A stretch of DNA of 43,081 nt, from assembly GCA_016210005.1 (NCBI GenBank), contig JACQVA010000001.1, positions 1 to 43,081 of the forward strand, read 5' to 3'. The position numbers were made by a program, and so were the translations under genes. Positions within the stretch are counted from its first letter, which is position 1, and the number at the start of each line of letters is the position of its first letter. Shown here one piece after another: positions 1 through 43,081 of this stretch. The notes beneath the pieces were generated by a model. It saw nothing but the letters and a program-made list of their open reading frames with translations, did not search any database and was not told the origin of the DNA. The stretch is from Deltaproteobacteria bacterium (GTDB lineage Bacteria; Desulfobacterota; Binatia; HRBIN30; JACQVA1).

Positions 1-6
1 CCGTGG

Positions 7-26
7 ATTCCCGCTTTCGCGGGAAT
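7..26. repeat. dRS3-like hairpin
   Basis: The sequence ATTCCCGCTTTCGCGGGAAT has 8-bp arms around TTTC. It fits the pattern ATTCCC-N8-GGGAAT known for neisserial dRS3 repeats. The same hairpin recurs at 36730-36749 inside the complete element, which suggests it belongs to the element. Confidence 0.75.
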
Positions 27-61
27 GACAAATTGCGTCCCTTTCGGCCATGGGCCTCGGC

Positions 62-84
62 CTGACAGTACACAGTACTGTCAG
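62..84. repeat. Palindrome within the element end
   Basis: CTGACAGTAC and GTACTGTCAG form a perfect 10-bp inverted repeat around a 3-nt loop (ACA). The second copy at 36416-36438 keeps both arms, and the only base differing between the two 116-bp copies lies in this loop. It could be a protein-binding site or an RNA hairpin; no T-tract follows. Confidence 0.8.
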
Positions 85-221
85 ACTGGTGAGGATTTGC
101 CCGGTCGGCTGCACGTTACCCACAGATTTGTCGCACACCCGATTACGGCTGCCGCGCCACCGCTGCTTGCACCACCACCGCGGCCTTGTTACGACTCGGC
201 GCAAGCCGGCGCGGAGGAGGC

Positions 222-1505
222 ATGCCCGATTCGTTTGTTGAAAGCGTGGACTTGCAAGCAATTGCCCGGCGGGTAGGCACGCCCTTCTTCATTTGTAGCG
301 CCGAGGTACTACGGCGGCGGATCAGCGACATCTTGCAGCTGACCAATCACCCGCACCTGCAAGCGCGCTACGCGATGAAGGCCTACTCCACTCGCCGGGT
401 GCTCGAAGCCATGCGCCGGCACGGCCTGTGGATCGACGCGGTCTCGGGCAATGAAGTGTTGCGTGCGCGAGCCGCGGGATTTGCCATCGGGGTCAACCCG
501 CCGGCGGTGCTGTTCAGCGCCGACGTCTTCCGCGACAACGCTCTGGCGGCGATTACCGAGTGCGACATTCTGCCCAACATCGGCTCACCGGGCATGATCG
601 CCGATCTTCAGTCGGCCGGCTGGCGCGGGCCGATCGGGATGCGGCTCAATCCGGGATTCGGGCACGGGCACGTGAGCGAATGTGACACCGGCGGGCCGAG
701 CTCCAAGCACGGGATTTGGCACGATGACGCCGGCGAGGTGCGGCGGGCGGCGGAGCGCGCCGGCTACGACATCGTGTTGTTGCACGCCCATGTCGGTAGC
801 GGTCCGGCGATCGACGAGTTCACCGCCAACACCCAGAAGCTGGCGCACTTCTTTGCCGAGCGTGTACGCGACTACCCGGCGCTGGCAGCGGTCAGCTTTG
901 GCGGCGGCCTGCCGCACCCGTATCGCCCCGATGGCGAAGCGATGGATCTCGGCCCGCTGGGACGCGGGTTGCGGGAAGCGCAGGCGCTGCTGAGCGCACG
1001 CGCGGGGCGCGCGTTGCGGGTGGAGATCGAGCCTGGCCGTTACTTCGTCGCGCCTAGCACCGCCTTGATCACGCGGGTAAGCGATGTCAAAGCGACGCGC
1101 AGCAACGACAAGGGCCCCGGGCACACCTTTGTGATGGTCGATGCCGGTTTTGTCGATCTGGTGCGGCCGGCGATGTACGGCTCTTATCATCACATCACCG
1201 TTCACGGCGCCGATGCCCGTGCGCCACAGGTGCCGGTGATCGTGGCCGGGCCGCTGTGCGAATCGGGTGACGTGTTCACGCGCGGCGCCGATGAGCTGCT
1301 GGCCCCGCGCCCGCTGCCGCTGCCGCGGCCCGGGGATTTGCTCGTCCTCCACGACGCCGGGGCCTACGGCGTGGCGATGAGTTCGAACTACACCTCGGTG
1401 AGCCGTGCCCCGCAGGTGTGGCTCGAGGACGGCGACGCCTACCTGATGGCCCGCCGGGAAACCCTGGCGGACATCGTTCGGGTGGAGTGCTTCGAGCGGC
1501 TGTAA
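222..1505 (+). CDS. lysA: Diaminopimelate decarboxylase family protein (LysA-like)
   Basis: Likely removes CO2 from meso-diaminopimelate to make L-lysine in the cytoplasm. It is a 427-aa fold-type III PLP enzyme. The PLP lysine is in YAMKAY (K53), the glycine-rich phosphate loop is HVGSG near 190, and EPGR is at 270-273. CESGD at 346-350 carries the active-site Cys from the partner subunit, and Y382 lies in AGAYGVAMSSNY. The ATG at 222 is preferred to one 36 bp upstream because GGAGG at 213-217 precedes it. The insertion element ends 81 bp upstream and may influence its promoter. Related ornithine/arginine and carboxynorspermidine decarboxylases share the fold, but CESGD and the C-terminal Tyr block fit LysA best. 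Confidence 0.82.
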   Translation: MPDSFVESVDLQAIARRVGTPFFICSAEVLRRRISDILQLTNHPHLQARYAMKAYSTRRVLEAMRRHGLWIDAVSGNEVLRARAAGFAIGVNPPAVLFSADVFRDNALAAITECDILPNIGSPGMIADLQSAGWRGPIGMRLNPGFGHGHVSECDTGGPSSKHGIWHDDAGEVRRAAERAGYDIVLLHAHVGSGPAIDEFTANTQKLAHFFAERVRDYPALAAVSFGGGLPHPYRPDGEAMDLGPLGRGLREAQALLSARAGRALRVEIEPGRYFVAPSTALITRVSDVKATRSNDKGPGHTFVMVDAGFVDLVRPAMYGSYHHITVHGADARAPQVPVIVAGPLCESGDVFTRGADELLAPRPLPLPRPGDLLVLHDAGAYGVAMSSNYTSVSRAPQVWLEDGDAYLMARRETLADIVRVECFERL

Positions 1506-1539
1506 GGCCGATGCTGCGAGCACCCGGATCAGCGACCGG

Positions 1540-2313
1540 TTACGGCTGCGGGCCGGCCTGCCGCCTCAGAATTGCCAGAATCTCGTCGTGGACTCGCGCG
1601 TTGGTGGCCAGGGCCGTACCGCTGTAGATCGTCGGCACACCGGCGAAATCGGTGAAGCGGCCGCCGGCTTCTTCGACGATGATCTTCAGCGCCGCGATAT
1701 CCCAGGGCTTGAGGTCGACTTCGATCATCGCTTCGGCCTGACCCCGCGCCACGAAGGTGTGGCCGAAATAGTCGCCGTAGCCCCGCTGCCGCGCGCTGGC
1801 ATCGACGATCCGTTCGAGGGCCGGCCAGTAGCCGGTGCGGCGCAACGCGTTGAGGCCGCCGAACACCACCATCGACTGCTGCAGCGGGGCGCGCTCGGAT
1901 ACGCGCAAGCGCCCGTTGCGATCGTACGCCCCTTGTCCCTTTTGCGCGTACAACAATTCGTCGATCGCCGGCGCATAGATCACACCGAGTGTGATCTCGC
2001 CCTCCTCTTCCAAGCCGATCAGTGAAGCGAAGTAGGGGATGCCGCGAATGAAGCTCTTGGTGCCGTCAATGGGATCGACGATCCAGCGCGCGCCGGCTCC
2101 CGGTCGCACGCCAAACTCCTCGCCGACCACGCCGTAGTCCGGAAATTCGGCGCTGAGCACTTCGATGATGCGCCGCTCGCATTCGCGATCGGCGATGGTG
2201 ACGGGCGATTGGTCGGCCTTACTTTCGACCGCCAGCGCCGTGCGGAAATACCTCAGCGCCACCTCGCCCGCGGCCCGTGCGGCGGCAATTGCAGTTTCGA
2301 GTCTCTTGTCCAT
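1540..2313 (-). CDS. Inositol monophosphatase / histidinol-phosphatase family protein
   Basis: A 257-aa Mg2+-dependent phosphomonoesterase. The metal ligands are visible: GEE at 64-66, DPIDGT at 80-85, and the C-terminal PWDIAA block. WIVDPIDGTKSF is the family signature. HisN-type histidinol phosphatases and inositol-1-phosphatases both fit, and no histidine genes are nearby to decide. The sequence slightly favours the HisN-like branch (FIRGIPYFASLIGL after the motif). It lies 22 bp downstream of the acyltransferase gene on the same strand, so the two are probably co-transcribed. It converges on the lysA-like gene with a 34-bp gap. Confidence 0.8.
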   Translation of the reverse strand: MDKRLETAIAAARAAGEVALRYFRTALAVESKADQSPVTIADRECERRIIEVLSAEFPDYGVVGEEFGVRPGAGARWIVDPIDGTKSFIRGIPYFASLIGLEEEGEITLGVIYAPAIDELLYAQKGQGAYDRNGRLRVSERAPLQQSMVVFGGLNALRRTGYWPALERIVDASARQRGYGDYFGHTFVARGQAEAMIEVDLKPWDIAALKIIVEEAGGRFTDFAGVPTIYSGTALATNARVHDEILAILRRQAGPQP

Positions 2314-2335
2314 CAGTCCACCCCGCTGGAATTGT

Positions 2336-3466
2336 CTACCCGAGCACGCGAGCGACTACGCGGTTCACGCCCCGTTCTATCGCCATCGACACGAGCGCCA
2401 GGACCGCGGTGGCCGCCACCGCCACCGCCGTAAAGCTGGCCAACGTGGTGCGCTCGCGCATGGTGTCGCCCAGCCAAATGACGTACGGCTGGTGCAGGAG
2501 GTAAAGGCCGTACGAATAGGCGCCGACCACGGCCACCGGCGCCTGCAGCCGCGGCACCTGCTCCAGCCAGCGCGCCAAGTTAGCCATCAGCAGCGTCAGG
2601 CCGCAGCCGATCAGCGCATCGGCCGCCACGTAGGCCAGCCGCGAGTCGGAGGCGTACAGCCCGGCGACGTAGAGCGCCGCGCCCGCAAGCGCCACCGGCC
2701 AAGAGAGCAAGCGGCGGTCAGCCCGCGCGCGGTCGCGCGCGCAGGCGGCGCCGAGCACCATGCCGACCGTGAACTCGAACAGCCGGCAGGTGAACAGGGC
2801 GCCTTGCACCAGCGCGCCGCTGTACTCCGAGCCCAACGGGAACAAGAACACATAGCGGGTCACTAGCGTAAGCACGGCGCTGCCGGCAAGAAACACGCCG
2901 GCGCCCAGCCGTACCCGCAGCAGGTGCAGCAGCGGGAAGACCGCGTAGAGCTGCAGCAACAAGCCGAAGTACCACCAGGCGGCATTGGCGTAATAGAAGA
3001 TCTCCGTCAGCGGGACCACTCGGTCTCCGAAGAAGCTGAGCACGAAGCGATAGTCGATCGGCTCCAGATACACTTGCGACGGCGAGGCCAGATAGATCAG
3101 ATGCGCGCACCAATAGAGCGGGAACAAGCGCACCAGCCGGTTACGGTACCAGGCGCGCCAATCAACAGCGCCGGCCGCGCCCTTGCGGGCGAGCGCGAAG
3201 CTGAGGGCGAAGCCGCTCAGCACAATGAAGACCCCGACCGCGTGAAACCCGAGCGAGGAGAAGCCAATGAACAGGGCGCGAGCGGCACACTCCGGGCTGC
3301 CCACGCTCGGCCCCAGTTGCTCGCACAGCTGCTGCCAGTACCCCTGATTGAGCGGCCACGGATAGCGGCCTTCGGCGAAGCGCCTGAAGGTGTGGAAATA
3401 CACGATCCAGAGGATCGACATTCCCTTCACCGTATCCGGCCAGGTCAAGCGCGTTGAAGCGGTCAC
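2336..3466 (-). CDS. Membrane acyltransferase (acyltransferase 3 / OafA-YrhL family)
   Basis: A 376-aa integral inner-membrane protein with about ten hydrophobic segments. The N-terminus has the family pattern PDTVKGMSILWIVYFHTF, whose His is the presumed catalytic residue. Family members O-acetylate or otherwise acylate cell-surface sugars, lipid A or exported molecules using cytoplasmic acyl-CoA. The substrate here is unknown. The first in-frame start is a GTG with no clear ribosome site. The next ATG (3421) would remove the conserved Asp-Thr-Val-Lys-Gly block, so the GTG is kept. It is upstream of, and probably co-transcribed with, the phosphatase gene. Confidence 0.8.
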   Translation of the reverse strand: MTASTRLTWPDTVKGMSILWIVYFHTFRRFAEGRYPWPLNQGYWQQLCEQLGPSVGSPECAARALFIGFSSLGFHAVGVFIVLSGFALSFALARKGAAGAVDWRAWYRNRLVRLFPLYWCAHLIYLASPSQVYLEPIDYRFVLSFFGDRVVPLTEIFYYANAAWWYFGLLLQLYAVFPLLHLLRVRLGAGVFLAGSAVLTLVTRYVFLFPLGSEYSGALVQGALFTCRLFEFTVGMVLGAACARDRARADRRLLSWPVALAGAALYVAGLYASDSRLAYVAADALIGCGLTLLMANLARWLEQVPRLQAPVAVVGAYSYGLYLLHQPYVIWLGDTMRERTTLASFTAVAVAATAVLALVSMAIERGVNRVVARVLG

Positions 3467-3607
3467 GCCGTCGGGATAAGCGAAGCCGCCCGCCGGTGCA
3501 AGCGCTGGCGCGGAGGGAAGCCGCCAGCTGGTAGGCGGTTGCCATTGGACTCAAAGAGCAGCAGAGTTGAAGCGCGCCTCGCGCGCGCAGAGCAAGGAGT
3601 GAGAGCA

Positions 3608-3913
3608 ATGGCCGAGTTCACGCGTGTAACGGCACTGCGGGATATCCCCAGCGGTCAGGGCCGGGCTTTCGAAGTCAACGGCAAGAAGATCGCGGTCTTC
3701 AACGTCAAGGGCCGGTATTATGCCATCGACGGCACCTGCAAACACAAGGGCGGGCCGCTGGGCGAGGGCGACTTGGAGGGCACTGTGGTCACCTGCCCGT
3801 GGCACGGTTGGACTTACGACGTGACCACGGGCGTCTCGCCGGACGATCCGGCGTGTGCGGTGGCGTGTTACGAGGTGCGCACCGACGGCGAGTGGTTGTC
3901 GGTGGCGGTTTAG
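3608..3913 (+). CDS. Rieske [2Fe-2S] ferredoxin (NirD-like)
   Basis: A 101-aa soluble Rieske protein with ligands C44/H46 (CKHKGG) and C63/H66 (CPWHGW), the usual C-x-H...C-x2-H spacing. It resembles the small subunit of assimilatory nitrite reductase and Rieske ferredoxins of dioxygenase systems. No reductase or oxygenase partner is adjacent, so the electron-transfer partner is unknown. The ATG at 3608 is chosen because AAGGAGT (3594-3600) sits 7 nt before it; an upstream in-frame start (3539) lacks such a site. It is a single gene between two minus-strand units. Confidence 0.88.
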   Translation: MAEFTRVTALRDIPSGQGRAFEVNGKKIAVFNVKGRYYAIDGTCKHKGGPLGEGDLEGTVVTCPWHGWTYDVTTGVSPDDPACAVACYEVRTDGEWLSVAV

Positions 3914-3967
3914 GCCGGGGCCGCCGCGGCTGGCGCGGCGGCCGGCGCGCAGCGGACCACGCCGCGC

Positions 3968-4183
3968 CTATGCACGATGAATGATGAAGCCGTGGGTGGG
4001 ATCGTACGGTGACACGGCCACTGTGACACGGTCACCGGGGATCACTTTGATGTGAAATCGGCGCAGGCGGCCGCTGATGCGGGCAGTGAACTGGCGGCCC
4101 TTTTCACCCTGGATACGGAACTGCCCGCCCGCCAGGGATTCCATCACCGTACCTTGGAATTGGATGAGATCGTCTTTGGCCAC
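3968..4183 (-). CDS. infA: Translation initiation factor IF-1
   Basis: A 71-aa S1/OB-fold protein that occupies the ribosomal A site with IF-2 and IF-3 during initiation. The start MAKDDLIQFQGTV, the middle ISGRLRR and PGDRVTVAVSPYD are characteristic. The C-terminus (HGFIIHRA) departs from the usual RGRIVYR ending, so this may be a divergent or second copy. The start is GTG (4183), preceded by AGGAG 7 nt upstream. The gene lies 21 bp after rpsU on the same strand, giving a two-gene translation operon. Confidence 0.9.
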   Translation of the reverse strand: MAKDDLIQFQGTVMESLAGGQFRIQGEKGRQFTARISGRLRRFHIKVIPGDRVTVAVSPYDPTHGFIIHRA

Positions 4184-4204
4184 GGCGAGGCTCCTGCTCC
4201 CGGT

Positions 4205-4504
4205 TTACGCGCCACCGCGCACGCGCATCACGCGCGCTGCCTGCCGGCGGCGGCGGCGGATCGCTTCGCGGGTCTTGCGCCGCTTGCGGTCCCCGGGCTT
4301 CTCGTAGTGCTCGTGGCGCTTGAGGTCCTTGAGCAGGCCTTCGCGCATCACCAGCTTCTTGAACGTTCGCAGAGCCGACTCCACCCCGCGGTCATCCACA
4401 AACACCGTGAGCGCCTGCGCGCGGCGCGCCGGATATGATGCTCCGTCTCCACTACGGTAACCCGGAACCGGCGCTTCCTCGCGCAGCTCACTCTGTTCGA
4501 TCAT
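4205..4504 (-). CDS. rpsU: Ribosomal protein S21 with N-terminal extension
   Basis: The C-terminal 60 residues match bS21: FVDDRGVESALRTFKKL, then HEHYEKPGDRKRRKTREA and an arginine-rich tail. S21 binds the 30S platform near the anti-Shine-Dalgarno helix and assists initiation. Typical S21 is 60-75 aa. The start with a good ribosome site (GGAGG, 9 nt before the ATG at 4504) gives 99 aa, with about 38 extra residues of low complexity. A GTG inside (first residues VFVDD) would give a normal-length protein but has no clear ribosome site. It is followed 21 bp later by infA. Confidence 0.85.
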   Translation of the reverse strand: MIEQSELREEAPVPGYRSGDGASYPARRAQALTVFVDDRGVESALRTFKKLVMREGLLKDLKRHEHYEKPGDRKRRKTREAIRRRRRQAARVMRVRGGA

Positions 4505-4898
4505 ACCGTTCATCCTCCACGCGGCCTGCCGCCCTGGCAGCTCCCGCTCATAAAATCCTAGCTCTCGTTCCCGCCGATATCGGACCGTGCTTCGCACCGC
4601 CGCTGCACTCGCAACCGGTGCAACCCCCAACCTGCCCTCACCAGCTCACTCTGCGCGTATCGCCGCCTGGCATATTGGCCAGCGACACCCTGTCGCACCA
4701 GGCGGGAGTCGGGCGACAGGCCGGACGCTGCAGAAACACGCGCCTACATAGCAGTGTCAGCGGCCCGAGTCGAGACACCCGAGCCACCAGCACCGGGACT
4801 CGTCGCTAGGGCTGGTCGCGTTAGCGTGCTATAGGCTTGCAACCGTTCAGCTGCGGGTTCGGCGCCGGTGTGGGCGCCTCCGGCAGGGGGAGTAGACC
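4505..4898. other. Intergenic region between rpsU and the YVTN/phosphoesterase gene
   Basis: A divergent 394-bp spacer that should hold promoters for rpsU-infA (minus) and the gene at 4899 (plus). The one clear structure is an inverted repeat, CCTGTCGC at 4689-4696 and GCGACAGG at 4713-4720, with a 16-nt loop. No convincing -35/-10 pair, tRNA or conserved short ORF was seen. Confidence 0.5.
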
Positions 4899-7313
4899 AT
4901 GATCCGGATTCGACTTGCCGTAATCGTCGCCATCGGGTTGTTGTGCGCCGGGCCGGTGCAGGCTCGGCGGGGCGTGCTGCCGTCGAACCAGCGTGTCAGC
5001 GCCGCCGGCAAGCAGGTCAATCTCGGGCTCTTTCCTGCCGGCATGGCGATCAGCCGGGACGGGGCCTTTCTGCTTGTCACCAATAACGGCTTCCTCGGCC
5101 AATCCCTGATGAGCGTGAACACGACCACGCTGCGAACCAAGTTCCAAACCATCGAGACAGGTTTCAACTCGCTGTTTCAGGGCATTGTGTTGGCCCCCGA
5201 TGGGCGCACCGGCTTCGCCTCGGCCGGCGGCTGGGAGAACAACACCGGCGAGACCGTCGTGCGCATCGCCACCATTGCGGACGACGGCAAGGTTACCGCC
5301 GCCGGCTGCGACAGCGGCGGTTGCATCTCGGTCAACGGCTTCCCGGCGGGCTTGGCCATCAGCCCAGACGGACAGAAGCTGTTCGTGGTGCAGAACCTGG
5401 CGCACGCCTTGGCGGTGGTGGACGTAGCCAGCCGTACGATGCTCACCAGCATCGTGGTGGGCAAATCGCCGTGGAGCGTCGCCGTGCACCCGACGCGCCA
5501 CGAGGTCTACGTGACTAATCGCGGCGACCGCACGGTGTCGATCGTCGATACGGACCTAAACCGTGTGGTGGCGACCGTACCAACGGGCTCGAACCCCAAC
5601 GCACTGGCAGTGACGCCTGACGGCAGCAAGGTCTTCGTCGCCAACGCCAACACCGACGATCTCACGGTTTTCGACGTCGCCAACCCCACCGCGGCACGGA
5701 CCATTTCGCTGACCCCGTTCGCAGGAGCCCGCCCCGGCGCCAGCCCCTCGGCGCTCACCATCAGCCCCGATGGCGCGGCCGTCTACGTCGCCCTGTCGTG
5801 GGAGAACGCGGTGGCGGTGATCAACGCGGCGACCGAAGCCCTGCAAGGCTACATCCCCACCGGCTTCTATCCCAGCGCGCTGGCCGTGAGCCCGGATGGC
5901 CAGACGCTTTACATCGCCAACATGAAGGGTGCCCGCACTTATCCCCGCACGCCCAAGCTGCAGAAAGCCGACTACCGCTTCAACATCGATCTCGGCGGCA
6001 CGTACGGTGTGCGCGGCACACTATCGGTGCTGCCGGTGCCCAGCGTGGCCAAGCTCGCCGGCTACACCGGCCGGGTGCGCTTCAACAACGGTTACGGTGC
6101 CGGGCTGCGGCCGAGCAACCACCGGCCGGCCCCGACCCCCTGCTTTCCGATTCCCTGCGCGGCTGAAGACATAACCCCGATCCGCCACGTCTTCTTCATC
6201 GTGCGGGAGAACAAGACCTATGATCAAGTGTTGGGCGATCTGCCCCAAGGCGACGGCGACCCCAGCCTGGTGCTCTACGCCCGCGATCGTCAGGGACGGG
6301 AGATCTCGCCCAACACCCGCGCGCTGGCGCAGGAGTTCGTGCTCATGGACCGGCTGTTCGCCAACAGCGAGAAGAGCGAGCCTGGGCACAACTGGGTCAT
6401 GGGCGCAATCGACACGGATTACGGCGAGCGCACCTGGGTGCCAGTCAGCTTCGAGGTCCGGCCCGACGACATCGGCAGTCACCTTTCCAATGAGGACGGC
6501 GACGTCGTCCGCGGCACCGTCTATCCGATTGCCACGCCCGAGGGCGGCTTCTGGTTCGACAATTGCCATGAACACAACGTCAGTTTTCGTAACTACGGCG
6601 AATTCCTGCGCACCGACGAAGCCGGTGTGCCGCTGGACTACTGGGCGCAGAACACTAATGACGACTTCTCAGTGTTCGATCTGCGCGTAAGCGACGTGAG
6701 CCGTTATGAAGTCTGGCGTGCCGACTTCGAGCAGCAAGTGGCGGCCGGCACGGTGCCGCAGTTCACCTACATCGCGCTGCCGAACGACCATACCGACGGC
6801 CGCACCAGCGGCTCCCCGGTCCCCGAGTGGTACGTGGCCGACAACGACTACGCCCTCGGCAAGATCGTCGAGACCATCTCCAACACGACTGAAATATGGG
6901 AACATGCAGTGATCTTCGTGATCGAGGACGATCCCCAGTCGGGCGGCGATCACGTCGATTCGCACCGGACGGTGGGCCTGGTGATCGGCCCCTACGTCCG
7001 GCGCCGCGCCGTCATCCACACGCGCTACGACATGGCCAGCATGCATCGCACGATGGAGCTGATCCTCGGCCTGCCGCCGATGAGCATCTTCGACCAGATG
7101 GCGATCGTCATGCGCGACGTCTTCACCGAGACGCCGGATTTCACTCCGTACAGCGCGCTGCCGCAGCAAATTCCGCTCGCCTACAACGGGGAAGGCACTT
7201 CGGGTGCCGCGTTATCGCGGCGCTACAACTTCAGCCGCCCCGATCGCGTACCCGATGCCGTGCTGAACCAGATCCTGTGGGACTACTTCCACGAGCGGGA
7301 GCGCCGCCGCTAG
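4899..7313 (+). CDS. Secreted YVTN beta-propeller / alkaline-phosphatase-superfamily phosphoesterase
   Basis: An 804-aa exported protein. Residues 1-22 form a signal peptide ending in QAR. Residues of about 45-360 contain repeated propeller units with SPDG and VYVTN/LYIAN strands (for example HEVYVTNRGDRTVSIVDT), as in YncE-like proteins. Residues of about 425-800 form a phosphoesterase module beginning RHVFFIVRENKTYDQVLGDL, with EPGHNWVMG, PNDHTDG and IEDDPQSGGDHVD, which hold the likely metal ligands. This two-domain arrangement is known in bacteria, and its periplasmic substrate is generally unknown. The start is supported by AGGGGGAG at 4885-4892. Its end overlaps the convergent GT2 gene by 4 bp. 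Confidence 0.82.
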   Translation: MIRIRLAVIVAIGLLCAGPVQARRGVLPSNQRVSAAGKQVNLGLFPAGMAISRDGAFLLVTNNGFLGQSLMSVNTTTLRTKFQTIETGFNSLFQGIVLAPDGRTGFASAGGWENNTGETVVRIATIADDGKVTAAGCDSGGCISVNGFPAGLAISPDGQKLFVVQNLAHALAVVDVASRTMLTSIVVGKSPWSVAVHPTRHEVYVTNRGDRTVSIVDTDLNRVVATVPTGSNPNALAVTPDGSKVFVANANTDDLTVFDVANPTAARTISLTPFAGARPGASPSALTISPDGAAVYVALSWENAVAVINAATEALQGYIPTGFYPSALAVSPDGQTLYIANMKGARTYPRTPKLQKADYRFNIDLGGTYGVRGTLSVLPVPSVAKLAGYTGRVRFNNGYGAGLRPSNHRPAPTPCFPIPCAAEDITPIRHVFFIVRENKTYDQVLGDLPQGDGDPSLVLYARDRQGREISPNTRALAQEFVLMDRLFANSEKSEPGHNWVMGAIDTDYGERTWVPVSFEVRPDDIGSHLSNEDGDVVRGTVYPIATPEGGFWFDNCHEHNVSFRNYGEFLRTDEAGVPLDYWAQNTNDDFSVFDLRVSDVSRYEVWRADFEQQVAAGTVPQFTYIALPNDHTDGRTSGSPVPEWYVADNDYALGKIVETISNTTEIWEHAVIFVIEDDPQSGGDHVDSHRTVGLVIGPYVRRRAVIHTRYDMASMHRTMELILGLPPMSIFDQMAIVMRDVFTETPDFTPYSALPQQIPLAYNGEGTSGAALSRRYNFSRPDRVPDAVLNQILWDYFHERERRR

Positions 7314-8230
7314 CCGGCGCCGCCGCCACTTCGAGAGTCGGGCTCCACGGCCTCCTCCGGCGCCGCCGCAGCGGTGTAGCGATCCATGCGCAGCTGCGCG
7401 ATCTGCTCCGACACCAGACCCATCATGAAGATGATCACCCCGGTGCTCAGCAGCAGGGCCGCCATGTTGGTGAAACGGTGCTGGGTGAAGAAGGTGTAAG
7501 CGTAGTAGCCCAGGCCGGTGGCCAGGAAGGCGGCACTGACCGGCAAGAAGACGCGAAAGGGCGCGAACAGCGTCGCCACCCGGCTGATGATGAGCAAGAA
7601 GCGGGTGCCGTCCCGCCACAAGCGGATCTTGCTCTGGCCGGTGCGTTGCCCGAACTCGACCGCGACGTACTTCACCGGCAGCCCGGAGCGCAGCACCGCC
7701 AGCGTCAAGGTCGAGGGATAGGAAAAGGTGTTGGGCAGCATATCGACGAAACGCAGCGCATCGCGCCGCCGTAGCGCGCGGAAGCCCGAGGTCAGGTCCT
7801 CGATGCGGTACTGGGCCACGTAGCTGGCAAAGCCGCTGTAGAGGCGGTTGGCAAGCAAGCGGTGGTAGCCGGCTTCCGAGCGCCGCACGCGCGCACCGAC
7901 GACCATGTGGTAGTCGCTCAGGTGTGCCAGCAGTGCCGCAATCGCCGCCGGCGGGTGCTGGCCGTCGCCGTCCATCAGCAGCACCACCTCGCCGCGGGCG
8001 GCACGCAGGCCGCTCTTTACCGCTGCGCCGTTGCCGATGTTGTACGGATGGCGGATGACCCGCGCGCCCTGCGCCGCGGCCACCGCGGCGGTGTCGTCGG
8101 TTGAGCCGTCGTCGATCACGATGATTTCGTGCGCCGGCAGCGCTTGCGCCGCGATCGCCCGCAGCACCGCCGCGAGAGCGGAGGCTTCGTTGAAGGCGGG
8201 GATGATGATGGAGAGTGCCGGCGGCGCCAT
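7310..8230 (-). CDS. Glycosyltransferase family 2 (polyprenyl-phosphate sugar synthase type)
   Basis: A 306-aa enzyme with a GT-A domain (SIIIPAFNEA near the N-terminus, IIVIDDGSTDDT, and the metal-binding MDGDGQHPP). Two C-terminal transmembrane helices lie at about 225-280. The layout matches dolichyl-phosphate-mannose-synthase-like enzymes that load a sugar onto undecaprenyl phosphate on the cytoplasmic face. Such lipid-linked sugars are the donors for GT-C enzymes, two of which (GT39-like and TMTC-like) are encoded just upstream in the same operon. It starts right after the stop of the GT39-like gene, and is the last gene of the unit. Confidence 0.85.
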   Translation of the reverse strand: MAPPALSIIIPAFNEASALAAVLRAIAAQALPAHEIIVIDDGSTDDTAAVAAAQGARVIRHPYNIGNGAAVKSGLRAARGEVVLLMDGDGQHPPAAIAALLAHLSDYHMVVGARVRRSEAGYHRLLANRLYSGFASYVAQYRIEDLTSGFRALRRRDALRFVDMLPNTFSYPSTLTLAVLRSGLPVKYVAVEFGQRTGQSKIRLWRDGTRFLLIISRVATLFAPFRVFLPVSAAFLATGLGYYAYTFFTQHRFTNMAALLLSTGVIIFMMGLVSEQIAQLRMDRYTAAAAPEEAVEPDSRSGGGAG

Positions 8231-10000
8231 TTATGGTTCCCGGATCTCGTACAGACCAAATCCGTTCTCACTATACAATAGCAGCAGATACTGGCGGCTG
8301 AATTCGGCCCAGCGCTGGCCCGGCGCCGCCGCCAAGTTGTGCTGCACGTAATCGTCGAGCAGGGCGTTGGCTGTCACTAAGTGCGAGATACCTTCAGCCC
8401 GCAGCGAGCGGGCGATGGCCGCAGCGCTGTCTGCGGCCTCGATGTGGCGACGCAAGGTCCCGCCCGAGAGGCCGAAGTCGTAAACGTATTCCCGTTCACA
8501 GTAGTAACTGCGGTTGCCGAGAAACGCCAGATGAATTCGGGCGGAGGCGGGCAGCTGCGAGTTGGCGACCCGCAACACGGGATACTCGGGAATGAACTGG
8601 GCGATGTAAGCATGGCGATCCAGCCTGCCGCTCAGATACGACAGCGGGGCCAGGCGCAGCCACAGCTGCCCGCAGTGGCCCGCGCTGAAGAGCAACGCAC
8701 CGCCGAGAGCCAGCCCCGCCAAGGCGGCGGTGGCACCGCCGGCGCGGTGCAGGTGCAGCCAGTACTGCACGGTGAGCAACACCAGCGGGGCGACGATCGC
8801 GATGCTGTAGCGCACCCGCAAAGCGGTGAGCAAGAACGCCGACAGCGCAAAACCGGCGGCGTAGGCCGCCAGCAGCCACTCGCGGCGGCTCGCGCCCCGC
8901 CTCACGGCGGCAAAGCCCAGCAGGAGCAGCGGGCTGAGGACGCCGTCGAAACGGGCCGGATCGCCCTCACGACCGGTGATGAAGATGCGCACCGGCAATA
9001 GCGCGATCTCGAGCCAGCTCTCGCCGTAAAGCGCCCGGCGCTGCGTCAGGAAGTCGAGGCTGGCCCGCGCCGGCAACGGGCGCCCATGGAGCAGGGTATT
9101 GAACAAGGGGAAGATGGGGTTGCCGGTCTCGGTCCAGTTCTTGATCAACCATGGTGACGGCACCACCAGCGCTGCCGCGATGAAGATCGCGGCGGCTGCC
9201 AGCTGCCGGCGGTTGCTCATCGCCGGTTGTGGCAGGAGCACGGTGCCGGCCGCCAGCAAGGGAATGACGAGCATGCCGTTGTACTTGGTGGCGCCCGCGC
9301 AACCCGCCAGCAACCCAGCGGTGATCAGCCATCCGGGGCGCGGCTGCTCCGCCCAGGTCAACAGCGCCACCAGCGCGCCGGTGGCGTAGAAGAGCAACCC
9401 CAGATCGACGTAGGCGCTGGCCGCCAGCACGAACACCACCGGAGTGCTGAGCACCAGTAGCGCCGCGAGCGCAGCGGCGCCGGGGCCTTCCTGCCGCCGG
9501 ACATAGAGCGCGAGCAGGGCCGCGCTGGCGAGGCCGTAGAGCAAGTGCAGGAACTTCGGCAGCTGGTCCGGCAGCCCGAGCAGCAGCGGCGTGTACGCCA
9601 TCTCCAGCAGCATCGGGTAGTACGACTGCTCGGCAAACGGAATCTCGACAATGCGCTGCACTCGCAGGTACAGCGCCGGCAGCGCAAGGTGATGGGTCAG
9701 CTCGTCGCGGGCCACCGGCGGCACTAAGTTGAGCACCGCCAGCGCCGCAGCGAGCAACAGGATCCCGGTACCGGCTGCCGCCGCCGGCCGGCTTGATGGC
9801 CACAGGGTGAACGCCGCCGCAAGGCAGACGGCGAGCAAGGCCGCGGCAATCAGTGCGGGCACCAGCAAGGCCGGCGCGGCGAAGGCGCTGGCGCTGGCCC
9901 GTCCCCACAGCAGGTAGACATCCCCGAGCACACCGGTCCCCACGGCGGCCAGCAGCGACCACCACAGGGCCGTGGTTGCCTCGGGGCGGGGACTGCTCAC
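8231..10000 (-). CDS. GT39/ArnT-like membrane glycosyltransferase
   Basis: A 589-aa polytopic protein with roughly a dozen hydrophobic segments and a C-terminal soluble tail. ARDELTHHLALPALYL, in the first large loop, carries the acidic pair expected for GT-C fold enzymes, which take sugar from a polyprenyl-phosphate donor on the outer face of the membrane. YYPMLLEMAYTPLLL and KYNGMLVIPLL are also typical of GT39-like proteins. The acceptor is unknown. The start is a GTG overlapping the stop of the ABC permease gene (GTGA), so the two are translationally coupled. Confidence 0.72.
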   Translation of the reverse strand: MSSPRPEATTALWWSLLAAVGTGVLGDVYLLWGRASASAFAAPALLVPALIAAALLAVCLAAAFTLWPSSRPAAAAGTGILLLAAALAVLNLVPPVARDELTHHLALPALYLRVQRIVEIPFAEQSYYPMLLEMAYTPLLLGLPDQLPKFLHLLYGLASAALLALYVRRQEGPGAAALAALLVLSTPVVFVLAASAYVDLGLLFYATGALVALLTWAEQPRPGWLITAGLLAGCAGATKYNGMLVIPLLAAGTVLLPQPAMSNRRQLAAAAIFIAAALVVPSPWLIKNWTETGNPIFPLFNTLLHGRPLPARASLDFLTQRRALYGESWLEIALLPVRIFITGREGDPARFDGVLSPLLLLGFAAVRRGASRREWLLAAYAAGFALSAFLLTALRVRYSIAIVAPLVLLTVQYWLHLHRAGGATAALAGLALGGALLFSAGHCGQLWLRLAPLSYLSGRLDRHAYIAQFIPEYPVLRVANSQLPASARIHLAFLGNRSYYCEREYVYDFGLSGGTLRRHIEAADSAAAIARSLRAEGISHLVTANALLDDYVQHNLAAAPGQRWAEFSRQYLLLLYSENGFGLYEIREP

Positions 10001-10764
10001 GTAAATTCCCGGCGCTGAAACAGCGCGACGCTGAGCAAGAGCGTGAGCGCCGTGTAACAGACCGCGTACAAGACGATGTGGGCAAAATACCAGGGCGAAA
10101 ATCGCTCGCCGAAGATCACTTGGTCGGCGATATTGAAGCGATCGAGGTGCGGCACGATGGCGTACAACAGGCGGGAGCCTTGCTGGACGATCGGCGGGTA
10201 TTCATCGCTGCCGAAGGCCCGCAAGTACGACGCCGAGCGCCCGGTAACGAACGCCGCCGCGGTAAACAGACCGGCCAGGGCTGGGGTCACCACAATCGAG
10301 GAGAAGAACAGGGCCAGAGCTATCAACACCATCAGTTCCAACACGACGGAGGTGGCCGCCAGCAGCAAGCGCCAGTCCACCTGCGGTTCCAGGCCGCGCA
10401 GGAAGATCAGCAGTGCCGCGCTCATCAGGGCCACCATGACCGCAACCGTCGCCAGCAAACCCAAGAACTTGCCGAGAATGAACTGCCAGCGTGCCACCGG
10501 CTTGGCCAGGATGTTGAAGATCGTGCGCTTGCCCAGCTCCTTGTTCAGCAAGTTGACGCCCAGTACGACGGTGGTGATCACGCCGAAGAGCGAGATGCTC
10601 AGCAAGCTGAAGTCCTTGATGAACTTCATCTGGTCGCCGATGGAGGCGGCGCCGAAGACCGCCGCCACCCCCACGAGTAGGAGCGCGAACAGCATGATGG
10701 AGTACAACACCTTGTTGCGAATGGCTTCGCGGGCGGTGTTGAGGGCGATGGAGAGCACTTTCAC
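9997..10764 (-). CDS. ABC-2 type transporter permease
   Basis: A 255-aa membrane protein with six predicted helices, beginning VKVLSIALNTAREAIRNKVL. The conserved region GVNLLNKELGKRTIFNILAKP follows helix 2, as in NosY-like ABC-2 permeases. The GTG at 10764 is chosen because an AAGGGGGT ribosome site precedes it and it begins one base after the upstream gene's stop. It should pair with the ATPase encoded at 12480-13418. The TMTC-like gene lies between the two halves of the transporter, which is unusual and ties the glycosyltransferases to the exporter. Confidence 0.83.
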   Translation of the reverse strand: MKVLSIALNTAREAIRNKVLYSIMLFALLLVGVAAVFGAASIGDQMKFIKDFSLLSISLFGVITTVVLGVNLLNKELGKRTIFNILAKPVARWQFILGKFLGLLATVAVMVALMSAALLIFLRGLEPQVDWRLLLAATSVVLELMVLIALALFFSSIVVTPALAGLFTAAAFVTGRSASYLRAFGSDEYPPIVQQGSRLLYAIVPHLDRFNIADQVIFGERFSPWYFAHIVLYAVCYTALTLLLSVALFQRREFT

Positions 10765-10765
10765 G

Positions 10766-12508
10766 TTACCCCCCTTCCTGCGGCAACTGCCCGGCTGTAA
10801 GCCGTTCCACCAGCGCGCGCAATTCACTATCGCTCGGATTGAGGGCGAGCGAGCGGCGCAGGATCTCGAGTCCGCGCTCGCGCTCGCCCTGGCCTAGCAA
10901 GCTGCCACCGAGGCCCTTCAAGCAGTTGGCGTTGGCGGGGGCGAAGCTCAGCGCCCGGCGACAGGCGCGTTCCGCGGCCTGGTAGTCACGCTCACGGTAG
11001 AGCAAACCGCAGAGGTTTTCGTTGGCTTTGCTGTGGGCCGGCGTAATCACCAAGGTCTTTCGATACCAGTCTTCAGCGCCCTTCGCCAATCCCTTCTGTT
11101 CGTAGATGAGGGCGATATCGAAGGCGGAGTCGTCGTAGTCGGCATAGAGCTCCAACGCCTGGCGCAAGTGCAGCGCCGCCCGATCCAGCTCTCCGCGCTC
11201 GTGTAACACCGTGCCTAAGTTGTGGTGGGCTTTGGCACTGCGGGGAGCTGTGCGTACCGTCGCGGCGAACAGCGTCAGATTGTCGCGCCAGTCGCGGTTG
11301 CGCAGCCACGTCCGCGCGCTGAAGGCAACCACCACACCGGCCAATAGGCCAAGCGCAAGCCATGCCGGGCGCATGATCCGTCGCGGCGACAGATAAGCCG
11401 CCAGCGCCACGACGAACAAGGCGACGCCGGCAGAGGGCAGATAGAGCAAGCGCTCGGCCTTCGTCGTTCCGATGGCGAACAGGAAGTTGCCGGTTAGCGA
11501 CAGGGTAACGAGCGGGAACACTGCCAGCACGCTCAGGCGCGGGTTCGGTCTAGCCCACCACAACCCGCCAAACAGACTGCCCGCCAGCAGTGCCACGCCG
11601 CACAGCGCCGGGGCTGACGCCCAGGACGCCTGCGGCACCACCTGCGACCACGAGTAGTCCGCCGACAGCACCAGTGGTACCAGCAGCAGCCCGGCGTAAT
11701 CAGTCAGCACGGCACAGGCGGTTCGGATGCGCAACTGCAGCGGGACATAGGCCAGGAAGTTATCGAGCGCTGAGGGCGGTATCGGCGAGGTGAGCGAACC
11801 GACGACTTGGGTGCGCGCCAGCACGAACAGGCCGGCAACGGCCAGGAACGGAATCCAGTGTCCGCTGCGCAGCTCTCGGCCTACAGCCGGCGCCAAACTG
11901 CCGCCGCGGTGGGCGGCCCGACACAACGTCACCAGAGGGAGAATCGTGATTCCGCTCTCCTTGCTGAACACCGCAGCGCCAAAGGCGACTAACGCCAGCG
12001 TATCCCAGCCCGGGCGCGTACTAGCCATCGCCGCCAGCGTGGCAACCAAGGCCAGCATGCCGAACAGCGCGCTCAGCAGTTCGGCCCGTCCGACGATGCT
12101 GGTGACGGCTTCGGTATGGACCGGATGCACGGCAAACAGCAGCGCCGCAACCAACGCCACCGGGCGGCTGCGACACCAGCGCCGCCCGAGCGCAAAGACC
12201 AGCGCCGTCACCAGCGCGTGCAACCCGATATTGACCGCGTGGAAGGTCCGGGCGCTGGCTGGAGCCAGCTTCTCGTTGAGGGCGTAGCTCAGCAACGTCA
12301 GCGGACGGTAGAGATCGCCCGGATAAAGCGGCGTAGCCAAGATGCCCCAGCCATCGAGCGGGCCGGTCACCAGTGGGCTCTGGCGGATGGCCAAGAGGTC
12401 ATCGAATGTGAAGTCGGCGCCTAGGGCGTTGAGGTACGGGATGATGGCCGCGCCGATCACCAAAGCCAGCGGTCCCCACTCACGGGCTAGGCGTGGCGTC
12501 GCCAACAT
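10766..12508 (-). CDS. TMTC-like GT-C glycosyltransferase with C-terminal TPR repeats
   Basis: A 580-aa protein with about ten transmembrane helices (residues 15-385) followed by three to four TPR units (about 400-575). The N-terminal loop has FTFDD, the acidic GT-C motif, then YRPLTLLSYALN and HPVHTEAVTSIVGRAELLSA, hallmarks of the TMTC family. In animals TMTC1-4 are linked to O-mannosylation of cadherins; bacterial homologues are poorly characterised. The TPR region probably lies outside the membrane and binds the protein acceptor. The ATG at 12508 overlaps the ATPase gene by 29 bp. A TTG further upstream (12562) would overlap by 83 bp, so the exact start is uncertain. Confidence 0.78.
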   Translation of the reverse strand: MLATPRLAREWGPLALVIGAAIIPYLNALGADFTFDDLLAIRQSPLVTGPLDGWGILATPLYPGDLYRPLTLLSYALNEKLAPASARTFHAVNIGLHALVTALVFALGRRWCRSRPVALVAALLFAVHPVHTEAVTSIVGRAELLSALFGMLALVATLAAMASTRPGWDTLALVAFGAAVFSKESGITILPLVTLCRAAHRGGSLAPAVGRELRSGHWIPFLAVAGLFVLARTQVVGSLTSPIPPSALDNFLAYVPLQLRIRTACAVLTDYAGLLLVPLVLSADYSWSQVVPQASWASAPALCGVALLAGSLFGGLWWARPNPRLSVLAVFPLVTLSLTGNFLFAIGTTKAERLLYLPSAGVALFVVALAAYLSPRRIMRPAWLALGLLAGVVVAFSARTWLRNRDWRDNLTLFAATVRTAPRSAKAHHNLGTVLHERGELDRAALHLRQALELYADYDDSAFDIALIYEQKGLAKGAEDWYRKTLVITPAHSKANENLCGLLYRERDYQAAERACRRALSFAPANANCLKGLGGSLLGQGERERGLEILRRSLALNPSDSELRALVERLTAGQLPQEGG

Positions 12509-13418
12509 ATGCAAGATAGCGTTCTTCGAGCGAGGGCTGCTCGGGCGTGATTGACTCGACAAAACCGTTGGCGGCTGCGATCAAGGCAACGGCACGCTGC
12601 AAGGCTGGGCGGTCCGGGAGCCGGAACGACCACTGCGGGCCGCTCGCGCTCCCGCCCAGCTGGTGACCGAGTTGCTGCAGTTGAGGCAGCACCGCCGCCG
12701 GTAGCGCGCTCGCCGTGAGCGCAAACGGCCCAGCCGCCTCGCCGCTGCGCGCCATTTCCACAACTTCGCGCACGCGGCCGGCAACCAGAATGGCCACCCG
12801 ATCACACAGCGCTTCGGTGTCCGGCAGAATGTGCGACGAGAAGATCACGGTCATGCCCTCGTCGTGGAGTTCGGCAATGAGGTCGCGCATTTCCTTGCGG
12901 CCGGTAGGATCGAGTCCCGACATCGGCTCGTCGAGGATAGCGAGCTGGGGCCGGTGAATGATGGCTTGGGCGATGCCGACGCGCTGTAAGTTGCCTTTGG
13001 ACAGCTGGCGCATGGTGCGCCGCAGGAAGGGCCCGAGTTGGAGGCGCTCCACCAGCGCAGCTACCCGCCGGCGGCGCTCGGCGCCCGCGACACCGGCGAG
13101 CTGGGCGTAGAAGTGCAGGGTTTCATCGACCGTGAGGTAATCGTAGAAATAGGGCTGCTCGGGCAAGAATCCCATGCGGCTCCTGGCCCGTGGCAGGGTT
13201 ACCGGCAGGCCGTCGAAGAGCACCTGTCCGCGGCTGGGGCGGAGCAGGCCCAGCATCAGCTTGACGGTGGTGGTCTTGCCGGCCCCGTTGGGTCCGATCA
13301 GGCCGAAGACCTCACCGGGGCGGAGCGAGATCGAGACATCTTCGAGCACGCGGATCGGACGCAGCGTCCAGTTGTGCCGGTAGTGCTTCGACAGTCCGAC
13401 GGCTTCCAGCAAGGCCAT
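12480..13418 (-). CDS. ABC transporter ATP-binding protein (ABC-2 exporter type)
   Basis: A 312-aa nucleotide-binding subunit. Walker A is GPNGAGKTT at 42-50 and the signature is LSKGNLQR (the LSKG form common in NosF/CcmA-type exporters). Walker B is [12 protein letters not shown] and the switch His is in FSSHIL. About 90 residues beyond the ATPase core may be regulatory. The ATG at 13418 begins 2 bp after the upstream gene's stop; a GTG at 13424 would overlap it as GTGA. The partner permease is encoded at 9997-10764. Confidence 0.88.
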
Positions 13419-13420
13419 AG

Positions 13421-14413
13421 TCACCAATGCACCGGGTTGCCCTGGCGATACTGCTCACGCGCCTTGCTGGTATAGAGGCGCAACGGCGACTGGCCGGACG
13501 TGCTGCGCACCGCCCCGGTGGCTGGATCAAACACGTAGTGGCCGCCGAACGGCTCGCGCGGCAGCGCGGAGATGACCGCCGCCGTCACCAGGGCGTCGAG
13601 ATTCTCCGGTGGCTGCCCGAACTGCTCGTGGTAACGCCGCACCGCCTCGGTCAAGGCCTCGAGATGGCGGCCAAGCGTCAGTTCGTGGAGGCGCTGTTGG
13701 ACCACTTGGCGCAAAGAGTCGTCCCGCGTCGAGGCCGCCAGTTCCGTCAGGAAGGACTCGGCCGCCCGGTTGTCCACGCCTTGCGCATAGATGATAGCCG
13801 CTAGCCGAGATACATACGGATCAGCACCAGGCAGAGCTGCCGCACGGCCCAGATGAAACGCTGCCGGCTGCAGGTCATCTTTGAAGAAGTAGTAATTGAA
13901 GCCCACCAACCAGTGCAGATACCAATCATCCGGGAATTGTCGCAAGCCCTTGTGCAGCAAGGCGATCCCATCGTCGGGCAGGTTGGCCTCCCAGGGCAAG
14001 ATCACGCCGGCAAAACGGTAGACATGCTGGGCCCGCGGGTCCAAGTCGGTGACCACCTCGCACATCTTCGCCAACCAGCGATACGAGCGGTCGCTGCGGT
14101 AGTGGAGGCCGAAGTAACTGATAGTGCGAAACCACAGAACGTCGGCGACCGCGCTGGCATGGCCGAGCGAGGCCACACGCACAAAGCGGGAATCGGGCAC
14201 ATAGGTGAAATCGTGCTCACCGGCCGGCGGCTGAGTTTGTTCAAGTACACCGCTGGCGTAGCGTAAGCCGGCGGCGAGAGCGACGGCCGTACCGGCCATG
14301 ACGATGCCGGCGAGCGACCGGAGCAACGGCGCGTGGGCGTGGACTGTACCGGCAGCAGGTGGGCGGCGGCTGCGCGGAAGCTGGTGCCCCGCGGTGACAT
14401 TGCTGTTGGTCAT
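13421..14413 (-). CDS. Membrane-anchored TPR-like protein, unknown function
   Basis: A 330-aa protein with one N-terminal transmembrane helix (about residues 35-55) and a helical, TPR-like domain facing the periplasm. Visible elements are SVADVLWFRTISYFG-type alternation, YRFAGVILPWEANLPDDGIALL, and a run of paired helices. The last 90 residues (PPENLDALVTAAVISALPREPFGGHYVFDP) resemble the C-terminal segment of some pseudopilin-like proteins. It is the first gene of the six-gene unit and runs into the ABC ATPase gene, so it may be an accessory or acceptor of the glycosyltransferase/exporter system. No specific family is recognised. The start at 14413 follows GTAGGG. Confidence 0.62.
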   Translation of the reverse strand: MTNSNVTAGHQLPRSRRPPAAGTVHAHAPLLRSLAGIVMAGTAVALAAGLRYASGVLEQTQPPAGEHDFTYVPDSRFVRVASLGHASAVADVLWFRTISYFGLHYRSDRSYRWLAKMCEVVTDLDPRAQHVYRFAGVILPWEANLPDDGIALLHKGLRQFPDDWYLHWLVGFNYYFFKDDLQPAAFHLGRAAALPGADPYVSRLAAIIYAQGVDNRAAESFLTELAASTRDDSLRQVVQQRLHELTLGRHLEALTEAVRRYHEQFGQPPENLDALVTAAVISALPREPFGGHYVFDPATGAVRSTSGQSPLRLYTSKAREQYRQGNPVHW

Positions 14414-14614
14414 CCCTACGTCCCTACCTCCGGAATCGGGCACTCCCGCGCACAGTCGAGCCACGGGTAACAAACCATCGCACAAATGCAAGCAGGAAGT
14501 GCACAGCCAGTCAGTGGGATAGCGGGCGTGAAGTCTGAGTCGGCGTGAAAGCGGCGGCTTGCTGTGCGCGGGAGTGGTGTAGTACGAAACAGGCCGGATG
14601 GTGGAGGTTGGGCA

Positions 14615-17600
14615 ATGACCCTGAGGCTGGCGCGGGTGGCGCCGTTGTTGTTCGGCTCCGGGGCGTGCGCGCTGATCTATCAAGTGGCGTGGCTGCGGGA
14701 GATGCGCCTGATCTTCGGGGCCTCGACCGCGGCCTCCGCGGCGGTGCTGGCGATCTTCATGGGCGGGCTCGGCCTGGGCAGCGCGCTCCTGGGGCGGCGG
14801 GCCGACCGCCACCCGCGGCCGCTGGCCTTCTATGCCAATCTGGAGTTGATGATCGCGGCCTCAGCCGCTTTGACTCCAGGCCTGGTGTGGATTGCGCGGC
14901 AAGCGTACGTCGCGCTCGGCGGCTCGGTGGTGTTGGGGTTGGGCCTGGCAACCATCACGCGATTGCTGCTGGCGACGCTGGTGCTGTGCGTGCCGACGAT
15001 CCTGATGGGCGGCACGCTGCCCGCCGCCGCCAAGGCGGTGGAAACCGACGAAGACATCAACCGGCGGCATCTCGCGGTGCTTTACGGTACCAACACCCTG
15101 GGCGCGGTCACCGGCGCGTTCGTCTCCACCTTCTTCATGCTCGAAGTGTTGGGGACGCGCAGCACGCTCTGGTGTGCCGCGCTGTTCAACGTGTTAGTCG
15201 GAATCACCGCGCGTGCCATGGCGCGCCGGCAGGGGACGCGCCCGGCGGCGCCGCCGGCTATAGCAGCCGATGAGGCAACAACGGCAGTAGCACCGGCGGG
15301 GTTTGTTTTGGGTGCGGCGGCGGCCGTCGGCTTCTCCTTCTTGCTCATGGAGCTGGTGTGGTATCGCATGCTCGGGCCGTTGTTGGGCGGTTCGTCCTTC
15401 ACCTTCGGACTCATTCTGGCGGTGGCGCTGTTCGGCATCGGGGTGGGGGGCGTGGCCTACGCGCTGACCGGCAACCAACGGCGCGCAACGCTCACCGGTT
15501 TTGCGCTGACGTGCTCGCTCGAAGCCGTCTGCGTAGCGTATCCCTATGCCTTGGGCGATCGCGTTGCGTTCCTCGCCATCTTGTTACGCCCATTAGGCAG
15601 CCTCGGATTCGGCGGGTTGGTACTGAGCTGGGCGCTGGTTACCGGGCTGGTGGTGTTGCCGGCCGCGGTCATATCCGGAATCCAATTTCCGCTGTTGATT
15701 GCACTCCTCGGCCGCGGGGGTGAGCGCGTCGGGCGCCACGTGGGCCAGGCGTACGCCTGGAACACCCTGGGCGCGATCGCCGGCTCACTGGCCGGTGGTT
15801 TCGGGTTGTTGCCGGGCCTATCGGCGCCGGGCGCGTGGTCTGCAGTGGTGATAATTTTGGTGGCGCTCGGGGTCGTGGCAACCGTCTTGGGGTTGCGGGC
15901 AGAGCGCCAACTGCTGCGCACGGCCCTGCCGGTGGCGGCGGCGCTGACTGCGATACTGATGCTGCGGGCTACGGGACCGACGGCGGCGTGGCGACACAGC
16001 CCGATCGGGGCTGGACGCGCGGACCAAGCCCACGCCACGCGCAATAGCTTGCAAGACTGGGCCAACGCCCGCCGCCGTCACGTTCGCTGGCAGGTGGACG
16101 GCGTCGAGAGCAGCGTAGCACTGGATGCCGGCAACTCGTACGCCTTCGTGGTCAACGGCAAGACCGACGGCAACGCGCGCAACGATGCCCCAACGCAGGT
16201 GATGACCGGCCTGGTGGGAGCCATCCTGCACCCGCAAGCGCGCCGAGCTTTGGTGGTGGGCTTGGGCACCGGCAGCAGTGCCGGCTGGCTCGGGGCCGTC
16301 CCGACGATGGAACGGGTGGATGTAGTGGAACTTGAGCCCGCGATTGTCGACGTGGCTCGCGCCTGCACCCCGGTCAATCAGGACGTATTGGCCAATCCGA
16401 AAGTGCGGATTCACATCGCCGATGCGCGCGAGGTACTGCTGACTACGCCCGAGCGCTACGATCTGATCTTCTCCGAGCCCTCCAACCCTTACCGAGCCGG
16501 CATCGCCAGCTTGTTCACACGGGAGTTCTATGAGTCGGCCGCATTGCGCTTGGCCGAGGGCGGTATCTTCTTGCAGTGGCTGCAAGCATACGAGGTCGAT
16601 AGCCAAACCGTCCGCACCGTCTTCGCCACCCTGGCATCGGTATTCCCGTCGGTGGAGGTTTGGCGAACGGCTGATGTGGATCTGTTGCTGCTGGGGACAA
16701 TGAAGCCGATCAGGTACGACCTGCCGGCTTTGCGGGCCCGGGTGCAGCAGGAACCCTTCAAGACGGCGCTGGCCGTCGCTTGGCGCACAACCAGTGTCGA
16801 AGGATTCCTGGCGCGCTACGTCGCCGGTCCGTCGCTCGTTTCGGCGATCGCTCAACTCGAAGGCAGCTTTCTCAACACCGATGATCAGACGCTGGTTGAG
16901 TATGCCATGGCTCGCAGCGTGGGAAGGAGCAACCTGTTCAACATCGCCGATCTGCGGCAACTTGCGCGCGCACGGCGGGAAGACCGCCCACCGTTAGGCA
17001 GCGAGGCGCTCGATTGGGCCGGGGTGGAGGACGAGCGCATTGCGCTGTACACTGCAGTGGGCGTTGCTCCGCCGCTGTGGAGTGACTTGACCGCCGACCA
17101 GCAATCGCGCGCAAAGGCCCAGATCAAGTATCTGGAGGGCAATTCCGCCGCCGCGCTGGCGGCGTGGCGTGCGCAATCCCGCGAGCCGGTGGGGCTGGTC
17201 GAGCTGCTCGTGCTCGGGGAGGTCTTGGCCGATCGTGGCGATGAAGCCGCCGCCCGCTATATCGAATCATTGCGCCACCAACAGCCGATCGAGGCCGATG
17301 CCATGCTCGGCCACCTGCGCTGGCGGCAAGGGCGGTTGCAGGAGGCGGCCGCCGCGCTCACGGCTGCGTTCATCGCCTATCGGAGCGATCCGTGGCCGCT
17401 GCCGCACGTGCTGGGCCGGGCTCTTGAGGTGGCAACAGCGGTTGCAGCGGCAGACAAACAATTGGGCGAGCAGCTGCTCGAGGCCTTGACCACGCCCTTC
17501 GCGATCCTGGCGCTCGATGAAGAACGCCGCTCAGCGGTGCTGAAGATCGCCACGCAATTGAATTTCGACAAGTACTGTTTGCCTGCGCTGGAGGCGCTGG

Positions 17601-17815
17601 AGCCGCACGCCCCGTGGCAGCGCGAGGTGCTGCGTGCGCGCGTTCGGTGCTATCGCGCCGCGGGACACCCGCGGGTGGAGCAGGCTGAGGAAGATTGGGG
17701 GGCGTTCTTGGCGGGTGAACCAGCGGCTTTTGGGCGTGGGCTGGAGGCGGCCGCACCGGAAGCCGCAGCTGGCGTAGAAGCTTCAACCAGCACCAAGAGA
17801 ACTGGTGCACAGTGA
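14615..17815 (+). CDS. Fused multi-TM / spermidine-synthase-like methyltransferase-fold protein
   Basis: A 1066-aa protein. The first 450 residues form two blocks of hydrophobic helices (FGSGACALIYQVAWLREM at the start). Residues of about 510-735 form a spermidine-synthase-like Rossmann domain: ALVVGLGTGSSAGWL, VDVVELEPAIVDVAR, and YDLIFSEPSNPYRAG. The last 330 residues are TPR-like helices. Proteins with this order are widespread but mostly uncharacterised, and polyamine synthesis should not be assumed. The start at 14615 has GGAGG 7 nt upstream. It is divergent from the glycosyltransferase/exporter unit across 201 bp and may share regulation. A 13-bp-stem hairpin follows the stop. Confidence 0.78.
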   Translation: MTLRLARVAPLLFGSGACALIYQVAWLREMRLIFGASTAASAAVLAIFMGGLGLGSALLGRRADRHPRPLAFYANLELMIAASAALTPGLVWIARQAYVALGGSVVLGLGLATITRLLLATLVLCVPTILMGGTLPAAAKAVETDEDINRRHLAVLYGTNTLGAVTGAFVSTFFMLEVLGTRSTLWCAALFNVLVGITARAMARRQGTRPAAPPAIAADEATTAVAPAGFVLGAAAAVGFSFLLMELVWYRMLGPLLGGSSFTFGLILAVALFGIGVGGVAYALTGNQRRATLTGFALTCSLEAVCVAYPYALGDRVAFLAILLRPLGSLGFGGLVLSWALVTGLVVLPAAVISGIQFPLLIALLGRGGERVGRHVGQAYAWNTLGAIAGSLAGGFGLLPGLSAPGAWSAVVIILVALGVVATVLGLRAERQLLRTALPVAAALTAILMLRATGPTAAWRHSPIGAGRADQAHATRNSLQDWANARRRHVRWQVDGVESSVALDAGNSYAFVVNGKTDGNARNDAPTQVMTGLVGAILHPQARRALVVGLGTGSSAGWLGAVPTMERVDVVELEPAIVDVARACTPVNQDVLANPKVRIHIADAREVLLTTPERYDLIFSEPSNPYRAGIASLFTREFYESAALRLAEGGIFLQWLQAYEVDSQTVRTVFATLASVFPSVEVWRTADVDLLLLGTMKPIRYDLPALRARVQQEPFKTALAVAWRTTSVEGFLARYVAGPSLVSAIAQLEGSFLNTDDQTLVEYAMARSVGRSNLFNIADLRQLARARREDRPPLGSEALDWAGVEDERIALYTAVGVAPPLWSDLTADQQSRAKAQIKYLEGNSAAALAAWRAQSREPVGLVELLVLGEVLADRGDEAAARYIESLRHQQPIEADAMLGHLRWRQGRLQEAAAALTAAFIAYRSDPWPLPHVLGRALEVATAVAAADKQLGEQLLEALTTPFAILALDEERRSAVLKIATQLNFDKYCLPALEALEPHAPWQREVLRARVRCYRAAGHPRVEQAEEDWGAFLAGEPAAFGRGLEAAAPEAAAGVEASTSTKRTGAQ

Positions 17816-17816
17816 A

Positions 17817-17847
17817 CAAGGGGCATGGCGCCCAGCCATGCCCCTTG
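17817..17847. terminator. Bidirectional terminator hairpin
   Basis: A perfect 13-bp stem (17817-17829 with 17835-17847) and a 5-nt loop, between the convergent spermidine-synthase-like and pilin genes. The stem core AAGGGGCATGGC is the same as in the hairpin after the other pilin copy (19103-19134). Confidence 0.75.
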
Positions 17848-17866
17848 CACGCAATGCCGCGACGGC

Positions 17867-18238
17867 TTATTGCATACCGCCGTTGGCGCTATCCCAACTA
17901 AAGGTCTTCGTTCCGCCGGTCGACTTGGCCGTTCCGGTGAAGGACCCGGTAGCGGCGGTCATACTCACCGTCACCGTGTCAGAGACGGAGACGCCGGGCA
18001 GCAACGACATGGTGCCCGGGCCGGTCTTGGAGTCGGTCTTGTAAACCTGGAAGGTGGCGTAGTACGCCTCCTCGCCCGTGGCCGCATTGCGCAGGTCCGA
18101 GTTGGCGCGGGCATCAAACCCCCTCTGGCGATACGCGGTGAACTGCGGGATGGCGATGGCGGCCAGGATGCCGATGATGGCTACGACCACCAACAGCTCG
18201 ATCAGTGTGAACCCCTTGGATTCCTTCAATGATGTCAT
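17867..18238 (-). CDS. pilA: Type IV major pilin, copy 1
   Basis: A 123-aa prepilin. The leader of nine residues ends KG, then FTLIELLVVVAIIGILA, with the required Glu at +5 and Pro at +22. PilD cleavage would leave a 114-aa subunit polymerised by PilB/PilC. Aromatic residues fall at mature positions 1, 24, 27, 32, 50, 51, 54 and 57. AAAGGAG lies 7 nt before the ATG and a sigma-54-like promoter lies about 195 bp upstream. Apart from the leader, the product differs from copy 3 by one residue (Asp to Asn near the end). Most nucleotide differences are synonymous, so both genes look under selection. Confidence 0.93.
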   Translation of the reverse strand: MTSLKESKGFTLIELLVVVAIIGILAAIAIPQFTAYRQRGFDARANSDLRNAATGEEAYYATFQVYKTDSKTGPGTMSLLPGVSVSDTVTVSMTAATGSFTGTAKSTGGTKTFSWDSANGGMQ

Positions 18239-18642
18239 GTCTATTCTCCTTTGTAATCCTTATATTGATGTAGCAGCTAGCCAAGCAAAGTCATAGTCAC
18301 TAATTCCCCTAGGGCCCGAGCGCGGCAGAATAGAAGCCGGCAATCCGGTCGATGCAGACCGCCGCGTACAAATTGCTATGAGCTGCCAATGCTCCCATTC
18401 GCGGTATCGCTAGTTTCCACGAGCAATCTTCAGCAAGCCGTGTACCAGCGGAATGGCTCGGGCGTTGGTACGGATCGCCGGACCTGAGCGTGAAGTTATT
18501 GACGGCAGCCTGTCCGTTTTTGACGGCCAATACGCCCGGCCGGGCAGCAGCCCTTGGGGGCACGCCACCACGCGCTCATTGCGCGCGGCAACGGGCGGTG
18601 CGTTGTTGACGATCGGAAGGCGGGACACCCCGCCGGACGCGG
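18239..18642. other. Intergenic region upstream of pilin copy 1
   Basis: A 404-bp spacer. It holds the sigma-54-like promoter at 18432-18447, a roughly 180-nt untranslated leader for pilin 1, and a 6-bp-stem hairpin (18619-18634) just after the stop of pilin 2. The 9-mer TTTTTGACG at 18517-18525 also occurs upstream of the copy 3 promoter (19881-19889) and could be an activator site. No coding sequence was recognised. Confidence 0.5.
18432..18447 (-). promoter_or_regulatory. Sigma-54-type promoter of pilin copy 1
   Basis: The minus strand reads TGGTACACGGCTTGCT. This matches the -24/-12 consensus TGGCACG-N4-TTGCT except at two positions, with GG and GC at the required 10-nt spacing. An almost identical element precedes pilin copy 3. 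A transcript would start near 18421, about 180 nt before the start codon. The adjacent regulator has the GAFTGA loop needed to activate sigma-54 polymerase. Confidence 0.68.
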
Positions 18643-19005
18643 CTATTGGAAGCCGCCGAGAGTGCTGTCGTACGAGTACGTCTGCGTTCCCTTCGTGGAC
18701 TGCGACGTTCCCGTAAAGCTGACACTGCCGCTTGCCACCATCGCCACCGTTACCGTATCCGACACAATCAGACCCGGAAGGATCGCGCTGATGGCGGGAC
18801 CGGTTGTCGCGTCGGACTTGTAGACTTGATATGAAGCGAAGTAAGCTTCCTCGGCCGTTACTGCGTTACGTAGATCGGAGTTGGCGCGGGCATCGAAGCC
18901 CCGTTGCCGGTAAACCGTGAACTGGCGAATAGCGATCGCGGCAAGGATCCCGATGATCGACACCACCACCATCAGCTCGATCAGGGTGAACCCGCGCGCG
19001 TACAT
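18643..19005 (-). CDS. Divergent type IV pilin, copy 2
   Basis: A 120-aa prepilin if it starts at the ATG at 19005 (leader MYARG). The mature protein begins FTLIELMVVVSIIGILA and keeps Glu5. Position 22, almost always Pro in such pilins, is Arg (AIRQF); the codon is CGC where the sister genes have CCG. The remainder is alignable to copies 1 and 3 (RGFDARANSDLRNA) but diverges in the C-terminal half. No ribosome site was found before this ATG or the upstream in-frame starts (19026, 19086). No sigma-54 promoter lies in the 150 bp before it, and the terminator of copy 3 does. It may be a poorly expressed, minor or decaying pilin. Confidence 0.75.
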   Translation of the reverse strand: MYARGFTLIELMVVVSIIGILAAIAIRQFTVYRQRGFDARANSDLRNAVTAEEAYFASYQVYKSDATTGPAISAILPGLIVSDTVTVAMVASGSVSFTGTSQSTKGTQTYSYDSTLGGFQ

Positions 19006-19102
19006 CTTGGCTTGGCGGGACACTGTACGGGCGGGGTGCGTATCCTTGCCGCGTGACACGATTGTCTCCGATTTCCAGATCCTCATGTTGGCCCAATGGG
19101 AA

Positions 19103-19134
19103 AAAGGGGCATGGCGAACCCGCCATGCCCCTTT
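19103..19134. terminator. Terminator hairpin after pilin copy 3
   Basis: A 14-bp perfect stem (19103-19116 with 19121-19134) and loop AACC. A-rich sequence on the plus strand at 19101-19105 gives a T-run at the 3' side on the minus strand. It should stop transcription from pilin 3 before pilin 2. The stem core is shared with 17817-17847, so the hairpin was duplicated with the pilin gene. Confidence 0.82.
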
Positions 19135-19155
19135 GCCCGCAACGCGGCGACAGGC

Positions 19156-19536
19156 TTATTGCATACCGCCGTTGGCGCTGTTCCAACTGAAGGTCTTCGT
19201 TCCGCCGGTCGACTTGGCCGTTCCGGTGAAGGACCCGGTAGCGGCGGTCATGCTCACCGTCACCGTGTCGGAGACGGAGACGCCGGGCAGCAACGACATG
19301 GTGCCCGGGCCGGTCTTGGAGTCGGTCTTGTAAACCTGGAAGGTGGCGTAGTACGCCTCTTCGCCCGTGGCCGCATTGCGCAGGTCCGAGTTGGCGCGGG
19401 CATCGAACCCTCTCTGGCGATACGCGGTGAACTGCGGGATGGCGATGGCGGCCAGGATGCCGATGATGGCCACGACCACCAACAACTCGATCAGCGTAAA
19501 GCCTTTGGTCTCTCTCAGTGCCTTCAGTGTCGTCAT
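19156..19536 (-). CDS. pilA: Type IV major pilin, copy 3
   Basis: A 126-aa prepilin with a 12-residue leader ending TKG. The mature sequence is identical to copy 1 except Asn for Asp in the C-terminal FSWNSANGG. GGGAG lies 8 nt before the ATG, and a sigma-54-like promoter at 19751-19766 gives a leader of about 200 nt. It is the pilin gene nearest the regulator and export genes. The near identity of copies 1 and 3, with divergent leaders and upstream regions, points to a duplication kept uniform by selection or gene conversion. Confidence 0.93.
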   Translation of the reverse strand: MTTLKALRETKGFTLIELLVVVAIIGILAAIAIPQFTAYRQRGFDARANSDLRNAATGEEAYYATFQVYKTDSKTGPGTMSLLPGVSVSDTVTVSMTAATGSFTGTAKSTGGTKTFSWNSANGGMQ

Positions 19537-20099
19537 TGTGCTTGCTCCCTTTCTTTCCCTGTTGATTTTCTGCCTTATCGATCTTCTGTGTTCGCCTAGT
19601 TCTTTGAATCTTCCATGCTCGCCTACCCGGTCGGCCGGTTAAGGGCCGAGGGCCCGTGACGAGCCGAGAGGCGGTCCGTGGGCGCGCCTAGCTCGGTTTC
19701 GATCTCGTTGGTAGATCATCGCCGTCATCACGTTTTCGCTTTTCTGGTTGAGCAAGCCACATACCAACGCCGCACCGGCTTGCTGCACAGCGAATCTCTT
19801 CACGCGCGTGCGGGTTTTCCACGAAGGCGATGACTAGACCCGCTGTGGAATCCGAAGAGTGACACAAATCGCCCGCGACTTTTTTGACGTTTTCGCCGGG
19901 TAGCGACCGCACGTTGGCATCGGTTCCCAAATGCGGCATTCGGTCCGGGAAGTGCGGCGGGAGCAGCAACGCCCTACTCCATACGCAGGTTGCACGGCAG
20001 GCACTGAACCGCGATCGGCCGTTGTAAGCTGCTGTGTCGGGCTGGAGCTTTGGAAATGGGCGAGAAGGGGTGGCGGCGCTGTCCACATGTGGGGCTGAT
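19537..20099. other. Intergenic region between pilin copy 3 and the pilus regulator
   Basis: A 563-bp spacer containing the copy 3 promoter (19751-19766) and its long leader. A minus-strand open frame at 19688-20128 runs through it and over the promoter. It resembles no family I know, so it is not called. The 9-mer TTTTTGACG at 19881-19889 is shared with the copy 1 upstream region. Confidence 0.5.
19751..19766 (-). promoter_or_regulatory. Sigma-54-type promoter of pilin copy 3
   Basis: The minus strand reads TGGTATGTGGCTTGCT, with GG and GC 10 nt apart. It differs from the consensus TGGCACG-N4-TTGCT at two positions and from the copy 1 promoter at three. The predicted start is near 19740, about 200 nt before the pilin ATG. 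Confidence 0.68.
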
Positions 20100-22175
20100 T
20101 CAGTTCGGGAAATCGTTGCCGGTTTCAAGCCCGTACTTCTGCAGGCGATGGCGCAGCGAGCGGTAATTTATGCCGAGCAGTTCGGCCGCGCGCTTCTTGA
20201 CACCGCCCGCTTGTTCCAGGGCGCGTAGCAGGGCGGCCTTCTCGAAGGTCGCCAAGTCACGATCGAGATCGAAACGACCTTCGACCAGCGGAGTCGGGGC
20301 TGGCGCTGGGGCAGCTCTTGGTTCCGGCGGGCGAGTCATCGGCTGCAGCTGCCCGTTGCCGCTGAGCAAGTAAGCAGGCATATGCTCCTCGTGCGCCGTC
20401 TCGCTATCACTCAGTGCTACGGCATGCTCTATGATGTTCTCTAGCTCGCGGACGTTGCCGGGGAAGGCGTACGCCAGCAGTAGCTTTGCCGCCCCTACGG
20501 TAAGGCGAGTTACGCGCTTGCCGTGGAGGTCGGAGAACTGCCGCAAGAAATGGCGAATGAGCAGCGGCACGTCCTGACGGCGCTCGCGCAAGGGCGGCAG
20601 GTCGATGGTGATGACGTTGAGCCGGTAATACAGGTCTTCGCGAAAACGGCCGGCTTTGATATCGGTGGCAAGATCCCGGTTGGTCGCGGCAATCACGCGC
20701 ACGTTGACGGCGACGGCGGACTGGCCTCCGACCGGGATGAACACCCGTTCCTGCAATACCCGCAGGAGTTTCACCTGCAGGGCGAGCGGCAGCTCGCCGA
20801 TTTCGTCGAGAAAGATGGTTCCGCCGTCGGCCATACGGAAATAACCGGCGCGGTTGCCGACGGCCCCGGTAAAGGCCCCCTTCACGTGGCCGAACAGCTC
20901 GCTTTCGATCAGGTTCTCGGGGATAGCGCCGCAATTGAGGGCAACAAACGGGCGATCGGTGCGATTGCTGCGCGCGTGGATCGCGCGGGCCACGAGCTCC
21001 TTGCCCGTGCCGCTTTCGCCCGTAACCAGGATCGTGGCATCGCTCCGGGCGACTTTATCTATCAGTTCGTGCACCTGGCGCATGGCCGGGCTGGTACCCA
21101 GCAGCCCGTCGCGAGGCGCGGCCTCCTCGACCATTTCCTCGCCTGCTTCTCGCGCCAACATCTCGCCCGCCTGCTCACCCTCGAGTTCCTGCGCAAGATC
21201 CTGCAACGAGGTGACGTCTTGCAGAATGTAGAGCGCCCCGATGGCGTGCCCATAGGTGTCGCGCAGCGGCGCCGCCATGCAGCGGACCTTGACCTCGCGC
21301 TCGTCGCCGCAGCGGTGGGTGAACTCCGTCGGTTGCAGCGGGCTGGTTGACTGCAAGAATGCGGTCCTAGCGGTTGCAGTAAGGTTGAGCGGCGGAAACA
21401 GCTCGCCGAGGTCTTTCTCGCGCAACCTGCCGGGCTCGCCCCCCACCAGGGCCTCGGCGATCTCATTGGCTGAGGTGATGCGGCCGTTGGCGTCGGTTGT
21501 AACCAGCCCCGAGCCGATGTTGCGCGCCAGGGCTTCCTGCAGCACGGCCAGCTTGTCCCGCTCGCCCTCACGCTCGAGCAGCAACTGCTCGGTTTCGTGC
21601 AACCTGCGGGTGAGAGAAGTGGCCAGGATCGCGATCAAGAAGAAGGTGCCGTTGTTGGTAGCCATGCGGATGGCGAGTTGGCCGTCGAACACCGCCGGTG
21701 GAAACTGATAGTCGGGCGTCGGAACAACTCCGGCAAGCATGCCGGCGACCAAGCCGGTGTACGCGGCCGTCGCCATCACGGCCGTGGCCACCGCCCCTTG
21801 GCTGAAGAGCAGGATGGCCGCATTGATGATCGGCAAGGTATAGAGAAAGGCGAAAGGGCTGTCGGGGCCTCCTGTGAGATAGAGCACCCCCGTAGTTAGC
21901 AGTACGTCGAAGCCAACCTGGCCGTGGCTGAAACCGCGCAGATCATGCAGCCGTTGCAACGCGACGGCGGAGGCAATGGCGACAGCGTAGGTCGCGGCGA
22001 TGATGCCGAAGAGTAAGTTGATCGAGACCACGTACGGGCTGTAACGCCCGCTGAGCGTAACCAGCGAGAGCGCGCCAAGAAACGCCGAAATGATCAGAAC
22101 GCGGCCGAACAACAGCCAGCGCAGGCGGCGGCGCAGATCCTCGCTGCCGGAGGTGTTGTGATGGCCCTCGATCAC
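20100..22175 (-). CDS. One-component membrane-bound sigma-54 activator (PilS-PilR fusion without kinase/receiver)
   Basis: A 691-aa protein. Residues 20-190 contain six transmembrane helices like the PilS sensor (including [18 protein letters not shown]). Residues 195-330 hold a linker helix and a PAS domain. Residues 357-590 form a sigma-54 AAA+ domain: Walker A GESGTGKE at 385-392, GAFTGA at 433-438, Walker [10 protein letters not shown] at 453-461. Residues 645-686 form a PilR-like Fis helix-turn-helix ([15 protein letters not shown]). The HEIRNPL-type His box and kinase ATP site of PilS and the receiver Asp domain of PilR are all absent. Signal transfer is therefore probably direct, not by phosphorylation. 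The GTG start overlaps the pilC stop (GTGA). Two sigma-54-like promoters precede nearby pilin genes. Confidence 0.85.
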
Positions 22176-23392
22176 TGGATGACCGTTCCGAGCTTGAAGA
22201 TCGGCAGGTACATGGAAATCACCAAGCCGCCGATGATCACGCCGAGGAACACAATGACCAGCGGTTCCATCAGGGCCGTTAGGTTGTTGACCACTTGGTC
22301 GACCTCATCCTCGTAGAAGTCGGCGATCTTTTGCAGCATCGCATCGAGCGCACCGGTGGCCTCGCCGACCGCAATCATCTGGCAGACCATGGGCGGGAAC
22401 ACCTTGCTCTGGGTCAGCGGCTCCGCGATGGTCTTGCCCTCGCTGATGCTCACCCGCGTTCTCAGGATCGAGCGCTCGACCACCTTGTTGCCCGATGTCC
22501 GCGCCGTAATCGCCAACGCGTCCAAGATCGGGACGCCGGAGGAGACCAGCGTGCTCAGGGTGCGGCTAAAGCGTGCCACCGACGACTTGCGAATCAAGTC
22601 ACCGAAGATCGGCACCTGCAACATGAAGCCGTCGATGGCCAGCTGGCCTTGCTCGGTCTTGTAGCTCTGCCGCAACGCCACTATCGCGGCTGCGACGATC
22701 GCAGCCATGTAAGGGAAGTAGGCGATGGTAAAATTGCTCAGGTTGATCACGAACTGGGTCGGCATCGGCAGCGCTTGCCCAAAACTACCGAACAGCTCCG
22801 CAAAAACCGGAATCACGTAGATCAACAGCACCGCGGTGACTCCCACCGCCACGGTGATGATGGTGACCGGATAAATCATCGCCCCCTTGATCTTGGCGAT
22901 GAGCTTCATCGCCTTCTCCATGTACACGGCAAGGCGGTGCAAAATGGTATCGAGGATACCGCCAACCTCCCCGGCAGCGACCATGTTGGTGTAGAGGTCA
23001 TCGAACAGCTTGGGATGTTTGCGGAGCGCGTCGGTGAAGGTCGAGCCGGACTCCACTTCTTCCTTGACCTGGCCGATGACCTTGCCGAATTTCTTATTGT
23101 CGGATTGTTGAGCGAGGATGTCGAGGCACTGCACGATCGGCAACCCGGCATCGATCATGGTTGCTAGCTGGCGGGTGAAGATGACTATGTCCCGCGATTT
23201 TATCTTCTCACCGAAGCCGGGCAGCGTGATCTCTCGGTCCAGCCCCTTGCCCTTCTCTTTCACCTTCGACGGTATCGGCTGGATGCGCTGCGCGCGCAGC
23301 CGCACCAGTACGGCATCACGCGTCGTCGCCTCCATCTCGCCCTGGAGCATCTCTCCGCGTGACGAAACGCCCTGCCATCTAAAAACTGCCAT
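22172..23392 (-). CDS. pilC: Type IV pilus inner-membrane platform protein PilC
   Basis: A 406-aa GspF-family protein that couples the cytoplasmic motors PilB/PilT to the growing pilus. The start MAVFRWQGVSSRGEMLQGEM is typical, as are the two repeated cytoplasmic domains (FTRQLATMIDAGLPIVQCL and FSRTLSTLVSSGVPILDAL) separated by transmembrane helices. The C-terminus ends [21 protein letters not shown]-like, as in the family. The ATG at 23392 has GGAGG 8 nt upstream. It is downstream of pilT by 104 bp and coupled to the regulator gene. Confidence 0.95.
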   Translation of the reverse strand: MAVFRWQGVSSRGEMLQGEMEATTRDAVLVRLRAQRIQPIPSKVKEKGKGLDREITLPGFGEKIKSRDIVIFTRQLATMIDAGLPIVQCLDILAQQSDNKKFGKVIGQVKEEVESGSTFTDALRKHPKLFDDLYTNMVAAGEVGGILDTILHRLAVYMEKAMKLIAKIKGAMIYPVTIITVAVGVTAVLLIYVIPVFAELFGSFGQALPMPTQFVINLSNFTIAYFPYMAAIVAAAIVALRQSYKTEQGQLAIDGFMLQVPIFGDLIRKSSVARFSRTLSTLVSSGVPILDALAITARTSGNKVVERSILRTRVSISEGKTIAEPLTQSKVFPPMVCQMIAVGEATGALDAMLQKIADFYEDEVDQVVNNLTALMEPLVIVFLGVIIGGLVISMYLPIFKLGTVIQ

Positions 23393-23496
23393 TTTTTTGA
23401 CCTCCGCAGCGTAAACCAAAACGCCAGAAATTCAGGCACTTGCCAGAATCCCGGCGATTCCTATTGCGGATTGAAGCAGTTGGTGTGCCAGACGCG

Positions 23497-24627
23497 CTAG
23501 CGACGCATTGCGCTCGGCGACGGCCCGAGCATGGCGCGTAACTCGTCCAACTCCGTCGCATGGCCGATCGCTTCGTCGTACGAAATCAGGCGCCGATGGT
23601 GGAGGTCCACGAGCGATTGGGTCATCGTCTGCATACCGAACTTGGTCTGCCCGACCTGCAGCTGAGAGTATATCTGATGAACCTTTTCCTCCCGGATCAG
23701 GTTGCGGATCGCCACGTTGGGGATCATGACCTCGACGGCCAGCACCCGCCCCTTGCCATCAAGCCGCGGGATCAGTTGCTGCGAGATGACCCCTTGCAAG
23801 ACCAGAGACAGCTGGGCGCGTACCTGGGGCTGCTGATTCGTCGGAAAAATGTCGATGATGCGGTTGATGGTCTGGACCGCAGAGTTGGTGTGGAGGGTGG
23901 AGAGCACCAGGTGCCCAGTCTCAGCGACAGTCAAAGACGCCTCCATCGTCTCCAAGTCCCGCATTTCACCGATCAGCACGATATCGGGGTCTTGCCGCAG
24001 CACATGCTTGAGCGCGGCGGCAAAGGCCTTGGTGTCGGCAAAGACCTCGCGCTGGTTCACCACACAACCGCGATGCTCGTGCACGAACTCGATGGGGTCT
24101 TCCACCGTCATTATGTGTTCGTGTCGCTCGCGGTTAATCTTGTCGATCATCGAGGCCAGAGTTGTGGATTTCCCACTGCCCGTAGGCCCGGTGACCAGAA
24201 CCAGCCCGCGCGGCAGCTTGGTCAATTCCGCCACTACTGGTGGCAAGCCTAGCTCAGCCAAGCCACGGACCTGGTACGGGATCAGCCGGAAGGCCCCGCC
24301 TACGGCCCCCCGCTGCAGGAACAGATTGCCGCGAAAGCGGCTCAACCCGCGAATCCCGAAGGAGAAATCCAGCTCGCTCTCCTCCTCAAAGCGGTGGCGC
24401 TGGCTTTCGGTCAGCAGGCTGTAACAGAGCTGCTTGGTTTCGTTGGCCGACAACGGCGGGAAGGGCATCGCCGCCAAGACGCCATTGAGGCGCATCACCG
24501 GCGGGCTATCGGCCGTCAGGTGGAGATCGGTGGCACCCTTGTCGATCACCAGCCGCAGAAAGTCCTGCATGCTGGCGGCCACGCTCGGCTGGTGCTCTAC
24601 GAATGGCGCCGTATCGCTGATGGCCAT
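23497..24627 (-). CDS. pilT: Type IV pilus retraction ATPase PilT
   Basis: A 376-aa hexameric secretion ATPase that disassembles the pilus and drives retraction. Walker A GPTGSGKST is at about 147-155. The Asp-box region is MTVEDPIEFVHEH, Walker B is DPDIVLIGEMRD and the His box is TGHLVLSTLHTN. AIRNLIREEKVHQIYS near the C-terminus is the motif that distinguishes PilT from PilB. GAGGAG precedes the ATG by about 5 nt. It lies 7 bp after pilB, so the two antagonistic motors are co-transcribed. Confidence 0.96.
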   Translation of the reverse strand: MAISDTAPFVEHQPSVAASMQDFLRLVIDKGATDLHLTADSPPVMRLNGVLAAMPFPPLSANETKQLCYSLLTESQRHRFEEESELDFSFGIRGLSRFRGNLFLQRGAVGGAFRLIPYQVRGLAELGLPPVVAELTKLPRGLVLVTGPTGSGKSTTLASMIDKINRERHEHIMTVEDPIEFVHEHRGCVVNQREVFADTKAFAAALKHVLRQDPDIVLIGEMRDLETMEASLTVAETGHLVLSTLHTNSAVQTINRIIDIFPTNQQPQVRAQLSLVLQGVISQQLIPRLDGKGRVLAVEVMIPNVAIRNLIREEKVHQIYSQLQVGQTKFGMQTMTQSLVDLHHRRLISYDEAIGHATELDELRAMLGPSPSAMRR

Positions 24628-24634
24628 GCACTCC

Positions 24635-26329
24635 TCAGTCCGCTATTGTAACCCGGACCACTTCCTCCACCGTCGTCACGCCTTCCTTCAACTTGGTCAC
24701 CCCGCTCATGCGCAACGTCTTCATGCCCAGATTGATCGCCGTCCGCTTCAGCTCACTGGCGGAGGCGCCATTGAGAACCATGCTGCGCAGCTCCTCGCTC
24801 AAAGGCATCACCTCGTAGAGGGCGATACGGCCGCGGTATCCGGTACCGTTACAGTTGCCACAGCCCGCCCCGTGGAAGCAGCCGAACGTTCCTATCTCTT
24901 CGCGCGGGACGCCGATGTCCAGCAGCGCCTGTGGCGGCATCTCCGTCAGCTCGCGGCAATCCGGGCAGATCTTGCGCGCTAGTCGCTGCGCCAGAATGAG
25001 GTTCACCGAGGAGGCCACTAGAAACGGCTCGACGCCCATGTTGAGTAACCGGTTCACGCTCGACGGCGCATCGTTGGTGTGCAGGGTGCTCAACACCAGA
25101 TGCCCGGTGAGCGCGGCCTTGATCGCGATCTCCGCGGTCTCGAAGTCGCGCACCTCACCGACCATGATGATGTCTGGGTCTTGCCGCAAGAACGATCGCA
25201 AAGCGTTTGCGAAATTCAACCCGATGTCGTCGTGAATCTGGACCTGGTTGATCCCCACTAGGTTGTACTCGACCGGGTCCTCCGCCGTGGAGATGTTCGA
25301 GCTCGCCTTGTTGAGTTCGGAAAGCGCCGAATACAACGTCGTGGTCTTGCCGCTACCGGTCGGCCCGGTGACCAGGACCATGCCGAAGGGCCTGTAGATC
25401 GCGTCCTTGAAGTCCTTGAGCGCTCCTTCTTCGAAACCGAGCTTGGTCATGTCGAGCTGCAGGCTCGATTTATCCAGCAAGCGCAGCACGATCTTCTCGC
25501 CGAAGATCGTCGGCAGCACCGAGACGCGGAAGTCCATCTCCTGGCCGGGGCCTATCTTCAACTTGATCCGGCCGTCTTGCGGCAAGCGGCGCTCGGCAAT
25601 ATCGAGGCTCGACATTACCTTGATGCGCGAGGTGATGGCGTTCTTCAGCTTCAGTGGCGGCTTCATGATTTCTTCGAGCACGCCATCGACCCGGAAGCGC
25701 ACGCGAAACATGCGCTCGAAGGGCTCCAAGTGGATGTCGCTCGCCCGCCGCTTGATGGCGCTGGTCAGAATGGCGTTGACCAGCCGTACCACCGGGGCGT
25801 CCTCGGTCGCCCGCTCGAGCTCCTTGACGTCGACCTCTTCCTCGGTTTGCACCAACTCGACATCCTGGCTTTCGAGCTGGGTCAGGACCTCGGAGTAGTT
25901 GGCCCCTTCATCGTAGAAGCGCTGGATCGCGGCCGTGACCGAAGAGGTGGCCGCCACCGCGATCTTGACGTCGTAGCCAGCCAGGAACTTGACCTCGTTG
26001 ATGGCCACTAGGTTCGAGGGGTCGGACATCGCCAGCGTGAGCGACGACCCGCTGAGGCTGATCGGCACCAAATGGTGGCGGTTGACCAGAGCGGCCGGAA
26101 TCAGGCGTATCACGTCGGCCGGCAGGTCCATCCCGGCCGGGTCCACGAGCGGTAGCCGGTACTCCTTCTGCAAGTAGGCGGTCAGATCAGCATCGGAAAC
26201 GAAGTTCAGCTTGACCAGGACGGCGCTGAGGGCGCCCCCTTGCTCACCTTGGTGCTCGACCGCTTTGGTGAGTTGAGCCTGGGTGATCAGGCCCCGTTTG
26301 ACCAGTAGTTCCCCTAGGCGTGTGCTCAT
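24635..26329 (-). CDS. pilB: Type IV pilus assembly ATPase PilB
   Basis: A 564-aa extension motor. Residues 1-150 form an MshEN/GspE N-terminal domain, which binds cyclic-di-GMP in some relatives. Walker A TGPTGSGKTT is at 321-330, Walker B is DPDIIMVGEVRD, and the His box is TGHLVLSTLHTND. A zinc tetra-Cys site is formed by C455, C458, C490 and C493. It is the first gene of the unit pilB-pilT-pilC-regulator. The 230-bp region before it, shared with the divergent dehydrogenase gene, should contain its promoter; no clear promoter was recognised there. Confidence 0.96.
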   Translation of the reverse strand: MSTRLGELLVKRGLITQAQLTKAVEHQGEQGGALSAVLVKLNFVSDADLTAYLQKEYRLPLVDPAGMDLPADVIRLIPAALVNRHHLVPISLSGSSLTLAMSDPSNLVAINEVKFLAGYDVKIAVAATSSVTAAIQRFYDEGANYSEVLTQLESQDVELVQTEEEVDVKELERATEDAPVVRLVNAILTSAIKRRASDIHLEPFERMFRVRFRVDGVLEEIMKPPLKLKNAITSRIKVMSSLDIAERRLPQDGRIKLKIGPGQEMDFRVSVLPTIFGEKIVLRLLDKSSLQLDMTKLGFEEGALKDFKDAIYRPFGMVLVTGPTGSGKTTTLYSALSELNKASSNISTAEDPVEYNLVGINQVQIHDDIGLNFANALRSFLRQDPDIIMVGEVRDFETAEIAIKAALTGHLVLSTLHTNDAPSSVNRLLNMGVEPFLVASSVNLILAQRLARKICPDCRELTEMPPQALLDIGVPREEIGTFGCFHGAGCGNCNGTGYRGRIALYEVMPLSEELRSMVLNGASASELKRTAINLGMKTLRMSGVTKLKEGVTTVEEVVRVTIAD

Positions 26330-26559
26330 AGTCTCGTGCGCGCCGGCAATACTAGCACACCCGCTGCCAAGGTGCCCACGCTAATTGACGACCCGGGCGC
26401 TTGTCAATTTGGTTTTTCCCCGGGGCGAATCTGCGCTGCCGCAAGGCAAGCGCAGACCTGTTCGGCCCCCGATCGCCACCATCGCTCGATACCGGGCCGG
26501 AGCAGGCAAACGCCAACGAACGCATTGACCGCTAGGCGCAGCGGTAGTACCTGGCGCAC

Positions 26560-27576
26560 ATGAAAGCCGTACAGCTACGCTCCGACGGTACGCTTCAAAT
26601 CGCAACGGTCTCCGATCCCGCGCCTGCGGCCGGGGAAGTGCTGCTGCGGGTACGCGACTGCGGCATTTGCGGTTCCGACCTGCATGCGGCGCGCTTCGCT
26701 CACCAGCTACCGCCCGACACGATTATGGGCCACGAGTTCTCGGGCGAGATCATCGCTCTTGGGCCGGGCACGAGCGGCTGGGAGATCGGTGCGCGCGTGG
26801 TGTCGCTGCCATACATGGCATGCGGCGGGTGCCCCGCCTGCCGGCGAGGTGACGGGATCCGCTGTGCGCAGGTGCGCGGCATTGGCCTCGGCCAGCTTGC
26901 CGGCGCGTTTGCTGAATACGTCCGCGTCCACCCCGCCAGCTTGCTGCGCGTGCCGGACAACGTCTCGCTGCGCCAGGCCGCCTTGGTCGAGCCCCTGGCC
27001 GTCGGGTTGCGTGGGGTTCGGCGGGCGCGCGCCAGCAAGGATGCCGCGGTTCTCATCATCGGTGCCGGGCCGATCGGCCTGGTGACCTTGCTGTGGGCGC
27101 GCCACCTCGGCGCCAAGACCATTGTCGTATCGGAGATCACCGACGGCCGGGCGGCGCTGGCTCGCCAGCTAGGCGCCACCGCGGTCGAGAACCCTCACCG
27201 CAGCGACCCGACGGCGACCGTGCGCGAACTGGCCGGGCGCGAGCCCGACACCGTCTACGAGTGTGTGGGCGTCAAAGGCACCCTCAACACCGCGTTCATG
27301 GCCGCCGCCACCCGCGGGGAAGTGATCGTGCTCGGTGCCTGCATGGAGATGGACGAAGTCTTCCCGCTCACCGCCGTGTTGAAGGAACTCGAAGTGAAGT
27401 TCGTACTTGGCTACACCCGTGCCGAGTTTGAAGCCGCGATCGAGGCCCTTGAGCACCGGCACTTCGAGGTGCAGCCCCTGATCACCGACGTAATCAGCCT
27501 CGACGAGGTCCCGCGGGCCTTCGCCGAGCTGTCCCAGCCCTCGACCCAGGCGAAGGTGGTGGTCGAGTTCCCCTGA
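26560..27576 (+). CDS. Zinc-dependent medium-chain alcohol/polyol dehydrogenase
   Basis: A 338-aa MDR-family dehydrogenase. Catalytic zinc ligands are likely C37 (CGICGSD) and H58-E59 (MGHEF). The structural zinc site is complete (C88, C91, C94, C102). GAGPIGL is the dinucleotide-binding turn, followed by VVSEITDGR, whose Glu in place of the usual Asp may still select NAD(H). It is closest in pattern to sorbitol, threonine or butanediol dehydrogenases; the substrate cannot be read from the sequence. There is no strong ribosome site before the ATG. A strong terminator follows at 27581-27606, so it is a single-gene unit. Confidence 0.83.
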   Translation: MKAVQLRSDGTLQIATVSDPAPAAGEVLLRVRDCGICGSDLHAARFAHQLPPDTIMGHEFSGEIIALGPGTSGWEIGARVVSLPYMACGGCPACRRGDGIRCAQVRGIGLGQLAGAFAEYVRVHPASLLRVPDNVSLRQAALVEPLAVGLRGVRRARASKDAAVLIIGAGPIGLVTLLWARHLGAKTIVVSEITDGRAALARQLGATAVENPHRSDPTATVRELAGREPDTVYECVGVKGTLNTAFMAAATRGEVIVLGACMEMDEVFPLTAVLKELEVKFVLGYTRAEFEAAIEALEHRHFEVQPLITDVISLDEVPRAFAELSQPSTQAKVVVEFP

Positions 27577-27580
27577 TCGC

Positions 27581-27606
27581 GGCCCGCGGCGTTGGCGCCG
27601 CGGGCC
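27581..27606 (+). terminator. Rho-independent terminator of the dehydrogenase gene
   Basis: An 11-bp GC stem (27581-27591 with 27596-27606) and loop TTGG, starting 5 bp after the stop. It is followed by ACGATATTCTTGTT, a weak T-rich tail. Confidence 0.75.
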
Positions 27607-27675
27607 ACGATATTCTTGTTGCGCCGAGCAGCTCAGAAATCGTTGCGGTCGGTTGCGTCAATTACGAGCCGGGCT

Positions 27676-27704
27676 CGGGGCACGGAGTAAACCTCCGTGC
27701 CCCG
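27676..27704 (-). terminator. Terminator-like hairpin after the PD40 remnant
   Basis: A 12-bp perfect stem (27676-27687 with 27693-27704) and a 5-nt loop, extended by GGGCT and AGCCC flanks. It lies 30 bp past the stop of the minus-strand remnant at 27735-27899, which suggests it is that gene's original terminator. Confidence 0.6.
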
Positions 27705-27734
27705 CTTGAAGCCCGCTCGTGAGAGCGTTCGGTT

Positions 27735-27899
27735 CTAATCCAAATCCGGATCGAACCCGTCGCCGGTGTTGGGCACGATCTGACCGCCGCTGCCATCGGC
27801 GTTGACGATACCGATGCCCGCGGCGAAGATGTCGTGCGCCAGCTTCGAGCCGTTGCGGTTCCACGCCGGGTTGCCGCTTAGATACCTACGCGCCTCGCC
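27735..27899 (-). pseudogene. C-terminal remnant of a PD40/TolB-like beta-propeller gene
   Basis: About 54 codons read NPAWNRNGSKLAHDI then IGIVNADGSGGQIVPNTG and end DPDLD. This is one PD40 (WD40-like/TolB) blade: P-x-W-(S/N)-x-(D/N)-G-S-K followed by I-x-x-x-N-A-D-G-S-G. The upstream part of the gene is missing; beyond about 27900 the frame shows no further blades, and it enters the start of the MBL gene. The stop and terminator survive. Confidence 0.6.
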
Positions 27900-27948
27900 C
27901 TGGTTTCCGAACACAGAGCCGGATATGGGAACGGCAAACGGAGGGCGC

Positions 27949-28929
27949 ATGACTAGGCGCATGACCAAGAAGATCGTGCTCGTAGTACTGGCATTGGTCG
28001 CTATCGCCATCGTCGCGGCGGCATCGGGGCTGACGTGGGCACACCTGACAATTCGGCGCGAGCGCACCCCCCTGCCGGCAGCCGCGGCAGTTGTCGGCAC
28101 GAACTCAGCCGACGGGCCAGTGCGGATTTCCTATCTCAACACTGCCACCCAGCCCATGCCGCGTTCGGCGGTGCTCGACCCCAAGCGCGATCCGCACCCG
28201 CAGGAACCCTACGTCATGAGCCACCCGTCTTTCGTGCTCGAGTGGGCCGACGGCCGCATCGTGCTGATAGATGCGGGCATGACGCGCGAGGAGGCAGCGG
28301 CCTTCGGCCGGCCGATCGAGCGCTTCAGCGGCGGGCAGCCGATCAAGCCGCTCGGCAGCGTCGCCGAAGGTCTCGGCCAGGCGGCGGCGCGGGTGCAGGG
28401 CGCTCTGTTCACACATTTGCACTCGGACCATGTCGGCGGTATCACCGCGCTGTGCGCCGGTGTGAGCCAGCGCATCCACGTGTTCCAAACCGAGGCCCAA
28501 GCGCTGCGCACCAACCACCTCACCCGCGCTGGGCTGCGCCTGCTGCAAGCGGCCAGCTGTGTGCAACGCGAGCGACTCGAGGGCGCACCGCTAATGCCGG
28601 TCAGCGGTTTTCCCGGACTGTTTGTGATTGCCGCCGGCGGCCACACGCCCGGCAGTCAGATCGTTGTCGCGCACATGGCGACGAGCGACGGCTCACGCCA
28701 CTACGTGTTCACCGGAGACACCGCTAACAACATCGACGGCATCACCTTCGATGTGCCGAAACCGGCCTTGTACAGCTTGTTGGTGGTACCCGAGGACGGC
28801 GAGCGGCTCGGCGAGCTGCGCCGTTTCCTGCGCGGCTTGGGCCAACACGCCGGGGTTACTCTGCTGGTGTCGCACGATCAGCGCCAGCTCGAGCGCAGCG
28901 GAGTGCCGGCGTGGCCTCACTTGGGATAG
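27949..28929 (+). CDS. Membrane-anchored metallo-beta-lactamase-fold hydrolase
   Basis: A 326-aa protein. One N-terminal transmembrane helix (residues 9-30) would place the enzyme in the periplasm. The MBL zinc motif THLHSDH (H156, H158, D160, H161) is followed by GGHTPGSQ and FTGDTANN, giving the third His and bridging Asp. The arrangement is closest to lactonase/AttM-like or general MBL hydrolases; the substrate is unknown. GGAGG at 27940-27944 selects the ATG at 27949. The stop codon lies in a short tandem repeat of GGGATAGTC (28923-28946). Confidence 0.8.
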   Translation: MTRRMTKKIVLVVLALVAIAIVAAASGLTWAHLTIRRERTPLPAAAAVVGTNSADGPVRISYLNTATQPMPRSAVLDPKRDPHPQEPYVMSHPSFVLEWADGRIVLIDAGMTREEAAAFGRPIERFSGGQPIKPLGSVAEGLGQAAARVQGALFTHLHSDHVGGITALCAGVSQRIHVFQTEAQALRTNHLTRAGLRLLQAASCVQRERLEGAPLMPVSGFPGLFVIAAGGHTPGSQIVVAHMATSDGSRHYVFTGDTANNIDGITFDVPKPALYSLLVVPEDGERLGELRRFLRGLGQHAGVTLLVSHDQRQLERSGVPAWPHLG

Positions 28930-28946
28930 TCGGGATAGTCGGGATA
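28923..28946. repeat. Short tandem repeat GGGATAGTC
   Basis: Two full 9-bp units and a 6-bp partial unit. The first unit contains the stop codon of the MBL gene, so slippage here would leave the stop intact. Confidence 0.8.
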
Positions 28947-28963
28947 AGGCAGCACTCGGTGTT

Positions 28964-29644
28964 TTACAGCAGCACTTCGGTATCCAGCATGCGCCAGAGG
29001 TACCACGAGGCCACCGAGCGATACGGGCGCCACGGTGCCGCAATCTGCTCCAAGGTGTGCGGCCGCGGCAAGTCGTCGAGCTGATAGAGTTGCTGCGCGG
29101 CCTTGCGGACCCCGTAATCACCCACCGGCAGCACATCGGGGCGGCCGAGTCCGAAGAGCAGCAGCATGTGCGCGGTCCACTCGCCGATGCCTTTGACGGT
29201 GGTGACCGCAGCGACGACCTCCGCATCCGGCAGCGCCGCCAGCCGCCGCACCGACAGTGCCCCGCTGTCGAAGCGCGCGGCGAGATCACGCAAGTACACC
29301 GTCTTCTGGCGTGACAGTCCGGCCGCGCGCAGGGCCTCGTCGCTGGCGGCGAGCAACTGCGCCGGCGCCGGAACGCGGCCGCCGAACAGTGCCTGCACTC
29401 GGCGCTCGATCGCCGCGGCGGCGTTGCCGGCCAGCTGTTGATACAACACGGCGCGAAACAACGAGCGATAAGCGTTGCCGTCACGGACGGTCAGCTGGCA
29501 GGTGCCCACCGCCGCGATCACCCGCGCCAGCTTGGCATCGGCCCGGCGGAGATGGCGCACGGCGGCGGCTTTGCGCGCCGGCGTCAAGCGGGTAATCGAA
29601 ACAGGTTTGCGCAAAAAGCGCCTTCGCGGTCCAACTCGGAGCAC
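28964..29644 (-). CDS. DNA-3-methyladenine glycosylase II (AlkA-like, HhH-GPD)
   Basis: A 226-aa base-excision repair enzyme. The helix-hairpin-helix is VKGIGEWTAHMLLLFGLG (150-167), followed by RPDVLPVGDYG, in which D176 aligns with the catalytic Asp of AlkA. The Cys cluster of Nth/MutY is absent, which supports the AlkA branch. It lacks the N-terminal Ada-like fold of E. coli AlkA and matches the compact form. The first start (29644) is GTG; no ribosome site is clear, so the N-terminus is uncertain. Confidence 0.85.
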   Translation of the reverse strand: MLRVGPRRRFLRKPVSITRLTPARKAAAVRHLRRADAKLARVIAAVGTCQLTVRDGNAYRSLFRAVLYQQLAGNAAAAIERRVQALFGGRVPAPAQLLAASDEALRAAGLSRQKTVYLRDLAARFDSGALSVRRLAALPDAEVVAAVTTVKGIGEWTAHMLLLFGLGRPDVLPVGDYGVRKAAQQLYQLDDLPRPHTLEQIAAPWRPYRSVASWYLWRMLDTEVLL

Positions 29645-29721
29645 TCGTCATTCCTTCAGCAACCCTGATCAAGCACGGCTGACCGCGACCGTGTGGCGTG
29701 ATGGTTTTTCCGCACCCGTTC

Positions 29722-30069
29722 TCAGCGTTGGCGCTGGCGGCCGGGCGCACGCGCGCGCCCGCGCGGCCCGCTGCGGTGCCTGGCGGCGGCGGCCGCCAAG
29801 GACACCGCGTTGGCGGCCTCTGCCCCCTCGGCAGCTTGCTCGTGCGCGGCCGCGCTCCGGGCGGATACGGCGCGCGCCGGATGACGCAAGATCACGGCCG
29901 CTTCCTTTTCGGTGATTGGCCGGCCGAATAGGCATCGGGGTTTGCCCTCTTCGCTCTGGCTGTTGGCCCAAGCCGCGAGCTCGGCCGCAGTCGGCCGGTG
30001 TCCGAGCGCCACCGTGCAGCGGCGCACGACGAACCCGAGCATCATCTTCGGCAACGCGGGCGAGGCCAT
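29722..30069 (-). CDS. Hypothetical protein, 115 aa
   Basis: Not recognised. The frame follows pabC on the same strand and is open over the whole interval. The N-terminal 70 residues look protein-like (MMLGFVVRRCTVALGH, then GRPITEKEAAVILRHPARAV), and the C-terminal 45 are Ala/Arg-rich low complexity. The ATG at 30069 has no clear ribosome site; an upstream TTG (30108) is also possible. Two overlapping frames on other strands are of similar length, so coding is not certain. Confidence 0.42.
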   Translation of the reverse strand: MASPALPKMMLGFVVRRCTVALGHRPTAAELAAWANSQSEEGKPRCLFGRPITEKEAAVILRHPARAVSARSAAAHEQAAEGAEAANAVSLAAAAARHRSGPRGRARAPGRQRQR

Positions 30070-30117
30070 CGCGCGCGGAGTTCTGTCCCATTCCCAACGA
30101 TCGGTCAAGCGGGATTA

Positions 30118-31002
30118 CTACGCCGCGATCGCGCGCGCGACGATTTCTGCGTACAACCGCTGCAGCCGGCGCGTCAGGGCGCCGGGCCGGCCGCTGCCGA
30201 CCTGCCGCTCGCCGGCACGGATGATGGGAACGATCTCGATCACCGACGAGGTGCAAAAAGCCTCATCAGCGGCGGCGAGGTCCTTGACGGAGAGAGCCCT
30301 TTCCTCCATCGCGATCTTCGCGCTGGCGGCGAGCTGCACCACCAGCCGGCGCGTCACTCCGGGCAGCACCTCCGGCCCGCCGGTTAGCGGCGGCGTCAGC
30401 AGCCGCCCGTGACGGCAGAGGAAGAGATTGCAGGTGGTACCCTCGCTGAGCCGGCCCTCGCCGTCGACGTACAACCCTTCGAACGCCCGGTGGCGGTGAG
30501 CAATAACGCGCCCCAGAATCGCCGGCACGTAATCGAGCAGCTTGTGGCCGGCAAGCACACCGGCGCGCGCAAACGGCAACAAAGCCACCCGCACCCCGCG
30601 GCGCTGCGCGCGCGCCACGGCGGGAGCGATTGCAGCCGCGGTCATCAACAGCGTCGGCCTAACCAGGCGCGGCGGCAGCAAGCCGGGCCGTGCGGCACCG
30701 CGGGTCAGCGTAATTCGTACCGTGGCATCGCCCGCATCAAGCCGGTTGCGCCGCAAGAGCGCACCGATCTGCCTGGGCCAATCCAGTTGCGGCACCGGGA
30801 TGCGCAGCCAACGCGCGCTGGCATGCAGGCGCGCCAGGTGATCGTCGAGCGCAAAGGCGCTGCCGCGGTACGTGCGCACGGTCTCGAACAGGCCATCGCC
30901 GTAGAGCAAGCCGCGATCGAACACGCTCACCCGCGCCCGCGCCGCCGGTAACAGGCGGCCATTTATGAAGACGACGCCGCCAAGATCGGGTTGAACAGTC
31001 AT
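30118..31002 (-). CDS. pabC: Aminodeoxychorismate lyase (class IV aminotransferase fold)
   Basis: A 294-aa PLP enzyme that probably converts 4-amino-4-deoxychorismate to p-aminobenzoate and pyruvate for folate. The PLP lysine is likely K154 (AGHKLLDYV). FDRGLLYGDGLFETVR, near the N-terminus, and LSEGTTCNLFL are family signatures. The ATG overlaps the pabB stop (ATGA), and this coupling is the main argument for PabC over branched-chain or D-amino-acid aminotransferases of the same fold. Confidence 0.85.
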   Translation of the reverse strand: MTVQPDLGGVVFINGRLLPAARARVSVFDRGLLYGDGLFETVRTYRGSAFALDDHLARLHASARWLRIPVPQLDWPRQIGALLRRNRLDAGDATVRITLTRGAARPGLLPPRLVRPTLLMTAAAIAPAVARAQRRGVRVALLPFARAGVLAGHKLLDYVPAILGRVIAHRHRAFEGLYVDGEGRLSEGTTCNLFLCRHGRLLTPPLTGGPEVLPGVTRRLVVQLAASAKIAMEERALSVKDLAAADEAFCTSSVIEIVPIIRAGERQVGSGRPGALTRRLQRLYAEIVARAIAA

Positions 31003-32390
31003 ACTCGTACACCTTCGCGCCCGGTCCACGCCTCACAAAAAGCGCGCGCCTTCAGCAGGGTTTCCTCGTACTCGGCTTGCGGATCGGAGTCGGCCACGAT
31101 CGCCCCGCCGGCGTGAAAGGTCAGTTTGTCCCCGCACCCCAGCGCGGTTCGAATGGCAATGTTGAAGCAGCCGGCACCATGGGCGTCGAGGAAGCCGACG
31201 GCACCGGTATAGAAGCCGCGCCGCACCGGCTCCAGCTCGTCAATGATCTCCATCGCCCGGATCTTCGGGGCCCCGGTGATCGAACCGCCGGGAAAGGTGG
31301 CGCTAAGGATCTCCGCCAGCTCGATGCCGGCACGCCGCCGCCCATGCACCGCCGAGACCAAATGGTGCAGCGTCGGATACGATTGCACCGTGGCGAACTC
31401 CGTCACCTCCACCGAGCCCGGCTGGCATAGCCGGCCCAAGTCGTTGCGCTCCAGGTCGACGATCATGACATGCTCGGCCGCTTCCTTGGCATCGGTGCGC
31501 AAGGCCAGCGCATTGGCAACGTCGTGGGCGTTATCCATACCGCGGGGGCGCGTGCCTTTGATCGGAAAGGTGGCGATGGTTGCGGGTGTCAGTTGCAGAA
31601 AACATTCGGGCGAGTTGCTGATCACCGTGAAGTCTGCGCAATCGAGGTAGGCCGCAAACGGCATCGGGTGGCGCTGCTGCCAGTGCGCAAACAAGGTGGC
31701 CGCCGCCGCCCGCGGCGTCATCCCGCGCACGGCGGCGTCGAAGCGCTGGGCGAGATTGACCTGGTAAATATCACCGGCGGCGATGTACGCCAGCGCCCGC
31801 CGCACCGCGGCGATGTACTCGGCGTGGGTTACATTGTGAGTGAGCGATGCCGTCAACTGTGCCGCCGGCGCGGGCGTGGCGCGGGTTGCCGCCATGATTT
31901 TCTGACCGACGGCGTGCAGCTCGCCCGCAGTCAGGAATGACGACGCCAGTTGCCAGGCGCGGGTGCGGTAATCGAACACTAGCGCCCAGTCGTACCAGGC
32001 GCACTCCAGTACCGGCAGACCCTGGTCGTCGCGGGCGCGTGCGGGCAGGCGCTCGATCCAGTGCTTGAGATCGTAGCTCAGGGCCGCGACCAGGCCGCCG
32101 GCGAAGACAGTGGTCGGCTCATCGATCACGCGCCTGGCGTAGGTGCGCCGAAACTGCTCGATCAGATCCAAGGGATGCCCCAGCAGTTGGCGCCTGCTGC
32201 CGTCGCCGGTCCATTGCGCCGTTCCGCTGGCCTCGACGCGCAGCGTAGCCCGCGGAGTGTGCCCGAAGAGCGCGAAGCCGTTTCCCCACGACTGCGGCCC
32301 GCCACCATCGAACACGAACGGGCGTGGCCACGCCGCCGCGGTCAGCACTTCGACCGGTGTGCGTGCGAGACGGAGTTCTTGCGCCGGCAT
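30999..32390 (-). CDS. pabB: Aminodeoxychorismate synthase component I
   Basis: A 463-aa chorismate-utilising enzyme that aminates chorismate at C4. FPIKGTRPRG contains PIKGT (276-280); Lys278 is the residue that separates PabB from anthranilate synthase TrpE, which has PIAGT. FPGGSITGAPKIRAMEII and GAVGFLD are further family blocks. The glutamine amidotransferase partner (PabA) is not in the window. AGGAA precedes the ATG. It is coupled to pabC, and probably to the small unknown gene after it. Confidence 0.9.
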   Translation of the reverse strand: MPAQELRLARTPVEVLTAAAWPRPFVFDGGGPQSWGNGFALFGHTPRATLRVEASGTAQWTGDGSRRQLLGHPLDLIEQFRRTYARRVIDEPTTVFAGGLVAALSYDLKHWIERLPARARDDQGLPVLECAWYDWALVFDYRTRAWQLASSFLTAGELHAVGQKIMAATRATPAPAAQLTASLTHNVTHAEYIAAVRRALAYIAAGDIYQVNLAQRFDAAVRGMTPRAAAATLFAHWQQRHPMPFAAYLDCADFTVISNSPECFLQLTPATIATFPIKGTRPRGMDNAHDVANALALRTDAKEAAEHVMIVDLERNDLGRLCQPGSVEVTEFATVQSYPTLHHLVSAVHGRRRAGIELAEILSATFPGGSITGAPKIRAMEIIDELEPVRRGFYTGAVGFLDAHGAGCFNIAIRTALGCGDKLTFHAGGAIVADSDPQAEYEETLLKARAFCEAWTGREGVRV

Positions 32391-32474
32391 GCGATTCCTG
32401 CTTTGGCAGTGACTGTTTTCATAGCCACGGGGCTCGGTGGTTGCAACTCACCGCGCCGCGCCTAGGGTGGAGCC

Positions 32475-32516
32475 ATGCGCGACTACCAGCACCAGAGAGC
32501 AAACCGCCGCCGATGA
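32475..32516 (+). CDS. 13-codon upstream ORF coupled to the HtrA-like gene
   Basis: ATG at 32475 has GGTGGAG just upstream. It encodes MRDYQHQRANRRR and stops at TGA 32514-32516, which overlaps the start of the next gene as ATGA. The downstream gene has no ribosome site of its own, so this leader could deliver ribosomes by re-initiation. The peptide is strongly basic. It could be chance. Confidence 0.4.
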   Translation: MRDYQHQRANRRR

Positions 32517-33412
32517 ATGCATCGGTCACATTGCTCGAGCGGGTGTTGCCGGCGACCGTGCAATTGCAGGGCGAAGTGCCGGCCGATCATCCGTCGGCAG
32601 CGATTCTCGGCTGCGAACGGGCGGGCTCGGGCACGGTGGTGGATTCGGCCGGGCTGATCTTGACGGTGCAGTACATCGTCGTTGGGGCGCAGTCCATCAC
32701 GGTGACGCTGCTCGATGGCAGCGAGCTGGCGGGTGAGGTGGCAGCGCAGGACTTCGCCACCGGCATCGCGCTGGTACGCGTCGATGGCCGCAAGCTGCCG
32801 GTAGCCAAGCTCAGCGCCTCAACCGGTCTCCAGCGCGGGCAAGAGGTCTTTATCGTGGCGGCGCTGGGGGACAATGCCCGCCGGGTCAGCAACGGCGCCG
32901 TCAGCTCGCTCGACGCGTTCGACGCTTACTGGGAGTACCGGTTGGAGCGCGCTATCACCACCACCGCGGTCAATCCGGGGCTCACCGGTGGCGGGTTGTT
33001 TGACGGCATGGGTCACTTGGTGGGCGTGGTATCGCTCGACCTCAACGAAGTCGGGCGGTTCACCCTCGCCGTCCCGGTCGAGAATTTCCTCGATCACCGC
33101 CAAGAGCTACTCCGCAACGGGCGGCGCACCACCCGGCCGCCGCGCGCGTGGGTGGGCTTGTACTGCTACACCTGGCGGGGGCGCCTGATCATAGCCGGCG
33201 TGCTGCCGGGTACGCCGGCGGAGAGCGGCGGGCTCAAAGCCGGCGACGTTCTGCTGACGGTGGATGGCCGCGAAGTTACTGGGCGCGCTGCGCTCTACCA
33301 ACTGCTCTGGGCCCATAGCCCGGGCGACACCATCGCTTGCACCGTCTTCCGCAGCGATGAAATCAAACCGCTCGCCATCTGCGCCGGCGACGCGGAAGCC
33401 TTCTTCGCCTAG
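32513..33412 (+). CDS. HtrA/DegP-like pseudoprotease with PDZ domain
   Basis: A 299-aa protein with an HtrA trypsin-like fold (about 35-195) and one PDZ domain (about 210-290, GVLPGTPAESGGLKAGDVLL). All three catalytic residues are replaced. The TNNHVV block reads TVQYIVV (His to Tyr54), the SDIAL block reads TGIAL (Asp to Gly84), and GNSGG reads GLTGG (Ser to Thr158). It is therefore unlikely to cut peptides and may act as a binding or scaffold protein. There is no signal peptide or membrane helix with this start. Its stop overlaps that of the convergent purE-fusion gene. Confidence 0.78.
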   Translation: MNASVTLLERVLPATVQLQGEVPADHPSAAILGCERAGSGTVVDSAGLILTVQYIVVGAQSITVTLLDGSELAGEVAAQDFATGIALVRVDGRKLPVAKLSASTGLQRGQEVFIVAALGDNARRVSNGAVSSLDAFDAYWEYRLERAITTTAVNPGLTGGGLFDGMGHLVGVVSLDLNEVGRFTLAVPVENFLDHRQELLRNGRRTTRPPRAWVGLYCYTWRGRLIIAGVLPGTPAESGGLKAGDVLLTVDGREVTGRAALYQLLWAHSPGDTIACTVFRSDEIKPLAICAGDAEAFFA

Positions 33413-34185
33413 TGCTCCCGCCGCTTTTTCTTTGCCACCGCTGCGCTTGACGCCTTTGGTCGTGCCGGCGGCGCCGGCGAGCTCGGCAACTCACGTTCTT
33501 TAGCAGCCGCACCCGCCTTCTCGTACCGGACCCGCTCGGCGGCCATCGCTTCGTCCAGCCGAACGCCGACCGCGGGATACTTGAGCGCAAGGATGCGTGC
33601 GGCCAGGAAGGCGGCGTTCTTGGCGCCGTCGATCGCCACCGTGGCCACCGGAACGCCTGGCGGCATCTGTACGGTGGCGAGCAAGCTGTCGAGGCCGGCA
33701 AGCCGCCCGGCGCCCAGCGGCACCCCGATCACCGGCAGCAGCGTGTACGCCGCAACCGTTCCGGCTAGGTGCGCGGCCATGCCGGCGCAGGCGATGATCA
33801 CTTCGATACCCCGCTGCTCGGCGCCGCGCACGTACTCGACCGTGAGATCCGGCGTACGGTGAGCGGACAGCGCGCGCAGTTCCGAGGGCACACCGAGCGA
33901 GGCCAGAACGTCGCGCGCGGCCGCCACGGTCTCGAGATCGCTCGGGCTGCCCACCAAAATCCCGACCATGGGCGTTGTCTCGGTCATGGCAGCCGCCCAC
34001 TTCACTTCGATTTCCAATTCCGTGCCGCGATCGTCCGACTCGATCTCGGTTTCCACGCTGACGCGCTCGGGCACGCGCACCGCCGAGCCGCCAACTCGGA
34101 TCGCGCTGCCTAGACGCAGCCGCACGGCCCAATCCTCCAGTTGCTTAGCCAGCTCGACCCGTTCGAGAAGCTGCTTTCGTTTCAT
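33409..34185 (-). CDS. purE: Amphi-Trp domain fused to PurE (N5-CAIR mutase)
   Basis: A 258-aa product. Residues 1-63 match the amphi-Trp domain (start [16 protein letters not shown], then [14 protein letters not shown] and ELEIEVKW). Residues 72-225 are PurE, which moves the carboxylate of N5-CAIR to C4 in purine synthesis: GSPSDLE, SAHRTPD, and [11 protein letters not shown]. The tail is rich in Lys and Ala. No stop codon separates the two domains, and the Met at the usual PurE start (33987) has no good ribosome site. A fusion is therefore favoured over two genes. PurK is not in the window. Confidence 0.75.
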
Positions 34186-34220
34186 CCTTGCGAGTCCTTT
34201 CTTGGTCCAAGCGCCACGCC

Positions 34221-34251
34221 CGCGGGGCAGTTCAGTCGAAGATTGCCCGCG
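34221..34251. terminator. Possible terminator after hflC
   Basis: CGCGGGGCA (34221-34229) can pair with TGCCCGCG (34244-34251), leaving a one-base bulge. It lies between the hflC stop and the purE-fusion start on the minus strand. There is no T-run, so support is weak. Confidence 0.3.
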
Positions 34252-34263
34252 AGTAGGCCCCCC

Positions 34264-35136
34264 TCATGGCTTCGGCGGATGATCGAGGTGCTTCAAGAGC
34301 CGGAAGAAGTCGCTGTTGGGCGACAGGATGATGGTGGTGCCGTCACCGAGCGACTTGCGGTAGGCCTCCAGCGTACGCACGAGCTGATAGAACTCCAGGT
34401 CACGGCCGTAGGCGTCGGCGAAGATCTTGACCGCCAGCGCATCGCCCTCGCCGCGCATGATTTCGGACTTCTTGCGGGCCTCGGCCAGAAGAATCTGCAC
34501 CTGTTTATCCGACTCGGAGCGAATCTTGCGCGCTTCCTCATCACCTTCGGCGCGGAACTTCTTGGCCTGGCGCTCGCGTTCGGTGCGCATGCGGTTGAAG
34601 ACGTTGAGCTCGTTCTTCTCGGGCAGATCAGCGCGCTTGATCACCACGTCCACCACCTCGATGCCGTACTCGCGCGCCTTCTCGTCGCTGCGTTCGGTGA
34701 CCTGCTTCATGAGCGCCGCGCGCTTCTCGTTGACGATCTCACGCAAGGTGTGACGGCCGAGGGTCTCACGCAGGTTCGAGTAGATGATGTCGTCGAGGCG
34801 CGACTGGGCCCCCTCTTCGTTGCGGACGGTGCGGTAGAACTGGAGCGGATCACGGATGCGCCAGCGCGAGTAGTTGTCGACCACCAGTTGCTGCTTGTCT
34901 TTGGTGAGCAGCTCGCGCGGGGCGGCATTGTAGTCGAGCAGCCGCTGGTCGAAATAGAGCACGTTCTGGATGAGGGGGATCTTCCAATAGAGGCCCGGCT
35001 CCTGCACCGTGCGTACGGGATCGCCGAGCTGCACCACGATCGCCTGCATCCACTGCGGCACACTGTACGCTGCCAGCTTCCAAGTGCCGAGCACGAGCCC
35101 GAGCACGACTAGAATAGGAATCCAACGCCGATCCAT
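34264..35136 (-). CDS. hflC: Band-7/SPFH membrane protein HflC
   Basis: A 290-aa protein with one N-terminal membrane anchor and an SPFH domain. It contains EPGLYWKIPLIQNVLYFDQRLLDY, then VVIKRADLPEKN and a charged coiled coil (RMRTERERQAKKFRAEG). With HflK it forms the cage that encloses and modulates the FtsH protease. GGAGGAGG lies 5 nt before the ATG. It starts 2 bp after hflK. No ftsH gene is in the window. Confidence 0.93.
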   Translation of the reverse strand: MDRRWIPILVVLGLVLGTWKLAAYSVPQWMQAIVVQLGDPVRTVQEPGLYWKIPLIQNVLYFDQRLLDYNAAPRELLTKDKQQLVVDNYSRWRIRDPLQFYRTVRNEEGAQSRLDDIIYSNLRETLGRHTLREIVNEKRAALMKQVTERSDEKAREYGIEVVDVVIKRADLPEKNELNVFNRMRTERERQAKKFRAEGDEEARKIRSESDKQVQILLAEARKKSEIMRGEGDALAVKIFADAYGRDLEFYQLVRTLEAYRKSLGDGTTIILSPNSDFFRLLKHLDHPPKP

Positions 35137-35138
35137 GT

Positions 35139-36239
35139 TTACCTCCTCCCCGGCTGGGCCGCGGGCTCCGCCGGCTCGGCCGAGCGCGGCTTGAGTACCT
35201 GATCGAGCGGCAAATAAGGCACGACCTGTTTGCCGGCGAGGTCGTCCAGCAGGATCTTGTTCATGCGCCCGAGCACTTCCTCCATCGTCTCCAAATACAG
35301 GCGCTGGCGGGTGACCTCCTTGGCCTTGGAGTACTCGTCGTGGAGAGCGGTGAAGCGTTGCGCCGCGCCGGCCGCATCCTGGAGCTTGGCAGCCTTGTAG
35401 CCTTCGGCCTCATTGAGCAGTTGCGCCGCCTGGCCGCGCGCCTTCGGTACCACGTCGTTGGCGTAACCGGTCGCTTCGTTGATCAGCCGCTCCTTGTCCT
35501 GTTGCGCGCTGATGACGTCCTTGAACGCGTCCGACACCTGGTCTGGCGGATCCACGTCCTGCAGCTTCAGCGTCACGACTTCGAGCCCGAGGCGGTAGCG
35601 GTCGAGGATTTCCTGCAGCAGCAGCTGCGCGTCCTCCTGAATGCGCTCCTTCCCCTCGGTCAACGCATTGTCGATGTTGTTGCGTCCGACGATCTCGCGC
35701 ATGGCGGCCTCGGCGGCGTCGCGTACGGTCTCCTGCGGGTCGCGCACATTGAATAGAAAATCGGTGGCACCGCGGGCCTCCGGCTTGACCTTGTACTGCA
35801 CGATGAATTGCAGCTTGACGATGTTTTCGTCGCCGGTCAGCATCAAGGCCTCGACGTCCTCATCGCGGTAGCGCGCCGGCGGCCCGGCGTCCACCGTGCG
35901 GAAACCGAACTCCGCCTTGCGGACCTGCGTCACCGAGGGCTTCAGTACGGTCTCGATCGGCCAGGGCAGATGATACCCCGGCCCAGGATCGGCCTCGCGC
36001 ACCACGCGCCCGAAGCGCAGGACCACGCCGCGCTCGTCGGGCGCGACGATGAAGACCCCGCTTAGGGCATACAGCAGCAACGCGATGGCGACGATCAACC
36101 ACGGGTTGAAGCGCCCGCGACCACCGCCCGCGAACCGCCTGCGGAAGTCCTCCCACGCCTGGGTGACCATCTCGAGGGGATCATCGGGGCCACCGCCGGA
36201 CCAAGAACCGTCATGCCGTTGCGCCATCGCACTCACCAT
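35139..36239 (-). CDS. hflK: Band-7/SPFH membrane protein HflK
   Basis: A 366-aa partner of HflC. The Gly-rich hydrophilic N-terminus is followed by a membrane helix (about 45-65), then the SPFH domain with PDERGVVLRFGRV, GPGYHLPWPIETV and LQDVDPPDQVSDAFKDV. An in-frame ATG at 36227 has a better ribosome site (GGTGAG) than 36239, so the protein may begin MAQRHDG. The transposable insertion ends about 120 bp upstream, so its promoter may lie in or beyond the element. Confidence 0.92.
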   Translation of the reverse strand: MVSAMAQRHDGSWSGGGPDDPLEMVTQAWEDFRRRFAGGGRGRFNPWLIVAIALLLYALSGVFIVAPDERGVVLRFGRVVREADPGPGYHLPWPIETVLKPSVTQVRKAEFGFRTVDAGPPARYRDEDVEALMLTGDENIVKLQFIVQYKVKPEARGATDFLFNVRDPQETVRDAAEAAMREIVGRNNIDNALTEGKERIQEDAQLLLQEILDRYRLGLEVVTLKLQDVDPPDQVSDAFKDVISAQQDKERLINEATGYANDVVPKARGQAAQLLNEAEGYKAAKLQDAAGAAQRFTALHDEYSKAKEVTRQRLYLETMEEVLGRMNKILLDDLAGKQVVPYLPLDQVLKPRSAEPAEPAAQPGRR

Positions 36240-36350
36240 TTGTCGCGTGTCGCTTCATGCTTTTCATCTCCATTCCTTCCTTCGTCTGATCCGATGAGCA
36301 GGTAAGATATCATGCGATGTGGCACAAGTCCCGCCCTCTGCAACACGGCG

Positions 36351-36359
36351 GCCGAACAT
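36351..36359. repeat. 9-bp target site duplication, left
   Basis: GCCGAACAT, identical in direct orientation to 36817-36825 on the other side of the inserted element. Confidence 0.85.
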
Positions 36360-36415
36360 GGGTGTGCGACAAATCTGTGGGTAACGTGCAGCCGACCGGG
36401 CAAATCCTCACCAGT

Positions 36416-36438
36416 CTGACAGTACCGTGTACTGTCAG
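36416..36438. repeat. Palindrome within the element end, second copy
   Basis: Arms CTGACAGTAC and GTACTGTCAG with loop CGT. The arms are identical to 62-84; the single base difference between the two 116-bp element ends lies in this loop. Confidence 0.8.
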
Positions 36439-36737
36439 GCCGAGGCCCATGGCCGAAAGGGACGCAATTTGTCATCTTCCAGGCGCGCGGCGCCACTTCT
36501 TCAGCTGCTTCTCCCCGCACGATTGCGGTCTCTGCGCAGCCCTGCGCTTCGTAGTAGACCAGCTTGTCAACGCCGTACTTGGCCGAAAAACCCTCCACGA
36601 CCTTGCTCTTATGCTGCCACACCCGCGTTGCCAGCTGTGAGTTCACCCCAATGTACAGCGTGCCGTTCCGTTTGCTGGCCAGGGTGTAAACGCAGAACTG
36701 CTTGTCCATAGCGCCAAACGCCAAACTGGATTCCCGC

Positions 36738-36775
36738 TTTCGCGGGAATGACGGCCTTTCGCGGGAATGACGGCC
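36738..36775. repeat. 19-bp tandem duplication beside a dRS3-like hairpin
   Basis: TTTCGCGGGAATGACGGCC occurs twice head to tail (36738-36756, 36757-36775). The first unit shares its left half with the hairpin ATTCCCGC-TTTC-GCGGGAAT at 36730-36749. Confidence 0.85.
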
Positions 36776-36816
36776 ATAACACCGAACCACGTTACCCACA
36801 AATTTGTCGCGCACCC

Positions 36817-36825
36817 GCCGAACAT
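36817..36825. repeat. 9-bp target site duplication, right
   Basis: GCCGAACAT, matching 36351-36359. It lies within the codons for Met-Phe-Gly of the interrupted minus-strand gene. Confidence 0.85.
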
Positions 36826-36945
36826 CGTGAGCAGCTTGACCGCGGTGGCCGTGTCCGCCTGAGCGTCGGGAGCGACGATAGCCAGCACCTGCGTGCCTGC
36901 CAGCCCGAGGAGCAGCAGCAGAGAGTAAATCAGAACCTTGCGCAT
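36817..36945 (-). pseudogene. N-terminal fragment of a membrane protein gene, interrupted by the element
   Basis: The ATG at 36945 has AGGAG 10 nt upstream. It is followed by a hydrophobic segment (KVLIYSLLLLLGLAGTQVLA) and AVKLLTMFG, where the element begins. Joining the two flanks across one copy of the duplication keeps the frame open for 28 more codons to a stop at 36264-36266. That part does not look like conserved protein, so the gene may have been truncated before the insertion. From memory the start resembles the N-termini of some cation:proton antiporters; this is a weak suggestion. Confidence 0.5.
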
Positions 36946-37111
36946 GCCGGTCGCGCTCCTGATCTATGATCATTCGCCGCGTGCAAAAGGCCTCCGGTGA
37001 ACGACGGCAGACGAGCCCGCGTCCGTGACCATTGCGGAGATCTCTGGTAAGAGGCGAAGCGGCACAAGCAAGGCAAACCTGGTGCTGAGGCTTGAGTAAG
37101 GAGGAGAAGCC

Positions 37112-37325
37112 ATGCGCGGCAAATTCCAGACCGCGGATTCGGGCGGAGATGCTGGAGACAGCGTTCGCGCGGCTCCAAGAGTGTGAGTGTCATACTATGC
37201 CTGTCATCGACAAGGGGAAGCTGGTCGGGCTGGTCACGATGGACAACGTTGGAGAGTTCCTGATGATCCAGGCCGCCCTTGGGGGAGCGCCAGCTCGATC
37301 GGTTCGTCATGAAGCCCACGCGTGA
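37112..37325 (+). pseudogene. Frameshifted C-terminal fragment of a site-2-protease/CBS protein
   Basis: The sequence begins MRGKFQTAD after AAGGAGGAG. A one-base shift moves the reading to EMLETAFARLQECECHTMPVI and then GLVTMDNVGEFLMIQAAL. This is the second CBS motif and C-terminus typical of M50 site-2 protease family proteins. The membrane protease part is absent. With the frameshift it cannot make the original protein. Confidence 0.6.
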
Positions 37326-37413
37326 CGGCGGCGAACCCGCGCAAGACGATCGCACGGGCCGCAGGCGCAAAACTCCTGTCGCGAGGCAAACCCCCGGATC
37401 ATCCCTCCGCGCC

Positions 37414-37653
37414 ATGCTGTTCCCGCAGTTGTTCGATCCCGTTTCCTCCACTTACACCTACCTGCTCGCCGACGAGGCGACGCGGCGAGGCCTCCTCATC
37501 GGCACGGTCTTCGAGCAGTTCGAACGCGACCGCGCGCTGCTGCACGAGCTCGGGCTCACCCTCAGCCACACGATCGAGACCCACGTGCACGCCGACCACT
37601 TCGCGCCGCGCTCGGCAACCGCGGCGGGTTGCCACGCCGCGTGGGCACGGTAG
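37414..37653 (+). pseudogene. N-terminal fragment of a persulfide dioxygenase-like MBL gene
   Basis: MLFPQLFDPVSSTYTYLLAD at the start and IETHVHADH at residues 47-55 match the ETHE1/persulfide dioxygenase and related MBL family. The text after HADH (FAPRSATAAGCH...) is unrelated and ends within 20 residues, so about 70 percent of the gene is missing. The usual Asp in LLIDPV is changed (LLIGTV). It lies directly before the oxidase gene at 37658 and may have left it a promoter. Confidence 0.62.
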
Positions 37654-37657
37654 CGAC

Positions 37658-39076
37658 ATGGATCTGCCGTATTACCCAGTGAACGACTTCGAGCCGCTGA
37701 TGAAGGGGATGGTCATCGGCGGGATGGGCATCGTCCACGTGTTTCTGGCGCAGTTTGCCATCGGGGGTGGCTTGCTGATGTGCTACTTCCAGTGGCTGGC
37801 GCACACCCGCCGCGTGCCGCACGCTCGGAAGTTTCTCGAAGGGTACTTCCAGTTTCTCGTGCTCGTCAGCTTCGTGGTCGGCGCGCTCACCGGCGTCGGC
37901 GTGTGGTTCACGAGCATCCAGGTGAGTCCGCGTACCATCGGATTGATGGTCGATGAGTTCCACTGGGTGTGGGCGACCGAGTGGACGTTTTTCTGTCTCG
38001 AGGTGGTCGCGGGCTACGCCTTCTATCGCTACGCGCCGGTGCTGACCGATCGCAGTCGCATGACCCTGCTGCTGCTGTACTCGGCCGCCGCCTGGTTCAG
38101 CCTGTTCTGGATCAATGGCATCCTCTCGTGGCAGCTCACGCCCGGCCGCTGGACGGCGACGCAGCAGGTGTGGAGCGGCTTTTTCAATCCCAGCTTCTGG
38201 CCTTCGCTGATCTTCCGCACTATCGTCGCGATGACGATCGCCGCCCTGGTGGCCTGCGCGGTCATCAACGCGATGCCCGATCTCGATCGCCACGCCCGCA
38301 CGATGCTCATCAATCGCGCCGCCAACTTCCTCGCGCCCATGGCGCTGATGCCGGCGCTCGGGGCCTGGTACCTGCTGGTCATCCCGCGCGACAGCCGCGT
38401 GTGGGTGCTGGGCGGCAGCGCCGCCATGACGATGTTCCTCATGCTGGCGGTGGGCACCTCGCTACTCATCGGCCTGTACGCGGCCGTCGGGCTGATTCGC
38501 CAGAAGCTTTACATCAATGGGGCGACCGCAACGCTGCTGGTCGCGCTGGCATTTGGTGCCACCGCTGGCGGCGAGTTCGTGCGCGAAGGCGTCCGCAAAC
38601 CGTACACGGTTCGCGATATCCTGTACTCCAATGCGATGACGCAGCCAGACGTCGAGCGGCTGCGCCGCGTCGGCTCGGTCACCCATGATCCGTACCCGCT
38701 GCGCGATGCGGCGAGCTACCCGAACGATCAGATCCGGCTGGGCGCCAAGGTCTATCGCTTCCAGTGCAGCGTCTGCCACACGCTCGCAGGCGCCAACGGA
38801 ATCATCCACCTCGCCGGGTCGTGGACCGTGGAGCAGAAGCGGATGAACATTGCCAAGCTGCAGCGGACCAAAGCCTTCATGCCGCCCTTCGCCGGCACGG
38901 CGGCTGAGCTGGAGGCCTTGGTGCAGATGCTCTCGTGGGTCAAGAGGGGCCGCCCGGCCACTTGGCCGCTGGCGGACGATCCGGACACGCTCGCGCAGAT
39001 CGACCGCTGGCTGGCCGAGGCGGGGACGGCGCCAGGGATTGCGCGCCGCGCATACCGCGCGGCCGGGGTGCGCTGA
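37658..39076 (+). CDS. CydA-like oxidase subunit with C-terminal cytochrome c domain
   Basis: A 472-aa inner-membrane protein. Residues 15-310 resemble subunit I of cytochrome bd: a possible haem ligand His27 in GIVHVFLAQFAIGGG, then EFHWVWATEWTFFCLEVVAGY and the EFVREGVRKPYTV block that replaces GRQPW. The quinol-binding Q-loop is short or absent. Residues 355-460 form a cytochrome c domain with CSVCH (C370, C373, H374) and a likely axial Met408. Published classifications of bd-type proteins include families lacking a quinol site and carrying haem c. This fits such a family, with cytochrome c rather than quinol as probable donor. The activity itself is unproven. Confidence 0.72.
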   Translation: MDLPYYPVNDFEPLMKGMVIGGMGIVHVFLAQFAIGGGLLMCYFQWLAHTRRVPHARKFLEGYFQFLVLVSFVVGALTGVGVWFTSIQVSPRTIGLMVDEFHWVWATEWTFFCLEVVAGYAFYRYAPVLTDRSRMTLLLLYSAAAWFSLFWINGILSWQLTPGRWTATQQVWSGFFNPSFWPSLIFRTIVAMTIAALVACAVINAMPDLDRHARTMLINRAANFLAPMALMPALGAWYLLVIPRDSRVWVLGGSAAMTMFLMLAVGTSLLIGLYAAVGLIRQKLYINGATATLLVALAFGATAGGEFVREGVRKPYTVRDILYSNAMTQPDVERLRRVGSVTHDPYPLRDAASYPNDQIRLGAKVYRFQCSVCHTLAGANGIIHLAGSWTVEQKRMNIAKLQRTKAFMPPFAGTAAELEALVQMLSWVKRGRPATWPLADDPDTLAQIDRWLAEAGTAPGIARRAYRAAGVR

Positions 39077-40173
39077 TGGATGCGCCCTTTCCATTCGGAT
39101 TCCCGGGCGCTACCGCCTTCTACCTGACCTTCTACGTGCTCACCCTGGTGATCCACGTGCTGTTCATGAACTACGTCCTGGCTGGGACGGCGTACCTTGC
39201 GGTGGTGACCTTGTTCACCGGCGGCGCGGCGGCCGCCCGCGAGCGCAGCACGACGGCGCTGGTGTTGCGGGACTGGATGCCGTTTGCATTGAGCGCCGCG
39301 ATCACGGCGGGCGTGGCGCCGCTGCTGTTCGTGCAAATCCTCTATCAACGGCAATTCTACTCGGCCAACCTGCTCCTGTTTCATCGCTGGATGGCGATGC
39401 TCCCCGTGCTCATCGTTGGCTTCTATCTCCTCTACCTGCTGAAGAGCCGGCGCATTGGCGAGTGGGCGGCAGCCGCGCGTGCGGCCCTCGGCGGCGGGGC
39501 GTGGCTGTGCTTCGTGTTCGCGGGCTACTCGTGGACCGAAAACCACCTGCTCAGTACGCACGAGAGAGTGTGGGCGGGCTTCTACGCGTCCGGGGCACAG
39601 ATCTACCGCAGCCCTGAGCTGCTGCCGCGCTTGGCGGTGTGGTTCGTCGGAGCGATCCCGACGCTGGCGGTTCTCGTGGCGTGGCAATTGTGGTTGAGGC
39701 AACGCGCCGGGCGGAGGCTGCCCCACGCTGAGCTGTCGCGCTTGGCGTTGCTGGCCGTCGGCGGTCTGGTCCTCAGCGCGGCGTGCGGCGGGCTCTACTA
39801 TCTAACGATGGAGGAGGCCGCGCGCCGGCAGCTCACCGGAGCCCTGGCAAGTCCGTATCTGGTTGCTGCGGTGTTCGGCTTGGTCCTGCAAGTGGTCGCC
39901 TGGGTGGCACAGTGGCGCCGCCCGTGGGTGAGCGTGGTGTGGCTGGGCGTGGCATCGATCGGCGTGCTGATCACCGTGGTCGGCGTCACCGTGGTGCGCG
40001 AAGCGATCCGACTATCTGCGGTCGATATCGGGGCGCTCTACGAGCAGCACGCGCGCGCCGCGGCGGTGGGTGGGCTGCCCGTATTCCTCGTCTGCTTCGT
40101 GATCAACGCCGCCCTGATCGCCTGGTGCATCGCGCTGGCCCAAGGCCGGCGGCGGACAAGTGCGGCTCGCTGA
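39076..40173 (+). CDS. Multi-TM partner protein of the CydA-like oxidase
   Basis: A 365-aa polytopic protein with about nine hydrophobic helices, beginning MDAPFPFGFPGATAFYL. Its ATG shares a base with the preceding stop (TGATG), so the two genes are coupled and the products probably form a complex. It has a His-containing helix (LTLVIHVLFMNYVLAG) that could bind haem. It is not a clear CydB. Its function is inferred only from position. Confidence 0.6.
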   Translation: MDAPFPFGFPGATAFYLTFYVLTLVIHVLFMNYVLAGTAYLAVVTLFTGGAAAARERSTTALVLRDWMPFALSAAITAGVAPLLFVQILYQRQFYSANLLLFHRWMAMLPVLIVGFYLLYLLKSRRIGEWAAAARAALGGGAWLCFVFAGYSWTENHLLSTHERVWAGFYASGAQIYRSPELLPRLAVWFVGAIPTLAVLVAWQLWLRQRAGRRLPHAELSRLALLAVGGLVLSAACGGLYYLTMEEAARRQLTGALASPYLVAAVFGLVLQVVAWVAQWRRPWVSVVWLGVASIGVLITVVGVTVVREAIRLSAVDIGALYEQHARAAAVGGLPVFLVCFVINAALIAWCIALAQGRRRTSAAR

Positions 40174-40261
40174 GTTGACATGTCCTCTCATGCCCGGCGC
40201 CTTCGGGACGCCGGTTTGCTGAGGTTGCGGAGGTAGCCCAACTTCCGCATTGTTGAATCAA

Positions 40262-41668
40262 ATGGCGGGATTTCTTGCACGCGTGATCGGCCCGGTCCGG
40301 CCCGCCTATCTGCCGGTGCTGATCACCTACTTCGCGTACGGTGCCAGCTCGATCACGAGCGTTGGGCTTCTTTATCTTCAAAAGGACACGCTCGGCATCA
40401 CCCCCGCCGAGGCGGCACACATCGGCTTCTGGATCGGCCTGCCGTGGAGCATGAAAATGGTGGTCGGGGTCTCCTCGGATCGCTATCCCATCTTCGGCAA
40501 TCGCCGCGTACCGTATCTGTTGCTCGGTAGTTTCCTCTCCTTCGGTGGCTATGCCGCGCTGGCGACGGTGGTGAGCACGAAGGCGGCGTATCTCGCGGCG
40601 ACGGTGATCATCGCCGTGGGATTCATGGTCCAGGACGTGGTGGCCGATGCGCTGAGCGTCGAGACTGCCGAGTCCGACGAAGATGTCGCACAGATTCAGA
40701 CACTCGGCCGCATGGCGCTCCTCACCGGTACGATCAGTGTCGGGTATCTGAGCGGTGTTCTGACGCAATGGATCGGACCGCGTGGAGTTTGTGCGGTAGG
40801 GGCGGCGCTTCCCGTGCTGGTTGCGGTGGCGGCGTTGTTCGTGCGCACCAAGCGCGCGGCGGAGCGGCCCCCGACCGACGGACCGCTCGCCGGTCACAAC
40901 GCCTCGATCATCATGCTGGTGGGATTTGCCTACGCGGCGGTGAGCGTGGCGCTCGAAGCGCTCGCCGTGCCGTATGGGCAGGAGATCATCTTGATCGTCT
41001 CGGCCGTACTGATCGGTTTGCTCCTCTGGCAGGTCGGCGTTACGCGCGCCGTCGTGCTTGCGGCCCTGGTGATCTTCCTCTTTCGCGCCACGCCCGGCAC
41101 CGGACAGGGCTACAGCTACTGGGCCATCGACCAGCTGGGATTCGACGAGCGCTTTCTCGGCATCCTCGCCCAGGTCGGCTCCGTCCTGAGCCTCGTCGGG
41201 CTGGCGGTCTTTCGCAAACCCATCACGCATCGTCCGGTGAGCGTCACGCTCCTCTGGGTCATCGTCGCCGCCACGATTCTCTACCTGCCGAATATCGGTC
41301 TTTTCTATGGCCTGCACACGTGGCTGGGCGTGTCGGCGCGCACGCTGGCGCTCATCGACACGACGATCTCCGCGCCGCTCGGCCAGCTGACGATGGTCCC
41401 CATGCTCATCCTGATCGCGCGTACGGCGCCACGCGGCGCCGAGGCAACGATGTTTGCCATCATGGCGTCCTTGATGAACCTGGCGCTGTCGGCAAGCGAG
41501 TTGTGCACCCGTTACCTCAACACCATGTACGCGGTGACGCAGTCGGATTACTCCAACCTCGGCCGGCTCATGATCACCGTGCTGGTGATCGGCCTCGTGC
41601 CGCTCTTGGCGCTCCCTGTACTGCGGCGCGCCGAGGTGAATCTGCACCGCGAGGCGCCGAGAGGTTGA
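40262..41668 (+). CDS. MFS transporter, BT1/folate-biopterin transporter-like
   Basis: A 468-aa transporter with twelve likely helices. DRYPIFGNRRVPYLLLGSF after helix 2 is the characteristic cytoplasmic loop of the BT1 family. Near the C-terminus, GAEATMFAIMASLMNLALS and TQSDYSNLGRLMI are further family features. Members carry folates or pterins in trypanosomatids, cyanobacteria and plants; the bacterial substrate here is unknown. The ATG at 40262 lacks a close ribosome site. An imperfect hairpin at 40226-40249 holds a GGAGG sequence and may hide it. Confidence 0.75.
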   Translation: MAGFLARVIGPVRPAYLPVLITYFAYGASSITSVGLLYLQKDTLGITPAEAAHIGFWIGLPWSMKMVVGVSSDRYPIFGNRRVPYLLLGSFLSFGGYAALATVVSTKAAYLAATVIIAVGFMVQDVVADALSVETAESDEDVAQIQTLGRMALLTGTISVGYLSGVLTQWIGPRGVCAVGAALPVLVAVAALFVRTKRAAERPPTDGPLAGHNASIIMLVGFAYAAVSVALEALAVPYGQEIILIVSAVLIGLLLWQVGVTRAVVLAALVIFLFRATPGTGQGYSYWAIDQLGFDERFLGILAQVGSVLSLVGLAVFRKPITHRPVSVTLLWVIVAATILYLPNIGLFYGLHTWLGVSARTLALIDTTISAPLGQLTMVPMLILIARTAPRGAEATMFAIMASLMNLALSASELCTRYLNTMYAVTQSDYSNLGRLMITVLVIGLVPLLALPVLRRAEVNLHREAPRG

Positions 41669-41902
41669 AGCCGTCAGGCTGTGCGCGCGGCACCCTGAGC
41701 CGTGCTGTCCCGGCGTATCGCTTCGAGTGGCATCACTTCCTCCCTATTCTGTTCTTGTTGCACCGGACGGGCCGTGCAGCCAGGACGAGAGCGTCAGACA
41801 TCGTATTCATCTCTTGTCTTGTATGCTTTCATGCTCTTCGCCTCCGTTCCGTCCATCGCGAAGCAGATGAAGTGAGGAACCTCCGACGCCGGAGCTGGCG
41901 AG
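41669..41902. other. Intergenic region between the transporter and htpX
   Basis: A spacer between two converging genes. No gene was recognised. Positions 41828-41858 match 36254-36284 (upstream of hflK) at 25 of 31 bases; both resemble a translation start on the minus strand. Confidence 0.4.
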
Positions 41903-42787
41903 CTAGAGCGCGGTGCTGCGCAGCGCCGCGATGCGCTCTGCGAGCGGCGGGTGCGACATGAACAGGCGCACCATCCCGCGCCCGACGCCGCCCGCGATGC
42001 CGAAGGCCGCCATCTGGTCGGGCAGGGGCTCGGGCTGGGCCTTCTTCAGCCGCTCGAGCGCGGCGATCATGTTGTCGCGCCCCGCCAGGCGGGCGCCGCC
42101 GGCGTCGGCACGAAACTCGCGGCGCCGGCTGAACCACATGACGATGACGCTCGCCAGGATGCCCAGCACGACCTGGGCGATGATGGTGGTGAGCCAGAAC
42201 GCCGGCCCGTGCCCGCGCTCGGTCTTGAAGACGATGCGGTCGACGGCGTGCCCGACCACGCGCGACAGCACGATGACGAAGGTGTTGATCACTCCCTGGA
42301 TCAGCGCGAGGGTGATCATGTCGCCGTTGGCCACGTGGCTCACCTCGTGCCCGAGCACGGCATCCACCTCCTCGCGCCGCATGCCGGTAACGAGTCCGCT
42401 ACTCACGGCGATCAGCGCCTTGTTGCGGTTCATCCCCGTGGCGAAGGCGTTGGGGTCGGGCGAGTCGTAGACGGCGACCTCCGGCATGGCGATGCCGGCG
42501 CGCGTCGCGTGCTGCCGCACCGTCTCCACCAGCCACGCTTCGGCCGCGTTGCTCGGCGCGACGATCACCTCGGCCCCGGTCAGCCGCTTCGCCGTCCACT
42601 TGGACAGGGCCAGCGAGATGAACGCGCCGCCCATGCCGAAGACGGCGGCGAAGGCCAAGAGGCCCCCCATGTCGAGCCCGATGCCCTCCGCGTCCAGAAT
42701 GCGCTCGATGCCGAGCAGGCGCAGCGTGACGCTGAGCACCAGCAAAATGGCGATGTTGGTGGCAAGAAACAGAACGATGCGCTTCAT
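41903..42787 (-). CDS. htpX: Membrane zinc metalloprotease HtpX
   Basis: A 294-aa M48 protease with HEVSH (H147, E148, H151) and the third ligand Glu in [16 protein letters not shown]. Two N-terminal helices and two after the active site anchor it in the inner membrane with the catalytic site in the cytoplasm. It degrades damaged membrane proteins alongside Fts[15 protein letters not shown] precedes the active site as usual. A strong GGAGGAG precedes the ATG. A 12-bp inverted repeat lies about 47 bp upstream. Confidence 0.95.
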
Positions 42788-42833
42788 TTTGATCTCCTCC
42801 TCAATGTGAGCGGCTCGGCTCCGGTATCTGGAG

Positions 42834-42862
42834 CAATCGTGACCGCAAACCGGTCACGATTG
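42834..42862. promoter_or_regulatory. 12-bp inverted repeat upstream of htpX
   Basis: CAATCGTGACCG (42834-42845) and CGGTCACGATTG (42851-42862) pair perfectly around CAAAC, 47 bp before the htpX ATG. It could be an operator or a terminator of an upstream minus-strand gene; no T-run was seen on either strand. The remaining sequence to the window end (42863-43081) shows no clear gene. Confidence 0.5.
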
Positions 42863-43081
42863 GGTATGCTCAGCCGCTCCCGTGAACGCCGCGGCGATTT
42901 CCGCCAGCAGGGCCTCTTCCTTGATCGAGACCTTCGAGCCCCAGGGTCCTGTCATAGTCGCGTGCGCGCGGTAGGATCAGCGTAAGCAGACGGAGCTGTT
43001 GGCGCGGAGCGCATGCAGCAAGTGCGCAGGAGCGGCAATAAATTCGCCGCGACAGTGGTGCTGTCGCCCGTTGGGGCGCAA

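Follow-up and report, generated by a model that had tools for sequence, protein, structure and literature searches.

What does an operon do that interleaves the two halves of an ABC-2 transporter with glycosyltransferases? Such a unit lies in the 43,081-nt stretch of contig JACQVA010000001.1 that we analysed (hereafter the window), from a Deltaproteobacteria bacterium of the GTDB lineage Desulfobacterota; Binatia; HRBIN30; JACQVA1. A first-pass annotation had read it as a possibly undescribed system that couples glycosyltransferases to an exporter. An ORF check of the window confirmed six minus-strand frames that contain no internal stops (Table 1), and the close packing reported earlier was borne out, with gaps of at most 2 nt. 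The anchored-protein and ATPase genes are separated by 2 nt and the TMTC-like and permease genes by 1 nt, the permease and PMT-like genes overlap by 4 nt, and the PMT-like gene runs into the GT2 gene with zero gap. The TMTC-like gene ends at 10766 and has two possible starts, TTG at 12562 or ATG at 12508, giving an overlap with the ATPase gene of 83 or 29 nt, respectively. The domain calls for the ABC-2 pair and for the TMTC-like, PMT/GT39-like and GT2 genes also held in Pfam scans, the PF02366 match of the TMTC-like protein (0.0016) lying below that family's cut-off.

Table 1. Genes of the six-gene unit and of the neighbouring pilus locus in the window.
Feature	Position	Strand	Basis or remark
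GT2 of ArnC/DPMS/GtrB type, sixth gene	7310..8230	-	PF00535 5e-33
PMT-like GT-C glycosyltransferase, fifth gene	8231..10000	-	PF13231 2.2e-10, above cut-off
PilI-like ABC-2 permease, fourth gene	9997..10764	-	PF12679 9e-18
TMTC-like GT-C glycosyltransferase, C-terminal TPR repeats, third gene	10766..12508	-	TPR matches, model
PilH-like ABC ATPase, second gene	12480..13418	-	PF00005 2.9e-30
PilG-like anchored TPR-like protein, 330 aa, first gene	13421..14413	-	profile beside ATPase and permease, several phyla
Divergent MFS/spermidine-synthase-like gene, parts pilins from unit; outside the system	14564..17815	+	domain scan
Type IV pilin copy 3, candidate acceptor	17867..18238	-	prepilin motif; Ser/Thr 28% of globular part
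Type IV pilin copy 2, candidate acceptor	18643..19086	-	prepilin motif; Ser/Thr 26% of globular part
Type IV pilin copy 1, candidate acceptor	19156..19536	-	prepilin motif; Ser/Thr 28% of globular part
PilS/PilR-like single protein: 6TM PilS-type sensor, PAS, sigma-54 activator, HTH	20100..22175	-	domain scan
PilC	22172..23419	-	PF00482 1.8e-70
PilT	23497..24627	-	PF00437 2.8e-47
PilB	24635..26329	-	PF00437 9.3e-146, MshEN 1.9e-21

To judge from domain and profile matches, the core of the unit looks like a PilG-PilH-PilI-type ABC module in a Candidatus Binatia version. The first gene product had been called a membrane-anchored TPR protein, a label that is reasonable, not proven, because TPR_14 matched 12 of the 47 proteins in its alignment and its structural model (mean pLDDT 85.9) combines one N-terminal helix with helical repeats and a small C-terminal strand pair. 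The window protein itself had zero matches in the Pfam scan, and the best Foldseek match of its model, the TPR protein MamA, reached E 2e-3, nothing passing E 0.001. Its profile adjoins ATPase and permease genes in several phyla. The best NCBIfam matches of the ATPase were of DrrA and GldA types, both below their cut-offs. The permease matched only the Pfam families ABC2_membrane_2 and _4 (E 0.01), and its family profile matched NosY in the PDB (2.4e-8). Wzm/Wzt O-antigen ABC exporters are defined by an O-antigen permease family and a glycan-binding ATPase tail. The window pair showed no such family match, and Pfam revealed no extra tail domain on the ATPase at E 0.01; O-antigen export of this type was rejected on this basis. 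Pfam likewise found no flippase, polymerase or chain-length family in the six genes.

The less ordinary part of the unit is its set of transferases: PilH and PilI are separated by a TMTC-type GT-C enzyme, and PilI is followed by a PMT-type GT-C enzyme and a GT2. The model of the TMTC-like protein has the GT-C membrane fold, aligning over 336 residues with Pmt4 (Z 21.4, rmsd 3.9) and over 338 with ArnT (Z 19.4, rmsd 4.8); this match came from a separate structural alignment, the best 50 Foldseek matches being led by TPR proteins. The protein matches TPR families down to 5e-13. DUF1736 (PF08409), the TMTC signature, was matched by 4 of the 16 aligned family members (best 8.6e-13) and, at E 0.01, not by the window protein. 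The PMT-like protein is assigned to GT-C from its PF13231 match, and an Asp-Glu pair is invariant across the 6 sequences aligned. Searches of the TMTC and PMT alignments against sequences of solved structures returned 0 matches each. The GT2 likely makes a polyprenyl-phosphate-linked sugar, as suggested by ArnC (7.2e-14), DPMS (9e-13) and sll0501 (8e-10), which we take to be GtrB, among its best PDB matches; its NCBIfam match, AglJ (6e-36), lay below cut-off.

Pilus genes occupy positions 17867-26329 of the window, outside the frame of the first-pass annotation and on the same strand as the unit: pilB, pilT, pilC, a PilS/PilR-like fusion and three type IV pilins. The earlier suggestion to look nearby for acceptor proteins thus yielded candidates in these pilins, of which copies 1 and 3 are 97% identical over 300 nt. 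The divergent gene that separates them from the unit was unmatched in the 18 loci compared. The one PilD found in the genome is on another contig. As a marker of glycosylation, pilin Ser/Thr content proved uninformative; it does not track the transferases, since a pilin from a locus that has none (L026) is as rich (25% of the globular part vs 22-31% in other pilins).

The neighbourhood turned out to be conserved in the order, not scattered, with the consensus pilB-T-C-SR-(pilin)-anchor-ATPase-(TMTC)-permease-(PMT-GT2). Same-order relatives carry the unit directly after the pil genes, with pilD next. Anchor, ATPase and permease were kept together in all 11 order-level loci having the permease (the anchor is partial in L027, a 5-kb contig), so the unit is not a product of chance. 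The module lies between pilin genes and pilD in L021, L022, L023, L024, L026 and L028, and PilD and a GspH-type minor pilin follow the unit in L022; in the window the pilins are near, behind the divergent gene. Among these 11 loci, TMTC is present in 8, PMT plus GT2 in 4 and neither in 1, and the interior positions of the transferases are the same across several families of the order. L020, L025, L029 and L030 lack a pilin in the interval from PilSR to the trio, and the transferases are still there. L166, whose contig ends in PilSR, enters no count. Transferases and transporter are separable, as L165 reads pilin-TMTC-TMTC-PilD with the ABC genes absent, and L026 carries the trio but no transferase. 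The pilus does not need the ABC module everywhere either, since 28 of the 40 PilM-bearing genomes among 58 relatives showed no strong permease match.

Beyond the order, at least 548 of at least 591 matched stretches were confirmed as PilI homologues and 80 loci were kept; removing L048-L052 and L054, which share contigs with order-level loci, left 74 named loci. A type IV pilus (T4P) core gene or pilin lies near such permeases in 17 of 18 same-phylum and 15 of 17 Myxococcota loci, and in 43 of the 74 named loci among the matches listed, compared with 0/7 where the permease match was no more than weak. The other 31 of the 74, again among the matches listed, had no T4P profile match, 11 of them with 20 kb of sequence. 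Because L167-L184 and most of L216-L234 were chosen from the best-scoring permease matches, their percentages do not describe a random sample. The permease and ATPase profiles both match Myxococcota loci that have this gene order, and the anchor profile was nearby in 10 of the 17 and not in the other 7. L227 reads PilB-T-C-S-R-pilin-anchor-ATPase-permease-PilD, and L223 is identical from PilT onward. L215, L218 and L219, with the permease split by an insertion and no ATPase or T4P profile, are outside the Myxococcota 17 and inside the totals of 124 and 112.

Among the matches listed, 112 permease loci fall outside the order; in 96 of these no match to any of seven transferase profiles lay within 5.5 kb. 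The other 16 had such a match, several profiles having been built from these loci; the source loci of the Wzy_C, TMEM260, GT4 and second PMT profiles match by construction. Together with L165 and L026, this weakens the earlier description of transferases and exporter as coupled. Other enzyme families appear near the module in other groups. In 7 same-phylum loci a gene for Wzy_C with TPR separates pilin from anchor, as a TMEM260-like gene does in L053 (3e-26). L230 has a TMEM260-like gene behind the permease (7e-13), and same-phylum loci carry Bac_transf and GT4 genes around the trio. In L179 a second permease, of the ABC2_membrane family (PF01061), stands beside the trio.

The core of the unit is not undescribed. 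In M. xanthus, MXAN_5780-5783 are described as one operon encoding PilI, PilH, PilG and PilA and an ABC-exporter complex (PMC3546991). Deletion of pilGHI is reported to cause S motility and EPS defects that were complemented (PMC5544727), and PilGHI is described as essential for pilin translocation (PMC3724824); a 2018 survey states that experimental data supporting its ABC-transport role are not available (PMC6060248). Compared by composition and gene order, both systems join an ATPase and an ABC-2 permease to an accessory protein, and the relatives' module follows the pilB-T-C-S-R-A genes and precedes pilD. The window differs in that a TMTC gene splits PilH from PilI, PMT and GT2 follow PilI, the pilins stand apart from the unit behind a divergent gene, PilS and PilR form a single protein, and PilD is encoded elsewhere. 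As the core matches Myxococcus PilGHI in these respects and adjoins pilus genes in several phyla, a known pathway, PilGHI with its Geobacter counterpart xap, is largely already assigned to it. A free-standing undescribed glycoconjugate exporter is rejected, the core trio standing beside pilus genes with and without transferases.

Our preferred reading, to which we give a probability of roughly 0.55, is that the unit joins an ABC module of PilGHI type, belonging to a type IV pilus locus, to an accessory, swappable pilin O-glycosylation kit. Its membership of the pilus locus is strongly supported; that pilin is the acceptor is what we infer. By its family, the GT2 would load a sugar onto polyprenyl phosphate at the inner face; both GT-C enzymes would take this donor at the outer face of the inner membrane and pass the sugar on to Ser/Thr residues in the pilin globular domain. 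The TPR tail of the TMTC-like enzyme may help to recruit pilin. PilGHI, a requirement for which is reported in Myxococcus, would handle this same pool of pilins at the inner membrane and render them assembly-competent. The enzyme classes proposed earlier and the suggestion of envelope-protein glycosylation both stay plausible, the nearby pilins being the candidate acceptor. We counted in favour of pilin glycosylation the enzymes with protein-modifying relatives (Wzy_C-TPR, TMEM260-like) around the module elsewhere. Such unrelated transferases in several groups, and L165 with transferases by a pilin and the ABC genes gone, make pilin modification a concrete link, which would also provide TMTC- and TMEM260-type enzymes with substrates in bacteria. 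Counted against it were the four loci that keep transferases with no intervening pilin, the divergent gene between pilins and unit with PilD on another contig, and the Bac_transf, GT4 and second L179 permease genes, which equally suit polysaccharide synthesis.

The same genes bear on the main rival, which we consider doubtful: that the transferases build a surface polysaccharide, which the ABC pair sends out and which functions alongside pili. This is how Geobacter genes have been described, GSU1498-GSU1508 as an extracellular anchoring polysaccharide cluster whose ABC ATPase is required for the polysaccharide (PMC3495685) and xapD/GSU1501 as an EPS exporter (PMC4974642), with xapD insertions reported to lower electrode growth (PMC5585712). 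By those descriptions, an ABC gene there also lies near a pilin gene with glycan genes. A comparable layout, including Wzy_C, occurs in the same-phylum loci L171, L174, L177 and L180 (the G. sulfurreducens sequence is not among them), but these have Wzy_C-TPR and GT4, whereas the window has GT-C enzymes and a polyprenyl-phosphate type GT2. Wzy_C-TPR with GT4 belongs to polyprenyl-diphosphate type chemistry. The EPS defect of the M. xanthus pilGHI deletion also fits polysaccharide export, but it looks indirect, since it is reported as common to pilBTC and pilMNOPQ deletions (PMC5544727) and as suppressed by a PilB mutation in pilG, pilH and pilI deletions (PMC3724824). The permease families and NosY match, the missing flippase, polymerase and chain-length families, and the 96 of 112 listed loci with no profiled transferase nearby likewise argue against such export.

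Quite unlikely, in our estimate, is that the transferases glycosylate another envelope component of the locus, such as minor pilins, PilG itself, or a lipid or LPS sugar, and not the major pilin. ArnT, which gave one of the good structural matches of the TMTC-like model, is a GT-C enzyme acting on lipid A, and the four pilin-free arrangements would suit this as well. TMTC genes stand directly behind a pilin in L165, however, and PMT-, TMTC- and TMEM260-type enzymes are described as starting protein O-mannosylation in animals (PMC11292533). We regard it as highly unlikely that transferases of unrelated function were merely caught in the pilus operon. Their patchy presence in the order would allow this, as would the 7 TMTC paralogues elsewhere in the organism's genome, by which TMTC-like enzymes are not pilus-specific; against it speak the shared interior positions in several families and the different enzyme families that other groups have beside the module.

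A broader version of the pilin-glycosylation reading is more speculative, and we hold it to be improbable. PilGHI plus a swappable protein glycosyltransferase might form one widespread pilin-maturation station, in which an ABC machine related to NosDFY, not to glycan exporters, would move a periplasmic TPR arm that holds or releases pilin in the inner membrane, while pilin is modified by whichever lipid-donor transferase has been captured (TMTC-TPR, PMT, TMEM260-like or Wzy_C-TPR). Pilins would then be substrates of the bacterial TMTC and TMEM260 families, whose animal relatives O-mannosylate cadherins and plexins, and the Geobacter xapD polysaccharide phenotype would stem in part from a pilin defect.

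Glycosyltransferase genes tied to their pilins are known: P. aeruginosa TfpW (GT-C, D-Araf), TfpO, and PglL genes beside pilins, which include both GT-C and O-antigen-ligase-like solutions. These belong to other subfamilies than the window TMTC and PMT enzymes, whose pilin-glycosylation role is predicted from genes, and the portions of their descriptions consulted mention no ABC module. With eukaryotic TMTC1-4, TMEM260 and PMT/POMT O-mannosyltransferases the window enzymes share the GT-C fold and, for TMTC, the TPR tail; those use dolichol-phosphate mannose, a polyprenyl-phosphate donor is expected here, and the window enzymes differ in being bacterial and pilus-linked. A literature search for Binatia type IV pili with glycosyl- terms found no paper; for Candidatus Binatia, the present analysis names a pilus locus.

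The neighbouring enzymes were classified from 27 polytopic ORFs scanned with Pfam in sets of 7, 10 and 10, in which other transferase types could be missed. The third set contained 2 Bac_transf, 3 LPG_synthase_TM, 2 GT4, 1 TMEM260-like, 1 EamA and 1 ABC2_membrane, and the second 7 Wzy_C, 1 GT4, a PMT_2 match just below cut-off (L228) and one ORF with no match (L216). In the first set the only clear match was the L053 TMEM260-like ORF; the L100 PMT match fell below cut-off, L020 had TPR only, and L087, L109 and L124 had no Pfam family, the L124 ORF matching our local PMT profile at 1e-52. The L029 ORF matched PilD with one weak TPR. It is one open frame of 853 codons and may be a TMTC-PilD fusion, or PilD may start at an internal codon.

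The six closely packed minus-strand genes of the first-pass annotation are all present, at 7310-14413. Pfam places the ATPase in the ABC ATPase family (2.9e-30), the permease in ABC2_membrane_2 (9e-18), the GT2 product in PF00535 (5e-33) and the PMT-like product in PMT_2 (2.2e-10). The TMTC-like protein comprises a membrane part and C-terminal TPRs and gives a weak PMT match (0.0016), while the scan matched no family to the anchor. None of the six reaches the cut-off of any NCBIfam model (ATPase: best 25 of 188).

The TMTC model has a pLDDT of 84.5; its membrane part aligns with Pmt4 (Z 21.4 over 336 residues), ArnT (Z 19.4 over 338) and OST subunits (Z about 21), and the tail aligns structurally with TPR proteins. 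An Asp-Glu pair, which we take to be the PMT catalytic pair, is invariant among six aligned PMT-like sequences. Among PDB entries, ArnC and DPMS are closest to the GT2, and NosY is the sole match of the permease profile at the 0.01 threshold (2.4e-8). The anchor is modeled as one N-terminal helix, a small pair of strands and helical repeats. The GT2 gene overlaps by 4 nt with a convergent gene encoding a beta-propeller and a phosphoesterase domain.

Features of the window and of two other loci
Feature	Position	Strand	Comment
PilB	24635-26329	-	same strand as unit
PilT	23497-24627	-	same strand as unit
PilC	22172-23419	-	same strand as unit
PilS/PilR-like one-polypeptide protein (PilSR)	20100-22175	-	PilS-type 6TM sensor, PAS, sigma-54 activator, HTH
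Three prepilins	17867-19536	-	tandem
MFS/spermidine-synthase-like gene	14564-17815	+	1083 aa; divergent, separates pilins from unit
Anchor (PilG-like)	13421-14413	-	unit
ABC ATPase (PilH-like)	12480-13418	-	unit
TMTC-like GT-C	10766-12508	-	unit
ABC-2 permease (PilI-like)	9997-10764	-	unit
PMT-like GT-C	8231-10000	-	unit
GT2	7310-8230	-	unit
Propeller/phosphoesterase protein	4899-7313	+
Pil locus with two TMTC genes and no ABC trio, L165	9161-12293
Second ABC-2 permease and ATPase, L179	7926-9504	-

The first-pass annotation had suggested a possible undescribed system for envelope-protein glycosylation or glycoconjugate export; we put the probability that the unit belongs to the type IV pilus (T4P) and is of the Myxococcus PilGHI type at about 0.9. 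Pfam output for PilSR contains neither a histidine kinase nor a receiver domain, and its sequence suggests a membrane-bound, one-protein pilus regulator. It has a single match of 590-666 residues in 9 of 11 other loci of the window's order (L021 is cut, L027 too short), and separate matches in Myxococcota loci L223 and L227. Over 300 nt, pilin copy 1 shares 97% identity with copy 3; all three mature pilins lack cysteines, of which nine other pilins compared have two or four. The intervening divergent gene matched no counterpart in 18 loci. Elsewhere in the genome, contig C158 carries the best PilM match, and the single PilD detected lies at the edge of C170.

Strong permease matches (E 7.8e-69 or better) occur in 12 of the order's 15 genomes, the window's included, and 7 of 43 class-level genomes have weak ones only (E 6e-7 or worse). 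By visual count, 40/58 genomes have a strong PilM match (E 1e-40 or better), comprising all 12 with a strong permease and 28 without. Candidatus Binatia is among the named loci with close permeases, which places the window in or near that lineage. All 11 other order-level loci retain the anchor, the ATPase and the permease (anchor partial in L027, a 5-kb contig). TMTC lies between ATPase and permease in eight, PMT and GT2 follow the permease in four, and L026 has neither arrangement. PilB, PilT, PilC and PilSR lie upstream wherever the stretch extends far enough, except that L020 shows no PilT; PilD lies downstream, in some loci after another TMTC-like gene.

The wider survey used local profiles derived from proteins of the order. 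The permease has both an ATPase and an anchor no more than 2.2 kb away in 17/18 same-phylum, 10/17 Myxococcota and 62/74 named loci. The order itself scores 3/12, because L165 lacks a permease and the TMTC insert exceeds the limit. At least one T4P core gene or pilin was found in 17/18, 15/17 and 43/74 surveyed stretches, respectively; seven control loci with a weak permease match only gave no T4P profile match. L227 reads PilB-T-C-S-R-pilin-anchor-ATPase-permease-PilD, and L223 has this order from PilT onward, where its stretch ends. No T4P match was obtained for 31 of the named loci, 11 of which were surveyed over 20 kb or more; the module is therefore also found away from recognizable pilus genes.

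In M. xanthus, pilA, G, H and I are described as one operon (PMC3546991), and the Desulfuromonadales are stated, with some exceptions, to resemble the Myxococcus suborder in arrangement (PMC6060248). Deletion of pilGHI is reported to cause S motility and EPS defects (PMC5544727), and PilGHI is cited, after Wu 1998, as essential for pilin translocation (PMC3724824). Passages on Geobacter describe the ABC ATPase as an EPS exporter (PMC5585712, PMC4974642, PMC3495685).

With respect to the transferases, we lean towards O-glycosylation of the pilin as putative acceptor. Three order-level genomes lack a strong permease. In G001 the sole pil match is PilC at 40%, and the G014 contig (L166) stops within PilSR. 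The key case is G012 (L165), ordered PilB-T-C-SR-pilin-TMTC-TMTC-PilD-GspH: the transporter is absent, and two TMTC genes remain directly 3' of the pilin. Same-strand matches to a transferase profile occur within 5.5 kb of the module in 27/124 loci (11/12 in the order versus 16/112 outside). In the same phylum, 7/7 of the large polytopic ORFs scanned in the interval from pilin to anchor belong to Wzy_C (O-antigen ligase type), with C-terminal TPR matches that are weak in L177 and single in L180 (0.0018). GT4 follows the permease in L174, L177 and L180. A TMEM260-like protein lies between pilin and anchor in L053 (PF11028 3e-26) and downstream of the permease in L230 (7e-13). By local profiles, L124 has a PMT-like gene, to which Pfam assigns no family, 5' of the trio and a GT2-like gene 3'. 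PilD is followed by a PMT-like gene in L228 (slightly under the Pfam cut-off) and L232, L168 and L170 carry Bac_transf and LPG_synthase_TM genes upstream, and in L179 the trio is directly followed by a second exporter, made up of a PF01061 permease and an ATPase, then by several GT2-like genes.

Non-homologous enzymes thus recur around the module, several with protein-modifying relatives, and this recurrence is our main argument, by inference, for the pilin as acceptor. A polysaccharide role would also fit part of the set, namely Wzy_C, GT4, Bac_transf and the second exporter. For pilin-associated transferases, the sources consulted describe precedents in the Pseudomonas enzymes TfpW (GT-C) and TfpO, and in PglL homologues, which adjoin pilins in 21/31 cases (PMC3643930). 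Titles, abstract openings and some passages of the open-licence literature yielded no earlier report of a PilGHI-type module with these transferases.

Seven further TMTC-like GT-C matches occur in the window's genome, on contigs C60, C181 (two near each other), C233, C138, C56 and C97 (partial). In order-level locus L029, a single 853-codon open frame (6248-8806, minus strand) spans both a TMTC-like GT-C and PilD; this could reflect a true fusion or a spurious start with read-through.
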